Assembly (NCBI GenBank): GCA_028289445.1 | Contig: JANQPO010000021.1 | Coordinates: forward strand, 186,001-250,000 | From: Tepidamorphaceae bacterium | Lineage (GTDB): Bacteria; Pseudomonadota; Alphaproteobacteria; Rhizobiales; JAKSCL01 | DNA: 64,000 nt | Direction: 5' to 3' | Part shown: positions 1 to 64,000 of the stretch, piece by piece | Position numbering within the stretch: the first letter of the stretch is position 1 | Layout of the letters: every line of letters starts with the position of its first letter | The notes under the pieces: generated by a model | Told to the model about the DNA's origin: nothing | The model's input: only the letters and a program-made list of their open reading frames with translations | Database searches by the model: none | Program-made: the position numbers and the translations under genes

Positions 1-646
1 AAAAAGGTATCCGACTGTTGACCAGCGCGGATTCAACGAGCGGCCGCAGCCCTTGTTCCTTTGAGAAAGTTATGAAGACCTCACCGGCGAGATCAGCCGC
101 CGTCACGCTTGTTCGACCAGCAAGCCGGTGGTCGCGCGGAACGATGCAAACGAGCCGCCCGCGACAAAGGGATGTCGTTTCGACTCCGGAATGCGTCGGC
201 GTCAGAAACGCGAAACCGACCTCGGCCCGCTGTGTGGCCACGCTTTGCATCACATAGCGTTTCGCCCGAATCTCGAAGCTGACCGGCATTTCGGGCCGCT
301 CACGTGCAAATTGCGCGATGGCCCTTGGCAGGGCCACCTGACCGAGCGTCGGAATAGCAACGACGCTTAGCGACCCGCGTCGCGCGTTGCGAACATCGTC
401 CAGGCCTTGGTGAACCGCCCGCATCTCCTGAAATGCCCGCTCGACATCGGGCAGAATGGCCAGCGCGTCGTCTGTTGGAACCAGCCGCCCCTTGACCCTG
501 TGGAACAGGCGAAACTTCAGTTGATCCTCGCAGTGGCGAAGGATCTTCGTCGCGGCTGGTTGGGTGATGTTCAGTGATCTGGCAGCACTTGTGACGGAGC
601 CCGTCATCATGATCGCGTGAAACACCTCCATCTGTCGAAAATTCAC
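1..646 (-). CDS. LysR-family transcriptional regulator, 3' end cut by window edge
   Basis: The reading frame begins at a GTG (644-646) preceded by a GAAAGGAAT ribosome site and stays open to base 1, so about 215 N-terminal residues are visible and the C-terminus lies outside. The N-terminus (VNFRQMEVFHAIMMTGSVTS) followed by AARSLNITQPAATK is a typical LysR winged helix-turn-helix. After it comes the start of the LysR effector-binding domain (SLSVVAIPTLGQVALPRAI). It is divergent from the RraA-like gene and is the likeliest local regulator of the 0.8-10 kb genes. The effector is unknown. Confidence 0.9.
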   Translation of the reverse strand, partial: MNFRQMEVFHAIMMTGSVTSAARSLNITQPAATKILRHCEDQLKFRLFHRVKGRLVPTDDALAILPDVERAFQEMRAVHQGLDDVRNARRGSLSVVAIPTLGQVALPRAIAQFARERPEMPVSFEIRAKRYVMQSVATQRAEVGFAFLTPTHSGVETTSLCRGRLVCIVPRDHRLAGRTSVTAADLAGEVFITFSKEQGLRPLVESALVNSRIPF

Positions 647-839
647 ACCGCATTCCTTTCCGTCTCAGTGTAGGACGTACATTCCTTGAGGTTATGTCTA
701 CTTTCAATCTGATCATTGGACAATCTCCAAGATCATCGCCTAGGGTCGAATGCGATAAGGCAGTGGCTATGATTTTTGCCAGCTGTGTAATGATCGATAA
801 GTCTCTGGCTAGTGACAAAACAAGGTATAATCTCAAGGC
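647..839. promoter_or_regulatory. Divergent LysR/RraA intergenic region with a split inverted repeat
   Basis: This 193-base spacer separates the truncated LysR gene from the RraA-like gene. It holds CCTTGAGGTTAT at 684-695 and an inverted near-copy ATAATCTCAAGG at 827-838 (11 of 12 positions match), the latter touching the RraA start. Widely spaced repeats of this kind could be paired LysR sites, but that is inference. Confidence 0.35.
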
Positions 840-1517
840 ATGGAAAAGCACTCTTTGCACGGGCAAGTGGTTCACAATCCACCTCGCCCCACGGCTGAAC
901 TTCTGAAGCGTTTCGAACACCATGACACGGCGAAGATCTGCGATTCGATGGGCGGGTATGGCGCGGTCGAGTATGAGATCAAGCCGCTTGAAAACAGCAT
1001 GCGGTTCGTTGGCTCTGCGCTCACCGTGCTGACGCGCCCGGGCGATGCGTTGTATGTTCAAAAGGCCATAGACCTCACCCAGCCTGGCGATGTGATCGTG
1101 ATCGGGGCCGGTGGATACAAAGATGTATCGGTCATCGGTGAGCGACTCGGATACTTCTTTAAGCGCAAGGGCGCAGCCGCCATCGTCGTGGATGGCGCCG
1201 TCCGCGATGCTCAGGGCATGGTCGATGATGCGCCGCCGACTTTTGCGAGAGGCAGTTGCATTCGTATCTTCGGCTCTCAAGGGCCCGGCGCGATCAACGT
1301 GCCTTTGTCTTGCGGAGGTGTCACGGTCAATCCCGGCGACATTGTCGTTGGCGACAGGGATGGCGTTGTCATTGTACCTTTGAGCGACGCCGAGCGCGTT
1401 GCTGATCTTTCGGACCAACATCTTCAAGGTGAGCTTGAACGTCTGGCGGAAGTCGAGGCTGGCAAATCGATAGCCGAAACGTTCGGGCTTGCCGAACGCC
1501 TCGACAAATGGGTTTGA
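840..1517 (+). CDS. RraA-family protein, probable oxaloacetate decarboxylase / 4-hydroxy-4-methyl-2-oxoglutarate-type aldolase
   Basis: 225 residues, the usual length for the RraA/HMG-aldolase superfamily. Family marks are GGYKDVSVIGE (about residues 91-101, phosphate/substrate loop) and GAAAIVVDGAVRD (111-123), whose R122-D123 pair matches the substrate- and metal-binding Arg-Asp of class II pyruvate aldolases of this fold. Members that carry this motif usually cleave or decarboxylate a pyruvate-derived acid with a divalent metal, rather than regulate RNase E. The start has only a weak AAGG next to the ATG; a GTG at 870 is an alternative. It is convergent with the M20 hydrolase and divergent from LysR. 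The exact substrate is unknown. Confidence 0.85.
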   Translation: MEKHSLHGQVVHNPPRPTAELLKRFEHHDTAKICDSMGGYGAVEYEIKPLENSMRFVGSALTVLTRPGDALYVQKAIDLTQPGDVIVIGAGGYKDVSVIGERLGYFFKRKGAAAIVVDGAVRDAQGMVDDAPPTFARGSCIRIFGSQGPGAINVPLSCGGVTVNPGDIVVGDRDGVVIVPLSDAERVADLSDQHLQGELERLAEVEAGKSIAETFGLAERLDKWV

Positions 1518-1571
1518 ACGGAGGCACTGCCGCGGTTCAAAGCGCGATGCCAGTTGCCACGGGAGTTGCGA

Positions 1572-2738
1572 TTACACGGACGCCTGCTCTCGTTCAAGCA
1601 CCAGTCTGGCAAGCTTGACCCAGTAAGCTGCGCCTATTGGGAGAAGTTCGTCGTTGAAATCATAGTTCGAGCTGTGCAGACCGGCGCGGTCTTTGCCGGC
1701 GCCGAGCCAGATATACGCCCCCGGCTGCTGCTCCAACATGAAAGCAAAATCCTCCGAGCCCATTGAAGGCGGCGTCTGGTCGCCGACATGAAGGTCACCC
1801 AACACCTCACTCGCGGCCGACGCGGCGAGCGTCGCGTATCGCGGATCATTGACGGTGGCTGGATAACCCGGCGTGTAGGTGAGCGCGACCTCGACGCCGA
1901 ACTGTTGGCCGATGGCGCGGGTATGGTGCTCCAATCGCCGTCGAATCTCGGCCAGCGATGTCGCTGAAAAAGCGCGGATCGTGCCGGCAAGCTCGACGTT
2001 TTCGGGAATGGCGTTGAACGTCGTCCCGCCATGGATTTTCGTGAAGCTGATCGCAGCGGGCTCGGCGGGATCGATCTCGCGACTCACGATGCTCTGAGCG
2101 CTCTCGATCATACGCGCGGCGGCTAGGATCTGGTCGGTTCCAGTGTGTGGCATGCCGGCATGGGTGCCCTTGCCGGTGATGTCGATTTCAAAGGAGCCTG
2201 AGCCCGCCATGACCGGACCGGAAGATACCGCGGCCCTGCCAACCTCGATACCCGGCCAGTTATGCAGACCGAAAACGGCCGATACGGGGAAACGCTCGAA
2301 AAGGCCGTCCTCAATCATCTTGCGGGCGCCGGCCTCGAACTCCTCGGCGGGCTGGAAGATGAGGTAGACCGTTCCCGGCAGACTTTCGCTCCTCGATAGT
2401 ATCTGCGCCGCGCCGAGAAGCATCGCGGTATGACCGTCATGTCCGCACGCGTGCATCTTTCCGTCAATCGTCGATGCATAGGGTAGGTCGGACGTTTCCA
2501 GGATATCCAGTGCGTCGATATCCGTCCGCAGGCCTATCCTCGGGGCTCGACCGTCGCCGATTTGGGCGACGATGCCCGTCCCCGCAAGACCGGTCGTGTA
2601 TGAGATGTTCATCTCGTCGAGGCGAGCCATGATGAAACGGCTTGTTTGGAACTCCTGAAAGGCCGTCTCGGGATAGCGATGGAGTGTGTGACGCCATCCG
2701 CGCATTTCGCTTTCGAGTTCAAGCAGTTCTTGTTCCAT
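1572..2738 (-). CDS. M20D-family amidohydrolase (hippurate hydrolase / N-acyl amino acid deacylase-like)
   Basis: About 388 residues, standard for M20D metallopeptidases. Metal-ligand motifs are visible: MHACGHDGHT (about residues 95-104), QPAEEFEAGA (130-139, catalytic Glu and metal Glu) and GLHNWPG (about 157-163). A C-terminal GSEDFAFM supplies the last His/Glu-like ligand region. The enzyme should hydrolyse an amide of an acylated amino acid or related compound in the cytoplasm. The ATG at 2738 has GGAG eight bases upstream; ATG 2744 and TTG 2756 are in frame but worse spaced. It is divergent from the Pot-type importer, so it may act on the imported amide. Confidence 0.9.
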   Translation of the reverse strand: MEQELLELESEMRGWRHTLHRYPETAFQEFQTSRFIMARLDEMNISYTTGLAGTGIVAQIGDGRAPRIGLRTDIDALDILETSDLPYASTIDGKMHACGHDGHTAMLLGAAQILSRSESLPGTVYLIFQPAEEFEAGARKMIEDGLFERFPVSAVFGLHNWPGIEVGRAAVSSGPVMAGSGSFEIDITGKGTHAGMPHTGTDQILAAARMIESAQSIVSREIDPAEPAAISFTKIHGGTTFNAIPENVELAGTIRAFSATSLAEIRRRLEHHTRAIGQQFGVEVALTYTPGYPATVNDPRYATLAASAASEVLGDLHVGDQTPPSMGSEDFAFMLEQQPGAYIWLGAGKDRAGLHSSNYDFNDELLPIGAAYWVKLARLVLEREQASV

Positions 2739-3214
2739 GGCCATGTCTCCACCCAAAGCTAGAACTCCAGGTTCCGGACACTATCGAGAGTGTTTCGAGA
2801 CATCCAATTGCGGTTTCGGAACCAATCATAACTCTCAGTTATTTGCCGAGTGCCGGTGGGGCAGAATAAACCTTTGAGTGCTGCCGCACTACGCGGAAGC
2901 GAATCAAAAATACGCTTCCATCGGAGCGCGATGTGCGGGTGTTGGAAAGGCGGGCAAACGCGTTTCTTCGCTGCTTTATTGGAGTATTGGCGCGATGTCG
3001 TCCAAATCAGGCCCGACTGCTACGTTGCGGTCATGGGTACCGCGTTCTTGATGCTCGGCAATCTATAACTCCAGGTTATTTTTTCAACCCAACTGGCTAT
3101 TGGACATGTCGAAGTTGGCCATTTTACGCTGCATTTACAGCGAACGAAGCTCCTCCGAATTCAAGAGCAACAAATGCGGGGTGCGTTCACCCAACTTCTC
3201 ATCGGGAGGCGGAT
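2739..3214. promoter_or_regulatory. Divergent regulatory region between amidohydrolase and Pot-type importer
   Basis: No convincing gene is present in this 476-base gap. Two 15-base sites of the form ATAAC-N5-GTTAT occur, at 2828-2842 and 3065-3079. Both fit the T-N11-A rule of LysR-type regulators and lie 90 bases upstream of the amidohydrolase start and about 135 bases upstream of the importer start. The LysR gene at the left edge is a plausible partner; that link is inferred. Confidence 0.5.
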
Positions 3215-4321
3215 ATGACTAGGAAGATGAAGCACACACCCAGAGCCGGTATTTCGCGAAGAAAGTTGCTGAAGTACTCCGGTGGGATTGCTGCCTGCGT
3301 CGCGGCAGGTGTCGGACCAGCCAGAATAACTCGGGCCGCGGACACGCTGATCGTCAATTCCCAAGGCGGTGAGTACAAAGAGATTTTTGAGCAGGTGGTT
3401 ATCGCGCCGTTCGAGAAGAAGTTCGGCGTCAAGGTCATACACGATGCCACTGGCACGGCGTCGCAGGACATGGCGAAGCTGCGCGCGGCGGGCGGCAAGC
3501 CCGGATTCGACGTCGCCGCAACGTTGACACCGCCGGAGGTCATCTTGGGCGGCCGAGAGGGATTGCTGACGCCGATAACGGCAAATGAAGTACCGAACCT
3601 CGACCACGTTTGGGACGAGGCAAAGGATCTAGGCGGCGGTTACGGCGCCGTGCACACCGTCCAGTACGCCTCCTTGATCTACAACAAGGAGAAAGTCGAA
3701 AAGCCGGACTCATGGGCCGATTACTGGGAGCCCTGGAAGCGCTACGGTGAAGACATTCGCAACCATGTGATCGGCTATAACCCGGCCAATCTGTTGTCGA
3801 TTTTCGCCCTGCTTTATGCCGCCCGTCTCGATGGTGGTGGTACGGACAATATGGCGCCCGCTTGGGACTACCTGAAAAATCAGAAACCCTATCTCGGTGT
3901 CGTGGTCACCGGCTCTTCCGAAGCCGTGCCGCACTTCGAGAACGGGCAGGTCTGGATTTCGCCTTATTGGAGCGGTCGTGCCGCGCTTTACATCGATCGC
4001 GGATTGCCGTTTGAGATGGTTGTACCCAAGGAAGGCGTCTTTGGTCTGCCGGACGTGGCGGCTGTGCCAGCCGGAACGGCGAACAAGGAGCTCGCTTTCG
4101 AGTTCGTCAATTTTCGCCTGTCCAAGGATGTTCAGCGCGCATTCTCGCTCGCCTATCATGCCGGCCCCGGCAGGAACGACATCTCCGATTTCCCGGAAGA
4201 GTTCCTCAGTCGTCAGATCGCATCGAAGGAGAAGATCGCCAAGACCATTTGGCCGGATCTGGCGAAGATCGGCGAGAAGCGTAAGGACTGGACCCTGAAA
4301 TGGCAGGAGATCATGTCCTAG
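3215..4321 (+). CDS. ABC importer substrate-binding protein, spermidine/putrescine (PotD)-type
   Basis: 368 residues. The N-terminus has a twin-arginine signal, SRRKLLK at residues 14-20, followed by a hydrophobic stretch and an AxA-like cleavage region (ITRAADTL), so export by the Tat route is likely. The mature part is a type 2 periplasmic binding protein (IVNSQGGEYKEIFEQVVIAPF near its start, IWPDLAKIGEKRKDWTLKWQEIM at its end, read here in parts), as in PotD/PotF-like proteins. The ATG at 3215 follows GGGAGGCGGAT; upstream in-frame ATGs lack this site. It heads a tight four-gene importer operon. The ligand may be a polyamine, an amino acid derivative or another cation. Confidence 0.88.
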   Translation: MTRKMKHTPRAGISRRKLLKYSGGIAACVAAGVGPARITRAADTLIVNSQGGEYKEIFEQVVIAPFEKKFGVKVIHDATGTASQDMAKLRAAGGKPGFDVAATLTPPEVILGGREGLLTPITANEVPNLDHVWDEAKDLGGGYGAVHTVQYASLIYNKEKVEKPDSWADYWEPWKRYGEDIRNHVIGYNPANLLSIFALLYAARLDGGGTDNMAPAWDYLKNQKPYLGVVVTGSSEAVPHFENGQVWISPYWSGRAALYIDRGLPFEMVVPKEGVFGLPDVAAVPAGTANKELAFEFVNFRLSKDVQRAFSLAYHAGPGRNDISDFPEEFLSRQIASKEKIAKTIWPDLAKIGEKRKDWTLKWQEIMS

Positions 4322-5205
4322 TGGGTCGTCACGGGATGTGGCGGATTGACTCTCAGCATGATGGTTCGGCGATTGCGATCAGTTGGTATCTGATCGCCGT
4401 ACCAGCACTCTTTCTACTGGTCTTTTTTGTCGTTCCGAACGCACTACTCCTGTCGGCCAGTGTCTTCAAGTCAGAGCACCAGGTGCTGACGTCGGAGTTA
4501 ACGGCTGAGAACTTTGCCCTTGTGCTTAGCAAGCCGCACTATCTCAGGGCCATCGTACGGACCTTTATCGTCGGCGCCTGCGTCGGGCTTCTGGTGGCGC
4601 TGGTCAGCCTGCCGATTTCGTATTTCCTGGTGCGTACGACCAGCCGGTTCAAGGGCTTGCTGATTGCGATATCGCTGGCGCCGCTATTGGCTAGCGTCGT
4701 CGTACGCACCTATGGCTGGTATGTCATTTTGGATCGCTTCGGCTTCGTCAACGACGTGCTGGTGGATTTCGAGATGATCGAAAATCGCATCGCGTTCATT
4801 CCAAGCACAGGCGGCATTATTCTCGGACTGGCTCACGCTCTCCTGCCCTACGGGATTTTGACCAACATCGCTGCGCTGAGTTCGATCAACCCAAACCTGG
4901 AAACCGCGTCCAAGAGCCTCGGCGCGAACCGCATCCAAACCTTCGTTCACGTTCTGCTACCGCTTGTCATGCCGGGGTTGATCGCCTCTTTCCTGCTCGC
5001 TTTTTCCATTTCGATCAGTGCCTATGCGACACCGGCGATTCTGGGTGGCTATGCCTCGCAGACGATCGCGACCCTGATCTACACCTTTATCATGCAGGTA
5101 TTGGACTGGTCGCTCGGCGCAGCCTTGGGCACGGTCTTGATCGGCTCCACACTGATCATTCTGCTTCTGTCGTTTCGCTTCGGTGGCCGGAAGGTGCAGC
5201 TATGA
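4321..5205 (+). CDS. ABC importer permease, PotB/PotH-like
   Basis: About 294 residues with six predicted membrane segments and the permease coupling loop EAA-like stretch (ETASKSLGANRIQTFVHVLLP, around residue 200, interrupting here for length). The GTG at 4321 overlaps the preceding stop by one base and has AGGAGA ten bases upstream (4305-4310), so it is preferred over ATG 4300, which lacks a site. It forms the membrane channel together with the next gene product and is driven by the ATPase two genes downstream. Confidence 0.86.
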   Translation: MGRHGMWRIDSQHDGSAIAISWYLIAVPALFLLVFFVVPNALLLSASVFKSEHQVLTSELTAENFALVLSKPHYLRAIVRTFIVGACVGLLVALVSLPISYFLVRTTSRFKGLLIAISLAPLLASVVVRTYGWYVILDRFGFVNDVLVDFEMIENRIAFIPSTGGIILGLAHALLPYGILTNIAALSSINPNLETASKSLGANRIQTFVHVLLPLVMPGLIASFLLAFSISISAYATPAILGGYASQTIATLIYTFIMQVLDWSLGAALGTVLIGSTLIILLLSFRFGGRKVQL

Positions 5206-6011
5206 GCCATATGGTTCCAAAGCCGTGGACATGGCTCAAGATCACGGTCGTGCTCACCTATTTGTTCATGCTGATACCAATCCTCGTGACGGTTGCCGTT
5301 TCGTTCAACGCGGGAACGCGTTCTGTTTTTCCGCCGGAAGGGTGGTCGTTGCGCTGGTGGCGCGAGGCGCTGTCGGAAGAGTGGCGAAGCGCGATCCTTT
5401 TCAGCCTCAAGCTATCGGTTACGTCCGCGGTGCTCAGCACCGCCCTGGCGCTGCCTCTGGCCTTTGGATTGGTGCGGCATGAGTTCCCCGGAAGAAAAGC
5501 TCTGATCCTCCTGGTGCTTGGCCCGCTGCTATTGCCAACCCTGGCGACGGGAATCGGACTGCTGCAGGTCTTTCACTTGACCGGCCTGTTCGCATCGATG
5601 GGTTTTGCGGCGCTTTTGATCGGCCACATCGTCATCTGCGTTCCGTTTTCGGTGCGGACAATCTCCGTCAGCCTTGGTGGCCTGCCTCCCAATCTGGAGG
5701 CTGCGGCCGCCAGCCTTGGGGCGACGCGATGGCGGATATTGATCGATACAATCCTGCCCCTGATTCGGAACGGCCTGGTTGCCGGAGCGCTGTTTTCCTT
5801 CATTCACTCCTTTACCGACGTCAATCTATCGCTGTTTTTGGCAGGCCCTGCGACCTCGCCGATTACCGTGAAGATCCTGGGTTTCCTCGAGTTTGGCTTC
5901 GCGCCAACGCTGGCGGCACTATCAGCGATCTCGCTGATCATTCCGCTCATTGGAGTCGCAATCGTTCAACGGACAACGCGGCTGGGAGATTTTGTCTATG
6001 CGGAGCGATAA
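5202..6011 (+). CDS. ABC importer permease, PotC/PotI-like
   Basis: 269 residues with about six membrane helices and the conserved loop LEAAAASLGATRWRILIDTI near residue 165, which docks the ATPase. The ATG at 5202 overlaps the previous stop in an ATGA arrangement, suggesting translational coupling; a second ATG at 5211 is possible. Second channel half of the Pot-type importer. Confidence 0.88.
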   Translation: MSHMVPKPWTWLKITVVLTYLFMLIPILVTVAVSFNAGTRSVFPPEGWSLRWWREALSEEWRSAILFSLKLSVTSAVLSTALALPLAFGLVRHEFPGRKALILLVLGPLLLPTLATGIGLLQVFHLTGLFASMGFAALLIGHIVICVPFSVRTISVSLGGLPPNLEAAAASLGATRWRILIDTILPLIRNGLVAGALFSFIHSFTDVNLSLFLAGPATSPITVKILGFLEFGFAPTLAALSAISLIIPLIGVAIVQRTTRLGDFVYAER

Positions 6012-6012
6012 G

Positions 6013-7155
6013 ATGGATTGCGCTGCGCTGGAGTTGAAGGGAATTTCTAAGCGCTACGGTTCGAACTGGGCCATACGCGAGCTTGACCTGACCGTAGCGC
6101 CCGGTGAGTTCGTCACACTGCTTGGACCGTCGGGTTGCGGCAAGACGACAACTTTGAGCGTGATCGCTGGTTTTTTGGAGCCCGATGGCGGGCAAATAAC
6201 CCTTGATGGCGAGCCGCTAGCCGGCAGGCCGCCATTCAAACGCGACATTGGCGTTGTCTTTCAGGACTATGCACTTTTTCCGCACATGACGGTGGCGGAA
6301 AATGTTGGTTACGGATTGCGCGTTCGCAAGGTCCCGGCGCCGGAAATCGATCGTCGGGTCGGCGCAATGCTGGAGCTCGTGCGGCTCGAAGGACTGGGTG
6401 GCCGGATGCCGCTTGCGCTCAGCGGCGGTCAGCGTCAGCGCGTGGCGCTTGCCCGCGCGCTGGTCTTCAATCCCAAATTCCTCCTGCTGGATGAGCCGCT
6501 TTCGAACCTGGATCTCAAGCTGCGGGAAGAAATGCGGTTGGAAATCGTTCGTTTGCAGAGACAGCTTTCGGTTCCGACGATTTTCGTTACTCACGATCAA
6601 ACAGAGGCGCTAGCCATGTCCGACAGGATTGCTGTCTTGAACGAAGGGCGTGTCGAGCAGATCGGCACGCCACGAGACATTTACGACGATCCGGCTAATC
6701 GCTTCGTGGCAGAATTCATCGGTTCAATGAATCTGCTCGACGGCACAATTGCCAGCGGCGTCGATGCCGATGGGCTATGTGTCGTGAAACTTGACGGCGG
6801 CAACACAATCAGCGCGAGAGCACCGGGTAATTTTCCTTTAGGACATCGTGTCTGTGTCGCAATGCGCCCAGAGCGGTGCGGCATGGTCCCGATGGACCGA
6901 CAGGTGAAGACCAGCGCAAGTCATCTTGATGCCGTGGTCTCCCATATCGTTTATCTGGGTTCTCGACAGGATGTTTATCTCACGCTGCCTGATGGAACGA
7001 CGGTGGTATCCGAAGTCGTTGGAGACATCGACTGGGATATTCAAACCGGCCAGAGCGTTACATTTCACTGCGACCCTGCTGAATGCGTCGTGCTTTCAGC
7101 AACCACAGGACGTATCGCCAATGATTTTCCAACGCCCGCTGCAAAAGCATCGTGA
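6013..7155 (+). CDS. ABC importer ATPase, PotA-like
   Basis: 380 residues. Walker A GPSGCGKTT, signature LSGGQRQRVALARAL, Walker B LLLDEPLSNLD and the switch VTHDQTEAL are all intact, followed by a C-terminal TOBE-like domain (about residues 280-360). The ATG at 6013 has GGAG seven bases upstream and lies one base after the permease stop; ATGs at 5950 and 5998 overlap the permease and have no better site. It energises the PotBC-like channel on the cytoplasmic face. Confidence 0.92.
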   Translation: MDCAALELKGISKRYGSNWAIRELDLTVAPGEFVTLLGPSGCGKTTTLSVIAGFLEPDGGQITLDGEPLAGRPPFKRDIGVVFQDYALFPHMTVAENVGYGLRVRKVPAPEIDRRVGAMLELVRLEGLGGRMPLALSGGQRQRVALARALVFNPKFLLLDEPLSNLDLKLREEMRLEIVRLQRQLSVPTIFVTHDQTEALAMSDRIAVLNEGRVEQIGTPRDIYDDPANRFVAEFIGSMNLLDGTIASGVDADGLCVVKLDGGNTISARAPGNFPLGHRVCVAMRPERCGMVPMDRQVKTSASHLDAVVSHIVYLGSRQDVYLTLPDGTTVVSEVVGDIDWDIQTGQSVTFHCDPAECVVLSATTGRIANDFPTPAAKAS

Positions 7156-7268
7156 CGACACGCGATGTGGCTCTTTGGCAATCGATCAGGTGTCGGAACA
7201 TGTCGAGCGCCGGCCTGTCCTGACAGTCGGGAGTCTGAGTTCTGGCGTCAGTCACGGGATCGATCCGC

Positions 7269-7805
7269 ATGAATGACAAGGCACGAGTGCCGCGAACTAG
7301 GGGTTGGCCAAGCAGTACCGCTGCGCTGTTGCGGTTCCTTGTCGGCCTGTTGCTTATGGTCATCACCGTTCTCACGATTCTCCAGGTGATTTTCCGGTTC
7401 GTGCTGGACAGTCCGCTCGTGTGGAGTGAGGAAGTTGCGCGCCTGTCAATTGTCTGGATGACCTTTCTCGGCGCCGCCGTTTGCTGTTGGGATGGCACGC
7501 ATCTGAAGGTTGGAACGTTCGCCGACCGCCTGCCCGGTCGCATGGGCACAACTGTTCACGTTCTATGCGGCGTAATGATCATCGCGTTCCTCGGCGTTCT
7601 CGTCTGGACGTCGGTGCCGCTCGTGCAAATCAGCAATCTCTACAAGATCGGTGCCCTCGACATTCCGGTCAGCTGGTTCCGGGCGCCGGTGACTGTCGGT
7701 GGCGGATTGATGATCGTGCTTCTGTTGGCACGCTGGTGGACGATCCGGAAACGCGGTCGCGACGGATCGGCGCCACGGGCAAGCGCAAGCGACGATTTGG
7801 AGTAG
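7269..7805 (+). CDS. TRAP transporter small permease, DctQ-type (system 1)
   Basis: 178 residues with four predicted membrane helices. Typical DctQ features are FRFVLDSPLVWSEEVARLSI near residue 45 and WDGTHLKVGTF near 75. It lies 113 bases after the PotA-like gene on the same strand, so it may share its transcript. Partner of the large permease 14 bases downstream. Confidence 0.88.
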   Translation: MNDKARVPRTRGWPSSTAALLRFLVGLLLMVITVLTILQVIFRFVLDSPLVWSEEVARLSIVWMTFLGAAVCCWDGTHLKVGTFADRLPGRMGTTVHVLCGVMIIAFLGVLVWTSVPLVQISNLYKIGALDIPVSWFRAPVTVGGGLMIVLLLARWWTIRKRGRDGSAPRASASDDLE

Positions 7806-7819
7806 GGCGGGCGACACGC

Positions 7820-9112
7820 ATGGTTGTTCTGACGATTTTTGTTCTGCTTGTCGTCCTCATGGTGATCGGCGTTCCGCTGATCTTCGCCATGGGTATCGCT
7901 TCCGCTGTTTATCTTCTGGCGGCGGATATCAGTCTTTCGGTCATGACCCAAAGGATGACCTCTGCGGTCGATTCCTTCGTCATTCTGGCAATCCCCCTGT
8001 TCTTCCTCGCCGGCGAACTCCTCAATGCGTGCAAGTTGACCGATCGGATCATCGCGATGTCGCGGGCGCTTGTCGGGCACATTCATGGCGGTCTGGCGCA
8101 GGTCAACATCCTCGCGAGTATGATTTTCGCCGGCATGTCCGGTTCCGCGACCGCGGATACCGCGGCGCTTGGCTCGGTGTTGATCCCTTCGATGAAGAAA
8201 GAGGGCTATCCCGCTCCCTTCAGCGCTGCGGTCACCGTGTCGTCGGCGATGATCGGGCCGATCATTCCGCCGAGCATCGGTATGGTGATTTACGGTGCTG
8301 TGGCAGACGTTTCCATCGGTCGGCTGTTGCTGGCGGGCATTGTGCCGGGGGTCACAATCGGCCTCATTTTGATGAGCTACACTTATTTCTACGCCCGTCG
8401 CCAGGACTTCCCGCGCTATCCGCGCGCGACGAGACGCCAGGTTTCGCAAGCTGTCTATCGTGGCGGCGCAGCCACGCTCATGCCGTTGATCATCGTTTTG
8501 GGTATCGTATCCGGCGCGTTTACGCCGACGGAAGCTGCCGGGGCCGCGGTGTTGTACGCCGTCGTGTTGGGCACGATAGTTTACCGCAACGTGTCGCTTG
8601 GCGCCCTGTGGACCGTCTTCGTGCATGTTGCACTTGGTAGTGCGCGCATCCTCGCCTTCATAACAGTGGCGGCGACCTTCAGTTGGATCATGGTTCGCGA
8701 GCAGGTGCCGCAGTTGATTGCCTCGTCGCTATCGACCGTCACAGACAATCCGCTCTTGATCCTGATTCTGATCGTCATCTTTTTGCTGGGAGTCGGCCTC
8801 TTTCTTGTCGCGTCGAGCGCGGAAATCGTGCTGGCGCCCATTCTCGTGCCGGTGGTGATCCAGTTTGGCATCGATCCCGTGCATTTCGGCGTTTTGATGG
8901 TGTTCACACTTATTGTAGGCGGCGGAACGCCGCCGGTCGGCGTGTTGCTTTACATCGCGCAGGACATCGCCAAGGTCCCGTTCTCAGCCCTGGTTCGCGC
9001 CATGGTGCCGTTTTACATCCCGCTGTTCCTGGCGTTGGCGGTCATCATGCTCTTTCCCGACCTCAGCTTGTGGATTCCCGACAAGGTCTTCGGACCGTCA
9101 TCGGTGCCCTAG
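7820..9112 (+). CDS. TRAP transporter large permease, DctM-type (system 1)
   Basis: 430 residues of almost continuous membrane helices (about 12), the normal DctM length. Diagnostic stretches are GELLNACKLTDRI, IFAGMSGSATADTAALGS, IGPIIPPSIGMVIYG and GVFTPTEAAG-like SGAFTPTEAAGAAV. The ATG at 7820 gives the standard DctM N-terminus MVVLTIFVLLVVLMVIGVPL. It performs Na+-coupled solute movement with DctQ and the binding protein that follows. Confidence 0.92.
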   Translation: MVVLTIFVLLVVLMVIGVPLIFAMGIASAVYLLAADISLSVMTQRMTSAVDSFVILAIPLFFLAGELLNACKLTDRIIAMSRALVGHIHGGLAQVNILASMIFAGMSGSATADTAALGSVLIPSMKKEGYPAPFSAAVTVSSAMIGPIIPPSIGMVIYGAVADVSIGRLLLAGIVPGVTIGLILMSYTYFYARRQDFPRYPRATRRQVSQAVYRGGAATLMPLIIVLGIVSGAFTPTEAAGAAVLYAVVLGTIVYRNVSLGALWTVFVHVALGSARILAFITVAATFSWIMVREQVPQLIASSLSTVTDNPLLILILIVIFLLGVGLFLVASSAEIVLAPILVPVVIQFGIDPVHFGVLMVFTLIVGGGTPPVGVLLYIAQDIAKVPFSALVRAMVPFYIPLFLALAVIMLFPDLSLWIPDKVFGPSSVP

Positions 9113-9162
9113 CCGCTTCACCCCGCTTCAGTCCAACCAGAAAGAACAGAGAGGAAGACGTT

Positions 9163-10137
9163 ATGACAAAACTGAAATCACTGATGATTTCCGCTTTTGC
9201 GCTGACGCTGGCAGGGGCCGGCTCGGTCGGCGCCGAGGAGATTCGCTACAGCCTGTGGGCCAAAGAGGGCGAAGCCCAACATACCGCCGCCCTTGAGTTC
9301 AAGAGGGTCTTGGAGGCGGAATCGGGCGGCAGCTTCACGGTTACCGTTTATCCCGGCAACCAGCTTGGCACACCGAAAGAGATGCTGGCTCAATTGGCTT
9401 TGAACACGACCCAGATCGAGGCTAGCGGCGATCCGGGGCTGGAAGAGATCGAAAATCTGGCATTGCCATTTTTGATGAAGGATATGGCGAACTACCTGGC
9501 GGTTCTCGATAGCGATGTCGGACGCGACTGGAACGCCCGCTTGATCGAGCAGAACCGAGTTCGGTTGATCGGCATTCTTCCGCGCAGCCCACGGCAGATC
9601 AGTGCCAACCGCGCCATCAACTCCATGGCTGATCTGAACGGCTTGAAGGTGCGGGTCCCAGCTCGCGACTACTATGTCCAATCGTTCATCGCCTTCGGCG
9701 CCAAGCCAACACCGATGGCGTTCAAGGAAGTCTATACGGGATTGCAAACCGGTATCGTCGATGGCCAGGAGAACCCGATCGAAACGATCTGGGCCATGAA
9801 GTTCTTCGAGGTTCAAGAGAGCATCGCCATGGTCGATTACATCAAGAAGCCGGCATGGGTCAAAATAAGCGAGGCTTTCTGGCAAGGTCTATCGGAAGAG
9901 CAGCGCGGTTGGATCGTCAAGGCGCAGCGCGCCTCCGAGGGCATGGTCGATACGCTTCTCGCCGAACAACAAAAGGCCCTGGTCGAGAAACTAGAGCAGT
10001 CCGGAATCACGATCACCTATCCGGATCGTGAGGAGTTTCGCGCGGCGACGCAGTCGGTTCGAGACAGCATCGGCAAGGAGACCTGGGGCGAAGAGCTGTA
10101 CCAGGAGATTGTGCGAATTGGTCAGTCGGATATGTGA
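9163..10137 (+). CDS. TRAP transporter solute-binding protein, DctP-type (system 1)
   Basis: 324 residues. A Sec signal peptide (MTKLKSLMISAFALTLAGAG, cleaved near VGA/EE) precedes a DctP fold. Ligand-binding landmarks are RSPRQISANRAINSMADLNG followed by LKVRVPARDYYV, where the arginines bind the carboxylate of organic-acid ligands, and GLQTGIVDGQENPIETI. The ATG follows AGAGGAAGACGTT. Here the binding protein is the last gene of its TRAP set, unlike systems 2, 4 and 5. Confidence 0.92.
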   Translation: MTKLKSLMISAFALTLAGAGSVGAEEIRYSLWAKEGEAQHTAALEFKRVLEAESGGSFTVTVYPGNQLGTPKEMLAQLALNTTQIEASGDPGLEEIENLALPFLMKDMANYLAVLDSDVGRDWNARLIEQNRVRLIGILPRSPRQISANRAINSMADLNGLKVRVPARDYYVQSFIAFGAKPTPMAFKEVYTGLQTGIVDGQENPIETIWAMKFFEVQESIAMVDYIKKPAWVKISEAFWQGLSEEQRGWIVKAQRASEGMVDTLLAEQQKALVEKLEQSGITITYPDREEFRAATQSVRDSIGKETWGEELYQEIVRIGQSDM

Positions 10138-10162
10138 TTCGTCATAGGCTGGCGCGTGTTGA

Positions 10163-10197
10163 GATTCAGCATTCCAAATTTCATGGAATGCTGAATC
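10163..10197. terminator. Perfect 14-bp stem-loop after dctP of TRAP system 1
   Basis: GATTCAGCATTCCA at 10163-10176 pairs perfectly with 10184-10197 around a seven-base loop, 25 bases after the binding-protein stop. No T-run follows on either strand, so it may stabilise the 3' end of the message or act as a factor-assisted terminator rather than a classic intrinsic one. Confidence 0.55.
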
Positions 10198-10476
10198 AAA
10201 CGCCCTCTTGGGAGTTGACCAGTGACCTGCGAGTTCTGACGGACCGCATCTGGACATGACCGTAGTTCCTAGGGAGATCCAGCCGCGAGGGGATCGCTCG
10301 GAGCCTACGATGAACAATTGGTGCACTATCGAGCGGCATGCAGGCACCAACAGTCGCTGCGCAATACCTTACCGGATGTTGTTTCAGAACTGACGCCCAA
10401 TACGATGTTCTGCTTCAGGAACAACGGATATTTGAGGCTTTTGGTGGAAGGCGCATCAAGGTCTAGCCCGCCGATT
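10198..10476. other. Convergent intergenic spacer without a supported gene
   Basis: About 280 bases between the system 1 stem-loop and the stop of the leftward isomerase-like gene. Frames reading through it run into the coding region of that gene and have no family features or ribosome site. I see nothing else here. Confidence 0.5.
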
Positions 10477-11310
10477 TCAACCAGGGAACTGTTTCACCTG
10501 CCACTCGCGGCCCTCGAGCATGTCTTCAAGCGACCCGAAGGCGTTCATGTAATGCCCGGTAAACCCGGTGGTTTCGACGCGACGGAACATGTCGGTCCAA
10601 TCAATGATCCCCGTGCCGGGCTTCATGTGAAGCTCGTATTCGCCGTTGTTGTCAGCCATTCGGACTTCTCCTAGGCGGTCGACCGGACCGCCGTCGAGGA
10701 AGCCGGCGATGCCCTCGGGGACGAGCGTCGCGTGATTGATGGTGAAGGACCATCCAAGGTTCGGCGAGGCGATCCGGTCGAAATACCAGTTCGTTTCCTC
10801 CAGGTTGTGGGCGAGGTAATGGACCTCGGCGCGATCCGGTTCCCAGTTGGTGTTCTCCAGAAGCAGTATCGCGCCCTTTTCCTCGGCATAGCCCACGATC
10901 CGCTTCAACCGTTCAAGGCCCGCTTCCATTCTTTCGGAAACGTCGTCGGTGAAGTGATATCCGGCATGAATGACGATCCACTTTGCGTCGAGGCGTGCGC
11001 AGGCGTCGATATAGGCCTTGAGGTAAGCGTCGACCGCTTCGTCGACGTAAGGCGAGAACTCAGCAACATTGACGGCCGAGAGCGTGTGGAGCCCGAGTTG
11101 CACCCCCGTTTCAGCGCAGCGGTCGCGGATTGGTGCGGAGCGCGCGTCGTTGAAAGACTTCAAGGCATTGGGCGCGATGTCGATTTGACAGTCGATATAG
11201 GTCACCTCGTTGGCGACGGCCCAATCAACGGCATCCTCGACGGAGAGCTTGCGCCCGCAATCGACACCGATCCGGTCGCGGATCGAGAGCGTTTCGGTCT
11301 TGTCCGTCAT
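10477..11310 (-). CDS. Sugar phosphate isomerase/epimerase-family TIM-barrel protein
   Basis: 277 residues of the xylose-isomerase-like/AP endonuclease 2 fold. Metal-site landmarks are WIVIHAGYHF (His), ILLLENTNW (Glu), a late His-Asp-like segment VRMADNNGEYELHMKPGTG and a C-terminal acidic segment. Such proteins isomerise, epimerise or dehydrate sugars and cyclitols with a divalent metal. The ATG at 11310 follows GAGGATTACA; an in-frame start at 11346 lies within the upstream permease. It is nine bases after the TRAP system 2 large permease, so it is probably the enzyme of that import operon, acting on a polyol or sugar acid. Confidence 0.82.
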   Translation of the reverse strand: MTDKTETLSIRDRIGVDCGRKLSVEDAVDWAVANEVTYIDCQIDIAPNALKSFNDARSAPIRDRCAETGVQLGLHTLSAVNVAEFSPYVDEAVDAYLKAYIDACARLDAKWIVIHAGYHFTDDVSERMEAGLERLKRIVGYAEEKGAILLLENTNWEPDRAEVHYLAHNLEETNWYFDRIASPNLGWSFTINHATLVPEGIAGFLDGGPVDRLGEVRMADNNGEYELHMKPGTGIIDWTDMFRRVETTGFTGHYMNAFGSLEDMLEGREWQVKQFPG

Positions 11311-11318
11311 TGTAATCC

Positions 11319-12608
11319 TCAGTTTCGCATCAGGTTCGGGAGCCACGTCGCCAGTCCGGGTACGGCGATGGCCAAGAGGAGGAACGCGATGATGCCCCAG
11401 AAGAACGGCATGTTCGCACGCAGCACGCGGATCTGGTCGATATTGGCGATCCTCCCGGCGATGATCAGCGCGATGGCCATCGGCGGTGTGACCTGTCCGA
11501 TGACGACAGCCAGCACCATGAGGACGCCAAAGTGCACCAGGTTGACGTCGTAGGTGATCAGCGTGGGCAGGATGATCGGCAGCAGGACCGGGATCAGCGG
11601 GTCGAGGATCATGCCTGCGAGTATAGCCAACACGACGAGGGCGAGGATCCGGAGATATTCGCTGTCGTAGATGACCACGTGGTCGATGAGCCGCACGAGA
11701 AAGTCAGGGACATGCGCATTGGTGAGGCCGGCTCCGAGTGCGAAGGACAGCCCGACGATGATCAGCAGTTCCCCGCTTAGTTGAACGGCGTTCACGAGCA
11801 CGCGGTAGAGATCCCGCAGCGACATGCACCGGTGCAAGAACATCGCGAGGATCATTGCGTAGACCACGGCGAAGGCCCCGGCCTCCGACGGTGTGAAAAT
11901 GCCGATGACGAGGCCGCCGACGATGATCAGCGGCATTCCAAACGACAGAATGGCGCGCCGTCCCGTGCGGACCACTTCGTCGAGCGAGAGGGCGGCGTAG
12001 GGCAGCCATCCGCGGCGGCGTGCGAGCCACGCGATGATGAGCATCTGGGAAAGTCCCAGGAGCAGTCCCGGAATTAGGCCTGCCAGGAATAGCGCACCGA
12101 GAGAGACACCCGTGACCGCGGAATAAAGGATCATGGGCGAACTCGGTGGGATCATCGGACCGATGCCGGCCGAGGATGCGGTGAGTGCGGCGGAGAAGTC
12201 GGCCGGATAGCCGTTCTTCCGCATTTCGGGAATGACGATCGATCCGGTACCCGCGAGGTCCGCGGTGGACGACCCGATCATGCCGCCGAAGAACATGCTG
12301 GTCACGACATTTACATGCGCCAGGCCCCCGCGCAGCGCGCCAACGAGCGCGCGCGCGAACTCGAACAACCGCCCGGAAATGCCGCCCGCATTCATCAGCC
12401 CGCCCGCGAGAACGAAGAGCGGCAGGGCGATCAGGACGAAACGGCTGATCCCGGACATCATGGTTTGGGGCAGGGTGAGCATCCACGCGCCGGAGAAATA
12501 ATGGTTGAAGAATATGGCTGCGGCGATCGCGATCAGCATCGGTATGCGCAGGACGAGCAGCCCGCACAACAGCAGAAGCGAAGCGCCCGCTCCGGCGAGG
12601 GGGGTCAT
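11319..12608 (-). CDS. TRAP transporter large permease, DctM-type (system 2)
   Basis: 429 residues, about 12 membrane helices. Signature stretches include FFGGMIGSSTADLAGTGS, IGPMIPPSSPMILYS and GIFTPSEAGAFAV. The ATG at 12608 overlaps the stop of the small permease (ATGA), indicating coupled translation. Belongs with the 12605-13192 and 13294-14301 genes. Confidence 0.92.
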   Translation of the reverse strand: MTPLAGAGASLLLLCGLLVLRIPMLIAIAAAIFFNHYFSGAWMLTLPQTMMSGISRFVLIALPLFVLAGGLMNAGGISGRLFEFARALVGALRGGLAHVNVVTSMFFGGMIGSSTADLAGTGSIVIPEMRKNGYPADFSAALTASSAGIGPMIPPSSPMILYSAVTGVSLGALFLAGLIPGLLLGLSQMLIIAWLARRRGWLPYAALSLDEVVRTGRRAILSFGMPLIIVGGLVIGIFTPSEAGAFAVVYAMILAMFLHRCMSLRDLYRVLVNAVQLSGELLIIVGLSFALGAGLTNAHVPDFLVRLIDHVVIYDSEYLRILALVVLAILAGMILDPLIPVLLPIILPTLITYDVNLVHFGVLMVLAVVIGQVTPPMAIALIIAGRIANIDQIRVLRANMPFFWGIIAFLLLAIAVPGLATWLPNLMRN

Positions 12609-13192
12609 GACGCGGATTCCCGGCGGCTGCGGCGGTGCCACTCGCGGAAGAACTCAACGGCATAGGCCATCGCCGCGCCTGCGGCGCCGAAGACAAGCGC
12701 CGAGGTCGAGACGCCCATCGGAAGTTGGACGTAAAGCGCGACGTCGCCGCCGAAGAGGCGGACGAAATCGAAGGACACGTAAGCCATCATGCAAAGGACG
12801 ATGACGTTGACGGCGTATCCCGCATAAGCGACGGCGGGCCGAAGCCTGGCAGGAATCTTTTCAAAGAAGAACTCGATCCGGATCATCGTGCCGCGCCGAA
12901 CCGACAGGAAGACACCCGTCATCGCGAGCCACGGCATCGCCATCTGCACCATTTCCTCAGCCCAGGAGAAGCCCGAGTTGAAGAGGTAGCGCGACGAGGC
13001 GTTGGCAAAGATCACTGCCACGATCGCGACGAGGGCGCTGACGCCCACAATCTCGACGACGCGGTTGATCAGGCGATCGAGGAACGGAAGATCTGCGTCG
13101 GGGTCCTTCAGTTCAAGGCGCCTGGCGGTCGCGTCGATCCGGGACGCTAGGTCCTCGGCTTCATTTGCGGAAGGGTCGGTGTTGGACGTCAT
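12605..13192 (-). CDS. TRAP transporter small permease, DctQ-type (system 2)
   Basis: 195 residues. About 40 polar N-terminal residues precede four membrane helices, with the DctQ hallmark SSRYLFNSGFSWAEEMVQMA near residue 75 and RRGTMIRIEFF near 110. It sits between the binding-protein and large-permease genes of system 2, with a stem-loop in the spacer upstream. Confidence 0.87.
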   Translation of the reverse strand: MTSNTDPSANEAEDLASRIDATARRLELKDPDADLPFLDRLINRVVEIVGVSALVAIVAVIFANASSRYLFNSGFSWAEEMVQMAMPWLAMTGVFLSVRRGTMIRIEFFFEKIPARLRPAVAYAGYAVNVIVLCMMAYVSFDFVRLFGGDVALYVQLPMGVSTSALVFGAAGAAMAYAVEFFREWHRRSRRESAS

Positions 13193-13260
13193 AACGTGTC
13201 GGATACCTGGTCAGCGTCCGCGGAAAAGGTGTCCCGGCGGCCGATCAAACGGGGCATGGT

Positions 13261-13286
13261 GGGAGAGGCGCGGTTGCGCCTCCCCC
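13261..13286 (-). promoter_or_regulatory. Intercistronic stem-loop between dctP and dctQ of TRAP system 2
   Basis: GAGGCGC (13265-13271) pairs with GCGCCTC (13276-13282) around a four-base loop. The stem extends by three G-C pairs past an A/C mismatch. It lies eight bases beyond the binding-protein stop and about 70 bases before the small-permease start, so it could protect the upstream message or reduce downstream expression. Confidence 0.5.
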
Positions 13287-13293
13287 TTGCGGC

Positions 13294-14301
13294 TCAGTTC
13301 GTGGACTGGGCTGCCGCCTCGATGAACTTGGCGGCAAAATCCTCGCCGGCGATCTTGCCGATCTCGGCGCCGATATCCTTTGCGATTGTCTGAAACGAGG
13401 CCGAGTCGATATCGTTGAACTTGACGTCGGGCGACCGCTCGCGGATCACCGCTTCGAGGCTTGCGTCGTTGTCGGCACCGTATTGGCGGCTCGACGCGAC
13501 GGCGGTCCGTGCGGCTTTGTGTATGGCCTCGCGCTGTGCGTCGGTGAGACTTTCATAGCGCGCAAGGTTCATCGTCAGCGTAACCGGTGTGTAGACGTGC
13601 TTTGAGAGCGAGACGTATTTCTGAACCTCGTCCCATGACCACTTGGCAATGTTGCCTAGCGGGTTTTCCTGGCCGTCGATCACGCCCTGCTCAAGTGCCA
13701 GATACACCTCGCCGATGTTCATCTTGATGGGCGATGCGCCGAGCATCTCGAACGACATGATCCGCGTCTTGCTGCCTGGCGTGCGAAGTTTGACGCCGTC
13801 GAGGTCCGCTGGCGTCACGATCGGCCGGACGTTGTTCGTAATGTGCCGGAACCCGATCTCGCCAAAGCCTAGGATCTTCAGACCAGCGTTCTCCTGGAAC
13901 GAGGCGTCGAGTTGCTCACCGATCGGACCGTCCAGCACCGCTGAGACCTGCTCGCGGCTCGCGAAAAGGAACGGAATGTCGAAGACGGCGAATTTCGAAT
14001 CGAGTTGCACCGCATCCGAGCCGATCGGAACCACGTCGAGTTGACCGGTGCGGACCTGCTGCATGTGCACGATCTCGTCGCCAAGCGTCCCGCTGTCGAA
14101 ATACTCGATGTCGACGTCGTCGCCCATCTCCTCTTTCAGGGCGTCACGAAAGGCGGCGAGGACCTGCTGGGTCGACGCCCCCGGCGTGCTTTCGACGGAC
14201 ATCCGCAGTTTGAGCGCTTCGGCCGAAACCTCCCCGCCAAGCGACAGCACCAATGCACCCGCCGCGAAGATCGTCGCAATGTACTGATGTCTGAGTTTCA
14301 T
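13294..14301 (-). CDS. TRAP transporter solute-binding protein, DctP-type (system 2)
   Basis: 335 residues. The Sec signal MKLRHQYIATIFAAGALVLS ends near VSAEA. The mature protein has the DctP segments GFGEIGFRHITNNVRPIVTP, DGVKLRTPGSKTRIM (carboxylate-binding Arg) and LEQGVIDGQENPLGNI. The ATG at 14301 is preceded by AAGGGAGGAAGAAAA, a strong site. First gene of the system 2 set, separated by about 120 bases from the methyltransferase gene upstream. Confidence 0.92.
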   Translation of the reverse strand: MKLRHQYIATIFAAGALVLSLGGEVSAEALKLRMSVESTPGASTQQVLAAFRDALKEEMGDDVDIEYFDSGTLGDEIVHMQQVRTGQLDVVPIGSDAVQLDSKFAVFDIPFLFASREQVSAVLDGPIGEQLDASFQENAGLKILGFGEIGFRHITNNVRPIVTPADLDGVKLRTPGSKTRIMSFEMLGASPIKMNIGEVYLALEQGVIDGQENPLGNIAKWSWDEVQKYVSLSKHVYTPVTLTMNLARYESLTDAQREAIHKAARTAVASSRQYGADNDASLEAVIRERSPDVKFNDIDSASFQTIAKDIGAEIGKIAGEDFAAKFIEAAAQSTN

Positions 14302-14322
14302 TTTTCTTCCTCCCTTGGTTCG

Positions 14323-14350
14323 CTTCGCGACGGACGGATCCGTTGCGAAG
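14323..14350. promoter_or_regulatory. Stem-loop upstream of dctP of TRAP system 2
   Basis: CTTCGC at 14323-14328 pairs with GCGAAG at 14345-14350, and ACGGA at 14330-14334 pairs with TCCGT at 14339-14343. One G/T position lies between the stem blocks and the loop has four bases. It lies between the methyltransferase stop and the dctP ribosome site on the minus strand. It could be a processing or attenuation element; there is no T-run. Confidence 0.35.
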
Positions 14351-14425
14351 CTCGACCGATTTACTTTCGGCCAAAGAACTCGCTGCAGGACCAGATTTCC
14401 TCTACCGTTCGGCCGCGAATCTGCA

Positions 14426-15298
14426 TCATCCCGGCTTTCTGGCCAGAACGAGATGCGCCGAGGTGGGCAAGGCAACGCCATCGCTGGTCCGGTACGGATC
14501 GAGACGCCGGGCGACGTCTTCGACGAAGTCTTCGAACGCGTCCGACGGCAGTTGTGCGAGCGCATGCCGCGTTGCGGGCGCTCCGGCCGCAACTGCATCG
14601 ACAAAGGCTCGCGCCGAGGACACGCCGATCGTTTCGATGCCCGTCTCGAACGTTTCGACGGCGAACCCCGCCGTTTCGATCAGGTCTCGTGCTTCGACCG
14701 GATCGCCCAGCGAAAATGGCTTCGTGGCTGCCTTCAGACCTCGGGCGATCAACGCCTGTCCAATCGCATGATGTCCCTTGTTTTCGGTGAAGTCGTTCCA
14801 GACCGATGCAACGACGCGTCCGTCGGGCCTGAGCGCTGAGAATATCCGTGCAAGCGCCGCGGCGGGGTCCTGGGCGAAGTTTGGGCCCTGGAGGCACAGA
14901 CACAGATCCATGCTCCCATCATCGGCAACCGCTTCCTCCATCGGAGCAACGCGCCAACTCAGACGGTCGGACGGGATTCCTGCATTTTCGGCCAATCGAC
15001 GACCGACGGCGACCATCGCCAGATCGATATCTGTGCACAGGACTACGCCGTCCGGTGCGATCCGGGGGGCAACCAACCGGCCCCCGATACCCGTACCGCA
15101 GGCGACGTCGAGCACGGTCTCACCGGGCTTCGGGTCCGCGAGATCGACGGCCCGCCGCGCCCAGGGCGCAAAGAGGATCGGTACGAGCTGCGCTTCGTAG
15201 GCTTCGGCCGCCGTTGTGTCGGTCGTTCCGGCCGTCATGTCCCATTCGCCTTCAGCGCTGACTGAGCTGAGCCGTCGCATGGGAGCGCTCGGTTTCAT
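14426..15298 (-). CDS. Class I SAM-dependent methyltransferase
   Basis: About 290 residues. The SAM-binding motif I is VLDVACGTGIGG (near residue 60), with motif II-like VLCTDIDLAMV and a later LCLQGPNFAQDP in place of the usual acidic motif. It resembles UbiE/ArsM-like cytoplasmic small-molecule methyltransferases; the acceptor is not recognisable. It lies a few bases after the aminotransferase stop. ATG 15298 is 11 bases from GGAG; TTG 15304 (5 bases) and ATG 15238 are alternatives. Its place between a glyoxylate aminotransferase and a TRAP operon suggests a metabolic role, which is inference. Confidence 0.75.
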   Translation of the reverse strand: MKPSAPMRRLSSVSAEGEWDMTAGTTDTTAAEAYEAQLVPILFAPWARRAVDLADPKPGETVLDVACGTGIGGRLVAPRIAPDGVVLCTDIDLAMVAVGRRLAENAGIPSDRLSWRVAPMEEAVADDGSMDLCLCLQGPNFAQDPAAALARIFSALRPDGRVVASVWNDFTENKGHHAIGQALIARGLKAATKPFSLGDPVEARDLIETAGFAVETFETGIETIGVSSARAFVDAVAAGAPATRHALAQLPSDAFEDFVEDVARRLDPYRTSDGVALPTSAHLVLARKPG

Positions 15299-15306
15299 CG
15301 CCAATG

Positions 15307-16494
15307 CTACTCCGCCGCCGCCCGCGCGTCTTCATGCCGAGACCCGAGGACATCCATGGCCGCCTGAACCCCGCCAACCTTGTGGGGGACGCCAGCATCG
15401 CGGAGGCCCATCTCGATACCCGCCAAGGTTCCGCAGAGCATCAGGTCGTTGAAATCGCCGAGATGGCCGATCCGAAATACCCGGTCCGCGATCTTCGACA
15501 AACCGTTTCCGAGGGACATGTTGTAGTTGCGGAGCGTCACGGCGCGGAACGCATCGGCCGAGTGCCCCTCCGGCATCAAGACTGCTGTGAGCACACCGGA
15601 GTAGGACTCCGGATCATTACAAAGCACTTCGAGTTCCCAGGCTTCGACCGCAGCGCGCGCTGCAGCGCCGTGATGGCGATGACGCGCGAAAACTGTGTCG
15701 AGGCCCTGCTCTTTCAGCATCGCAAGACTTTCGTTGAGACCGTAGAGCATGTTGGTCGCGGGCGTATAGGGAAAACTGCCTTTGTCGTTCGGCCCGAACA
15801 TTTCTTCCCAGGCCCAATAGGACTTCACGAGGCCCGCCGATTTCGACGCTTCAATGGCCTTTTCGCTTATCGCGTTGAACGAAAGTCCCGGCGGAAGCAT
15901 CAAACCTTTTTGCGAGCCGGATACGCTCACGTCGACGCCCCACTCGTCATGGCGGTAGTCGATGGAAGCGAGACTCGAGATTGTGTCGACCATGAAGAGC
16001 GCAGGGTGGTTCGCCGCGTCGATCGCCTTTCGGATTTTGGCAACCGGAGAGACGGATCCGGTGGAGGTTTCGTTGTGGACGATGCAGACCGCTTTGATCT
16101 CGTGCGCCGTGTCCTCCCGGAGCCGCGCTTCAATTGCTTCAGGGTCTGCGCCACTCCTCCAATCGCCTTCGATGGAAATGGGGGTGAGCCCAAGACGCTT
16201 TGCCAACTCCTGCCAGAGAAACGCGAAATGTCCGGTCTCGTACATGAGAACGGTGTCGCCGGGCGAAAGCGTGTTCAAAAGCGCCGCTTCCCAGGCGCCG
16301 GTTCCGGACGACGGATAGATCACGACGCGGGACTCCGTGCCGAAGACCCACTTCATTCCGTCAAGTGCAGTTCGACCCACATCGGTAAAGGCCGGTCCGC
16401 GATGGTCCATGGTCGGGAAGTCCATCGCGCGTAGGATACGGTCGGGAACGTTCGAGGGGCCGGGAATCTGAAGAAAATGACGTCCCGCCGGCAT
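15307..16494 (-). CDS. PLP-dependent serine/alanine-glyoxylate aminotransferase family protein
   Basis: 395 residues, the usual size for class V aminotransferases of the AGXT/SgaA group. The N-terminal substrate loop IPGPSNVP, the GTGAWEAAL segment (about 64-72) and the PLP lysine K196 in SGSQKGLMLPPG are all present. It should transfer an amino group from serine or alanine to glyoxylate in the cytoplasm. The ATG at 16494 follows GGAGGGCAATACC. It is divergent from the D-2-hydroxyacid dehydrogenase gene across a palindromic promoter, so both probably serve one glyoxylate or hydroxyacid pathway. Confidence 0.9.
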   Translation of the reverse strand: MPAGRHFLQIPGPSNVPDRILRAMDFPTMDHRGPAFTDVGRTALDGMKWVFGTESRVVIYPSSGTGAWEAALLNTLSPGDTVLMYETGHFAFLWQELAKRLGLTPISIEGDWRSGADPEAIEARLREDTAHEIKAVCIVHNETSTGSVSPVAKIRKAIDAANHPALFMVDTISSLASIDYRHDEWGVDVSVSGSQKGLMLPPGLSFNAISEKAIEASKSAGLVKSYWAWEEMFGPNDKGSFPYTPATNMLYGLNESLAMLKEQGLDTVFARHRHHGAAARAAVEAWELEVLCNDPESYSGVLTAVLMPEGHSADAFRAVTLRNYNMSLGNGLSKIADRVFRIGHLGDFNDLMLCGTLAGIEMGLRDAGVPHKVGGVQAAMDVLGSRHEDARAAAE

Positions 16495-16575
16495 TGGTAT
16501 TGCCCTCCGTTGCGGCGCGGTCTTTGCCTGCGCTCTCGCGGCCGAATCTGCGATAAAGCTGCGGACACCGGCCTG

Positions 16576-16614
16576 TTGACAGGTATTGAATTATGAATTC
16601 ATTATTCATGTCAA
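16576..16614. promoter_or_regulatory. Divergent promoter with 22-base palindromic operator
   Basis: A palindrome at 16587-16608 has a perfect ATGAATTCAT core (16593-16602), TGAAT and ATTCA outer arms, and one mismatched pair. It is flanked by TTGACA at 16576-16581 (plus strand) and TTGACA on the minus strand at 16614-16609, so both -35-like boxes face inward over the same operator. The GntR/FCD regulator encoded at 19572-20270, in the rightward operon, is the obvious candidate binder. Confidence 0.6.
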
Positions 16615-16641
16615 GCCCCATCTGACTCAAGGAGGAGAACT

Positions 16642-19575
16642 GTGCTGCGCGAAGGTCTCCGCTCGCGACTGGCCAATGAGTTCGAGGGCGAGGCTCTGTT
16701 CGACGCCGCCTCGCGCGGCCGCTATGCAACCGACGCCTCGCACTATCAAGTGATGCCGGCCGCCGTCGCGGTCCCGCGTGGCGCTGCAGATATCGCACTG
16801 GCGCTTGAGGCCGCGAGCGAGGCGGGTGTGCCGGTCACGATGCGCGGCGGCGGTACATCGCAATGCGGGCAGACGATCAACACCGGTCTGATCCTCGATT
16901 GCTCTAAACATCTCAATGACATCATCGAGCTCGACGTGGAGGGGCGGCGGGTGTTGGTCCAACCGGGGATCGTGCTCGACGACCTAAACCGCCGACTGAA
17001 GCCGCACGGGCTGTGGTTTCCGGTCGACGTCTCGACCGCGTCGCGCGCGACGATCGGCGGGATGGCCGGCAACAATTCCTGTGGCGCGCGCTCGCTCCGA
17101 TATGGCACGACGCGGGACAATGTCCTGTCGATCCAGGGCCTTCTCGCCGATGGAAGCCAATTTGACTTCGGCCCCGGTTCCGGCAACCAGGTACCGGAAG
17201 TGCTTCTGCGCCGTCTCCTCGACATCGGCGAACGGGAAGCCGAAGAGATCGCCAGGAAATTCCCGAAGGTGCAGCGACGGGTCGGCGGCTACAATCTCGA
17301 TGCGCTGGTGCCGTCGGACGAACCCTTGAACCTCGCGCACTTGCTCGTAGGCTCAGAAGGAACGCTCGCGATCTCAACAGCGATCGAACTGAAGCTTTCG
17401 CCGTTGCCGCCCGCGAAGAAGGCTCAAGGCATCTGCCATTTCCCGACATTTCGTGCCGCGATGGAGGCCGCGCAACACATCGTGCGCCTTGAACCCACGC
17501 AGGTCGAACTGGTCGACCGCACGATGCTCAACCTCGCACAGGACATCCCGATGTTCGTACCCACGCTGGAAGCCTTCGTGAAGGGAGATCCAGCGGCGCT
17601 TTTGATCGTGGAGTTCGCGGATGAGCCGGACGAGAACGATCGGAAGATGCGCGATCTGCATGAAGTGATGGGCGATCTGGGCTTCGCGTTCTCGAACGGC
17701 GCGCAACGGGACGGTGGGGTGGTCGAGGTATGGGACGCAGGTCTCATGGAGCAGATCGGCGAGCTCAGGAAGTCCGGTCTCAACATCATGATGTCAATGA
17801 AACAGGCGGGAAAACCTGTCTCGTTCGTCGAGGACGCCGCCGTGCCACTCGAGCATCTGGCTGACTACACCGACCGGCTGACCGAGGTGTTCCACAAGCA
17901 TGGCACCGAGGGGACTTGGTATGCTCACGCCTCCGTGGGCTGCCTCCATGTGCGGCCTGTCCTGAACCTTCGCCTCGAGAAGGACGTGAAGGCGATGCGG
18001 GCGATTGCCGAGGAAGCGTTTTCCTTCGTGCGGGAATACAAGGGGTCGCATTCCGGCGAGCACGGCGACGGGATCGTCCGTTCGGACTTTCACGAGAAGA
18101 TGTTCGGGCCAAGGCTCGTGAAAGCCCTCGAAGAGGTCAAGGCGGCGTTCGACCCGGACGTTCGCCTCAACCCGAACCGGATCGTCGATCCGCCGAAGAT
18201 GGACGACCGGTCGCTGCTCAGATATCCGCCTGGCTATGCCTTCGACGAGATCGACACGGGCCTCGATTGGTCGGCTTGGCCCGGCGCCTCGGGCGGATTC
18301 CAGGGCGCTGTCGAGATGTGCAACAACAACGGTGCCTGCCGGAAGCTGAAGGGCGGCGCAATGTGCCCGAGCTACCGGGTGACGCGGAGCGAAGAGGACG
18401 TGACCCGCGGCCGTGCCAACACGCTCCGGATGGCGATGACGGGCCGGCTCGGCAAGGATGCCCTTTTGAGCGACGCGATGGCCGAGACCATGAAGCTTTG
18501 CGTCGGCTGTAAGGCCTGCCAGCGAGAATGTCCTACCGGCGTCGACATGGCGAAGATGAAGACGGAGGTTTTGTATCAGCGCGGCAGGGCGCTTGGCTTC
18601 TCCGTCAGGGATCGGCTCGTCGCGGAGATGCCACGGTATGCGCGTCTTGCTATCACTTTCGGGAGCCTCATCGCGCTGCGAAACCGGTCGACCGCCCTGG
18701 CGAGGATTTCCGAGCGTCTCACGGGCATCTCGGCGCGCCGCTCTCTTCCACTGTTTCGGAAGGACTTCTTTCGCGAGAGCGAAGTCATGCGGTGCCGCGA
18801 CAGCGGAGACGGCCGGGAGGTCGTCCTGTTCACGGACACCTTCAACCGCTGGATGGAGCCGGGGATCCCACGCGCTGCGCTGCGCGTGCTCGGGCGCGCT
18901 GGCTACCATGTGCACCCGGCGGGACCCATGTCCGGGCGGCCGTTCTGCTGCGGGCGGACATACCTTGCGGTCGGCATGTTGGATCGGGCTCGCGAGGAGG
19001 CGAAACGGACGATCGACGCGCTCTTACCGCATGTCGAAGCGGGGCGCACGATTGTCGGCCTCGAGCCGTCGTGTCTGCTGACTTTTCGGGACGAGTTCAA
19101 GGCGCTGTTGCCTGGCGCGGATAGCGAGCGGCTGGCGCGGCACACGCTGCTCTTTGAGGAGTTCATCGCGCGTGAGAGCCGCGAGGGTCGGCTGGATCTC
19201 AGTTTCTCGGCCCCTACATCAAAGGCTTACGTGCACGGGCATTGTCATCAAAAAGCGGCTGGTACGATGCAGGACATGGTCGCCGTCCTCGACACCGTCG
19301 CCGGAATGACCTCGGACACCATCGAGTCTTCGTGTTGCGGCATGGCGGGTGCTTTCGGCTATGATCCCGAAACGATAGAGGTTTCGCTGAAGATGGGTGA
19401 GCTTTCCCTGTTGCCGGCCGTGCAGGCCGCCGAGCCGTCCGCGATGATCATCGCGAACGGAACCTCCTGCCGGCATCAGATCGCGGATGGGAGCGGACGG
19501 ACGGCCGTGCACATCGCCGAGGTGCTCGACAGGGCATCGGTGCGGACCGAGGCTGACGACGGAGATGACGTATGA
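16642..19575 (+). CDS. FAD- and [4Fe-4S]-containing D-2-hydroxyacid dehydrogenase (YdiJ/GlcD-GlpC fusion type)
   Basis: 977 residues, close to the length of the YdiJ D-2-hydroxyglutarate dehydrogenase family. An N-terminal FAD-binding PCMH domain (about 35-260, MRGGGTSQCGQ, GGMAGNNSCGARS) is followed by a FAD-oxidase C domain (to about 525, SHSGEHGDGIVRSDFH). Then come Fe-S segments (CNNNGACRKL near 560 and LCVGCKACQRECPTGVD near 620) and two CCG-type motifs (FCCGRTYLA near 768, SCCGMAGAFGYDPE near 897). It should oxidise a D-2-hydroxyacid and pass electrons to the quinone pool. The GTG start follows GGAGGA. Confidence 0.92.
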   Translation: MLREGLRSRLANEFEGEALFDAASRGRYATDASHYQVMPAAVAVPRGAADIALALEAASEAGVPVTMRGGGTSQCGQTINTGLILDCSKHLNDIIELDVEGRRVLVQPGIVLDDLNRRLKPHGLWFPVDVSTASRATIGGMAGNNSCGARSLRYGTTRDNVLSIQGLLADGSQFDFGPGSGNQVPEVLLRRLLDIGEREAEEIARKFPKVQRRVGGYNLDALVPSDEPLNLAHLLVGSEGTLAISTAIELKLSPLPPAKKAQGICHFPTFRAAMEAAQHIVRLEPTQVELVDRTMLNLAQDIPMFVPTLEAFVKGDPAALLIVEFADEPDENDRKMRDLHEVMGDLGFAFSNGAQRDGGVVEVWDAGLMEQIGELRKSGLNIMMSMKQAGKPVSFVEDAAVPLEHLADYTDRLTEVFHKHGTEGTWYAHASVGCLHVRPVLNLRLEKDVKAMRAIAEEAFSFVREYKGSHSGEHGDGIVRSDFHEKMFGPRLVKALEEVKAAFDPDVRLNPNRIVDPPKMDDRSLLRYPPGYAFDEIDTGLDWSAWPGASGGFQGAVEMCNNNGACRKLKGGAMCPSYRVTRSEEDVTRGRANTLRMAMTGRLGKDALLSDAMAETMKLCVGCKACQRECPTGVDMAKMKTEVLYQRGRALGFSVRDRLVAEMPRYARLAITFGSLIALRNRSTALARISERLTGISARRSLPLFRKDFFRESEVMRCRDSGDGREVVLFTDTFNRWMEPGIPRAALRVLGRAGYHVHPAGPMSGRPFCCGRTYLAVGMLDRAREEAKRTIDALLPHVEAGRTIVGLEPSCLLTFRDEFKALLPGADSERLARHTLLFEEFIARESREGRLDLSFSAPTSKAYVHGHCHQKAAGTMQDMVAVLDTVAGMTSDTIESSCCGMAGAFGYDPETIEVSLKMGELSLLPAVQAAEPSAMIIANGTSCRHQIADGSGRTAVHIAEVLDRASVRTEADDGDDV

Positions 19576-20270
19576 GTGATATGCGGCACAGGAGCGCCCA
19601 TGAAATCAGGTCCAGGGCGAAGCCGCTGGCCCGCCCCGTGCTCGCGGTTCAGATCGCCGACGCCGTGCGCGATATGATTCTGGAAGGAGAACTCAAGGCC
19701 GGTGAGAAGGTCCGGGAGAATCTACTGACGGAGCATTTCGGCGTTTCCCGCACGCCGCTCCGCGAGGCGTTGAAGATCCTCGCTTCGGAAGGGCTGCTGG
19801 AACTGATCCCGAACCGCGGCGCGATCATCAGCCGCGACACGATCGAGGAGATCAAGGACGCATTTCCTGTCCTGGCGTCGCTTGAGGGCGTCGCTGGCGA
19901 ATTGGCCGCAATCAACGCGACAGATACCGAACTCGCCCACATAGATGCGCTCACGCGACGGCTCCGAAAGACATTCGAGGATCGCGACAGGCCTGAGTAC
20001 TTTCGAATAAACCAGGAGATCCACGAGGCGATCCTGGCAGCTACGAAAAACGAGATTCTCATAAGGACCCATGCTTCGGTCGCACGGCGCATTCACCGTG
20101 CCCGGTATCAAGCCAATTTGACTGCGTCCCGGTGGAACGAGGCATTGCGGGAACACGAAGACATTGCCGCCGCGCTGACGCGTCGCGACCATGCCGGCGT
20201 CAATCAGCAACTTCGCAATCACATGACCAACAAGCTTTCGGCCATTTTGAAGGCGCGACGGATGGCGTGA
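19572..20270 (+). CDS. GntR-family (FadR/FCD subgroup) transcriptional regulator
   Basis: 232 residues. The N-terminal winged helix spans about 20-85 (QIADAVRDMILEGELKAGEK, then EHFGVSRTPLREALKILASEGL). The C-terminal all-helical FCD effector domain has metal-type histidines (RINQEIHEAI, LREHEDIAAAL, LRNHM). The start overlaps the dehydrogenase stop (ATGA), so it is co-translated with the enzyme. It is likely to respond to a hydroxyacid and to bind the 16587-16608 palindrome. Confidence 0.92.
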   Translation: MSDMRHRSAHEIRSRAKPLARPVLAVQIADAVRDMILEGELKAGEKVRENLLTEHFGVSRTPLREALKILASEGLLELIPNRGAIISRDTIEEIKDAFPVLASLEGVAGELAAINATDTELAHIDALTRRLRKTFEDRDRPEYFRINQEIHEAILAATKNEILIRTHASVARRIHRARYQANLTASRWNEALREHEDIAAALTRRDHAGVNQQLRNHMTNKLSAILKARRMA

Positions 20271-20345
20271 GTATCGATACAGCCTAAGCCAAGTGCAATT
20301 GACGGATGGGTCGGCCGTCGTCGCGGCGATACTCGCCGATCGGGC

Positions 20346-21146
20346 TCATGCATGGATCTCCGCGCCAGCGATTTGCAGCGCGGCCAAAATGGCATCGAGG
20401 CCATCGGTTAGAGCGGCCGGCCCCGGTTGCAGGATCAGCGGCGATTTGATTTCGACGATGCGGCCGTCGCGCACCGCCGGGATCACCTCCCAGCCGGGCC
20501 GCGCGGCGATCTTTTCGGGGCGCACCTTCTTGCCGCACCAAGACGCCAGAATGACGTCCGGCGCAGCGGCGATGACCTGATCTGAGGTGACGATCCGATC
20601 GCGCGCGGCGGGTTGATCCGACTGGGCCGGAAACGCCTCTCGCCCGCCGGCGATCCCGATCAGTTCCGACACCCATTTGATGCCCGAGATCATCGGGTCG
20701 TTCCATTCCTCGAAATAAACCACCGGGCGCGGCTTGCCTCGTGCCCGCGTGGCGATCGTCGCCAGCCTCTCTTCATACCGGCTAGCCAGTCGATCGGCAT
20801 CTATCGCCTGGCCAACCGTCGCGCCCAAGTGACGGATCATTGCGAGGATGCCGGCGATGTCGCGTTGATTGTAGCCCATGACCGTGATGCCGGCCTTCAG
20901 AAGCTCCGATGCGATCTCCGCCTGAAGATCGGAGAAGGTCAGGACCAGATCCGGTTCGAGCGCCAGAATCTTGGGGATGTCCGCCGAGGTGAAGGCCGCG
21001 ACGCGTGGCTTTTCGCGGCGCACGCGGGCGGGGCGCACCGCATAGCCCGAGACGCCGACGATCCGATCCTCCGCGCCCAACAGATAAAGCGTTTCGACCG
21101 TCTCTTCGGTCAGGCAGACAATGCGCTGTGGCGGAAACGTCCTCAT
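20346..21146 (-). CDS. BtuF-like substrate-binding protein without signal peptide
   Basis: About 266 residues of the helical-backbone periplasmic binding protein family used for vitamin B12 and iron chelates (IVCLTEETVETLYLLGAEDRI, ILALEPDLVLTFSDLQAEI, GWEVIPAVRDGRIVEI read in parts). No cleavable signal peptide is visible from ATG 21146 (MRTFPPQRIVCLTEETVE), and no permease or ATPase lies nearby. Solo cytoplasmic members of this family are known and often named cobalamin-binding protein. Longer in-frame starts up to 21308 add no signal and have no ribosome site. Confidence 0.8.
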   Translation of the reverse strand: MRTFPPQRIVCLTEETVETLYLLGAEDRIVGVSGYAVRPARVRREKPRVAAFTSADIPKILALEPDLVLTFSDLQAEIASELLKAGITVMGYNQRDIAGILAMIRHLGATVGQAIDADRLASRYEERLATIATRARGKPRPVVYFEEWNDPMISGIKWVSELIGIAGGREAFPAQSDQPAARDRIVTSDQVIAAAPDVILASWCGKKVRPEKIAARPGWEVIPAVRDGRIVEIKSPLILQPGPAALTDGLDAILAALQIAGAEIHA

Positions 21147-21353
21147 CACAAGGAAGATCTGGCAGGACGGAGCCCGCCGGACAAGCATATTGTGGATCGG
21201 CCCGGTTGCTCGGATTAGTTCGCAGCTTTGTGGCCCATCGTTTGAATGGAAGAACTCTGTGGATCGAGATGGACCAAAATTCGATTCACCGTGGCGGCAC
21301 GGCGCCAAGATGCAAAAGATCGCCGAAGCGTCGAGCTGAAATATCGTTCTATA
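21147..21353. other. Spacer upstream of the BtuF-like gene
   Basis: About 207 bases, more AT-rich than the surroundings, between the BtuF-like gene and the small cysteine-rich gene. I see no second gene and no clear operator. Confidence 0.4.
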
Positions 21354-21578
21354 TCAATAACTTGTTTGATTGCGGGGGCGTATCCACCGAAAACCACATC
21401 TGTTGTTGGTGGCCGTGCAGTCGAAGGGCATAGTCAGGCGACCGGTAGCATAACAGACGGACTCGGCAAGGTCGCTTTTCGAAAGTGGTAGGAAACGCTG
21501 ATTACATGATGAACATGCGGCAATGATCGCTAGATCACCGCAGCAAAAAGGGCAGTGCCGTGGGTGCTTGTTCGGCAT
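21354..21578 (-). CDS. Small cysteine-rich, zinc-ribbon-like hypothetical protein
   Basis: 74 residues. CPFC near residue 9 and CSSC near residue 22 form two CxxC knuckles about ten residues apart. A further Cys pair follows in the C-terminal half (FDCTATNNRCGFRW). The ATG at 21578 has GGGAG five bases upstream, a good ribosome site, and lies 53 bases after the flavoprotein gene stop, so it can be the tail of that operon. I do not recognise a family; metal binding is inferred only from cysteine spacing. Confidence 0.45.
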   Translation of the reverse strand: MPNKHPRHCPFCCGDLAIIAACSSCNQRFLPLSKSDLAESVCYATGRLTMPFDCTATNNRCGFRWIRPRNQTSY

Positions 21579-21631
21579 TCTCACTCCCACGGGCGAATTG
21601 CATAGTTGTTGCACCTACATGGACGCACACC

Positions 21632-22801
21632 TTAAGCCGCCGGCGAAGCGATGTCGGCTTTAGGTGATTGCGGGCCTAAAGTGGTTATACGATCTAAAGC
21701 GAATGGGCGCAGAAGATCGGGCACCGTATCGCTGACGATGGCGTCGGCGAGAAGCTGGCCCGTGACTGGACCAAGATAAAAGCCGTGGGTCGAAAAGCCC
21801 GCGCAATGCCAAAGCCCGTCGTGAGTGAGGGACGGGCCGATATAAGGCGCGTGGTCGGGTGTCATGCCCTCAATGCCAGCCCAACTCCGGACAACTGCCA
21901 CCGAGCCGAGGCTCGGAAGTGTTTCCTTCGCCAGCGCCAGATTATAGGCAAGCCGCTGCGGATCAAGGCGTGTTGTCCAATCTTTCGAAACGACGGCGCC
22001 CTGATAACCGCCCCCGATCAGCAAAGTTCCATTCTCCGGCTGCTTCATCGACAGCCGCTGCCCGTGAAGACCAAGGACAGTATCGAGCAAGCGGTCCGCG
22101 CGACCTGTGACCGTCATCATCAGCGCGACCGGCGAAATCAACATGCGTTCGCCCACCAGGCCGGCAACGGCCGCACCCCAGGCCCCCGCACAATTGACGA
22201 GGATGGGTGCGCTCCAACGCTCACCGTTCGAAACGCATGTCCAGTGTCCCGCTGCCTTTTCGATAGTGTCCACCCTTGCGCCTTCGAAAAGGCATGTGCC
22301 GGCCGCCTGCAGATTGCGTCTCAAAGCGTTCATGGTGTGGGCGGGAACGGCATAGCCGCAAGAGGGCGCCCAAATACCGCCGATCGCGTCTTCCGACAGG
22401 CCGGGTTGAACACTATCGAGTTCGCGGCGGTCGAGCAGTTGCTCTGGAATGTTTGAATATCGCTGCACACGTGCCATCGACCGTCGCACATCCGGCAGCT
22501 CGTGTTCACGTGTCACAACCCTGAGATATCCGACTCGCCGAAAGCCGCAGTCATCGTCCAACCACTCATTCATTTGTTCCCACGACCTAAGAGCGACCTC
22601 GGCGAGCGGCAGTTCAAAATGAATGCGCGGGATATGATGAATGCTACCTGCATTCACGCCCGAGGCGTGGCTGCCGAGCCGATCTCTTTCAATGAGCGCG
22701 ACCTGAAGACCTTTGCGGCTCAGGGATAGGGCAACCGAGGCGCCATGAACGCCTGCGCCGATGACAATCGCATCGAAACCGCGCGGCATCTGGATCACCA
22801 A
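21632..22801 (-). CDS. FAD-dependent amine/amino acid oxidoreductase, SoxB/DAO-like subunit
   Basis: 389 residues of the DAO superfamily. The N-terminal dinucleotide fold IVIGAGVHGASVALSLSRKG (about 11-30) and a C-terminal FAD segment (GLWHCAGFSTHGFYLGPVTG) match the beta subunits of sarcosine-oxidase, D-hydroxyproline-dehydrogenase and HcnC-type enzymes. It overlaps the preceding gene by seven bases. With the two genes upstream it completes a three-subunit flavoenzyme that oxidises a secondary or D-amino acid. Confidence 0.88.
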   Translation of the reverse strand: MVIQMPRGFDAIVIGAGVHGASVALSLSRKGLQVALIERDRLGSHASGVNAGSIHHIPRIHFELPLAEVALRSWEQMNEWLDDDCGFRRVGYLRVVTREHELPDVRRSMARVQRYSNIPEQLLDRRELDSVQPGLSEDAIGGIWAPSCGYAVPAHTMNALRRNLQAAGTCLFEGARVDTIEKAAGHWTCVSNGERWSAPILVNCAGAWGAAVAGLVGERMLISPVALMMTVTGRADRLLDTVLGLHGQRLSMKQPENGTLLIGGGYQGAVVSKDWTTRLDPQRLAYNLALAKETLPSLGSVAVVRSWAGIEGMTPDHAPYIGPSLTHDGLWHCAGFSTHGFYLGPVTGQLLADAIVSDTVPDLLRPFALDRITTLGPQSPKADIASPAA

Positions 22802-24225
22802 TCCGCCGTGTAGAGAAATCTTGCTTCAGCTGGCGGGTCGTCGGACGCGAAGGCTGCATATGCCCCAATTGGCACCGGCTTGAGCGGCGGCCGCACGCGA
22901 AAGGTGCCGACGGCCTCGGCCGAGCGACCCGTCGCGTCTTTCAGCGTCTCTTCTGCTAACGGTCCACAGACGCGACCCTGGCAGGCCCCCATGCCACAGC
23001 GGCTGATGGATTTGACGTGATTGATCTCCGCGACGTCAGCCGCTGCTAAGGCGCGCAGGCAGCCAGCCGACACGGCCTCGCAACGGCAGACGAGAACGGC
23101 ATCGTCTTGCGGTACGCGCACGTCCGGCGAGGGAAAGAACAGCGTGTCCAGAAAGGCCCGCTCCCGGTTCAGGCGACGGAGCTTCTTGCGATCGAGAGTC
23201 ACGAGCCGATCGCCTTCGTCAGGCGCAATCGCGCCGAGCTCGACGGCGGCCGCCGTCGCGGCAATGCGGCCACGATGGGGAGCGGCCTCCGCGCCGCCGA
23301 TGCCGGCCGCATCCCCCGCGATGAACACGCCGTCCTGCGATGTCTTTCCGTTGCGATCCGTGACCGGCGTCCATCCGGGTATCGATGCATCCCATCGCAG
23401 TTGGCAATCGACCAAACCGGCGAGCTGTATATCGGGCAAGATGCCCACATGCGTGGCAAGCAATGCGCAATCGAGACGATGTGTCCGCTTTCCGGCCTTG
23501 AACGTAACGGCCCTTATCGAACCGTCACCTTGCGCTGCGATAGTGTTCACGCCACGATAGATCGGGACCCGTTGCCACAGCAGCGACGCCAAAAGGCCGA
23601 CGCCGCGCCGAAGGACCGAACCGGACCACAGCGCACCGGCTAGTCTTGGCATGGCCCGGCGAATGTTTGCGATGGGCGTCGTGTCGAGGATCGCCGCGAC
23701 AGGGACGTCGTGCCGCAGGAGTTGAACGGCAACGAGCAGGAGAAGAGGGCCTGACCCGGCGAGGACGACCGGGCCGGCCGGCACGAGACGAGCCCCCTTC
23801 AGCAGGGTTTGCACACCGCCCGCTGTCATGACGCCAGGCAATGTCCATCCGGGAAACGCCATGGACCGCTCCCTGGCGCCAGTGGCGATCAACAACCGGC
23901 GCGCTGAGGCACTCCTGAGTTCGTTCCCGTGCAGCGTCTTGATCTGGAAGTGCTCATGGTCCCGAACGATGTCGACCACTGAATGGCCCGACAGGACCGT
24001 GGCGGCCTCGCGTGCATCGCGCGCCAAGGTCGTCGCGGCGATCCGATCGGTTCCAAGGATGCTCACGTCGCGTTCGGTCTCAATGCCGTGGAACACGCGA
24101 CCTCCCAGTCCAGGATTCTCATCAATGAGGACGCTGTTCAATCCGCACGCGAAGGCCATGCTCGCGGCGGCGAGCCCTGCCGGTCCGCCTCCAATGATTG
24201 CAAGGTCGAAGCGATCGGTGGACAT
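22795..24225 (-). CDS. NAD(P)/FAD-dependent oxidoreductase with BFD-type [2Fe-2S] domain (HcnB/SoxA-like alpha subunit)
   Basis: 476 residues. A pyridine-nucleotide-disulfide oxidoreductase core (AIIGGGPAGLAAASMAFACG at the start, GVFIAGDAAGIGGAEAA near 300) is followed by a BFD-like ferredoxin domain with CRCEAV near residue 377 and a distal CGMGACQGRVC cluster near 410. This order matches the alpha subunits of opine oxidase, hydrogen cyanide synthase and D-hydroxyproline dehydrogenase. Its ATG directly follows the TGA of the small Fe-S subunit. Confidence 0.9.
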   Translation of the reverse strand: MSTDRFDLAIIGGGPAGLAAASMAFACGLNSVLIDENPGLGGRVFHGIETERDVSILGTDRIAATTLARDAREAATVLSGHSVVDIVRDHEHFQIKTLHGNELRSASARRLLIATGARERSMAFPGWTLPGVMTAGGVQTLLKGARLVPAGPVVLAGSGPLLLLVAVQLLRHDVPVAAILDTTPIANIRRAMPRLAGALWSGSVLRRGVGLLASLLWQRVPIYRGVNTIAAQGDGSIRAVTFKAGKRTHRLDCALLATHVGILPDIQLAGLVDCQLRWDASIPGWTPVTDRNGKTSQDGVFIAGDAAGIGGAEAAPHRGRIAATAAAVELGAIAPDEGDRLVTLDRKKLRRLNRERAFLDTLFFPSPDVRVPQDDAVLVCRCEAVSAGCLRALAAADVAEINHVKSISRCGMGACQGRVCGPLAEETLKDATGRSAEAVGTFRVRPPLKPVPIGAYAAFASDDPPAEARFLYTADW

Positions 24226-24522
24226 TCACCCGACCTGTCGTTCAACGGTCATGCCAGCCTCGACGGTCGTCATACAGGCTTGCCGATACGGCACGCCATC
24301 GATCGTCATCGTACACTCGAAGCACTGGCCGATCAGGCAATAGGCGCAACGTTGAGCACCACCGATCGCCGATCGCCTGCCGGGCGGCAGGCCATGAAGG
24401 AGGAGCGCGGCGGCCACCGATATGCCTTCTGGGACCCGAAGGTCGCGGCCCTCGAACGAAATCGAGACCTCGGGTCGCGATTCCAGGCACCGAAACGGCG
24501 GCAGGTCGAGTTCAAGCGGCAT
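24226..24522 (-). CDS. Small (2Fe-2S)-binding subunit (HcnA-like)
   Basis: 98 residues resembling the N-terminal ferredoxin part of sarcosine oxidase alpha. Cysteines C59, C62, C67 and C70 in QRCAYCLIGQCFECTM plus C83 give the cluster pattern, though with one extra Cys compared with common HcnA sequences. The ATG at 24522 gives MPLELDLPPF and overlaps the DadA-like stop by 11 bases. It supplies an electron-transfer module for the flavoenzyme encoded by the two following genes. Confidence 0.85.
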   Translation of the reverse strand: MPLELDLPPFRCLESRPEVSISFEGRDLRVPEGISVAAALLLHGLPPGRRSAIGGAQRCAYCLIGQCFECTMTIDGVPYRQACMTTVEAGMTVERQVG

Positions 24523-25813
24523 GGTGTAAATTCTCCGACCGGCCGAACCGTGTGACGCGATAGGGAGAGAGGTCGACCGGTGGGGCGTCGCCTTCGACAA
24601 TCGCGGCTATGGCCTCGCCGGTGATCGCTGCTTGGGTTAGCCCCATTTGTCCGTGCCCGAAAGCAAGAAAGACGTTCGCTGCCCCAGGCGCGCGGTCGAT
24701 GATGGGAACGCCGTCGGGTAGCGAGGGGCGACATCCCATCCACGTTTCGGCATTGTCGACCGCAAGCCTTGGGAACAAATGGACCGCGCATTGTTTGATC
24801 TGTCGCGTCCGTGCCGGATTGGGCGCCGCGTCCAGCCGATCGAATTCGACAAGACCGGCGAACCGCAGTCCGTTTCGCATCGGTGTCACCGCGAGGCCAG
24901 CGCCAGGCACTAGAAGCGGCATGGGGACCGATACGTCGGGATCACGGACCATGACGTGGTAACCGCGTTGGGTCGCAAGAGGCACCCGGGCTTCCACTTG
25001 CGCCGCCAATGGCCGCGAATACGCGCCGGCGGCAAGAACGAAAACATTGGCAGCGATCTGATCGCCATCCGTTGTGTGAACCGCCGGAACGCGGTGGTCG
25101 ACCCGCTCGAGTCTCGCGATTTTCCGTTGCTGGAAACGACCGCCATCCGCGACGAAGTGGCGAAACAGCAAATCGCCGAGGGCTCTTGGCTCAACAACAT
25201 GTCCCGCGCTTTGAGCCAGAATGCCACCGGCGGTCGTCACACCAATGTCCGGCAGGAGCGCTCGTACGTCAGCGTCGGACAGCTCGGTGAGCGGCATTCC
25301 CCGCGCCCGTCGCACGTCGTTGTCTTTCTTGGCGTTCAGATGCTCGTCTTCGCTCAGATAGAGATAGAGGCAACCATCGCGCCGGAACAATGCCCGCGCT
25401 TCGGGTAAGTCGTCTAGAAGCGCCATCCAGCGATCGAATCCGTTGAGCGACAATTGCGCCATCGCGCGGGATAGCTCGTCGAACCTGGACGTTCGGCACG
25501 CTTTCGCGAAATGCCAGAGAAACGGCACAAGACGGGGAAAGTGCGTGATACGCAATGAGACCGGGCTGTCATTGCTAAGCAAAAGTCGCGGAAGCGCGAG
25601 TAGTGTTTCGCGGCTCGCCTCGGGAACGACGGCAGAACCGGCAATCAGCCCGGCGTTACCCGCCGATGCACCGGACCCGGGATCTTCGGGGTCGATGAGC
25701 GTAACAACATGGCCGGTTCGTTGCAGGGCACGGGCACATGCCAGGCCAACGAGACCGGCGCCTATGACCGCAACGGTTCGCGTGCCGGTACGTCCGACGT
25801 CCCTCATCGGCAT
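24512..25813 (-). CDS. D-amino acid dehydrogenase-like FAD-dependent oxidoreductase (DadA family)
   Basis: 433 residues. The Rossmann FAD motif VAVIGAGLVGLACARALQRT (14-33) is followed by the DadA hallmark GASAGNAGLIAG (about 49-60). The C-terminal segment has WMGCRPSLPDGVPIIDRAPG and FAFGHGQMGLT-like FLAFGHGQMGLTQA. Membrane-associated members oxidise D-amino acids or cis-hydroxyproline-like imino acids and feed quinones. It lies between TRAP system 3 and the HcnABC-like trio, so the operon has three flavoproteins in all. Confidence 0.88.
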   Translation of the reverse strand: MPMRDVGRTGTRTVAVIGAGLVGLACARALQRTGHVVTLIDPEDPGSGASAGNAGLIAGSAVVPEASRETLLALPRLLLSNDSPVSLRITHFPRLVPFLWHFAKACRTSRFDELSRAMAQLSLNGFDRWMALLDDLPEARALFRRDGCLYLYLSEDEHLNAKKDNDVRRARGMPLTELSDADVRALLPDIGVTTAGGILAQSAGHVVEPRALGDLLFRHFVADGGRFQQRKIARLERVDHRVPAVHTTDGDQIAANVFVLAAGAYSRPLAAQVEARVPLATQRGYHVMVRDPDVSVPMPLLVPGAGLAVTPMRNGLRFAGLVEFDRLDAAPNPARTRQIKQCAVHLFPRLAVDNAETWMGCRPSLPDGVPIIDRAPGAANVFLAFGHGQMGLTQAAITGEAIAAIVEGDAPPVDLSPYRVTRFGRSENLHHAA

Positions 25814-25852
25814 GTCACCACCCGGCCGGGATCCGTGACCGATTTATGGCTT

Positions 25853-25878
25853 GGAGCCGGCGTTCGCACGCCGGCTCC
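25853..25878 (-). promoter_or_regulatory. Intercistronic stem-loop between dctP (system 3) and the DadA-like gene
   Basis: GGAGCCGGCGT (25853-25863) pairs perfectly over 11 bases with ACGCCGGCTCC (25868-25878) around a TCGC tetraloop. It starts 13 bases past the binding-protein stop. No T-run follows on the minus strand, so partial read-through into the flavoprotein genes is expected. Confidence 0.6.
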
Positions 25879-25891
25879 CCTGTTGTCAGTC

Positions 25892-26896
25892 TTACTCTGC
25901 TGCGGCACGAATTTCCTCGACCAGTGCTTGGAAGTCCGCGCCGGCCTCTTCGGCAAACTGGTCCTGGACGGCTTGCGCGCGCTCGATGAAGGGCGCGGTA
26001 TCTGGGCTGTAGAGCGTCATGCCGCCCTTCTCCTTAAGCCATTGACGGGTCTGTTCCTCTTCCTTTCGGATAATCTCGGACTGATGGGCGCTCGCTTCCG
26101 CTGCCGCGCGGCGCACGGCCTCCTTTTGGTCGTCATCGAGCTTCTGCATCGTGCGATCGCTCATGAAAAGGGGCACGAACGCGGCGATGTGGTCCAGTCG
26201 GATCAGGTGATTGGCAAACTCGTAGAACTTCATGTCACGGATCGTTGCCAGACCGTTGTCGCTACCGTCTATCGCCCCGGTTTGCAGGGCGGTCGGCACC
26301 TCCGACCAAGCGAGCGCGACGGGTTGAGCGCCGAAGGCATCAGCCGTCTCGATCATGACCCGGTTCTGCGGAACGCGATACTTCAGCCCCTTCATGTCCG
26401 CGATCGACTCAACGGGTGTGTCGATCGTAAAGGCCTCGCGAAAGAAGACGCCCCCATAGGCGAGAAGATGAACGCCTGTCTCTTGTTGAAGACGGTCGGC
26501 GAACTTTCGGCCCACGTCTCCTTCAAGCACCTTCGCCATGTGTCCAGGGTTCTGGAAGATATAGGGCAGGACGAAGACGTTCATCAGCGGATAGTTCGGC
26601 GACACGTTGTTCGAGCTGATCAGGAACGCATCCACCGTTCCAAGCTGCATGGCGCTGAATGCTGTTTCCTCGCTGCCGATCTGGCCGCAGCAGCGCAGGT
26701 TCACCGTGACGGTGCCGTTCGAGTATTCCTCGACCAGCTCCTTGAATTTCACGGCAAGGATCCCGAGCTTTGAGTCGGCCGGCGTTTCCCAGCCGACATT
26801 AATCTCCACGTCATCCGCCCACACCGGACCGGCGAAGGCGAGCATGGTCGCCGTGGCCAGCGCCTTGGCGAAGTAGCGTATCCTGTTCTTGGGCAT
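25892..26896 (-). CDS. TRAP transporter solute-binding protein, DctP-type (system 3)
   Basis: 334 residues. The Sec signal (MPKNRIRYFAKALATATMLA) is cleaved near VWA/DD. The mature protein carries DctP segments (FREAFTIDTPVESIADMKGL then KYRVPQNRVMIET, and ALQTGAIDGSDNGL). The ATG at 26896 follows AAGGAGGATCAT. The motif ends SDNG instead of the common GQENP, a variation also seen in TRAP proteins of non-dicarboxylate ligands. It captures the ligand for the flavoenzyme operon downstream. Confidence 0.92.
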   Translation of the reverse strand: MPKNRIRYFAKALATATMLAFAGPVWADDVEINVGWETPADSKLGILAVKFKELVEEYSNGTVTVNLRCCGQIGSEETAFSAMQLGTVDAFLISSNNVSPNYPLMNVFVLPYIFQNPGHMAKVLEGDVGRKFADRLQQETGVHLLAYGGVFFREAFTIDTPVESIADMKGLKYRVPQNRVMIETADAFGAQPVALAWSEVPTALQTGAIDGSDNGLATIRDMKFYEFANHLIRLDHIAAFVPLFMSDRTMQKLDDDQKEAVRRAAAEASAHQSEIIRKEEEQTRQWLKEKGGMTLYSPDTAPFIERAQAVQDQFAEEAGADFQALVEEIRAAAE

Positions 26897-26999
26897 ATGA
26901 TCCTCCTTGCGATAGTGTTTCAGTCGGTTAGTGCGTTGCCTCTTTCGATGCTCTTCTCGGTTTCGTTCCATCTCCTCCCCAGCAATGCGGGGATTGCGT

Positions 27000-28286
27000 C
27001 TAAAGCCGCTCCCCATAGACGAGATTGGGCAGCCAGAGCGTGAGGTCCGGCCACAGTGAGATGATGACGAGCCCCACCAGATAGGCTCCAAAAAACGGAA
27101 TGACCGCGATCGAAATCGCCTCAAGGCTGACCTTGCCGATACGCTGGGCGACGTAGAGATTTCCTCCGACCGGCGGCGTTAGGAAGCCGATTTCGGCCGT
27201 CATGATCGTGAAGACGCCAAAGAGAACCGGATCGATCCCCAGCGCGACCGCGATCGGCAGCAGAACCGGCGTGAAGACCACGATTTGGGCCAGGGAATCC
27301 ATGAATGTGCCGACGGCGATGTAGAAGATCGCGACGAAAACGAGGAACAGCCAGGGATTTTCGCCGAAAAACTCCATCAGTCCGAGGATCATGTCGGGCA
27401 TGTCGTAAAGCGCGATGACATGGCCGAGCGTGAGCGTCGGCGCCAGCAGGATGAGAATTCCGGTCATCAGGACGGTGAAACGCAACGCGCCGACGAATTG
27501 CGACCAGCTCAGTTCGCGGTAAACGATGACCTCGACGAACAGTGCGTAGAACACAGCCACACCTGCCGCCTCGGTCGGCGTGAAGACACCGCTATAGATC
27601 CCGCCGAGAATGAGGACCGGCGCGCCGAGGGCCCATTTGCCGTCCCACACGGCGCATAGAAGTGGGCGCCAGCGGAATGGCTGAGTCTCGCCGGGTGCGG
27701 CGTGGCGGACCATGATCCAGACGGTGATCATGAGACCGACCATCAAGATAAGGCCTGGCACGACGCCGGCTAGAAAGAGCCGAGGGATCGATTCCGACGC
27801 CACGAGACCGTAGATGATCATCATGTTGCTCGGCGGAATCATGGCACCGAGAGCCCCGGCCGAGGCAGCGACGGCTGAGGCGAAGCGAGGAGAGTATCCT
27901 TCGGCCTCCATGCGTGGAATGGTGACCGAGCCGACGGCGGCGGTGGTCGCCATACCCGATCCCGAAATGGCGCCGAAGATCGTGCAGGCGACGACGGTCA
28001 CATAACCGAGGTTCCCCCGATAAGCGCTCATCAGTCCTTGCGCGATATTGATCAGTCGTGTCGCGGTGTGGCCGCGCTCCATGATCGATCCGGCGAAAAT
28101 GAACAGCGGCAGCGCGAGAAGCGGAAAGGGCTGTAGCGCGACAAACGAAGACTGCGCCAGTGAGCTGCCGGGAATATCCAGCAACCAAAGCCCGACAAGT
28201 GCGGTAACGCCAAGAACGACAAAGATCGGAACCCCGATCAACAGGGTAAAGAGGAATACAAGCGAGATGATCAGCGGTTCGCTCAC
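27000..28286 (-). CDS. TRAP transporter large permease, DctM-type (system 3)
   Basis: 428 residues, about 12 membrane helices. Family stretches are IFGAISGSGMATTAAVGSVT, GAMIPPSNMMIIYGL and SGVFTPTEAAGVAVFYAL. The start overlaps the small-permease stop (ATGA). About 100 bases separate its stop from the dctP start. Confidence 0.92.
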   Translation of the reverse strand: MSEPLIISLVFLFTLLIGVPIFVVLGVTALVGLWLLDIPGSSLAQSSFVALQPFPLLALPLFIFAGSIMERGHTATRLINIAQGLMSAYRGNLGYVTVVACTIFGAISGSGMATTAAVGSVTIPRMEAEGYSPRFASAVAASAGALGAMIPPSNMMIIYGLVASESIPRLFLAGVVPGLILMVGLMITVWIMVRHAAPGETQPFRWRPLLCAVWDGKWALGAPVLILGGIYSGVFTPTEAAGVAVFYALFVEVIVYRELSWSQFVGALRFTVLMTGILILLAPTLTLGHVIALYDMPDMILGLMEFFGENPWLFLVFVAIFYIAVGTFMDSLAQIVVFTPVLLPIAVALGIDPVLFGVFTIMTAEIGFLTPPVGGNLYVAQRIGKVSLEAISIAVIPFFGAYLVGLVIISLWPDLTLWLPNLVYGERL

Positions 28287-28801
28287 GCGATTTCCTCATG
28301 TTCGCGCGCCGGCAAGCCCTCAAATCCACTTCTGAACCAGAGCACATAGGTCTGGATCACTCGCAGCGTCATCAAGACGTAGGCGATCAGGACGATTGAG
28401 TGCGGCCACTCCTGCTCGACGCCGAGAGCGGGAGAACGGTTGGTGAATTGAAAGAGCAGGCTCAGATACTGCGTCGCATAGGTGATCATGAAAAGGTTGA
28501 ACGCGACCCATATGGCATCGGCGATCAGGATCAACGGCAGCGAAACGAGACGAGGCAGTTTCTCGATCAGCAGGATCATCCGGATGTGAAAGTGATGTCG
28601 AACGCCGATCGATGCGCCGAGATAAACCGCCCAGACCATGCAATAGGCGGCGATTTCTTCCGTCCAGTGAACGCCGAGATCGAGGAGGTAGCGGCTGATG
28701 ACTTGCAAGAGAACGCACAACGACATGATGACGATCAGCACGCACGCGATCGTCTCCTCGATGCGATAGTCGAGGATGCGCAGCAATTGCCGCCTCGTCA
28801 T
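28283..28801 (-). CDS. TRAP transporter small permease, DctQ-type (system 3)
   Basis: 172 residues with four membrane helices and the DctQ motif SRYLLDLGVHWTEEIAAYCM near residue 40. It is the first gene of the leftward operon that runs through dctM, dctP and the flavoprotein genes. Its promoter region faces the LacI gene. Confidence 0.88.
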   Translation of the reverse strand: MTRRQLLRILDYRIEETIACVLIVIMSLCVLLQVISRYLLDLGVHWTEEIAAYCMVWAVYLGASIGVRHHFHIRMILLIEKLPRLVSLPLILIADAIWVAFNLFMITYATQYLSLLFQFTNRSPALGVEQEWPHSIVLIAYVLMTLRVIQTYVLWFRSGFEGLPAREHEEIA

Positions 28802-29090
28802 GGCGTTCTCGCGCTCATTGTCAGTTCGATACCCGCTGCCTGAAAAAGCCCGTCGCGTCTTGCAGTCGGACCAAACGTGCTGTTTTTGAAAACGATTTCA
28901 TAAAAGATATCCAGAAAATGATGCGTATGTAAAGGGTTGTCCGATAAATTGTTGAGATTCGCCGAAATAGCATCAATTTTTTTGAAATCGTTATCATATG
29001 ATACGATTATGATGGACGGTAATGTGCGAATCGTTCGCGCGGCGTGTTTCCGCCGAGGTGGCTGATGCTGATGCGAAGGCAGTTCGACTT
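28802..29090. promoter_or_regulatory. Divergent region between TRAP system 3 operon and lacI-type gene
   Basis: AT-rich spacer of about 290 bases with no convincing gene. The key element is a near-perfect palindrome at 28986-29008: TATCATATGATA (28992-29003) flanked by AATCG and CGATT with one unpaired T. This is a typical LacI-family operator shape. The rightward gene may start at GTG 29091 or, less likely, at ATG 29022. Confidence 0.65.
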
Positions 29091-30101
29091 GTGAGCGTTG
29101 CAACGATTGAGGACGTGGCCCGCCATGCGGGTGTTTCGGCAGCGACTGTGTCACGGGTCTTAAACACACCCGAGCGCGTGCGCACCGAGCGGCGGGTTCG
29201 GGTCGAACAGGCGATTGACGAACTCGGATTCGTACCGCTCACCGCGGCGCAGCGACTAAAATCTGGCCGATCGATGACGATCGGCGCAATCTTCCCGCGC
29301 ATCGATAGCATTCTGTTCGGGAGCGTCTTGAACGAGATCCAGTCGCGCCTGGACGATGCGGGTTTCACATTGACCGTGATGACGACGGGCTATGACATGG
29401 ATGTGGAGCCCACGCGGGTGCGCCAGTTGATTGCGCGGGGTATCGATGCGCTCGTGTTGGTAGGAGGGCTTCATTCGGAGCAAACGGACGACTTGATCGC
29501 CCGCCACGATGTGCCGCGCGTCAATGTTTGGGCATGGCAGGAAGACAGTCCACATGTCCAGATCGGCTTCTGCAATCGGAATGCTGCGCGGCAGGTCGCG
29601 ACCCATGTTTGTTCACTCGGCCATCGGAAAATCGGCGTGATCTCGGGGCATCCGGACGGCAATGACCGAGCAAAGATGTGCCTCCTGGGTGTCAAGGACG
29701 CGCTGGACGCCGCGGGTATCGCGATCGACCCGTCGCTGTTTGTCCCGGCGGGGTTCGGCATAGAGGAGGGCGCCGCGGCCTTTCTCGATTTGTTCAATCG
29801 ATCCGTGCCGCCGACAGCCATTGTCTGCACATCGGACCTGTTCGCCTTTGGCGCTTTGCGCGAAGCGCGCCGGCTCGGTCTTCGTGTGCCGGAAGATGTG
29901 TCGATTACCGGTTTCGACGATTCGGATTTCGCGCAGATCACGGTCCCCGCGCTGACATCCGTTCGCACACCGCGCCAAATGATGGCGGCGCGTTGCGCGC
30001 AGACCATACTTGGTTATCTCAACGAGGGTCACAAGATGTCTTCGGTGCGACTGTCCACTGAGCTCATAGTCAGAGGAAGCACGGCCGCGCCGACGGCGTG
30101 A
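29091..30101 (+). CDS. LacI-family transcriptional regulator
   Basis: About 336 residues from the GTG at 29091, whose product starts VSVATIEDVARHAGVSAATV, the usual LacI beginning. The hinge helix is FVPLTAAQRLKSGRS. It is followed by a periplasmic-binding-protein-like effector domain (TIGAIFPRIDSILFG, GHRKIGVISGHPDGNDR, PEDVSITGFDDSDFAQI). ATG 29022 would add 23 residues before the helix-turn-helix and has a poor ribosome site. Divergent from TRAP system 3, which it probably represses through the adjacent palindrome. Confidence 0.92.
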   Translation: MSVATIEDVARHAGVSAATVSRVLNTPERVRTERRVRVEQAIDELGFVPLTAAQRLKSGRSMTIGAIFPRIDSILFGSVLNEIQSRLDDAGFTLTVMTTGYDMDVEPTRVRQLIARGIDALVLVGGLHSEQTDDLIARHDVPRVNVWAWQEDSPHVQIGFCNRNAARQVATHVCSLGHRKIGVISGHPDGNDRAKMCLLGVKDALDAAGIAIDPSLFVPAGFGIEEGAAAFLDLFNRSVPPTAIVCTSDLFAFGALREARRLGLRVPEDVSITGFDDSDFAQITVPALTSVRTPRQMMAARCAQTILGYLNEGHKMSSVRLSTELIVRGSTAAPTA

Positions 30102-30175
30102 CCACCGCTCATCGCTGGAGAACGGCGTCGCCTTCTGCGACAACCAGGCTAGCGATGCATGGCGCGGGAACTGTC

Positions 30176-31246
30176 TCACGGTTCTGCGGTTTCTTGCACC
30201 AGCGACCACGGCGTCTCGACGACCCAATGTCCCGGTGCTTTTTCAATCAATGGCGGGCGCTCCTTGGCCCAGCGATGATCGGGGTCGACCGGCAGGGGCG
30301 TGCGGCCCATGAACACATCGCCGGGAGGCGGGTCGATCGGCGACACCACTTCGCCTGGAAGCAGGATCTCCTCGCGCTCGATATCGGGATGGGCCGGCAG
30401 GGCTGCCGACATCAGCGCCTCGGTATATAGGTGCATGGGACTGTCAAAGATCGCCCTAGTGTTTCCCATCTCCTGAATGACGCCGAGATACATCACCGCC
30501 ATGCGCTGGCACATATGCCGTACCGTCGCCAGGTCATGGGATACCATCAGATAGGCAAGACCATGCTCCTGTTGCAGGTCGGCGAGGAGGTTGAGGATCT
30601 GCGCGCGGATGGAAACGTCGAGCGCCGATACGGGTTCGTCGAGTGCAATGACCTTCGGGGATAGCGCCAGCGCACGCGCGATGCCGATCCGCTGCCGTTG
30701 TCCGCCCGAGAATTCGTGTGGATAAAGATTGGCCTGGTAGGGGTTTAACCCGACTTCAATCAGCACATCGCCGACGCGCCGTCGGATCTCGCTGCGACCC
30801 ATGGTGGTGGCAATCTCAAGCGGCTCGCCGACAATGTCGGACACCCGCATCCGTGGATTGAGCGACGCCCAGGGGTCCTGGAAGACGGCCTGAACCGATC
30901 GCCGAAACTCTTTTCTGCCGGCGGCCGACATGGTGGCCAGATCCTCGCCTTCGTAGAAAATCCGACCGGCCGTGGGCTCTTCCAGTTGCAAAAGTAGCTT
31001 CAGCGTCGTCGTCTTGCCGCAGCCGGACTCGCCGACGAGACCGAAGGTCTCGCCATACACAATGTCAAAAGATACATCGTCGACGGCCTTGAGATGAGAT
31101 GGCTCACGTAGAAGCGGGATGCCGGCGCCGATGGGATACCATTTCCGCAGATTGCGGATCTGGATGACGGCGTCTGATGTGGGGAACGTGCCTGGCGCAG
31201 CCGGAACATCCGCGCTGCCCAAACTGACCGCAGCCGACCCACTCAA
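30176..31246 (-). CDS. Oligopeptide-type ABC importer ATPase, DppF/OppF-like (importer A)
   Basis: 356 residues. Walker [10 protein letters not shown], signature [16 protein letters not shown], Walker [13 protein letters not shown] and switch [10 protein letters not shown] are intact. The C-terminal extension has the PPPGD turn but lacks the usual GCxFxPRCP cysteine motif seen in the other peptide-type ATPases of this window. Last gene of importer A; starts 27 bases after the partner ATPase stop. Confidence 0.92.
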
Positions 31247-31273
31247 AGGAGGTCTCCATTGCGCTCGCGGACA

Positions 31274-32311
31274 TCAGCCATAGGACACCATATGCGAGTA
31301 GTGGTCGAACGCGGCGACCGACGGCCGACTGAGTTGAACCCAGTGGCCTTCTTCAACCTCCACCAGTTCCGGCCTCACACCGGCGTCTTCCGGCGAAAAT
31401 TCGAGTTTCGAACGCGGCGCGAACGCGTCGCCGGCCGGCAGGTCGTGAAGAAGGGGCGGTTGCCCGTCGAGTTGCGGCAGGCGGTCGCCATCGGCATCCA
31501 TCCTAGGAACCGATCCGATAAGAGCCTTGGTGTATTCATGGAGCGGATTATTGAAGATCGTTCGCACGTCGGCCATCTCGACGATCCGTCCGGCATACAT
31601 GACGGCGACACGGTGGCACATCTTCGCGACCACACCGAAGTCGTGCGTGATGAACACTATGGCCAGGCCGTATTCGTCTTGAAGCTGACGCAGCAGGCGC
31701 AGATAGGCTGCCTGAATGGTCACGTCGAGCGATGTGGTCGGCTCATCCGCGATGACGACGGAGGGGGACGAGGAAATTCCGATCGCGCCGACCACGCGCT
31801 GGCGCATGCCGCCGGAAAGCTGATGCGGATAGTCTTTCACACGTCGCTCCGGTGCCGGGATGCGCACTTTTTTCAGCGCCTCAATGACCTTGTCGGCCAA
31901 CGGGCGACCGCGAAGTCCTTCATGGATGCGGATCGTTTCACCGACCTGTTGGCCGACCGTGAAGACCGGATTGAGGGCTTGCATGGGATCCTGGAGGATC
32001 ATGGAGATTTCTCCGCCCCGCACCTTGCTCATCTCCTTGTCCGACAGCTTGAGAAGATCGCGACCGTTGAGAAACACTTCCCCGCCGACGATCCGTCCCG
32101 CCGGGCTGGGCACGAGCCGCATGATCGAGAGTGCGGTGACCGACTTGCCGGAGCCGGATTCGCCGACGACGCCCAGTGTTTCTCCCCGCCTGACCTGATA
32201 GCTGACGTCGTCAACGGCCCTGACACGACCCCATTTGGTCGTGAATTCCGTCGTCATGTTCCGTACGTCGAGAACCACGTCGGACTGAGATGAGGGGGGT
32301 GGGTGCATCAC
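31274..32311 (-). CDS. Oligopeptide-type ABC importer ATPase, DppD/OppD-like (importer A)
   Basis: 345 residues. Walker A GESGSGKS, Q-loop MILQDPMQALNP, signature LSGGMRQRV, Walker B VVIADEPTTSLDVT and switch FITHDFGVV are present. The C-terminus (PAGDAFAPRSKLEFSPEDAG) keeps the position of the cysteine motif but has no cysteines, like its partner. It follows the enolase-superfamily gene by 18 bases in the same operon. Confidence 0.92.
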   Translation of the reverse strand: MMHPPPSSQSDVVLDVRNMTTEFTTKWGRVRAVDDVSYQVRRGETLGVVGESGSGKSVTALSIMRLVPSPAGRIVGGEVFLNGRDLLKLSDKEMSKVRGGEISMILQDPMQALNPVFTVGQQVGETIRIHEGLRGRPLADKVIEALKKVRIPAPERRVKDYPHQLSGGMRQRVVGAIGISSSPSVVIADEPTTSLDVTIQAAYLRLLRQLQDEYGLAIVFITHDFGVVAKMCHRVAVMYAGRIVEMADVRTIFNNPLHEYTKALIGSVPRMDADGDRLPQLDGQPPLLHDLPAGDAFAPRSKLEFSPEDAGVRPELVEVEEGHWVQLSRPSVAAFDHYSHMVSYG

Positions 32312-32329
32312 GGTCGCGTTTCCCTTGCC

Positions 32330-33430
32330 TCAGGCGACCCGGTATTCTGCAAGGGCCTCGCGATTGAGTTCGAGGCCCAACCCAGGCCGGTCCGGCGCAC
32401 ACACCCGGCCGTCCCGGATCTCCAGTCCTTCCTGGAATACCTTGCCATGCATCGGGTCGACCGAGTCTCGATAGTATTCCAGGATCAGCCCGTTCGGGAT
32501 CGCCGCGACCAGATGAATGTGGACGTATTGGCTACCATGGGGAGCGATATCGAGATCGTTCGCCTGGGCAAGCGCTGCCACTTTCATGAACTCCGAAACG
32601 CCGCCGAGCACCAATGCATCCGGCTGCAGGATGTCGACAGCACGGTGGTTGATCATGTCGCGGAAGCCGTAGCGGGTGTATTCGTTCTCGCCCGCTGCTA
32701 CCGGCACGCTTGTCGCCCGGGTGATCTCGCTCTGTCCGATATAGTCGTCGGGTTCGACCGGTTCCTCGAACCAAAAGAGATCGTACTTCTCGGCCTTGCG
32801 GGCAAACGTTATGGCTTCGTAGTGGCGGTAAGCATTGTTGGCGTCGACCATGATGCGGACATCGGGGCCGACCGCATCCCTGACCACCCGGACGCGTTCG
32901 ACATCCTCGTTGATGGGAACCGCGCCGATCTTCATCTTCACTGCCGTGGCGCCGAGTTTGACATTGTCCTCCATCTCACGAGCCAGTTCTTTCAGCCCCT
33001 TGCCGTCCTCGTAATACCCACCGGCGATATAGGTATCGACTGAGTTCGAGAAGGCTCCCAGCAGCTTGTAGAGCGGCATGTTCGCAAGCTTGGCCTTGAG
33101 ATCCCAAAGGGCGATGTCCACGCCACTGATGACCCGCGTAGTGATGCCGCGGCGACCGACGATCTTGGGACGCCACATCTCATGCCAGTGGCGCTCGGTG
33201 TCTAGAGGATCCTTGCCGATCAGTGCTTCTTTGAGATGTTCGAGAACGGCAAGGTTGACCTCTGGCGTATTCTGCATGCCGCTGCCGAGGCCGACGCCGG
33301 TCACGCCATCGTCCGTCTCCACAATAACGACGTTCAGACCGGTATGGGTGTATGTGTAAAGCCCATTTGTAATCGGCTTATGGCGTGGCCAGCGGTAGCT
33401 TTCGCCCCAGATGTTGGTGATTTTGGTCAT
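32330..33430 (-). CDS. Mandelate racemase/muconate lactonizing enzyme family protein (enolase superfamily)
   Basis: 366 residues with the complete enolase-superfamily layout: capping domain, then KMK at 165-167 (catalytic lysine), metal ligands D196 (DANNAY), E222 (FEEP) and E248 (GEN), and the His of APHG (H298) paired with D271. This Lys/His-Asp set belongs to the mandelate racemase subgroup, commonly acid-sugar dehydratases or epimerases. It is embedded between the permease and ATPase genes of importer A, which argues that importer A carries a sugar acid or a derivative rather than a peptide. Exact substrate unknown. Confidence 0.9.
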   Translation of the reverse strand: MTKITNIWGESYRWPRHKPITNGLYTYTHTGLNVVIVETDDGVTGVGLGSGMQNTPEVNLAVLEHLKEALIGKDPLDTERHWHEMWRPKIVGRRGITTRVISGVDIALWDLKAKLANMPLYKLLGAFSNSVDTYIAGGYYEDGKGLKELAREMEDNVKLGATAVKMKIGAVPINEDVERVRVVRDAVGPDVRIMVDANNAYRHYEAITFARKAEKYDLFWFEEPVEPDDYIGQSEITRATSVPVAAGENEYTRYGFRDMINHRAVDILQPDALVLGGVSEFMKVAALAQANDLDIAPHGSQYVHIHLVAAIPNGLILEYYRDSVDPMHGKVFQEGLEIRDGRVCAPDRPGLGLELNREALAEYRVA

Positions 33431-33457
33431 GTCTCACTCGGTTTGAGATGGGTCTCG

Positions 33458-34375
33458 TCAGTCCAGTTGGCGCAGAGTCGGGTCAAGTCGGTCCCGCAGC
33501 CAGTCGCCGATGAACACGAGCGACAACACAATGAGCGCGATCACCGCTCCGGGAAAGGCGCTGATCCACCAGGCATCAGTCAGGTAAAGGCGTCCGTCGG
33601 AGATCATGCCGCCCAGCGACGGCGTTGGAGGTGGCACCCCGACGCCCAAGAAACTCAGCCCGGCTTCAGCAAGAATGACGGTTCCAACTTGATTGGTGGC
33701 AACCACCATGACGGTTGCAAAAACGCCGGGCAGGATATGGCGGAACAGAATGCGCCCCGTCGACGCGCCCGCGACCCTGGCAAGCTGGACGTAGTCGCGG
33801 TTCTTGAGGCTGAGGGTTTCGGCTCGCACTTGCCGCGCGAAAGCCGGCCATTGACCGAGCGATAGAACGGCGAGCAGGAGCGCAAAGCTTGGACCCAGCG
33901 CCACCGCCAACACCAGCGCCAGCAGGACGACGGGGATCGCGTTCATGGCGTCCACCAGACGCATGATCGCCTCGTCGACCCAACCGCCATACCAACCGGA
34001 AATAAGCCCCAGAAACGTGCCGAGAGATCCCGCGATCAGGATCGTGCCGGCGGCGACCAGAAGCGAAACGCGCGCGCCATAGAGGAGGCGGGAAAAAATG
34101 TCCCGGCCGACGCTGTCGGCACCGAGCAGATGATCGCTATCACCGCCAAGAAGCGCAGGGTAGGCGTGACGGTCGCGAAGCTCGCCATGGGTTGCGGGAT
34201 ACGGCGCCAATAGGTCCGCCGCGACGGCGCCAAAGATGATCGCCAAAAGGAGGGTTATCGAGATGACAGGATAGCTGCGGAAGATTCGCCAAACACGCCT
34301 GCGTGGTGGCGTTGAGGAAAGCGCGTCGCGGCCCGGTTCCGAGGACACGGCTTGAAGCGGCCCGGCGCTAGTCAT
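33458..34375 (-). CDS. Oligopeptide-type ABC importer permease, DppC-like (importer A)
   Basis: 305 residues. An N-terminal cytoplasmic stretch precedes about six membrane helices. The DppC mark LLGADSVGRDIFSRLLYGAR is near residue 95 and the coupling loop KNRDYVQLARVAGASTGRIL near 195. The start overlaps the stop of the DppB-like gene by eight bases. Confidence 0.92.
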   Translation of the reverse strand: MTSAGPLQAVSSEPGRDALSSTPPRRRVWRIFRSYPVISITLLLAIIFGAVAADLLAPYPATHGELRDRHAYPALLGGDSDHLLGADSVGRDIFSRLLYGARVSLLVAAGTILIAGSLGTFLGLISGWYGGWVDEAIMRLVDAMNAIPVVLLALVLAVALGPSFALLLAVLSLGQWPAFARQVRAETLSLKNRDYVQLARVAGASTGRILFRHILPGVFATVMVVATNQVGTVILAEAGLSFLGVGVPPPTPSLGGMISDGRLYLTDAWWISAFPGAVIALIVLSLVFIGDWLRDRLDPTLRQLD

Positions 34376-35285
34376 AGCGGATCCTTGGATCGATCCAGCC
34401 GTAGATCAGGTCCACCAGAAGCGATGTCACGATGTACAAGACGGTAATGACGATCATGACGCCTTGGAGAATGGCATAGTCGGATGCAACCACGGCGTTG
34501 ATCGCAAGCAGCCCCAGACCGGGCCAGGCGAAGACCGTCTCGATGATGATCGCGCCGGTGATCAGACTGCCAAGCGTGAGGCCGGCAAAGGTGAGTGGCG
34601 CCAGTAGGGCATTGCGAAGGGCGTGCTTGAAAACGATATCGCGTTCGTTCACGCCCTTGGCTCGCGCAAGGACGATGTATTGCGAATCGAGTGTCTCAAG
34701 CATCGCCGAACGAACTAGCCGCATCTGGCCCCCGGCTGCGGCCCAGCCGAGCGCGATCGCCGGCAGGATGTAGTGGTCGAGACCGCCGTCGCCGAAGGGC
34801 GGCAGCCAGCCGAGCTGCACGGAGAAAACGAAGATTGCCATGATCCCCACCCAGAATGAGGGGAGGGAATGGCCAAGGACGGCGAAGCCGCGACCGGCAA
34901 CATCCCAGACGCTGCCGCGCTTGACCGCCGACAGGATGCCGAGCGGTACGCCAACGAGAAGGGAGAACAGGAAGCCGGCAACGGCAAGCTTGAGCGTCGC
35001 CGGTAGCCTTTCCATGACGATGTCAGCGACGGGCGTGCGTTGATGCATCGAAATGCCCAGATCGCCGGTCGCGACATTGCCGATAAAGATGAAGTACTGC
35101 ACGACGACCGGGCGATCGAGCCCGAGTTCCCGCCCTAGGGCTTCGTAGGTCTCCTGCGACATGTTTTCGTCGAGATAGAGCGTTCGCGGATCACCTTGCA
35201 AACGTGCCAGAACGAACACGATCACCGTGACGATCAGGACCGCGAGCACCGATGCGACCAGACGTTTGCGAAGGAAGGCGAACAT
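34368..35285 (-). CDS. Oligopeptide-type ABC importer permease, DppB-like (importer A)
   Basis: 305 residues, about six membrane helices, with the DppB N-terminus MFAFLRKRLVASVLAVLIVT and the coupling loop QYIVLARAKGVNERDIVFKH near residue 200. Separated from the binding-protein gene by a 120-base spacer holding a stem-loop. Confidence 0.92.
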   Translation of the reverse strand: MFAFLRKRLVASVLAVLIVTVIVFVLARLQGDPRTLYLDENMSQETYEALGRELGLDRPVVVQYFIFIGNVATGDLGISMHQRTPVADIVMERLPATLKLAVAGFLFSLLVGVPLGILSAVKRGSVWDVAGRGFAVLGHSLPSFWVGIMAIFVFSVQLGWLPPFGDGGLDHYILPAIALGWAAAGGQMRLVRSAMLETLDSQYIVLARAKGVNERDIVFKHALRNALLAPLTFAGLTLGSLITGAIIIETVFAWPGLGLLAINAVVASDYAILQGVMIVITVLYIVTSLLVDLIYGWIDPRIRYD

Positions 35286-35365
35286 ATGTTTACGGCCGGG
35301 AAGACGGGTTAAGGGGAGGTGCGATCGGCCGTTGCCGGCAGCGGAAAGACACTTCGAGCGATTGT

Positions 35366-35398
35366 GGGGACGGTCCCGCCGAAAGAGGGGACCGCCCC
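35366..35398 (-). promoter_or_regulatory. Intercistronic stem-loop between binding-protein and DppB-like genes (importer A)
   Basis: GGGG (35366-35369) and CGGTCCC (35371-35377) pair with GGGACCG (35388-35394) and CCCC (35395-35398), giving 11 pairs with one bulged base and a ten-base loop. It begins nine bases after the binding-protein stop on the minus strand and has no T-run, fitting message stabilisation or attenuation before the membrane genes. Confidence 0.55.
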
Positions 35399-35407
35399 TT
35401 CATTTGC

Positions 35408-37096
35408 CTATTCCGGCTTCTTGATACTTTCAAAGTCCATCAGCGTCGAGGAATGCGCGTTGAAGGGCGTCCGGTTCCATGCGCCGATCTTGTCCGGGTT
35501 GACGGCATAGATCTCGTCGAATTCCGCGAGCGGAACTTCCAGGTGCTGGTCGAAGGCCCACTGGTATTGCCGTTCGCGAATGGCGTCGCGCTCTTCGTCC
35601 GTGACCGCGACGGATGCCTGTCGCACCAGATCGATCAGCCCCGGAACCTCGTAGCCTGAGTTGAAGGCGCCCGTCGGCGTTTCGCCGAAGCCGCGCGCCT
35701 CCGGTATCGGCGTTACGCCAGTGTCGACGCGCAGGCGGATACCATTGAACTCGCGCGCCACCAATTGCTTGCGAAAGGCGTCTGGCGCGATGCGGCGGAT
35801 TTGCGGTTGCAGGCCGATACTGCTCCACATTCCGGCCGTCGCCTCGCAGAACTCCGTCAACAGAGGATGGCCGGACGTTGTGCAGACCAGTTCAAACTCG
35901 AAGCCGTCGGGATAGCCGGCATCGGCGAGCATCGTCTTTGCTTGTTCGGGATCGTACGCGATGACCCATTCGTCCTTCATATAGCGATCGGCGAAAAAGC
36001 CTTGCAGCATGTGGACATAGCTCGGCCGCCCATGGCCACCAGCGATGACGTCGACAAGTGCCTGACGGTCGACGGCCATCGACATGGCCTTGCGGACCTT
36101 GCGCGCGTTTTCTATCGATGCCGGATCGTCGCAGTTGCCGACCCATGGCAGGCTAGGATCATAGCCTGGCCTGGCGGGAACCGGTTCCCCGTCGAATTCC
36201 TTGAAGCAGAAATTGCCGGCAAAGATGATGCGGGCATGGCCGACGCCGGCACTGCGCACTTCGAGGCCGGCTGTCTCGACACGTGCCCGCGCCGTAACCG
36301 GAACCTTTGCAGCGTCTATGTCGCCGGTTTCCAGCGCGGCGAGCACGGTGGAGGGTTCAGAAATCTCCACGATCCGGATTGTCGGGTAGTCCGGCTGATC
36401 GCCCCAGTACTCCGGAAAGGCCTTCAGCACGATCTCAGTGTCGGCCACCCAGCTTTCGATTTGGTACGGTCCGGTTCCCCCATCCGGCAATCGCGTGATC
36501 GCCTCTTCGAACCCCATCTCGTCGACGCGTTTCTTGCTGTAGGCGGCCAAACCGACATCGTCGCGAATGCTGCCGTAGTATTCGCGAAAAAAGGCGTTCG
36601 GACGCTTCAGGATGAATTCGATCGTATAGTCGTCAACGACTTTGACCTCTTCAAGGTTCGTATTGGCAATGAACTGGCCGCCATGGTTTGAAGCCGGTTT
36701 GCCCTGCCACTGGTCCTGCGCGGTCCATGCCCAGTCTTCGGCGGTCATCTCGCCCCAACCGCCGTGGAACTGCACGCCCTGGCGCAGCTTCACCGTGTGA
36801 ACGAGACCATCTTCTGAAACCTCCCAGCTTTCCGCCAGATGCGGCACGATCTCACCGTTGGCGTTGATTCTGAGAGCCGTTTCATGGACGCCCATCCACA
36901 CGAGACGCTCACCCTGACGCCCGCCATTGCGCGATGGGACACCGATAAAGGAATAGACGGTCGGCCAGGAAATCGTCAGCGTGTCGTCCGCAGATTGGGC
37001 TTCAACGGTCTTGCCCAGCCCAAGAGCCCCGACGGCGATCGCGCCCGCAAGCGCAATCCTTGCCGAAAGCCTGCCGATGGTAGCTTTCTTAGCCAT
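35408..37096 (-). CDS. Oligopeptide-type ABC importer substrate-binding protein (importer A)
   Basis: 562 residues, SBP family 5. A signal peptide MAKKATIGRLSARIALAGAI leads to a cleavage region near VEAQS. Family segments include PHLAESWEVSEDGLVHTVKL and LRQGVQFHGG near residue 85-115. The ATG at 37096 follows GGAAGGAAAAGAC. It is the first gene of importer A, divergent from a LysR regulator. Sugar-acid-type ligands are suggested only by the enolase-family gene in the operon. Confidence 0.92.
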   Translation of the reverse strand: MAKKATIGRLSARIALAGAIAVGALGLGKTVEAQSADDTLTISWPTVYSFIGVPSRNGGRQGERLVWMGVHETALRINANGEIVPHLAESWEVSEDGLVHTVKLRQGVQFHGGWGEMTAEDWAWTAQDQWQGKPASNHGGQFIANTNLEEVKVVDDYTIEFILKRPNAFFREYYGSIRDDVGLAAYSKKRVDEMGFEEAITRLPDGGTGPYQIESWVADTEIVLKAFPEYWGDQPDYPTIRIVEISEPSTVLAALETGDIDAAKVPVTARARVETAGLEVRSAGVGHARIIFAGNFCFKEFDGEPVPARPGYDPSLPWVGNCDDPASIENARKVRKAMSMAVDRQALVDVIAGGHGRPSYVHMLQGFFADRYMKDEWVIAYDPEQAKTMLADAGYPDGFEFELVCTTSGHPLLTEFCEATAGMWSSIGLQPQIRRIAPDAFRKQLVAREFNGIRLRVDTGVTPIPEARGFGETPTGAFNSGYEVPGLIDLVRQASVAVTDEERDAIRERQYQWAFDQHLEVPLAEFDEIYAVNPDKIGAWNRTPFNAHSSTLMDFESIKKPE

Positions 37097-37217
37097 GTCT
37101 TTTCCTTCCCTGAGATCGCGAGACAGTTTTGCATTCGAGCGACTTTCAACGTAGGAAGGCCCGTCTAGAAGCGTCAAATATAATTATGATCTTTCTATAT
37201 AAGCTGGGAGTATAGTT
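37097..37217. promoter_or_regulatory. Divergent promoter region between importer A and LysR gene
   Basis: 121-base spacer whose right half is very AT-rich. It contains ATAATTAT (37180-37187) inside a TCA-N10-TGA symmetric stretch that fits the LysR T-N11-A pattern. Promoters for both directions must lie here, but individual boxes are not clear. Confidence 0.35.
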
Positions 37218-38123
37218 GTGACGATGAAGCTCCGCGAGATGGAAGTGCTTCACGCGGTGGTGAAGACGGGCACGATGAGCGCCGCGGCGCGGCAGCTCAG
37301 TACATCGCAGCCGGCTGTCAGCCAAGTCGTTCGACAGTTGGAACAGCGGCTCGCCGTGTCGCTGTTCGTGCGCGAGGGCAATCGGGTGCACCCGACGCCG
37401 GAGCTGCTTGAGTTGGCCAAAGAGCTGGACCTGATCTTCAATACGGTCGAATCGGCGCGTCGCCTGGCGGCGGTTCTCAATCTCGGAGCCGGTCGAATCT
37501 TGCGGATCGGCGCCATCCCCTCGCTCGCCGGCGCTTTCTTGCCCGATGCGATTGCTTCGTTGAGGAAAAGCTATCCCGGTGTTCAGTTCATCACTCGGTT
37601 TCAGGATCCGGCCCCGATCAAGGACGCCATCATTCGCCGGGATTTCGACCTGGGTCTCATGTATGCCGAAGCGCAACGGGAGGGGCTTGAGATCATACCG
37701 TTGTGCGATGCGCCAGTGGTCTGCATCGTCCGCTCCGACGACGTCCTCGCCGAAGAGCCCGTGCTCACCCCCAAGCTCCTTGACGGCCGGCCGCTCATTT
37801 CATTCGCCAAGAACTCACCGATCGGGGAGAGCCTTGACGCCATCTTTGCCGATGAAGATTGCGCAAGGGACGTCATCATTCAGACCCAGCATTCCTATGT
37901 TACCCCAGACTATGTGCGCCGCGGGCTGGGTGTCGCGCTGACCGATCATTTTTTCGCCGGCACCACGAATCTGGATGGCCTCGTCGTCAAACCGTTCCAT
38001 CCGACTCGGCTGCTCACGCCGAAACTGGTCTATGTCGAAGGACGCAGGCTGTCGGAGCTTGAGGCGATCTTCGTCGAAGATCTCAAGATTGCTGCCAAAG
38101 AATGGCTTGCGACGATCCAATGA
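37218..38123 (+). CDS. LysR-family transcriptional regulator
   Basis: 301 residues. The N-terminal helix-turn-helix reads MKLREMEVLHAVVKTGTMSA then AARQLSTSQPAVSQVVRQLE. The effector domain starts near GRILRIGAIPSLAGAFLPDA. The GTG at 37218 has GGGAG seven bases upstream; ATG 37224 is alternative. Divergent from importer A, the likely target. Confidence 0.92.
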   Translation: MTMKLREMEVLHAVVKTGTMSAAARQLSTSQPAVSQVVRQLEQRLAVSLFVREGNRVHPTPELLELAKELDLIFNTVESARRLAAVLNLGAGRILRIGAIPSLAGAFLPDAIASLRKSYPGVQFITRFQDPAPIKDAIIRRDFDLGLMYAEAQREGLEIIPLCDAPVVCIVRSDDVLAEEPVLTPKLLDGRPLISFAKNSPIGESLDAIFADEDCARDVIIQTQHSYVTPDYVRRGLGVALTDHFFAGTTNLDGLVVKPFHPTRLLTPKLVYVEGRRLSELEAIFVEDLKIAAKEWLATIQ

Positions 38124-38350
38124 GCAGGGGTCGACATGCGCTTACATTTGCCACGCTGCCGACAAGAAGCGTCGTCCGAGCGGCCTCGCCCCGTGCGTTG
38201 AGATCGATGATGCCCGCAGGATCAAGGTCGCTAAAAAAGATGAAGACCGATGTTATCGGCTGCTCGTTGTTCAGCCATGCGCATCGCGCGCGCGATGTCG
38301 AAAGACAAAAGGAATTGTGAACGACTAAGCGCTCGGGACCGTTATAGTCC
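38124..38350. other. Convergent spacer with a doubtful small reading frame
   Basis: About 227 bases between the LysR stop and the stop of the TRAP system 4 large permease. A 92-codon leftward frame (38083-38361) overlaps both neighbours, has no ribosome site and no family features, so I do not call it a gene. No strong terminator is visible. Confidence 0.4.
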
Positions 38351-39646
38351 TCAACCCACATAGCCGAACAGGCGCGGCAACCCTAGCACCAGATCCGGCA
38401 CAAGGATCAGCAGCAGTAGCGCGGCCAAAAGCACTGCGAAAAAGAGCCAAATCTCGCGGATGATTTCCGCCAGCGGAATACGTGTTACGCCGTTGATGAC
38501 GAACAAAAGAATGCCGTACGGCGGTGTAATCAACCCGATCATACAGTTGACCACAGCCACAACGCCGAAATGGACGAAGTCCACCCCCAGCTCCCGACAG
38601 GTTGGCAGGAAGAGCGGAATGATCACCAGGATGATCGTCGTCGCGTCAAGTACGCACCCGAGCAACAGCAAGACCACGTTGACACCGAGAAGGAAAATGA
38701 GTGGGTCGACATCCAGTCCGACCAGGTGTTGAGCCAGGGTATTGGGGATGTTCTCCGACGCCACGACATAGTTCAGGATCAGAGCGCCGCCGATGACGAT
38801 GCCGACGGCTGCCGACGACCTGGCGCTCTGCACGAGAATATCGAACAGCGCGCGCGCCGATAGGGCCCGATAGAAAACGGTCGCAAGGATCAGTGCGTAG
38901 AAGGCCGCCACGGCGGCCGCTTCGGTTGGCGTCGTGACGCCTCCATAGATGCCATAGAGCAGGATGGCCGGCATCAGGAGAGCAGGAAACGCGTTAACGG
39001 TCAGTCGCGGGAGTTCGGACAGCGGGACGGCGTCTTCGATGGCGAAGCCGCGCTTGTGCGACACCCAGCTGTTGAGTCCCATAAGCACAAGTCCCATGAG
39101 CAAGCCGGGTATGATCCCGCCCAGGAACAGATAGCCGATCGAACTATTGGATACGAGCGCGTAGAGCACCATGGGGATCGACGGCGGAATGATCGGGCCG
39201 ATTGTCGCCGAGGCTGCCGTGATGGCGGCGGCGTAACCGCGGGGGTAGTGACCGCTCTTGGTCATCATCTCGATGATGATCTTGCCGATGCCCGCGGCGT
39301 CGGCGACGGCTGAGCCCGACATGCCGGAAAAGACCAGCGAGGCAACCACGTTGACGTGGCCGAGCCCACCGCGAAATCGGCCAACGAGAGCCACGCAGAA
39401 TCGCAGGAGCCTGTCGCTGATTGTTCCCGCGTTCATGATGTTTGCGGCAACGATGAACAGCGGAACGGCGAGCAGGACGAAACTCGAATAGAGTCCGTCC
39501 ATCAACACCTTGCCGGCAACGCCGAGATCCTGACCGGACATGACCAAGTAGACCAGCGAGGCAGTGAGAATGGCATAGGCGATGGGAGCGCCGATGCCGG
39601 CCAGGAAGAACAATGCGCCCAGGCACAGAAAAAACTCGATTGTCAT
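38351..39646 (-). CDS. TRAP transporter large permease, DctM-type (system 4)
   Basis: 431 residues, about 12 membrane helices. Conserved parts are VFSGMSGSAVADAAGIGKI, IGPIIPPSIPMVLYALVSN and GGVTTPTEAAAVAAFYALIL. It overlaps the small-permease stop by four bases (ATGA). Confidence 0.92.
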   Translation of the reverse strand: MTIEFFLCLGALFFLAGIGAPIAYAILTASLVYLVMSGQDLGVAGKVLMDGLYSSFVLLAVPLFIVAANIMNAGTISDRLLRFCVALVGRFRGGLGHVNVVASLVFSGMSGSAVADAAGIGKIIIEMMTKSGHYPRGYAAAITAASATIGPIIPPSIPMVLYALVSNSSIGYLFLGGIIPGLLMGLVLMGLNSWVSHKRGFAIEDAVPLSELPRLTVNAFPALLMPAILLYGIYGGVTTPTEAAAVAAFYALILATVFYRALSARALFDILVQSARSSAAVGIVIGGALILNYVVASENIPNTLAQHLVGLDVDPLIFLLGVNVVLLLLGCVLDATTIILVIIPLFLPTCRELGVDFVHFGVVAVVNCMIGLITPPYGILLFVINGVTRIPLAEIIREIWLFFAVLLAALLLLILVPDLVLGLPRLFGYVG

Positions 39647-40206
39647 TCGTCGAGCCGACCGATCGCATGGTCATGTGGCTCCGGCGGCGCGTCGCGAAAT
39701 GCCTGATATACCAACCAGACATATCGCAGCGCCACCACGCCAAGGAATAGAATGTAGATCGCGTAGATATGGCGCATTCTGATCCAATCGCCGAAGAGGG
39801 ACGATAGGGTCGCGGTCTTCTTCAGGCGCAGGATATGAAACTTCTCAAGGGTGGGTTCGATGGAAAGCGCCAAACCCGCCGCGATCGCGAGACCGGCAAT
39901 GATCGCGAACCAGCGCCGCAACGCCGGCCGCGCACGATTGTAGAAGATGTCGAATGTGACGTGATCGTTTTCGCGGACAACAAAGGCATTGCCCCAAAAG
40001 ACGAGCCAGACCCACAGCAAGAGGCAGAACTCCAGCGTCCAGCCATAGAGTGATGGCTCAAGAAAAGGGGCGAGGTCGGGAAGCCATTCCAACCGAGCCG
40101 AGTACCGGATGACGATCTGCAGAACGAACGTCAAGAACATCGCCGCCATCATGGCCGCGGCGAAGGCCTCGGCTGCGAGCCGGAAATATGTCGAGAGTGG
40201 TCTCAT
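39643..40206 (-). CDS. TRAP transporter small permease, DctQ-type (system 4)
   Basis: About 187 residues with four membrane helices. VFWGNAFVVRENDHVTFDIF (near 80) matches the central DctQ motif, and LVWLVYQAF-like sequence closes the last helix. ATG 40206 is preferred over GTG 40218, which lies inside the stem of an upstream hairpin; neither has a strong ribosome site. The hairpin may limit its translation. Confidence 0.85.
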   Translation of the reverse strand: MRPLSTYFRLAAEAFAAAMMAAMFLTFVLQIVIRYSARLEWLPDLAPFLEPSLYGWTLEFCLLLWVWLVFWGNAFVVRENDHVTFDIFYNRARPALRRWFAIIAGLAIAAGLALSIEPTLEKFHILRLKKTATLSSLFGDWIRMRHIYAIYILFLGVVALRYVWLVYQAFRDAPPEPHDHAIGRLDE

Positions 40207-40218
40207 TCCCTGCGGCAC

Positions 40219-40244
40219 CGGGAGAGCAATTTGCCACTCTCCCG
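40219..40244 (-). promoter_or_regulatory. Intercistronic stem-loop between dctP and dctQ of TRAP system 4
   Basis: CGGGAGAG at 40219-40226 pairs perfectly with CTCTCCCG at 40237-40244 around a ten-base loop. It lies 16 bases after the binding-protein stop and only about 12 bases before the small-permease ATG, so it could mask that start as well as protect the upstream message. Confidence 0.55.
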
Positions 40245-40260
40245 AGCCGGATTGCAGGTG

Positions 40261-41271
40261 CTAGTTTCCAAGCGCGTTGATCTTCTCCAAGACCCCGTCT
40301 GGCCAAGATGCGGCAAACTCGGAGCCGACATATTGCGATTGAACGTGGTTCCGGAAAGCAGCAAGGTCCGGTTCGTAGATTTCAAGCCCCTGTTCCTTCA
40401 AAAAGGAGACAAGGTCCGCCTCCTTTTGCAGCTGCTTCTGGCGTCCGCTCTCGGCTGCCGCGTTGGCCGCGTCCTGAACTGTGTTCTGCTGCTCGGGCGT
40501 CAGTTCATCCCATACGGCCTTTGAGAAGGCGACATAGTTCAAATCGACCAGATGAGAGGTCAGAGCGATCTGCTTGGTGACTTCATAGAACTTCGCGTCG
40601 ACCACGGTTGGAAGCGGGTTGTCCTGGCCGTCGACCGAACCGGTTTGCAGCGCGGTGTAAACCTCCGTGAAGGCCATCGGCGTCGGGTTCGCGCCCAGCG
40701 CCTTGCCCAGGAACTGCCACGCGTCAGTACCGGGCATGCGCAAGTTCACCCCGGCAAGATCGCTCGGTGTCATCACCGTCAGTTCGTCCTTGGTCTGGCG
40801 AAGGTTCACGTGCCGGCGGCCGAGATACATGACCGCCAGAAGTTTCACGCCCAACTCGTCCTCAGCTTTCTTCTTAAACGGGTCCATGAGCGGATCGCCG
40901 AAGACGCGCACCTGATGCTCCGCATCCTGGTGGACATAGCCGGTGGCGAAGATCGAGAACTCAGGGAAGTACTGTGCGAGTTCCTGCGCCGAGGCGATCG
41001 ACATCTCCAGGTCGCCCGAGGCAATCGCCTCAAGTTCAGCGTTCTGCTTGATCAAAGAGGCGTTGTAGTGCGGCTCATAGGTGGCGAAGTCGGCGACGGC
41101 AGGGGCAAACACCTCTGCCAGAGCCACCGATCGCTGATCGGAGTCCGATGCCGGTGTCGACATACGCAAGGTGATCTTATCGGCGCCAAAGGCGGGCGCG
41201 ACTAGCGTTGTTGCACCGAGCGCCAGCGCGGCGAGCGCTACGAGGCTTCGACGTGTTGTTTGTGTTGTCAT
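40261..41271 (-). CDS. TRAP transporter solute-binding protein, DctP-type (system 4)
   Basis: 336 residues. The signal peptide MTTQTTRRSLVALAALALGA contains a TRRS twin-arginine-like pair and ends near AFGADK. DctP ligand segments are LGRRHVNLRQTKDELTVMTP, LAGVNLRMPGTDAWQFLG and LQTGSVDGQDNPLPT. The ATG at 41271 follows AGGAGGAAAGACC. It is preceded by the GntR and DapA-family genes in one operon. Confidence 0.92.
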   Translation of the reverse strand: MTTQTTRRSLVALAALALGATTLVAPAFGADKITLRMSTPASDSDQRSVALAEVFAPAVADFATYEPHYNASLIKQNAELEAIASGDLEMSIASAQELAQYFPEFSIFATGYVHQDAEHQVRVFGDPLMDPFKKKAEDELGVKLLAVMYLGRRHVNLRQTKDELTVMTPSDLAGVNLRMPGTDAWQFLGKALGANPTPMAFTEVYTALQTGSVDGQDNPLPTVVDAKFYEVTKQIALTSHLVDLNYVAFSKAVWDELTPEQQNTVQDAANAAAESGRQKQLQKEADLVSFLKEQGLEIYEPDLAAFRNHVQSQYVGSEFAASWPDGVLEKINALGN

Positions 41272-41335
41272 GGTCTTTCCTCCTGTGCAAAGGCGGGTGT
41301 GACCGCCCTTTTTTCGGGATCGTCCCGAATTTCTG

Positions 41336-41989
41336 TCAGACACCGAGTGCTCTGCGTTTCGCGCTGTCGATATGCGCGTGAACGGCGTGAGTCATCGCCT
41401 CGACATCGCGTGCCTCAAGCGCGTCGATAATCGCCAGGTGCTCGCCGACGACCGAGACGACCAACTCAGGCAGCATGCGGGTATCGGCGTTGCGGATCAG
41501 CCGGATCTTGATCGCGTTCACGCGGTGGATGTTGGAGATGATTCTGTTGTCCATCGCATCGACGACGTGATCATGAAACGCCCAGTCCATTCTTTGTGCC
41601 TGATCCAGCAGTTTCGGTGTCACTCCGGCCTTGGCCCTGTCTTGGGTTTTGCGGTGCTCAGCGGCAATCCGAGCGATATCGTCGTCGGTTGCGGTGGCGC
41701 AGAAAACAGCAAAGGCCTCTGTCTCTATGATGCGTCTGAGCTGAAAGGCATTGCGGATCAATTCAAGGTCGATCGACAGAACCTGAAGGCCGCGCTTGGG
41801 CACGGTGCGAATGAGCCCGTCAGCCTCCAGTCGCGGGATCATCTCGCGAATGGCGCCAAGCGGCATTCCGGTCAATTCTACGAGTTCACGTTGTGAAACG
41901 ATCTGTCCGGGTTGGATGTCGCGCGCCAGCAGCTTCTCGGTGAAGCTCGAATACGCATCGTCCCGCAGGCGGCGTTCGGCGCTAAGCAT
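41336..41989 (-). CDS. GntR-family (FCD subgroup) transcriptional regulator
   Basis: 217 residues. The N-terminal winged helix is degenerate at its turn (QRELVELTGMPLGAIREMIP then RLEADGLIRTVPKRG). The FCD effector domain has DWAFHDHVVDAM and GEHLAIIDALEAR with metal-type histidines. ATG 41989 is seven bases from AAGGAG and overlaps the DapA-family stop by eight bases; upstream ATG 41995 is too close to that site. Likely autoregulator of the 42851-to-38351 operon. Confidence 0.9.
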   Translation of the reverse strand: MLSAERRLRDDAYSSFTEKLLARDIQPGQIVSQRELVELTGMPLGAIREMIPRLEADGLIRTVPKRGLQVLSIDLELIRNAFQLRRIIETEAFAVFCATATDDDIARIAAEHRKTQDRAKAGVTPKLLDQAQRMDWAFHDHVVDAMDNRIISNIHRVNAIKIRLIRNADTRMLPELVVSVVGEHLAIIDALEARDVEAMTHAVHAHIDSAKRRALGV

Positions 41990-42851
41990 GGACATGCTCC
42001 TTGTCTTCGACACCAAGCAGGGTGGATCGCGCTGCGGCGCTCAGGGACGAAAGGGGCGGACGCACGCGCTCCCATTCAAGGTCGGCCCTTGCCCGCGCCA
42101 GAAATACTTTCAAGCCTGGAATAACGGATCGGTCGGGCAGGCTGGTCACGATATCTGAAAGAGCCGCGTCTTCTTCCGCCGAGGACAAAATCCGCTGCAT
42201 GCGCTCCGGATAAAGGTTTGCCATGCCTGTGATCGATCCCGCGCAACCTAGAGGAACCGCACGGTGCAACAAGCGCTCGTCGCCAATCAAGACCGGCAGG
42301 ACATTGTCCTCAAGCAGGCGGTGGGCATTTGCCCAGTCGCCGGAACTGTCCTTTATTGCACGAATGCGTTCGGGAAATGCCGTTGCTAGACGCGCGGCGA
42401 TCGTCGGGGAGACCGAAACACCAATGACCTGCGGAATGTTGTAGAGGATGATTCCCGCATCGCCATCGGTTTGGCGCACAACCTGCGCATACCAATCAAA
42501 GAGGCCATCATCATCTACGGGTGAGAAGTAGAATGGCGGAGCGAGGAGGAAGGTGCGAACGCCGAGGGCGTAGCCCTGCCGAATCTGCGCGCCTGCATCG
42601 GACACCGCCGAGCCGCAGACACCAAGAATCATGCGGTTCACCGGCACGTGCGCGTCCATCAGGGTCTTCAGCCCAATCGCTCTTTCTGCTGCGCCGATGG
42701 AAGCACCTTCGCCAGTCGTGCCGAAGAGCGTCAGGCTGTCGGCGCCTCGCTCCATCATGTCGCGGCTGTGCGCAGCCAGGCGCACCGCATCGATCGCACC
42801 ATCCCCCTGAAAGGGGGTCAGCAGCGCGACCGATATGCCGAATTCCGCCAT
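41982..42851 (-). CDS. Dihydrodipicolinate synthase-family (DapA/NanA-like) lyase or aldolase
   Basis: 289 residues, the family length. GTTGEG (44-49), Y137 in YNIPQ and the Schiff-base lysine K167 in RAIKDSSGD are all in place. The enzyme should act on a pyruvate-linked substrate, either by aldol cleavage or by dehydration. Because it is in an operon with a TRAP importer and a GntR regulator, a catabolic role (for example on a 2-keto-3-deoxy acid, sialic acid or hydroxyproline-derived acid) is more likely than lysine synthesis. ATG 42851 follows GGGAGACCC. Confidence 0.9.
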   Translation of the reverse strand: MAEFGISVALLTPFQGDGAIDAVRLAAHSRDMMERGADSLTLFGTTGEGASIGAAERAIGLKTLMDAHVPVNRMILGVCGSAVSDAGAQIRQGYALGVRTFLLAPPFYFSPVDDDGLFDWYAQVVRQTDGDAGIILYNIPQVIGVSVSPTIAARLATAFPERIRAIKDSSGDWANAHRLLEDNVLPVLIGDERLLHRAVPLGCAGSITGMANLYPERMQRILSSAEEDAALSDIVTSLPDRSVIPGLKVFLARARADLEWERVRPPLSSLSAAARSTLLGVEDKEHVHA

Positions 42852-42890
42852 GGGTCTCCCGCCCGCTATACATGCAGCCACATCGAGCGA

Positions 42891-42936
42891 GAAACATGTT
42901 AGATAACGCCGATATATGTTGCAACTAACATGTTAG
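42891..42936. promoter_or_regulatory. Tandem palindromic operator upstream of the DapA-family/TRAP system 4 operon
   Basis: CTAACATGTTAG at 42925-42936 is a perfect 12-base palindrome. A second copy of AACATGTTAG occurs at 42893-42902, starting 34 bases from the equivalent part of the first, and a third weaker ATATGTTGC lies between them. They sit 40-85 bases upstream of the DapA-family ATG. The GntR regulator of the same operon is the likely ligand. Confidence 0.6.
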
Positions 42937-43051
42937 AGTGATGCCTTGTTGCCCTTTGACAAATCTAGCCGAGCTTCCAGAGTCTGCTGAAGCTATGGTG
43001 TTGAAACCGCCTTCCCCGCCTACCCGAAGCTGACGAGATGGCCCGAAACAA
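42937..43051. other. Spacer between operator region and transposase remnant
   Basis: Short stretch with no supported gene. It directly adjoins the end of the IS3-type remnant and may be part of the same insertion scar. I could not find terminal inverted repeats. Confidence 0.3.
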
Positions 43052-43275
43052 TCATTCTGCATTGAGGACTTCGCTGTAGAGCGTTCCGTTGACCCGCTCG
43101 TTGTATCCACTCTCCGATGGGGTGGCGGGATAGATTCTCCGTAGCTACACGTCGACCCGTTCGAGCCGCCCTCGTGTGGCTTCGGCAGCGAATTCCGGCC
43201 TGTTGTCGCTGCGGACGTGTGCCGGTTTTCATGGCACTGCAACAGCCAATAGAGTGCGTCCGCGACACCGTTGTG
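43052..43275 (-). pseudogene. Decayed IS3-family transposase (integrase-core) fragment
   Basis: Reading leftward, one frame gives HVRSDNRPEFAAEATRGRLE near 43180-43220 and, after an in-frame TAG, SGYNERVNGTLYSEVLNAE ending at a TGA (43052-43054). These match the second-Asp and Glu blocks of IS3-type DDE transposases (usual forms RSDNGPEF and GYxESFNxxLRDELLNGE), with the G of SDNGPEF changed to R. The preceding block ADALYWLLQCH (near 43255) is in a different frame. With a frameshift, a stop and no N-terminal half, it is a dead remnant. Confidence 0.75.
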
Positions 43276-43406
43276 CTCGTGCTGCGATGCGCGGTGAGCA
43301 TCGCAGCGGTCGGATGTCTGCCCGCGACGGCAGTGACCCGACGCAGGCGCATGTTGACGCCCAAGGCCCAAGATGCGGTGATTGACCTGGTCCAAGGCGC
43401 TGAGCC
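43276..43406. other. Spacer between transposase remnant and LysR gene
   Basis: No gene supported. A long leftward frame (42925-43422) crosses this stretch but its protein looks like out-of-frame remnant sequence and overlaps the LysR end. Confidence 0.3.
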
Positions 43407-44291
43407 TCAGATCAGCTCCCACAGCTCTTCAGCGCTGGGCTTAAGGCGGCTGTCCAGCCGGTAGAGTCGAATCTCCAGCGGGATCTCCCAGCCTTCGCCC
43501 GCCCGTGCCAATTCGCCGGATTGCAACTCTCGTTCGATGCTTTCCGGTGTCAACCAACCGATACCGTGGCCCTCCTTGACGATTGAGCGCAGATTGATGG
43601 TGCTCGTGACTTCGAAGATCTCGTCGAGGCGAATACTCCACTCCGCCTGAGCCCTTTTAAGAATCTGGCCAAGGAACGATCCTTCGGTGCGCGAAATGTA
43701 GGGAACGGGCTCGGTCTGCCCCTCAGCGATTGGAAACCGGGGACGGCCCGCCTCGTCTGTGGCGCAGACCGGATAAAGTGCCGACGTACCGACCTTCTTC
43801 CAGACCAGGCCGGTTACATCCACGCCAAGGGACTCCTCCGGGTGCGCATAACTGAGAAAGTAGTCGACGTCGCGGTTGTGCAGTGCCTCGAAGTGCTCGA
43901 CGAACTTTCCGAACTGTTGCATGCGCACGCGCAGGCCAGGCTGCTGTTCCCGCAGCTTGGTAATCCATTTTGGAAAGAAAGCCTGCGACAATGTTGTCGC
44001 CGCGGCGAAAGCGACTTTGTCCGGCTCATTGCCAACGAGGTCCAGGACATCGTTGCGCGCCTCCGTCAATGACGCGGAGATGGTAACGGCGCGCTCCAGA
44101 AACAAACGGCCGGCATCCGTCAAAGCCACCGGATGCGAATGCCGGTCGACCAGCGACACGCCGATCCAATCCTCAAGCATTCGGATGCGTTTGGAGAAGG
44201 CCGGTTGCGTAACCTGCCGTCGCCGGGCGGCCTTTGCAAAGCCGCCGGTTTCATCAAGGGCAATCAAGTCATCGAGAAGCTTAAGGTCCAT
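43407..44291 (-). CDS. LysR-family transcriptional regulator
   Basis: 294 residues from ATG 44291 (AGGACGTTCA upstream), starting MDLKLLDDLIALDETGGFAK then AARRRQVTQPAFSKRIRMLE. The effector domain begins near DKVAFAAATTLSQAFFPKWI. It is divergent from the MmgE/PrpD and importer B operon, its probable target, across a spacer with a GAATTG/CAATTC inverted repeat. Confidence 0.92.
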   Translation of the reverse strand: MDLKLLDDLIALDETGGFAKAARRRQVTQPAFSKRIRMLEDWIGVSLVDRHSHPVALTDAGRLFLERAVTISASLTEARNDVLDLVGNEPDKVAFAAATTLSQAFFPKWITKLREQQPGLRVRMQQFGKFVEHFEALHNRDVDYFLSYAHPEESLGVDVTGLVWKKVGTSALYPVCATDEAGRPRFPIAEGQTEPVPYISRTEGSFLGQILKRAQAEWSIRLDEIFEVTSTINLRSIVKEGHGIGWLTPESIERELQSGELARAGEGWEIPLEIRLYRLDSRLKPSAEELWELI

Positions 44292-44362
44292 TGAACGTCC
44301 TGTTCTGACCCGGGCTCCTCGCTCGCCGAGCATCCCAGGCAGAATATTTATATTCCAAAATT

Positions 44363-44376
44363 GAATTGGGCAATTC
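44363..44376. promoter_or_regulatory. Palindromic site in the LysR / MmgE-PrpD divergent spacer
   Basis: GAATTG (44363-44368) and CAATTC (44371-44376) form an inverted repeat spaced by GG, about 70 bases upstream of the LysR start and 50 bases upstream of the MmgE/PrpD start. This placement fits a site controlling both directions. A run of AT-rich bases on its left may hold the LysR-gene promoter. Confidence 0.45.
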
Positions 44377-44425
44377 CACCGGCTGACCGCCATAGTTGGA
44401 TCAGTATCATCCTTGCCGAGGCGCC

Positions 44426-45853
44426 GTGTTGGTTGAATTCTCTGGAGCAAATCGCGATGCGGGTCCGCAACTGATCAAGTTGTGTGATTATATCTACGGT
44501 AGTAATTCTAATATTTTACCCGACTCTGTTGTAGAAAAAAGCAAGCATCACATACTTGATACTTTTGCTGCCATGATTTCTGGCGCCGATCTCTCTGTTG
44601 GTCGGCTTGCCTTGTCTTACGCCGATACGCAAGGCGGGGCGGAGCAAGCCAGCGTTGTCGGCAGGCCGCGCCTTACCAGCGCAACGCTGGCTGCCCAGAC
44701 CAATGCCATGCTCGCTCATGCGGACGAGACCGATGACAGCCATCCAGCCAGCATCGGGCACCCGGGTTGCGCCGTAATCCCCGCTGCTCTGGCGGCCGCG
44801 GAATTGGTCGGCGCCTCCGGTGATGCTTTTTTGAAAGCTGTCGTTCTCGGCTATGACATATATGCGCGTACGAATGTCGCCCTCGGTGCGAAGCACATCT
44901 ACGATCGCGGCCACGGGCCTTACTCTATTGGTGGCGCCTGGGGCGCCGCCGCCGCCGCTGGTGCCGTGTTGCACATCCCCCGGGATCGATTGCCTTACCT
45001 GGTGTCCAACATCGCACAGCAGACCTCGGGCATCGCCACCTGGATGCGCGATGCCGACCACATCGAGAAAGCCTTTCACTTCGGCGGAATGCCGGCACGC
45101 AACGGCGTGAGCGCGGCGACGATGGTGGCGCACGGCTTTACCGGCGTGGCGGACGTGCTGTCCGGGCGCGGCAACTTTCTCGACGCCTATTCGCAAGAGG
45201 CCGATCCCGACCTTCTTGTCGATGGATTGGGCGAGCGCTTCGAGATCATGGAAACCAATATCAAGAAATGGTGCGTCGGTTCGCCCATCCAGTCGGTGTT
45301 GGATGCGCTTGAATTTCTCATGGCGCAGGAGTCCATCCGGCCCGAGACAGTCGCTCATGTCCACGTCCACTTGCCGCCCGACATGATCCATGTGGTCAGC
45401 GATCGCGGCATGGGCGATATCAGCTGTCCATTCTGCGTCGCGCTGATGATCGTCGATGGCGCCTTCACCTTTGAGGCTAGTCATGATCCGCGCCGCACGC
45501 GCGATCCGGCCGTACTGGACCTGAAAAGCCGGGTCACTCTGCACCCCTGCGAAGAGTTGCGCCATGCGGTTCCCATACGCCAGGCGACCGTCGACGTCGA
45601 ATTCACGGATGGACGCAGCGCAAGCCGCCGAACCCATGTGGTCAGAGGTGCCTTCGAGAACCCGCTTACCCGCGAGGAAGTCATCAAAAAGGCGACTGAA
45701 CTCATTCGCCCGCGGCTCGGCAAGGACCGGACGCAAGAGTTGTCCGATGTCGTGCTCGACATTGAAAACGTAACGGACATGAGGGCGCTACGCCGCTTCT
45801 TCCAAGCCGCTGAGCCCGAACAAAACCTTCTAGATGAGGAGATCACGCTATGA
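44426..45853 (+). CDS. MmgE/PrpD-family protein (2-methylcitrate dehydratase-like)
   Basis: About 475 residues. MmgE/PrpD marks are HHILDTFAAMISGAD near residue 40, HADETDDSHPASIGHPGCAV near 95-115 and GHGPYSIGGAWGAAAAAGAV near 165. The family dehydrates, isomerises or decarboxylates small di- and tricarboxylates (2-methylcitrate, cis-aconitate, others). The start is uncertain: GTG 44426 has GAGG four bases upstream; TTG 44396 and 44429 are alternatives. Its first 130 bases are clearly more AT-rich than the rest. It overlaps the importer B binding-protein start by four bases, so both are co-translated. Confidence 0.85.
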   Translation: MLVEFSGANRDAGPQLIKLCDYIYGSNSNILPDSVVEKSKHHILDTFAAMISGADLSVGRLALSYADTQGGAEQASVVGRPRLTSATLAAQTNAMLAHADETDDSHPASIGHPGCAVIPAALAAAELVGASGDAFLKAVVLGYDIYARTNVALGAKHIYDRGHGPYSIGGAWGAAAAAGAVLHIPRDRLPYLVSNIAQQTSGIATWMRDADHIEKAFHFGGMPARNGVSAATMVAHGFTGVADVLSGRGNFLDAYSQEADPDLLVDGLGERFEIMETNIKKWCVGSPIQSVLDALEFLMAQESIRPETVAHVHVHLPPDMIHVVSDRGMGDISCPFCVALMIVDGAFTFEASHDPRRTRDPAVLDLKSRVTLHPCEELRHAVPIRQATVDVEFTDGRSASRRTHVVRGAFENPLTREEVIKKATELIRPRLGKDRTQELSDVVLDIENVTDMRALRRFFQAAEPEQNLLDEEITL

Positions 45854-47412
45854 GATTGTTACTGGCATCCGCGGCGGCCGCGCTCGCCGCCTTCGCCGTT
45901 TCGGCCCAATCGGCGGAGCTAAAGATCGGCTATGCACAAGCGCCGACGTCGATTGACCCCCACTTCCACAACTCGGGCAACAACTCCGCTTTCGCGCGGC
46001 ACGTCTTCGACCCGTTGATCATCAACGAGAATGGTCTGCAGCCGGGCCTAGCGACATCATGGACGGCATTGTCCGACACTGAATGGGAGATCAAACTGCG
46101 AGAGGGCGTTTCGTTTCATGACGGCTCGCCGTTCACAGCGGCCGACGTCATATTCACCATTGAGCGTCTGCCAAACGTGCCGGACAGCCCGTCGTCCTTC
46201 GCGGCATCGGTCCAATCCATCGAAAGTATGGAAGCCGTTGACGATCACACCCTGCGCTTGACCACTGCAGCACCTTCCCCGGTCTTACCGCACAACCTTT
46301 CGGAATTCGTCATCGTCAGCGACGAAGTGGGCGCCAACGCGGTAACCGCCGACTACACAACGGGCACCGCCATGGTGGGTACTGGGCCCTATCGCTTTGT
46401 CTCAAGCCGTGCGTCGGAACTCTATACCCTGGAGCGCAATGACGATTATTGGGGCGCAGCACAGCCTTGGGAGTCCGTCGAGATTCGCGTGATTGAAAGC
46501 GCGCCGGCCCGTGTCGCGGCGCTTTTGTCCGGCGATGTCGACCTTATCGAGCGTGCGCCTGCTAAAGACGTCGCGCGCTTGAACGAAGACCCGGCGACAG
46601 CAACGTTCGCCGGCCCCACCAATCGCGTGGTTTTCGTCTCGCTCGATGTGCAGAGGGAAGAGGTTCAGGCAAACTACGCCCGCGACAAAGATGGCAATCC
46701 CTTGGCCAAAAACCCCATGATGGATCAGCGTGTCCGCCAGGCCTTGTCCATGGCGATCCCGCGCGAGGCACTGATCGAGCGGGCGCTCGGCGGTGATGGC
46801 ATCTTGACGTCCAATCTCGTTCCACCAGGGTTCTTTGGCTATGACGATAGCCTCGCCGTTCAGGCACACGATCCAGACGGTGCAAAAGCGCTGTTGGCGG
46901 AAGCGGGGTATCCGGACGGTTTTCAGATCACTTTCCATGCCTCAACAGACCGCATCGCGTACGCGCCCGACGTCGTACAGGTCCTGGCCCAGGTCTGGTC
47001 GCGGATCGGCGTGACAACCGAACTGGAGACCATGCCGCACTCGGTCTACATCCCCAAAACCAACGACTTCGAATATGCCTACATGCTGCATAGCTGGGGC
47101 ACGTCGAGTGATGCCGGCTACACGCTCAACGGCATCGCAGTGACCCGCGACAAGCCGAACGGCAAGGGGCCGTCCAACCGTGGGCGATATTCCAACAGTC
47201 AGGTGGATGCCCTGGTTGCCGAGGCACAGATGACGCTCGACCCAGGCAAGCGCGAAGCCCTGTTGCACGAGGCCATGGGCATTGTGATCGGCGACTACGG
47301 CATCATTCCGCTCTACGCGCAAAAGTCGACCTGGGGTGCGCGGGCGAACATCGTCTATGAACCTCTGGTCAGCCAGTTTACGCTGGCCAGCCGAGCCAAG
47401 CCCGCTCAGTAG
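45850..47412 (+). CDS. Oligopeptide-type ABC importer substrate-binding protein (importer B)
   Basis: 520 residues, SBP family 5. The signal peptide (MRLLLASAAAALAAFAVSAQ) is cleaved near SAQSAE. Typical parts are GLATSWTALSDTEWEIKLRE followed by GVSFHDGSPFTAADVIFTIE. Coupled by ATGA to the MmgE/PrpD gene. The ligand is unknown; the neighbouring enzyme suggests a carboxylate-containing compound. Confidence 0.92.
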   Translation: MRLLLASAAAALAAFAVSAQSAELKIGYAQAPTSIDPHFHNSGNNSAFARHVFDPLIINENGLQPGLATSWTALSDTEWEIKLREGVSFHDGSPFTAADVIFTIERLPNVPDSPSSFAASVQSIESMEAVDDHTLRLTTAAPSPVLPHNLSEFVIVSDEVGANAVTADYTTGTAMVGTGPYRFVSSRASELYTLERNDDYWGAAQPWESVEIRVIESAPARVAALLSGDVDLIERAPAKDVARLNEDPATATFAGPTNRVVFVSLDVQREEVQANYARDKDGNPLAKNPMMDQRVRQALSMAIPREALIERALGGDGILTSNLVPPGFFGYDDSLAVQAHDPDGAKALLAEAGYPDGFQITFHASTDRIAYAPDVVQVLAQVWSRIGVTTELETMPHSVYIPKTNDFEYAYMLHSWGTSSDAGYTLNGIAVTRDKPNGKGPSNRGRYSNSQVDALVAEAQMTLDPGKREALLHEAMGIVIGDYGIIPLYAQKSTWGARANIVYEPLVSQFTLASRAKPAQ

Positions 47413-47460
47413 GAGCAAAGAGCCGCACCGGTTCGCAAGACGATAATGATCGACACTCAA

Positions 47461-47487
47461 GTCGGCGCCGCGACGCGCGGTGCCGAC
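47461..47487 (+). promoter_or_regulatory. Intercistronic stem-loop between binding-protein and DppB-like genes (importer B)
   Basis: GTCGGCGCCGCG at 47461-47472 pairs with CGCGGTGCCGAC at 47476-47487 over 12 positions (one G/T) around an ACG loop and is followed by TTT. It lies 48 bases after the binding-protein stop and 16 bases before the DppB-like ATG, overlapping a possible upstream GTG/ATG context but not the GGAGG site. It may reduce transcription of the membrane genes relative to the binding protein. Confidence 0.6.
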
Positions 47488-47503
47488 TTTCCTTGGAGGC
47501 GAC

Positions 47504-48475
47504 ATGTTTGAAGTCGTGCTGCGCCGCCTGGTTCAGGCGGTCAGCGTCGTGTTGGTCCTGTCACTGGTAAGCTTCATCGGCGTCTACAAGATCGGCGATC
47601 CAGTGCAGTTGCTGGCGCATGAGGGCGCGACGGAACAAGAGATCGAGGACGCCCGCGCGCGGCTGGGCTTGGATCGACCCGTTCATCAACAATATCTCAC
47701 CTTTGTCGGACGAATGGCGGTCGGGGATTTCGGCACCTCATTCGTCTCCAGCCGGCCGGTGGTGGACGTGATCGTCGAACGCCTCCCTGCCACTATCGAG
47801 CTGACGCTGGCCGCATTCCTGATATCCGTTCTGATGGGCTTGCCGCTTGGTATCGTCGCCGGCCTTTATCCAGAGGGTCCCTTGGCGCGTACGATCATGG
47901 CCGGGTCCATTCTCGGGTTCAGCCTGCCGGCCTTTTGGTTCGGCATGATGATGATCATGTTCTTTTCAGTTGATCTCGGCTGGCTCCCATCCATCGGTCG
48001 CGGCGAGACGACCCGCTTCCTTGGGGCGGACTGGGCCGTCTTCTCCCTCGACGGCTGGTCCCATCTCATCATGCCCGCCCTCATGCTGTCTTTGACCACC
48101 GTCTCCCTTGTCATTCGACTGGTGGCCTCCGGCATGCGCGAAGCGATGATGACCGACTACGTGAAGTTTGCTCGACTCAAGGGCTTGTCGGAGCGGCGCG
48201 TGGTACTGCTTCATGCCTTGAAGAACGTCATGATCCCCGTGGTTACCGTTCTCGGCTTGGAGATCGGCAGCCTTCTGGCGGGGTCTATCGTGACGGAAAC
48301 CGTGTTTGCCTACCCGGGCATCGGCAAGCTCCTGATCGACTCCATCAACCGTCTCGACCGACCGGTGATCGTCACCTACCTCATCCTCATCGTTCTGTTC
48401 TTCGTCGTCATCAACTTGATTGTCGATCTGATCTACACCGCGCTCGATCCGCGTGTGCGGGGCACGCTGCGATGA
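47504..48475 (+). CDS. Oligopeptide-type ABC importer permease, DppB-like (importer B)
   Basis: 323 residues with six membrane helices; N-terminus MFEVVLRRLVQAVSVVLVLS and coupling loop DYVKFARLKGLSERRVVLLH near residue 220. ATG 47504 follows TGGAGGCGAC; the in-frame ATG at 47480 is inside the hairpin. Confidence 0.92.
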   Translation: MFEVVLRRLVQAVSVVLVLSLVSFIGVYKIGDPVQLLAHEGATEQEIEDARARLGLDRPVHQQYLTFVGRMAVGDFGTSFVSSRPVVDVIVERLPATIELTLAAFLISVLMGLPLGIVAGLYPEGPLARTIMAGSILGFSLPAFWFGMMMIMFFSVDLGWLPSIGRGETTRFLGADWAVFSLDGWSHLIMPALMLSLTTVSLVIRLVASGMREAMMTDYVKFARLKGLSERRVVLLHALKNVMIPVVTVLGLEIGSLLAGSIVTETVFAYPGIGKLLIDSINRLDRPVIVTYLILIVLFFVVINLIVDLIYTALDPRVRGTLR

Positions 48476-49365
48476 GTGTCGTAGAGTACGAGATTGACCG
48501 GCCCTTGGTCCGGTTCTGGCTTGAACTTTCGAGAAGCCGGCTCGCCGTGGTGGGTCTGGTTTCGACTACAGCGTTGGTGCTGGTCGCGATACTGGCGCCG
48601 ATCATCGCCCCGCAGAATCCTTACGACCTGACGCAAATCGATTTTCTTGACGGCGAACTCCCGCCGCTGTCGATCAGCCCGTCCGGACAAACCTATTGGC
48701 TCGGCACCGACGCCCAGGGCCGGGACATGCTGAGTGCCATCATCTTTGGCCTGCGTGCCAGCTTCACCGTCGCGTTCTCTGCCGGCGCGCTGGCGCTCGT
48801 CGCCGGCACCACGCTCGGCCTGATCGCTGCCTATGCGCGCGGCCGGATCGACACGATCGTCATGCGCCTTGCGGAAATACAGATGAGCTTTCCCGCGATC
48901 TTGCTGGCGCTGATGCTGTTGGCGGTGTTCGGCCGCGGGATCGACAAGACCATCATCGCGCTGGCGCTTGTTCAGTGGGCGTTTTATGCGCGCACCGTCC
49001 GTGGCGCGGCCATCGCCGAACGTGAAAAGGAGTATGTGCTGGCGTGCCGCCTTTTGAAGTTGCCGCGTTGGCGTATCCTGGTCTCTCACCTGCTGCCGAA
49101 TGTCTTGCCTCCCTTGCTGGTGATCGCCAGCGTCCAACTGGCGTCGGCGATCACGCTTGAGGCGACTTTGTCCTTCTTGGGCCTTGGGCTGCCGCTGACC
49201 GAACCGTCCCTCGGTCTGCTGATCGCCAACGGCTTCGATTACATCCTGTCCGGCCAAGGCTGGATCAGCTTCTATCCCGGCGTCGCGCTGCTGATTGTCA
49301 TCGTGTCGATCAACCTGTTGGCCGATCGGTTGCGTGAGATGAGTAATCCGAGGCTGAAGCGATGA
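48472..49365 (+). CDS. Oligopeptide-type ABC importer permease, DppC-like (importer B)
   Basis: 297 residues. The motif YWLGTDAQGRDMLSAIIFGL near residue 75 and the coupling loop EYVLACRLLKLPRWRILVSH near 185 identify it. Its ATG overlaps the DppB-like stop (ATGA). Confidence 0.92.
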   Translation: MSVVEYEIDRPLVRFWLELSRSRLAVVGLVSTTALVLVAILAPIIAPQNPYDLTQIDFLDGELPPLSISPSGQTYWLGTDAQGRDMLSAIIFGLRASFTVAFSAGALALVAGTTLGLIAAYARGRIDTIVMRLAEIQMSFPAILLALMLLAVFGRGIDKTIIALALVQWAFYARTVRGAAIAEREKEYVLACRLLKLPRWRILVSHLLPNVLPPLLVIASVQLASAITLEATLSFLGLGLPLTEPSLGLLIANGFDYILSGQGWISFYPGVALLIVIVSINLLADRLREMSNPRLKR

Positions 49366-50360
49366 CCTCACCTGAAGCGGATCAAGACGGTCCTGTCTTG
49401 GATATCCGGGATGTTTCGATCGTTTTTGATACGGCCGGGGGAATCTTGCCGGCGGTCGATGGTCTGAACCTTCGCGTCAACCGTGGTGAGGTGCTCGGTC
49501 TTGTCGGCGAGTCCGGGTCGGGCAAGAGCCTGACGGGCTTCGCGATCATGGGCGCACTCGATCCGCCGGGCCGCGTCGCAGAGGGGCAGATCCTGTTCTG
49601 CGGCGCGGACCTGACTCAAATGTCCGATGCCGAACTCCGGCGGCTGCGTGGCAATCGCCTGGCCATGATCCTTCAAGATCCCATGCTCACGCTGAATCCG
49701 ACGCTCACGATCGGCACGCAAATCATCGAGGCGATCCGAGCACATCGCAGCGTGTCTCAAAGCGAGGCCCGCGCACTGGCCGTGCAGGCTATGCAGACCG
49801 TCGGTATCGGAGAACCGGAGCGCCGGCTTAGCTCCTATCCGCATGAGTATTCGGGCGGCATGCGCCAGCGTGTCGCCATTGCTATCGCCTTGCTCCATAC
49901 GCCCGATCTGATCATTGCCGATGAACCGACCACCGCCCTTGACGTCACGGTACAGGCGCAAATCCTGCTTGAAGTCCGGCGGCTGGTCGAGGCTTTGGGT
50001 TCGGCTTGGATTTGGATCAGCCACGATCTCTCGGTCGTTGCCGGCTTGGCGGACCGCATCGCCGTCATGTATGCCGGTAGGATCGTGGAAGAGGGGCCGA
50101 CCGAGGCCGTTCTCCGCCACCCAAAGCATCCCTATACGCGCGGATTGCTGCAAAGCGCGCCGGAAAACCCGCCATTGGACGATGGCAAGCTTTGGCAAAT
50201 CCCCGGCAGCGCGCCGTCCCTCGCCAATCGCGTCACTGGCTGCCGTTTCCGCCCGCGCTGCCCACGCGCCGACGAGGCATGCGGCACGCAGCCGCCGGAC
50301 CAGGGTCAGCAACATCGCTTCGCCTGCTGGCATGCCTATGACGAGGCGCTTGGGCAATGA
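49362..50360 (+). CDS. Oligopeptide-type ABC importer ATPase, DppD-like (importer B)
   Basis: 332 residues with Walker A GESGSGKS, Q-loop MILQDPMLTLNP, signature YSGGMRQRVAIA, Walker B LIIADEPTTALDVT and the C-terminal cysteine motif GCRFRPRCPRADEAC, closed by a final FACW. Those cysteines are typical of peptide-type ATPases and, in some structures, hold an Fe-S cluster. Overlaps both neighbours by four bases. Confidence 0.93.
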   Translation: MTSPEADQDGPVLDIRDVSIVFDTAGGILPAVDGLNLRVNRGEVLGLVGESGSGKSLTGFAIMGALDPPGRVAEGQILFCGADLTQMSDAELRRLRGNRLAMILQDPMLTLNPTLTIGTQIIEAIRAHRSVSQSEARALAVQAMQTVGIGEPERRLSSYPHEYSGGMRQRVAIAIALLHTPDLIIADEPTTALDVTVQAQILLEVRRLVEALGSAWIWISHDLSVVAGLADRIAVMYAGRIVEEGPTEAVLRHPKHPYTRGLLQSAPENPPLDDGKLWQIPGSAPSLANRVTGCRFRPRCPRADEACGTQPPDQGQQHRFACWHAYDEALGQ

Positions 50361-51349
50361 CCGCCGCCTTGCTCACCGCGCGCGGCGTTACCAAGCGCTA
50401 TTCGCACAAGCCGGACGTGATCGACCGCGGCCTGATAGCACTGGGATTAAAGGCGCCCCCGGATGTCGTGCAAGCCGTGAACGGTATCGACTTGGATATC
50501 TTGCCAGGCGAAATCTTTGGTCTGGTGGGAGAGTCCGGGTGCGGGAAATCAACGCTGGGCCGCCTGCTTGTCGGCTTGGAGGTGCCGGACGGTGGCGCCA
50601 TCACGTTCGAAGGCAAGCCAATTCAAGACAAGGGCGAGCCGGCTCACATTGCCGTGCAGATGGTGTTTCAGGATGCCGCAGCAACGCTCAATCCGCGTCG
50701 CATCGTGGGAAGCCAACTCGCCGAAGCCCCACTCGCGCATGGCCTCGTATCACGCGACGTGGCGCCGACATTTGTTGCCGACCTGCTGCAACGCGTGGGA
50801 CTCGAGCCGGCGGCCGCAAGACGCTATCCGCATCAATTCTCCGGCGGGCAACGACAGCGCCTCAACATAGCAAGGGCGCTCGCTGTCAATCCGCGATTGA
50901 TCGTTTGCGACGAGTCGGTGGCTTCGCTTGACCTGTCCGTCCAAGCCCAGGTTCTCAACCTGCTCTTGGAGCTTCGTCGGCGAGAAGGATTGGCGATCGC
51001 ATTCATCAGCCATGATCTCGCCGTCGTTCATCGCATAGCCGATCGCGTGGCGGTGCTCTATCTCGGCCGGATCGTTGAGCTGGGAACTGCCTCCGAGGTC
51101 TTCAAAGCCAGCCGGCATCCCTACACCCAGGCGCTCAACGCCAATCGCCTTTCGCTCGATGGTGGCCTGGAAAAACTCACCGTTCTACCAGGCGAGCCGC
51201 CGTCTCCGGTGTCCCTGCCGAGCGGATGCGCGTTTCATCCGCGTTGCCCGAAAGCAGTGGCGGCTTGCCGCGAGCAAACACCGGATCGCTTTCCGCAAAG
51301 CGGTGGACACTGGGCAACGTGCTTTCGTCAGAGCGAGGACCTTACCTGA
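50357..51349 (+). CDS. Oligopeptide-type ABC importer ATPase, DppF-like (importer B)
   Basis: 330 residues. Walker A GESGCGKSTLGRLL, signature [17 protein letters not shown]-terminal GCAFHPRCPKAVAAC and ATCF. The Walker B segment reads LIVCDESVASLDLSVQAQ, with Ser instead of the usual Pro after the catalytic Glu, which should still be active. Last gene of the importer B operon; convergent with the class V enzyme gene, only 28 bases away. Confidence 0.92.
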   Translation: MTAALLTARGVTKRYSHKPDVIDRGLIALGLKAPPDVVQAVNGIDLDILPGEIFGLVGESGCGKSTLGRLLVGLEVPDGGAITFEGKPIQDKGEPAHIAVQMVFQDAAATLNPRRIVGSQLAEAPLAHGLVSRDVAPTFVADLLQRVGLEPAAARRYPHQFSGGQRQRLNIARALAVNPRLIVCDESVASLDLSVQAQVLNLLLELRRREGLAIAFISHDLAVVHRIADRVAVLYLGRIVELGTASEVFKASRHPYTQALNANRLSLDGGLEKLTVLPGEPPSPVSLPSGCAFHPRCPKAVAACREQTPDRFPQSGGHWATCFRQSEDLT

Positions 51350-51377
51350 CACAAAGGTTTCCGCAGCTCACGGAACT

Positions 51378-52673
51378 CTATGCAGACGCAAGGCTTCCGG
51401 TCGCCCCCTGAGCGCCCCGTTCCTTGGTGATCTCTGGCAGAGTAGCCAGCAACTTAGCCACCTCACGTTCCGTGTTGTAGTGACACAAGGAAATCCGAAT
51501 GCAGTCTGTCATGCCGAGCGGGGACAGGACATTCCCGCTGTAATGATCCGCTTTGCGCGTATGCGTCCGGATGCCTTGGGCATTCAGCGCGCTGACCACC
51601 TCTTCCGATGACATCCTATCGACGACTATGGACACCAAGCCTTCACGCGCTGGATTATCGGCACCCCCTAGAATGGTGACATTTTCCAGATCGCGCAGTC
51701 CTCGAAGATTGCCAGTGCCGTTGATCATGGCATTGCTCAGATGGGTTTCGTAGGCGTGAATGGCACGACCGGCCGCTTCGATCCGCCTGCGCTGGTCGGT
51801 TTCCTCCGAAACCTCCCCGCCGAGCCAGCCGAAATAGGCCACGACGTCGGACAGGGTGGCGTAAGAACCGGTGTCTCGTGTCCCGAACTCCCAACCTGTC
51901 GCGGGTGCGTCGATCAGCATGTCATGCGGAAGCGCGCTTAGTTTGTCTGAGATCCAGGCGATGCCGTAGCCGTGGCGCGAGAACACCTTGTAGGGCGAAA
52001 TCGCATAGCCATCGACATTATAGGCGTCCAAATCCAACTGCCCGTGTGCGGCATGTTGGATTCCATCGACGATGATCAGACAGTCCGGCGAAACCTCACG
52101 GATCGCTGCTGAAATCGCGGCAACATCCATGCCCATCCCCGTCACGGGCGAGGCGTGCAGGATCGTGGCCACCGCAACATCGGGCGTCATCAAGGCGCTG
52201 TAGTCGGCGGCGGTGACAAGACCCGTGGCATTGTCATGAGGCACATTCACGTACTCCAAGTCCGCAATTCCAGCCCAGCGGCGGGCGGCACTGCGAGAAG
52301 CGGGGTGTTCGATGGATGAGCCAATCAGCTTGGCGCCCTTCGGCGCGCTGAGACAAGCCGTGCGGATCATGCGGAACAGCAGCTCCGTGCCACTTTCGCC
52401 GGCAAAAAACTGACCCGAGGTCGCGTTCATGAAAACCGCCAGGTCCGCTTTGGCTTTGTTGATCACGTCTTGTGTGCACTGGCCTGCTGGATTGATCCGG
52501 CCCGGGTTGTCCGGGATCGCCGCATAAAATCCGGATGTCTCGACAACGGACTTCAGCGTCAGCGCACCTCCCGCGTTCTCAAAGAAGATGCGATCGCCCT
52601 GAAACGGACAACTGTCTACATGCGCAAAACGGTTACGAATCTCGGCCAAAAGGCGCGGGTTGTCTTGAATCAC
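51378..52673 (-). CDS. PLP-dependent class V aminotransferase-fold enzyme (cysteine desulfurase/IPN epimerase-like)
   Basis: 431 residues. The class V segments FFENAGGALTLKSV (30-43), GSSIEHPASR (118-127), IIVDGIQHAAHG (200-211) and the PLP lysine K229 in SPYKVFSRHGYG are intact. Similar proteins act as cysteine desulfurases, selenocysteine lyases, isopenicillin N epimerase-like enzymes or C-S lyases. The start is a GTG with AGGAT about 12 bases upstream. Last gene of the leftward TRAP system 5 operon, 33 bases after the amidotransferase stop. Transamination, racemisation or C-S cleavage cannot be separated by eye. Confidence 0.85.
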   Translation of the reverse strand: MIQDNPRLLAEIRNRFAHVDSCPFQGDRIFFENAGGALTLKSVVETSGFYAAIPDNPGRINPAGQCTQDVINKAKADLAVFMNATSGQFFAGESGTELLFRMIRTACLSAPKGAKLIGSSIEHPASRSAARRWAGIADLEYVNVPHDNATGLVTAADYSALMTPDVAVATILHASPVTGMGMDVAAISAAIREVSPDCLIIVDGIQHAAHGQLDLDAYNVDGYAISPYKVFSRHGYGIAWISDKLSALPHDMLIDAPATGWEFGTRDTGSYATLSDVVAYFGWLGGEVSEETDQRRRIEAAGRAIHAYETHLSNAMINGTGNLRGLRDLENVTILGGADNPAREGLVSIVVDRMSSEEVVSALNAQGIRTHTRKADHYSGNVLSPLGMTDCIRISLCHYNTEREVAKLLATLPEITKERGAQGATGSLASA

Positions 52674-52706
52674 AGCTGGGGATCCTGTCGCGGCCGTAGA
52701 TGCTGT

Positions 52707-53423
52707 CTAAGAAACCGAGGTTTGCGGGGTCGTGATCATTTCAAGAAAATTCTCGAGTACCGAAAATCCGAGATCGGAGGTGAAGCATTGCGCGAGGTAA
52801 CCCTCCACATCATGACCGTTGTTTTCAAACCTGAGCCGGTTCTGTGAAAGCCAGGCGCGCAGGTCGGACTCTGCCATTTCCGGATGCGGTTGAACTCCCC
52901 AAACCGGGCCATTGGACCAGCGCCAGAGGTGATTGCCGCAGCCCGCGCCTTCCGCCAGAACGATGATCTCCTCGCGCTTCGCCACAACTTCATCGCCGTG
53001 CCAGTGATAGACATCAAAGCGGTCGGGCAGCTTCTGACAAAGCGGATCGTTCTGCGCCGCCGTGCTCAGCGCAATCGTGCCGCGCCCGCCCTCATGTGCT
53101 GTGCGCTTGAACACCGTGTCACGGCCGACCAGAGCAGAAGCCAGCACTTGACAACCAAAGCATAGCCCGATCATGGGGATTTGCGACGCAGCGAGCTCAG
53201 GCAGCAATTTGTGCAAGCGATGCACCCAGGGCAGATCATCGTAGGCTCCATCGAAACTTGGGCTGACATAGACGCCGCAATAATCATGGCCTGACGGGAA
53301 CTCATCCAGATTGGTTCTATAGGTTTCAACGGTCAAACCGCTGTTCGCAATGGCCCGGTCAAACCGGGTCTCGGGCTGCGGCGCGTGCCAATTGTCAAGA
53401 TAAAGGAACGGCTTCGCCATCAT
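52707..53423 (-). CDS. Class I glutamine amidotransferase-like protein (gamma-glutamyl hydrolase-type fold)
   Basis: 238 residues, a stand-alone GATase1 domain. The nucleophile C88 in IGLCFGCQVLA and the H180/E182 dyad in GVQPHPEM form a complete catalytic triad. A YHWHGDEV stretch (139-146) matches the GMP-synthase-like glutaminase group. Stand-alone members include PuuD-like gamma-glutamyl hydrolases, so removal of a gamma-glutamyl or similar amide group is plausible. Starts inside the HyuB stop (four-base overlap). Confidence 0.85.
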   Translation of the reverse strand: MMAKPFLYLDNWHAPQPETRFDRAIANSGLTVETYRTNLDEFPSGHDYCGVYVSPSFDGAYDDLPWVHRLHKLLPELAASQIPMIGLCFGCQVLASALVGRDTVFKRTAHEGGRGTIALSTAAQNDPLCQKLPDRFDVYHWHGDEVVAKREEIIVLAEGAGCGNHLWRWSNGPVWGVQPHPEMAESDLRAWLSQNRLRFENNGHDVEGYLAQCFTSDLGFSVLENFLEMITTPQTSVS

Positions 53424-55159
53424 GCCGACCGATCCATCTGCATGCGCTGCGCCTGAGTTGCGACCAGATCGACGTGCAGATCCTCCGTCAGAACAACGCC
53501 ATAGTCGTCACGCGCGGCTTGGACCGTGATCAGATCGTCAAGCACATCTTGCCGCACCAACTCCGCATCACGCGTCATGGGGTCGCCATAGCCGCCGCCG
53601 CCAGGCATCTCCAGCACTAGCTTCTGGCCATAGGGCACCGTTTGGCGCCCCTTGCTTTTCAGCGGCACGCCTGAGTCACTGCGCACAACGCCTGCTGCAC
53701 CGTCGAGACCCCCATGACGGCCCTTGGGCGCTTGCCATGTACGATCGAACATTGCGGCTATGCTGAACGGCGCGCCGTCTTCGCAGCCGAACTCCAGAAC
53801 CTGACCAAGCCCACCGCGAAACGCGCCCGCGCCGCCGGAGCCTTCGCGAAACTCCTTGCGCCATATGATCAACGGGTACTGCGCCTCGATCGCCTCGACC
53901 GGCGGTGTGCGCACACCAGAGGGGAAGGCGGTCGTCGACATGCCATCCAGCGTCGGTCGCCCGCCAGTGCCGCCGGTGTTGAAAGTGATCACATCGAAGT
54001 CCTTGGTCAGAACGGGTGCGCTTGCCGCCACCTCCGGGTCGACCGCAGTCTTGCCGCCGCGGAACATCGGGTTCCACATGGCTCCGGCCCCCTCGGCGGG
54101 TACCCTGTCCGGAGCGGCCTGCGCCAAGCATCCAAACACCAAATCGGGCAGCATCTGCCCAATAACGTGACGAGCCGAAACCGGCATGGGCCGCTCTACA
54201 TTCAGGATCGAACCCAGCGGTGCACGCACATCCACCACATTGATGGAGCCCGCATTGCAAGGGACTTCCGGACCGACGATGCAGTTCACACCGAACACCG
54301 TATAGGCAATACAGAAGTTCATGACCACGTTGATGCCGAACAGGCTTGCCTCCGACGTGCCATCGTAATCAATGCTCAACTGGTCGCCTGAGATGGTCAG
54401 CTTTGCCTTCAGGCGGATCGGGTCGGTGAAACCGTCGAGTTCCGTTTCGTTTTCATAGACGCCATCCGGCAGTTCGCGGATCGCGTTGCGGATCGAATCC
54501 CGGGACTGGGCAATAATGTAGTCGCCCACCTCCTCGATATCGTCGAGTTCAAACTCTTCCAGGATCGACACCAGCCGCCGCGCGCCCTCGTCATTGCAGG
54601 TCATCATGGCGTAAAAATCGCCTTCCATGTCCCGCGCGTTTCGCACATTGGTGCGCAAGAGGCCCATCAGGTCTTCGTTCACCACGCCCTCGCGCGCCAG
54701 ATGCATTATGGGGATATTGACCCCTTCCTCATAAACCTGCCGGCTATCCGGACCGAAGCCGCGTCCGCCCATGTCCACGATGTGGCAAGTATTGGCCAGC
54801 AGCCCAACCATCCGATCTTTGTAAAACGCCGGGGTCACCACGGTCACATCATGATAGTGCCCGACCGATAGCCACGGATCGTTGGTACAAAAGACGTCAC
54901 CGGGTTTCATCTCATCCACGGGGAACTTCTCGATGAAGTGTTTGACGCAGATGGCCATGGCGTTCACGTGGCCCGGCGTTCCGGTCACAGCTTGCGCCAC
55001 CATATCGCCGCGGCGGTTGAACACCCCCGCCGAGAGGTCGCCGCATTCGCGGACCGATTGGCTGAAGGCCGTCCGAATGACCGTCTGGGCTTGTTCTTCA
55101 ATGGCGGAAATCAGCCGGCTCCAGATCAGCTGCTTACGAAGAAGTTCAAGCTCTTTCAT
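53420..55159 (-). CDS. hyuB: Hydantoinase B/oxoprolinase-family subunit (HyuB)
   Basis: 579 residues, standard HyuB length. The N-terminal LIWSRLISAIEEQAQTVIRT, GTPGHVNAMAICVKHFI and C-terminal EMPGGGGYGDPMTRD are family marks. HyuB pairs with HyuA for ATP-dependent opening of hydantoin, 5-oxoproline or related cyclic amides (or, in acetone carboxylase relatives, carboxylation). Its start overlaps the HyuA stop by 14 bases. Confidence 0.92.
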   Translation of the reverse strand: MKELELLRKQLIWSRLISAIEEQAQTVIRTAFSQSVRECGDLSAGVFNRRGDMVAQAVTGTPGHVNAMAICVKHFIEKFPVDEMKPGDVFCTNDPWLSVGHYHDVTVVTPAFYKDRMVGLLANTCHIVDMGGRGFGPDSRQVYEEGVNIPIMHLAREGVVNEDLMGLLRTNVRNARDMEGDFYAMMTCNDEGARRLVSILEEFELDDIEEVGDYIIAQSRDSIRNAIRELPDGVYENETELDGFTDPIRLKAKLTISGDQLSIDYDGTSEASLFGINVVMNFCIAYTVFGVNCIVGPEVPCNAGSINVVDVRAPLGSILNVERPMPVSARHVIGQMLPDLVFGCLAQAAPDRVPAEGAGAMWNPMFRGGKTAVDPEVAASAPVLTKDFDVITFNTGGTGGRPTLDGMSTTAFPSGVRTPPVEAIEAQYPLIIWRKEFREGSGGAGAFRGGLGQVLEFGCEDGAPFSIAAMFDRTWQAPKGRHGGLDGAAGVVRSDSGVPLKSKGRQTVPYGQKLVLEMPGGGGYGDPMTRDAELVRQDVLDDLITVQAARDDYGVVLTEDLHVDLVATQAQRMQMDRSA

Positions 55160-57278
55160 GTCGGTCGCAAACCTCCCTGGCCAGAGCGCGCTTTGCGGTG
55201 CGCGACAATTCGATGTCGCCGCCCTCTAGCGTGCGGGCCTCAAAAACCGAGGAGACCACGATAGAGGTCTCCTTTTCGGTGATGATGGCAGGGCCAGCGA
55301 TAGGGCCCACCGTTGGCAGGCTGTCCCGCGGCACGATGACAAAATCGAGCTCGGTCTCGCTTGCGCTGTCGAATGCCTTGCGCGATCCACGGGCAATGCT
55401 GTCGACGGCCCCCGACGCGCTGGCGGTCACGTCCGTGTAAGGATCGGTCGTAACGGTCACTGCGAGGCTGACGATCTCGCCTTTCGCGATGTTGCCGATG
55501 TTGCGGCCGAAGACGACGTTGTATTCGGCATCGAAGAGGTCCTGTAGCGTATTGGCGGCGCCTGGCCCAAGTGGTCCTTCGGGCAGAGCGACAGAGATTT
55601 CGTGCCCTTGCCCGTGATAGCGCATGTAAGCCACCCGGTGGGTCATCAATTTGGCATCGGCCTGCGCGCCCAGTTTCACATTGGCTTCGGCCCGCACCTC
55701 CATCTGGTCCAGTGCTGCGTTGGCGGCCGCGACATCGAATTGATCGAGCTGCTGATAGTGGGTCTGGACGACTTCGTAAGAGATCGGCGCGCGCAGAAAC
55801 CCCACAGCGGAACCAACCCCTGCGTTGGCAGGAATGATGATCTGGTCAATGCCCAGCTTATCGGCCATCTGGCAGACATGGAGCGGAGCGGCCCCGCCAA
55901 AGGCGATCAACACGCGATCATCAGCGTTTTTTCCGCTTTCGATCGCATGGACCCGCGCCGCACTGGCCATGTTTTCGCAGACCATTTCGGTCACGCCATA
56001 GGCGGCCGCGAGGGGTCGCATGCCCAAGGGTCTTGCCACGGCTTCCGTCAAGGCGGTTTCGGCGGCGTGGCTATCAAGTTCCATCGAGCCGCCTGCGAAC
56101 CCGACCGGATCGATCCGGCCAAGGGCGAGGTTTGCATCAGTCACGGTCGGCTCCGCACCACCCCTTCCGTAGCAGGCCGGACCAGGCATCGAACCGGCGC
56201 TTTCAGGGCCGATCGCCAAACGTCCCAAGGCGTCGATATGGGCAATGGACCCACCGCCGGCCCCAATCTCCACCATGTCGATGACGGGGATGCGCAACGG
56301 CAAGCCGCTGTCCTTTCGGAATCGGTACACCCGTGCGACCTCGAAGCGGCGACTTGTTTGCGCATTGTAGTCGTCGATCAGGCAGATCTTGGCGGTTGTA
56401 CCGCCCATGTCGAATGAGATTGCCTGCTCAACGTTTAGACGTCGCGCCACGTCGCAGGCGAAAATCGCCCCTCCCGCCGGACCGGATTCGATCAGCCGCA
56501 CTGGGACTTTCCGTGCCGTCTGAACGGTAGTCAGGCCACCACTGGAAAGCATCATCAGCATCTCACAGCCATAGCCCGCCGCCTTCAGCCGTTCCTGGAA
56601 CTCGGCGAGGTACTTCGAGACCTGAGGCTGAACATAGGCATTGGTGCAGGTGGTCGAGAACCGCTCGAACTCGCGAAACTCTGGCGATATGTCTGATGAA
56701 ATCGAGATCAGCCAAGCGGGCCTTCTGGCCGCGAAGAACTCCCGAGCCGCTTTCTCGTGAGCCGGATTAACATAGGCGTGGAGAAAACATATCGCCAGCG
56801 CTTCGGTCCCGGCATTGTCGAGTTCTGGCAGAAGCGCTTCAAGTTCGGCTTCATTCAGCGGCCGTAGTGCGTCACCAGCGCTGTTCAGGCGTTCGGAAAC
56901 AGTAAACCGGCGGCGACGGGGCACCAGCGGTTCGGGCTTTAGGATGTTGACATCATATTGTTCCGGGCGACCCTCAGTCCCGATTTCGATGACATCGCGG
57001 AACCCTTGTGTGGTTACCATCGAGGTTACCGCACCCTTGCGTTCGATCACCGCGTTCGTGGCCAAGGTCGTGCCGTGAACAATAACGTCAATGTCGCCAG
57101 GCTTGATCCCGGCCTCTGAGACCACCTGATCCAGGCAACTCATGCAGGCATCAACCGGATTGTCGAGCGTCGTCAGGAGCTTTGCCGTAAATCGGATGCC
57201 TTTGGTTTCCAGCGCAACATCCGTAAAGGTTCCGCCAATATCAACTCCAACGCGAACCTGCGTTGCTGCGCTTTGCAT
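55146..57278 (-). CDS. hyuA: Hydantoinase A/oxoprolinase-family subunit (HyuA)
   Basis: 710 residues. An N-terminal ASKHA-type nucleotide site GVDIGGTFTDVALETKG (12-28), a second glycine-rich part SFDMGGTTAKICLID near 290 and a catalytic-domain segment MVEIGAGGGSIAHID near 335 are present. It is the ATP-binding partner of HyuB and acts in the cytoplasm. The ATG at 57278 follows GGGAGCGAAACAC. Confidence 0.92.
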   Translation of the reverse strand: MQSAATQVRVGVDIGGTFTDVALETKGIRFTAKLLTTLDNPVDACMSCLDQVVSEAGIKPGDIDVIVHGTTLATNAVIERKGAVTSMVTTQGFRDVIEIGTEGRPEQYDVNILKPEPLVPRRRRFTVSERLNSAGDALRPLNEAELEALLPELDNAGTEALAICFLHAYVNPAHEKAAREFFAARRPAWLISISSDISPEFREFERFSTTCTNAYVQPQVSKYLAEFQERLKAAGYGCEMLMMLSSGGLTTVQTARKVPVRLIESGPAGGAIFACDVARRLNVEQAISFDMGGTTAKICLIDDYNAQTSRRFEVARVYRFRKDSGLPLRIPVIDMVEIGAGGGSIAHIDALGRLAIGPESAGSMPGPACYGRGGAEPTVTDANLALGRIDPVGFAGGSMELDSHAAETALTEAVARPLGMRPLAAAYGVTEMVCENMASAARVHAIESGKNADDRVLIAFGGAAPLHVCQMADKLGIDQIIIPANAGVGSAVGFLRAPISYEVVQTHYQQLDQFDVAAANAALDQMEVRAEANVKLGAQADAKLMTHRVAYMRYHGQGHEISVALPEGPLGPGAANTLQDLFDAEYNVVFGRNIGNIAKGEIVSLAVTVTTDPYTDVTASASGAVDSIARGSRKAFDSASETELDFVIVPRDSLPTVGPIAGPAIITEKETSIVVSSVFEARTLEGGDIELSRTAKRALAREVCDRHERA

Positions 57279-57368
57279 GTGTTTCGCTCCCTGAATCGCA
57301 TTTAGCGAAATTATCGCGTGCCCTCAGTCATTTGTGATCTTTTTTGCGAGCCGGGGTGACAAAATTGG

Positions 57369-58061
57369 TCACCACTCGTAACCGTCTGTGGCCATGATGA
57401 GATCACTGTACCGATCGAAGAGCCTTGCGCGCCAACCCGCGACAGGATCATGCGCGCACAACGGCTGAAACGGTGAGGTTCCCCGGATCCACAAAAAGAG
57501 TGCGCCGAGGATGTAGTCGCTGTATCCGGGCTCAGTGCCGTTGAGAAACGGCGATTGGGCGAGAACGGCACGCATCGGCTCCAGATGCGCGCTTAGGTCC
57601 TGGGTGAGGGCGGTGCGGTTGAGAGCGGCTTCCTCCAGACTGCAACCTAGCCGCGCTTCGCGCGTCTTGCGATAATGGGTTTGCTCCTCCGGCAGGATCT
57701 TGGTGATAACGTCGACGGCGATCATCGGCAAAATGATAGGGTAGAGAACGCGAGGTACCCAGGCGTTGAGATACGCCGCAAAGGCTATCTGCCCGTCATC
57801 TGCAAAAAGCGGAACCTTTGCGGGAAACGTGGCATGCATGTAAAGCGCGATTTCCCAGCTGTCGGTCACCACATCCCCGCCCAAAATCAGCACCGGCGCT
57901 TGAGTATGATCGCTCACCCCAGCCAGCGCTGACTTGTCCAGAAACGTGATCTCGCTTGTCTCATAGTCCAGCCCAAGATGAGCAAGTGCCAGCTTGGTGC
58001 GCCAGGCATAGGGGCTAAATCGGTGGCGGCCCTTGCCGCCAAAGTCCACAAGCCGAATCAT
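57369..58061 (-). CDS. Glutathione S-transferase-like protein
   Basis: 230 residues. An N-terminal thioredoxin-like half with the start SPYAWRTKLALAHLGLDYET (16-35) carries a Ser/Tyr at the place of the GST activating residue, then the glutathione cis-Pro segment QAPVLILGGDVVTDSWEIAL (74-93). The C-terminal half is helical. Family resemblance to beta-etherase/maleylacetoacetate isomerase-like GSTs suggests thiol addition, removal or isomerisation. A GGTGAC/GTCACC inverted repeat overlaps its stop (57355-57373). It is coupled by ATGA to the AraC-type gene. Confidence 0.8.
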   Translation of the reverse strand: MIRLVDFGGKGRHRFSPYAWRTKLALAHLGLDYETSEITFLDKSALAGVSDHTQAPVLILGGDVVTDSWEIALYMHATFPAKVPLFADDGQIAFAAYLNAWVPRVLYPIILPMIAVDVITKILPEEQTHYRKTREARLGCSLEEAALNRTALTQDLSAHLEPMRAVLAQSPFLNGTEPGYSDYILGALFLWIRGTSPFQPLCAHDPVAGWRARLFDRYSDLIMATDGYEW

Positions 58062-59074
58062 TCTTCACGCCGCTCTTCAACGAGCTGGCGGCTCTTTCGC
58101 CTGTCATCGGTGGGCGAACAGGCGAATTCTTTTCGGTAACTGCGAAAAAAATGCTCGGGCGAGCGAAACCCGCTGGCGAGCGCCACTTGTGTAGCGGGCA
58201 TATCTGTTTGCTGCATCAGTCGCCGCCCATGCTGCAACCTAAGGCGCCGATAGTATTGCACCGGTGTCACTTGAAAATGTTCCCTGAACAGCCGCGTGAG
58301 CGATCTCTGCGAGATGCTGGCCCGCGTGGCTAGATCCACGATGCTGAGCGGATCTTCGATATGGGTCTCCATTTCCTCGACGACGAAGCGCAACGAGGTC
58401 TGGGCCACCCCGACCCGAGCTCGCCGCATGCGGGGCAATTTGGTTTCAGGTCGGCCCATTTCTCCCGCGATGAACAGGTCTGCGACCTCGGAGGCAAGAT
58501 CCTGTCCGAAATGAACGGCAATGGCGTGCAGCATTAGGTTCATGGTCGCCGTCCCGCCGGCGCAGGTGAAGCGGTTGCGGTCAATCTCGAACGTGTTGCG
58601 TGACAGGCGGATCTTGGGAAAACTCTCCAGAAAGCTGTCACGATAGTTCCAGTGGATCGTTGCAGAGTATCCGTCTAGCAAACCGGCTTGGGCCAGAAAC
58701 AGCGCCCCGGCGCCCGCCGCACCAAGATGCGCACCCTGTACGACAAGTCGGCGCAGCCAGTTGGCGAGTGCTGGGGGTACCTCCATCAACGGATCGAATC
58801 CGATGAACATAAAGATGTTGTCGGCGTGCTGAATGTCTCTTGTGGCGGCGTCGACCTCAAACCGCATCCCATTGATCGCGGTGACCGGTTTACCGTCATC
58901 GGAAATGAGGCGGGTTTCGAAAAGAGTCCTGCCGCTGGCTAGGTTGGCAATGCGCAGCGGGTCCAGCGCGTTAATGAAAGGGACGAGCGTAAAGCGATCG
59001 CCAATGTAGAAGTCGACCCGTATCGGCTCTTCCTGCGATCTACGACGAAACACATACGCCATCGCAGCATCCAT
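58058..59074 (-). CDS. GlxA-family AraC-type regulator (DJ-1/PfpI domain plus HTH)
   Basis: About 338 residues. The N-terminal half (20-190) is a DJ-1/PfpI-like GATase1 fold (DFYIGDRFTLVPFINALDPL, GAHLGAAGAGALFLAQAGLL; the usual nucleophilic Cys position appears as Ala). The C-terminal half has an AraC double helix-turn-helix (DLATRASISQRSLTRLFREH then ALASGFRSPEHFFRSYRKEF). ATG 59074 overlaps the TRAP large-permease stop by one base; GTG 59101 is possible. GlxA-type regulators often control quaternary-amine or amino-compound catabolism. Likely activator of its own operon. Confidence 0.9.
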   Translation of the reverse strand: MDAAMAYVFRRRSQEEPIRVDFYIGDRFTLVPFINALDPLRIANLASGRTLFETRLISDDGKPVTAINGMRFEVDAATRDIQHADNIFMFIGFDPLMEVPPALANWLRRLVVQGAHLGAAGAGALFLAQAGLLDGYSATIHWNYRDSFLESFPKIRLSRNTFEIDRNRFTCAGGTATMNLMLHAIAVHFGQDLASEVADLFIAGEMGRPETKLPRMRRARVGVAQTSLRFVVEEMETHIEDPLSIVDLATRASISQRSLTRLFREHFQVTPVQYYRRLRLQHGRRLMQQTDMPATQVALASGFRSPEHFFRSYRKEFACSPTDDRRKSRQLVEERREE

Positions 59075-60381
59075 CAGCGGTCCATTGTGGAGGGTAACCA
59101 CAAGGCCACCTGCGGGAAGATCGTGACGATGGCCGCGCCCGCGATTAGCAGGAAGAAGAATGGTAGGGCTGCGCGGGCTACACGGAAAATGCTGTGGCCT
59201 GTGAGGCCCTGGATCACAAAAAGATTAAACCCAAGGGGCGGAGTGATCTGTGCGGCTTCGACCACGATGATCACGAAGATGCCGAACCAAATCAGGTCAA
59301 AGCCCGCTTGCGACACCAGTGGCAACACTACCGCCGTGGTCAAAACGATCATAGAGATCCCTTCGATGAAGCAACCCAGGATCACATACAAGACGCAGAG
59401 TGCGATCATCAGCGTGTAGGGATGCAGGTCCATCCCGCCAACCCAGCTCGCCAGGGCGGCCGGGATGCCCAGATAGGCAAAGGAGGTGGTCAGGAAGGCC
59501 GCCCCCGACAGGATCAGGAAGATCATGCAAGAGAGCTGCGTCGCGCTCATCAGACTATCGGCCAGCATCCTGAGGCTTAGGGTGCGGGACCAGGCTGAGA
59601 GGATCAGCGATCCGAGAACTCCGCCCGCCGCGGCCTCGGTCGCGGTGGCGATGCCGCCATAAATCGATGCGATCACGCCCGAGATGAGCAGCATGATCGG
59701 GAACAATCCCTTGGAGCGGCGCAGCTTTTCGGATAGCGAGAAGCGTTCCATCAGCCCTGGCGCGACATCGTTTGAGAGCCAAGCGCGTACCACGATAAAG
59801 CCCGAAAACAGCGCCATGATCATGAGCCCCGGAAAGACGCCAGCCAGAAACAACCGCACAATCGAGACATCCGCCGCGACGCCGTAAACGATCATGATGA
59901 TCGATGGCGGGATCAACAGCCCCAGCGTGGCCGAGCCCGCAAGACTGCCGATCGCCAGGGTTCGGTCATAGCCAAGACGGTGGAGCTCCGGCAGCGACAT
60001 CCGCCCCACGGTCGCACAGGTCGCCGCGGATGAGCCGCAGACGGCGGCAAAAAAACCGCTGCCCACCACGTTCACATGCAGCAATCGTCCCGGTAGCCAG
60101 CCAAGCCAGGGAGTAAGCCCCCGAAACAAGGTCTCCGAGAGCTTGGCCCGAAACAGGATCTCGCCCATCCAGATGAAGAGCGGCAGAGCCGCCAGCGACC
60201 AACTAGCATTGGTTTGCCAGATTGAGGTGGCAAGGGATTTCTCGACCGGGACAGAGGTAAAAAACGTCAATCCAACCCAGCCGACCCCCAAAAGCGACAG
60301 CGCAATCCACATCCCCGATCCCAAAAAAAGGAACAGGAAAAAGACTATTGTTAGCGCGATCTGGGTGGTTTCCGGGGACAA
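59074..60381 (-). CDS. TRAP transporter large permease, DctM-type (system 5)
   Basis: 435 residues, about 12 membrane helices. Marks are FFAAVCGSSAATCATVGRMS, GLLIPPSIIMIVYGVAADVS and YGGIATATEAAAGGVLGSLI, slightly different from the other four DctM proteins here, placing it in another subgroup. Ten bases after the small-permease stop. Confidence 0.92.
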   Translation of the reverse strand: MSPETTQIALTIVFFLFLFLGSGMWIALSLLGVGWVGLTFFTSVPVEKSLATSIWQTNASWSLAALPLFIWMGEILFRAKLSETLFRGLTPWLGWLPGRLLHVNVVGSGFFAAVCGSSAATCATVGRMSLPELHRLGYDRTLAIGSLAGSATLGLLIPPSIIMIVYGVAADVSIVRLFLAGVFPGLMIMALFSGFIVVRAWLSNDVAPGLMERFSLSEKLRRSKGLFPIMLLISGVIASIYGGIATATEAAAGGVLGSLILSAWSRTLSLRMLADSLMSATQLSCMIFLILSGAAFLTTSFAYLGIPAALASWVGGMDLHPYTLMIALCVLYVILGCFIEGISMIVLTTAVVLPLVSQAGFDLIWFGIFVIIVVEAAQITPPLGFNLFVIQGLTGHSIFRVARAALPFFFLLIAGAAIVTIFPQVALWLPSTMDR

Positions 60382-60391
60382 GGCTGCTGTC

Positions 60392-60916
60392 TCAGTCCGA
60401 ATGCACGTCCGCGGACTCTTCGTTCTCCGCAGCCAAGACGTAGCTGGGAGACTTCCCGAAGATCAAGCTCAAGAGATCGTCGAGAATGGCGATGGCCAAA
60501 ATGGTGGCGCCGATGGGGATAGAGATTTGCGGAATCCAGAGCGGGATGTTGATCAGCCCCTGGGTCAGATCGTTGAACCGGATCGAATCCCGGACCATAT
60601 CCATTGAGGAGTAGGTGAGATAGCCGGTAAAGAACAATCCGACGACCAGCACTGTGAGTTCCATCGCCCTTTTGAAACGGCCTGCCTTTTCGATGATCAG
60701 CGTGACCCGGATGTGACGGCCGTTTCGAAAGGTATAGGCAAGTGGCAGAAAACCCGCGGCAACCACACTCCAGGCGGTCAGATCATCCGCACCTTTGACC
60801 TGTACGCCCATCTGGCGCCCGAATACCTGGATACAGATCAAAAGCCCAATGGCGACGATGAACAAGGCTCCCAGCAAAGCTGCGCTAAAATAGAGAGTAT
60901 CCAGAATTTTGCGCAT
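60392..60916 (-). CDS. TRAP transporter small permease, DctQ-type (system 5)
   Basis: 174 residues, four membrane helices. Central motif FGRQMGVQVKGADDLTAWSV (33-52) replaces the more usual WSEE form, again pointing to a separate TRAP subgroup. Between the binding-protein and large-permease genes; this is the one TRAP spacer after dctP in which I found no strong hairpin. Confidence 0.85.
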   Translation of the reverse strand: MRKILDTLYFSAALLGALFIVAIGLLICIQVFGRQMGVQVKGADDLTAWSVVAAGFLPLAYTFRNGRHIRVTLIIEKAGRFKRAMELTVLVVGLFFTGYLTYSSMDMVRDSIRFNDLTQGLINIPLWIPQISIPIGATILAIAILDDLLSLIFGKSPSYVLAAENEESADVHSD

Positions 60917-60976
60917 GGGACTTGCACACCGCCGCCGCGGGTAGAGATTGGACTTTCGAGGGCCGTGAGCTAGAGC

Positions 60977-61954
60977 CTACTCAAGCGCCTGATACGCCTC
61001 GTAGAACGCCGCCCCTTCGTCGCCGGCCTTGGCCAGCCATTCCTGAACCATCGTGGCGCCGATGTCCTTCAATTCCGTCATCAGAGCATCATTGGGGGCA
61101 TCGACGGTCATCCCATTGGCGATAAGGTTAGCCGTGAGCTCCGACTGTACGTCGTTCGACATGATCCAGCCCCGGGCTTCTGCCTTGGCCGCCGCCGCCA
61201 GGATCGCCGCCTGGTGGGCTTCGGACAGCCCGTTGAACGCATCGGCATTCATAATGACCATGTTTTTGTTGTTCATCGCGTTCACGTCATAGTAGTGCGA
61301 TGTGAAATCCCAGGCCTTTGTGTAGTTGCCAGTCGCAGCCGAGGTGATCATCGCGCTGACGACGCCTGTCGCGAAGGCTTGCGGAACTTCTGCGGATTGC
61401 ACAGTCGTCGGCACAGCCCCCATCAGTTCGGCAAACCGCGCGGTTAGCGCGTTGTAGGCGCGGAATTTGACGCCTTCGTAGTCCGACGTGGAGGTGATTT
61501 CCTTCTGCGCATAGAGCCCTTGCCCCGGCCACGGCACGGAGAACAGCGGCATCAGACCCTTCTCCTCAAGGCGCGCAGAAATATGCGGCAGCGTGAGTTC
61601 ATAGACCTGCCAAGCCGTCTTCTGGCCCTGTGACAGGAACGGAATGCCGTCGACCTCGAAAAACGGGCTTTCCTGGCCGTAGGCAGAAAGCAGGATCTCG
61701 CCCACCTGGACCTGACCGGTTTGAACGCCGCGCATGATCTCGGGCATCTTCAAAAGCGACGCGCCGGTGTGCAGCGTGAAGGTCACTTCGCCATCGGTCG
61801 TCTTCTCAACATCCGCTGCAAACTGCGCGATGTTCTGGGTGTGGAAATTGGTGTCCTGATAGGCCGTGGCAATCGAGATGTTCGTCTGCGCTAACCCTGC
61901 GGTCGCGAGCAGAGAAAACCCGATGGTGGCGGCAATACATGTCAGTTTTTTCAT
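60977..61954 (-). CDS. TRAP transporter solute-binding protein, DctP-type (system 5)
   Basis: 325 residues. Signal peptide MKKLTCIAATIGFSLLATAG is cleaved near LAQ. Mature DctP segments are GEILLSAYGQESPFFEVDGI, GVKFRAYNALTARFAELMGA (Arg in the usual carboxylate-binding place) and FATGVVSAMITSAATGNYTK, the latter in place of the usual DGQENP segment. ATG 61954 has GGGGA ten bases upstream. First gene of the nine-gene leftward operon. Confidence 0.9.
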   Translation of the reverse strand: MKKLTCIAATIGFSLLATAGLAQTNISIATAYQDTNFHTQNIAQFAADVEKTTDGEVTFTLHTGASLLKMPEIMRGVQTGQVQVGEILLSAYGQESPFFEVDGIPFLSQGQKTAWQVYELTLPHISARLEEKGLMPLFSVPWPGQGLYAQKEITSTSDYEGVKFRAYNALTARFAELMGAVPTTVQSAEVPQAFATGVVSAMITSAATGNYTKAWDFTSHYYDVNAMNNKNMVIMNADAFNGLSEAHQAAILAAAAKAEARGWIMSNDVQSELTANLIANGMTVDAPNDALMTELKDIGATMVQEWLAKAGDEGAAFYEAYQALE

Positions 61955-62836
61955 GGTGTAGTATCCCCGTCTAAGTGACCTTATTTTTGCATGGCTTTGC
62001 GGCGGCGCAGCGATCTGTGGGCTCCATCGCGGCACCCTGCGCCTTCAGTTGGAAGTGAATCCAAAATCGGTTTATGATCAATTTGGCCAATTTGATGATA
62101 TATTTTGCGCCCGTGCTAGTCGTCAATCGCCCCGACTTGGTCTGAAAGCCGATCAAATCCGAACGATGAGTTTCAGCCAGAGAAGACGCTTAACTGGTAA
62201 CCGAGCAATGCTCCTAGCGGACTGTTTCGCCTCCTTTTCGGCAGTGTCAGAACACCGTGAGGAGTTGTCACCCAATGCCGCGTCTTACATATGCTCCACG
62301 ATCTGACGATAAATCGATGGAATCGAGATGCTTGCCGAACCTTGAGTCAACCGCCTCAAAACGGCCCTTCTCGATAAGGTAGCTGAACGGGTCATGTTCA
62401 GTCTCGAGGTCTACGCAGCTGAGAGGAGCGCAATCTGCCAAGCTCGCAGCTTCGCTTTCCCACTGATGATAGTGGACCACGCACTTTGGTATGCGCATCA
62501 AAAGGCCAGGTCTCCAGATCCTTGTCACATTTCTCAGTCAGAACCATCCATCATCCGAAAGATCCTAAAGGCTGTCAGAAGCATCCGGACGACAATTGCG
62601 TTGATGGCGGGGTGATTTGAACCCGCAAGGCTAAGTCATTGATTTTGTTGAGGTGAAATTTGGCATCAGAACTGAAGACTGAGTAAGATATTGATTTATA
62701 TGGTTATCTTGTCCGGCTTTGGTTGCGGGAGCTTGCAACCAACGATATCAGCAGCGCCTTTTCCAAGCTGCGGCATGATGCTCCGACGACGTCCAAGTGG
62801 CGAAGGTGCATGGTGGAAGTGTATTCCGGCGCGGAC
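61955..62836. other. Long intergenic region with a 28-base palindrome and no supported gene
   Basis: About 880 bases, more AT-rich than the coding regions. The clearest feature is the palindrome at 62073-62100 (listed separately). Several 60-90 codon frames overlap each other here on both strands with no ribosome site and no family signal. Near 62617-62640 the minus strand contains GCGGGTTCAAATC, which matches a tRNA T-loop but lacks a paired stem. Confidence 0.5.
62073..62100. promoter_or_regulatory. 28-base palindromic operator upstream of TRAP system 5 operon
   Basis: The core TTGGCCAA (62083-62090) is perfect. Outward, ATCAA at 62077-62081 pairs with TTGAT at 62092-62096, and TAT at 62073-62075 pairs with ATA at 62098-62100, with two mismatched positions in all (12 of 14 pairs). 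It lies about 120 bases upstream of the dctP start. The symmetric form suggests a dimeric GntR, TetR or LacI-type repressor, none of which is encoded in the operon. Confidence 0.6.
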
Positions 62837-63862
62837 TCAAGAAGCGGTATCCTCGCCGCAATCGATCCCGGTGGAGTCCGGCGGATGATGGAGATGACAT
62901 GCGACCTTGCGGGCACTCCGTTGGCACTGTTTCAGTTTCGGTATCGATGTCTCGCATACCTTGCCGATCTTCATCGGGCAGCGCGGGTGGAAGGCGCAGC
63001 CGGGCGGCGGGTCGATCGGCGAGGGGACTTCGCCTTCAAGGACGATTTCCTCGCGCGCGATGTCTGGGTGGCTGGGTAGTGCTGCTGAGAACAGGGCCTT
63101 GGTGTAGGGGTGGAGAGGTTCGGCGAAGAGTTCTCTTGTCGGCGCGATTTCGACGATCCGGCCGAGATACATCACGGCGACCTTGTCCGCCATATAGCGG
63201 GTGGTGCCCAGGTCATGAGCGACCATGATGTAGGACATGCCGAATTCGGCCTGTAGGTCCTTGAACAGGTTCATGATCTGTGAGCGGATCGAGACATCGA
63301 GTGCCGACACGGGCTCGTCCAGCACGAGAAGTTTGGGGTCAGAGATGAGGGCGCTCGCGATCGCTATGCGCTGGCGTTGACCACCGGAGAACTCGTGCGG
63401 GAAGTTGCGGGCCTGTTCCGGTCGAAGCCCGACCGCCGACAGGACATTGGCGACTTTTTCCCGCACCTGCACACTGCTGACCTTGTGGTTCACGACCAGC
63501 GCTTCCGAGACGATATCGTAGACGCGCATGCGCGGGTTCAGAGAGGACCAGGGATCCTGGAAAACGGCTTGAACATCCACGCGAAACTGCCGCAACTCCT
63601 CACCATCGAGCGCGTGCACATTCTTACCGTCCATCTCCACGGTACCGCTGGTCGGTGTTTCCTGGCGCAAGATCAGTTTGGCCGTCGTCGACTTGCCGCA
63701 ACCGGACTCACCGACAAGTGCCAGCGTCTCGCCCGCTTCAAGCGCGAGATCGATCCCGTCCACGGCGTGTACGTGACCCACGACCTTCTCGCGGATCAGT
63801 CCCTTGGTGACCGGGAAATGCTTAGTCACGGACTCAAGCTTCAGGATCGGCTCGGCGTCCAT
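62837..63862 (-). CDS. Oligopeptide-type ABC importer ATPase, DppF/OppF-like (importer C)
   Basis: 341 residues. Walker A GESGCGKSTTAKLIL, signature [16 protein letters not shown], Walker [13 protein letters not shown], switch VAHDLGTTRYM and the C-terminal cysteine motif GCAFHPRCPMKIGKVC are present. ATG 63862 follows GGAGGATACGG and overlaps the upstream ATPase stop by 22 bases. Last gene of an importer that continues beyond the right edge. Confidence 0.92.
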   Translation of the reverse strand: MDAEPILKLESVTKHFPVTKGLIREKVVGHVHAVDGIDLALEAGETLALVGESGCGKSTTAKLILRQETPTSGTVEMDGKNVHALDGEELRQFRVDVQAVFQDPWSSLNPRMRVYDIVSEALVVNHKVSSVQVREKVANVLSAVGLRPEQARNFPHEFSGGQRQRIAIASALISDPKLLVLDEPVSALDVSIRSQIMNLFKDLQAEFGMSYIMVAHDLGTTRYMADKVAVMYLGRIVEIAPTRELFAEPLHPYTKALFSAALPSHPDIAREEIVLEGEVPSPIDPPPGCAFHPRCPMKIGKVCETSIPKLKQCQRSARKVACHLHHPPDSTGIDCGEDTAS

Positions 63863-64000
63863 TCCGTATCCTCCAGCGCCCAACAGCTCGCGCAGTGTTG
63901 CGTGCCCGCCGGACTTTCGTAGGTTGGCGGGTAGTCGGCCTCGCACTTAGACATGGCTTGGTCGCAGCGGGGCGCGAACCGACATCCCTTCGGCATGTCC
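63841..64000 (-). CDS. Oligopeptide-type ABC importer ATPase, DppD/OppD-like C-terminus (importer C), cut by window edge
   Basis: The last 53 codons of a leftward gene read DMPKGCRFAPRCDQAMSKCE and end ASCWALEDTEWTPSRS before a TGA at 63841-63843. The GCRFAPRC cysteine motif with a final CASCW is the standard C-terminal end of DppD-type ATPases. It overlaps the next ATPase gene by 22 bases. The start lies outside the window. Confidence 0.85.
   Translation of the reverse strand, partial: DMPKGCRFAPRCDQAMSKCEADYPPTYESPAGTQHCASCWALEDTEWTPSRS

Follow-up and report, generated by a model that had tools for sequence, protein, structure and literature searches.

In the genome of a Tepidamorphaceae bacterium, genes encoding a TRAP importer, a HyuA/HyuB-type ring-opening enzyme, an amidotransferase-like hydrolase and a PLP enzyme lie side by side; which compound do these proteins take up, and how is it broken down? 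The window, that is, the whole stretch of 64,000 nucleotides that was analysed, contains nine ORFs at positions 51378–61954, all on the minus strand, co-directional and tightly packed, and all nine families are confirmed by Pfam, each over its curated cut-off. These coordinates and matches bear out the earlier note, which had described nine leftward, closely packed genes. In the order of transcription they are:

60977..61954, minus strand: dctP, TRAP substrate-binding protein, ATG start (PF03480)
60392..60916, minus strand: dctQ, small TRAP membrane subunit (PF04290, 7.8e-25)
59074..60381, minus strand: dctM, large TRAP membrane subunit, TTG start (PF06808, 3.6e-80; TIGR00786 over its cut-off)
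58058..59101, minus strand: GlxA-type AraC regulator (DJ-1/PfpI and HTH_18, Pfam)
57369..58061, minus strand: GST-like protein (GST_N/GST_C, Pfam)
55146..57278, minus strand: hyuA, predicted ATP-binding subunit of an ATP-dependent lactam/hydantoin hydrolase (PF01968, PF05378)
53420..55159, minus strand: hyuB, predicted metal-binding subunit of the ring-opening enzyme (PF02538, 3.8e-146)
52707..53423, minus strand: GATase1, stand-alone class I glutamine amidotransferase-like hydrolase (PF00117)
51378..52673, minus strand: class V PLP enzyme, fold type I, K229 (PF00266)

Adjacent genes are either separated by short gaps (dctP/dctQ, 60 bp; dctQ/dctM, 10 bp; GST/hyuA, 90 bp; GATase1/class V, 33 bp) or overlap (dctM/glxA-like, 28 bp; glxA-like/GST, 4 bp; hyuA/hyuB, 14 bp; hyuB/GATase1, 4 bp); an in-frame GTG would extend the dctP ORF to 62035. 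The cluster is a genuine bacterial operon.

All nine genes recur in identical order in an uncultured Ruegeria (L007/L151), with protein identities of 70–91% and dN/dS values of 0.04–0.15, and a third genome (G471, locus L150) has seven of the nine with the order kept. This recurrence excludes a chance grouping, and the gene order, whose conservation in other genomes the earlier note had raised as a question, occurs beyond this strain; the three copies are under purifying selection. Gene searches centred on G311 and G118 reached small groups only and gave no informative result. The GlxA-type regulator and the GST are absent from the G471 copy; both are therefore accessory and lie outside the core. 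The closest NCBIfam family of the regulator is GbdR (268 bits; cut-off, 480). The GST-like protein is distantly related to beta-etherases (PDB 4yam, 6.7e-24), and a beta-etherase role was rejected because its NF042997 score of 111.8 bits is under the cut-off of 440; a likeness to a GST of the tda neighbourhood on a Phaeobacter plasmid (31% match) was judged too distant.

The importer provides the first indication of the substrate. The best PDB sequence matches of DctP are 2pfy (6.3e-81), 2pfz (2.1e-79) and 6wgm (2.3e-67), and it matches the DctP6/DctP7 pair over the full length with 276 and 271 bits, the score dropping to 74 bits for the next family. The DctP6/DctP7 subfamily of Bordetella has been crystallised with pyroglutamate (PMC5812351), and a conserved arginine of DctP proteins binds the carboxylate (PMC4646407); the RAY within the KFRAYN motif of DctP aligns with the RAY of 2pfy and 2pfz. 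Judged by its sequence, then, DctP is a member of this pyroglutamate-binding subfamily: it shares with Bordetella pertussis DctP6/DctP7 (2pfz, 2pfy) the role of TRAP binding protein, full-length similarity (E ~1e-80) and the RAY and WPxQG motifs, and differs in being encoded with intact membrane genes and grouped with HyuAB, GATase1 and the PLP enzyme. We surveyed the genome context of the subfamily (~10 kb) in 40 loci from other places and in 86 control loci. Genes for both HyuA and HyuB were found near the DctP gene in 12 of the 40 loci and in one control (p = 2.9e-6), and pxpA and pxpC together in four loci and in none of the controls (p = 0.009). In 11 of the 12 HyuA/HyuB loci the two are fused into single ORFs of 1,211–1,385 codons; a fused single chain is the architecture of 5-oxoprolinase (PMC8453981). 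The operon resembles these 11 loci with fused OPLAH-type enzymes in having the same TRAP subfamily beside a ring-opening enzyme, but its HyuA and HyuB (710 and 579 aa) are separate ORFs, and GATase1 and the PLP enzyme are added. HyuB also sits in a different clade from the TRAP-linked fused oxoprolinases, of which the host has its own member elsewhere (L001). Thus, plain hydrolysis of 5-oxoproline is not specifically indicated, and the ring may be that of a relative of pyroglutamate rather than of pyroglutamate itself.

The catalytic motifs of HyuAB are intact. HyuA has D13xGGT, D290xGGT and PGP365, as in caprolactamase, and D41, H101, D104 and H126 of HyuB align with Asp41, His99, Asp102 and His124 of CapB, the residues of the caprolactamase metal site (ATP motifs and metal site described in PMC8453981). 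The operon enzyme shares HyuA/HyuB modules and ATP and metal motifs with CapAB and with N-methylhydantoinase (6yra, 7hk5, 9h03); it differs from CapAB in scoring far under the NCBIfam cut-offs for CapA and CapB (NF050156 and NF050157; 453 and 216 bits, cut-off 1000). No shared context was found among the neighbours of the closest free-standing HyuAB proteins (51–56% identity).

The class V PLP enzyme is predicted to have the fold type I class V structure of a cysteine desulfurase: in a VIA-align fold search, which shows fold and not function, its model (pLDDT 84.7) matched SufS-type chains with Z scores of 38–41. A role as a cysteine desulfurase was nevertheless rejected because the catalytic loop cysteine is missing: the C-terminal loop reads HTRKADHYSGN, and all 13 aligned homologues likewise have no cysteine in the loop. 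The score for TIGR01976 (cysteine desulfurase-like, VC1184) is 156 bits against a cut-off of 352. FGM3 and UstD are the top PDB sequence matches; the enzyme has the fold (Z about 38–41) and the PLP lysine in common with them and with SufS-type desulfurases, but it has a conserved HxRxxDxYSG loop without cysteine and ~20% identity, too low for the C-beta to C-gamma cleavage of UstD and FGM3 to be transferred.

All six distant homologues of the class V enzyme that were sampled (42–49% identity) are encoded within 6 kb of HyuAB, so that the enzyme is, on sequence and gene context, a member of a HyuAB-associated family without the desulfurase cysteine; beside these six PLP–HyuAB pairs, no relative of the GST or of GATase1 was detected at the thresholds used. 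RidA, which hydrolyses enamine/imine products, accompanies the class V enzyme in two distant loci, a link that belongs to those loci and not to the operon: one distant locus reads SBP-RidA-HyuA-HyuB-PLP on a single strand, and at L217 a RidA gene precedes HyuAB. Close homologues also occur in other contexts, among them D-glutamate-cyclase-like DUF4392 genes and, in Leisingera, a D-amino-acid-dehydrogenase-like gene together with a gene of the Asp/Glu racemase family. The family is common in marine roseobacters, where its annotation is only aminotransferase class V-fold enzyme; a homarine link was looked for in the roseobacter contexts and was not found.

In GATase1, alignment to GMP synthase subunit A places the triad C88-H180-E182 in conserved motifs, and the sequence weakly matches gamma-glutamyl peptidase 1 (2.1e-6). 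No close relative outside the host turned up in 289 genomes sampled across the class. The closest relatives have 35–38% identity, so their gene context may not transfer; that of Rhizobium sp. SSA_523 (38%) adjoins PxpABC.

Given these gene identities and motifs, the TRAP subfamily and the repeated HyuAB–PLP linkage, we propose that the operon encodes the catabolic import and ring opening of a pyroglutamate-like cyclic amide that carries a carboxylate, followed by PLP-dependent breakdown; we assign this reading a probability of roughly 0.55. The candidate substrates are 5-oxoproline, a substituted 5-oxoproline or a carboxy-hydantoin. In the predicted order of steps, DctPQM would import the cyclic amide acid, and HyuAB would open the ring at the expense of ATP, where HyuA would form an activated intermediate and the metal site of HyuB would hydrolyse it; the product would be a glutamate-family amino acid. 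GATase1 may then remove a gamma-amide or gamma-glutamyl group, and the class V enzyme would act on the amino acid thus set free, its likeliest role being that of a lyase with an enamine/imine product. The parts are familiar, and the pathway is apparently undescribed (a literature search for the gene combination found no description, which proves no absence). More tentatively, at somewhat less than even odds, this would be an undescribed catabolic route: a HyuAB that is not an oxoprolinase would open a pyroglutamate-like cyclic amide brought in by the TRAP system, and the product would be cleaved by a class V PLP enzyme of a new family that lacks the cysteine and recurs as a partner of HyuAB.

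Two other readings also begin with a cyclic amide. The operon could simply scavenge 5-oxoproline by converting pyroglutamate to glutamate, in which case GATase1 would be a glutaminase and the PLP enzyme would use glutamate in some general capacity; the DctP subfamily and the oxoprolinase genes linked to its other members fit this, but it is unlikely given the unfused HyuAB of another clade and the oxoprolinase-clade member already present in the host, and it leaves the specific HyuAB–PLP linkage unexplained. Alternatively, HyuAB could convert a hydantoin bearing an acidic side chain (e.g., hydantoin-5-propionate) to an N-carbamoyl amino acid, which would then lose its carbamoyl group through GATase1 or a different enzyme. 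N-methylhydantoinase is the best PDB match of HyuAB, and the Rhizobium GATase1 relative has an M20 hydrolase gene nearby in addition to PxpABC; however, Pfam identifies neither an N-carbamoylase nor a hydantoin racemase among the nine genes, and we know of no carbamoylase activity in class I GATases, which leaves this route rather improbable. The match to a known hydantoin pathway that the earlier note had held would count against its proposal was accordingly not seen.

That proposal had two halves. The half concerned with 5-oxoproline or a hydantoin is strengthened by the DctP subfamily, its oxoprolinase neighbours and the ATP and metal motifs kept in HyuAB. The other half, in which a glutathione conjugate or gamma-glutamyl sulfur compound is processed by the GST, by GATase1 as the remover of the gamma-glutamyl group and by C-S cleavage in the class V enzyme, accounts for the presence of a GST, of an intact-triad GATase1 resembling gamma-glutamyl peptidase 1 and of a PLP enzyme with the desulfurase fold. 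It is weakened because the GST and the regulator lie outside the core: one of three copies lacks both, and all three keep the other seven genes; the distant PLP–HyuAB pairs point the same way, no Cys-Gly dipeptidase is present, and the desulfurase cysteine is replaced, although C-S lyases need none. We therefore consider it very improbable. Still less credible is that HyuAB, which is homologous to subunits of acetophenone and acetone carboxylases, is an ATP-dependent carboxylase of that type and that a ketone or ketoacid is what the operon breaks down: the scores of HyuAB against hydantoinase and caprolactamase exceed those against the carboxylases, and the subfamily of the importer suggests pyroglutamate.

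Pyroglutamate and similar cyclic amides arise spontaneously from glutamate and glutamine (PMC13274462). The genes for using such compounds are often labelled merely as hydantoinases or aminotransferases. The operon connects a defined importer subfamily and a PLP enzyme family with one clade of HyuAB; through this link, a function could be assigned to the class V family by screening a single soluble protein for ligands.

Pfam and NCBIfam assign the nine ORFs of the operon, whose minus-strand layout the earlier note stated correctly, to a full TRAP importer (DctP, DctQ and DctM), a GlxA-type AraC regulator, a GST-like protein, HyuA, HyuB, a stand-alone class I GATase (GATase1) and a class V PLP enzyme; adjacent ORFs overlap or are separated by 90 bp or less. 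An oligopeptide-type ABC operon converges on these genes and ends 28 bp away, at 51349, and the ORF sequences on both flanks suggest ABC transporter genes:

48472-51349, plus strand, oligopeptide/dipeptide-type ABC transporter genes
51378-61954, minus strand, the nine-gene operon
62837-63946, minus strand, oligopeptide/dipeptide-type ABC transporter gene(s)

DctP matches the Bordetella proteins 2pfy and 2pfz, which were crystallized with pyroglutamate (PMC5812351), at about 1e-80; 6wgm was also matched, and all remaining DctP proteins scored far lower. We collected 40 loci of this DctP subfamily (two in the host, 38 in other genomes of its class) and compared them with 86 loci around the PLP enzyme, controls that share the PLP gene and are not random genome windows. 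Both hyuA and hyuB are nearby in 12 of the 40 subfamily loci vs one of the 86 controls (p=2.9e-6), and pxpA and pxpC in 4/40 vs 0/86 (p=0.009); in 11 of the 12 hyuA- and hyuB-bearing loci the two are fused in an ORF of 1,211-1,385 codons, which is how 5-oxoprolinases are built (PMC8453981). These neighbors, together with racemase-family genes in six subfamily loci, support the view that the subfamily in general takes a pyroglutamate-type ligand. The host encodes two more such binding proteins (G000 C10:132823-133734 and C15:130320-131291), one of which adjoins racemase-family and D-amino-acid-dehydrogenase-like genes.

The HyuA motifs are intact (D13xGGT, D290xGGT and PGP at 365) and HyuB retains D41, H101, D104 and H126, the counterparts of caprolactamase residues whose loss abolishes activity. 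In the HyuB tree, the operon enzyme falls outside the fused TRAP-linked clade and a host paralogue inside it, so we do not name HyuAB a 5-oxoprolinase, and pyroglutamate or a relative may be its substrate. Its closest free-standing relatives (L221-L240, 51-56%) have no neighborhood in common, so the clade may act on several different substrates.

GATase1 has C88, H180 and E182 within conserved motifs. Its nearest plasmid relative (38%; L121, NZ_CP129381.1, about 7000-10900), in the marine Rhizobium sp. SSA_523, has PxpA/PxpC-like 5-oxoprolinase genes on one side and an M24 peptidase-like gene on the other; this PxpABC and M24 context, assigned from sequence, is suggestive only as a clue to its role.

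The PLP enzyme has a SufS fold (predicted model, pLDDT 84.7; fold search) and K229. In an alignment of the window protein with 12 homologues (42-86% identical), 96 positions are invariant, the desulfurase-cysteine loop reads HxRxxDxYSG and a loop cysteine is found in none of the 13 sequences. Among fetched loci of the class-wide sample, HyuAB lies within 6 kb of the PLP gene in all six at 42-49% identity (five independent families, G030 and G161 belonging to one) and in none of the remainder (55-79%). In L215 (G016 C3, 9021-15630), an independent operon from which a GntR-type regulator gene diverges, the single-strand order is SBP, RidA, HyuA, HyuB, PLP; in L217, RidA comes before HyuAB, and the PLP gene is opposed to them. 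The HyuB proteins of five of the six loci (L216-L220) form their own clade, apart from the operon HyuB, so the partnership seems, from the tree, to have formed, or been put together anew, on more than one occasion.

Many further copies of the PLP gene have unrelated contexts, so the enzyme is not restricted to partnering HyuAB. Some closer homologues adjoin DUF4392 D-glutamate-cyclase-like genes. In several roseobacters (L008-L022; L117, CP081100.1), a close homologue ends a different operon (class III aminotransferase, aldehyde dehydrogenase, TIGR03576-like PLP protein, DUF4392) that adjoins FAD-GcvT oxidoreductases or a trimethylamine-methyltransferase-family gene; this set is a second uncharacterised pathway. 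A Leisingera methylohalidivorans plasmid (NC_023146.1) carries in a row a TAXI-TRAP importer, D-amino-acid-dehydrogenase-like and Asp/Glu racemase-family genes and another of the closer homologues of the class V enzyme.

Conservation of the gene order, a check proposed in the earlier note, was found in two genomes. Scanning contigs with the PLP enzyme gave 80 loci, nearly all titled roseobacter-type (Rhodobacteraceae) bacteria; one, from an uncultured Ruegeria (L007; the same genome as G394/L151), has 9/9 genes in order at 70-91% identity. A HyuB search of 395 Rhodobacteraceae genomes identified one further carrier, G471, with seven genes in order (dctP-dctQ-dctM-hyuA-hyuB-GATase1-PLP), 245 bp between dctM and hyuA, and neither regulator nor GST in the operon. 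Samples were taken evenly per group and cover part of each, neighboring ORFs were called with simple scripts, and the best HyuB identity elsewhere in the sampled class is 56%. The GST-less copy disfavors the glutathione-conjugate breakdown first envisaged. Operon proteins are up to 91% identical between host and Ruegeria vs 72.6% for RpoB, a difference suggestive of transfer between lineages. Every gene, GST and GATase1 included, is under lasting selection, as shown by dN/dS values of 0.04-0.15 at high synonymous divergence.

Gene identities, motifs, order, recurrence and linkage are established for the operon. On our reading, DctPQM would import a pyroglutamate-like acid and HyuAB would open its ring at ATP cost; in a sequence that is our guess, GATase1 would take off a gamma-amide or gamma-glutamyl group and the PLP enzyme would cleave the amino acid.
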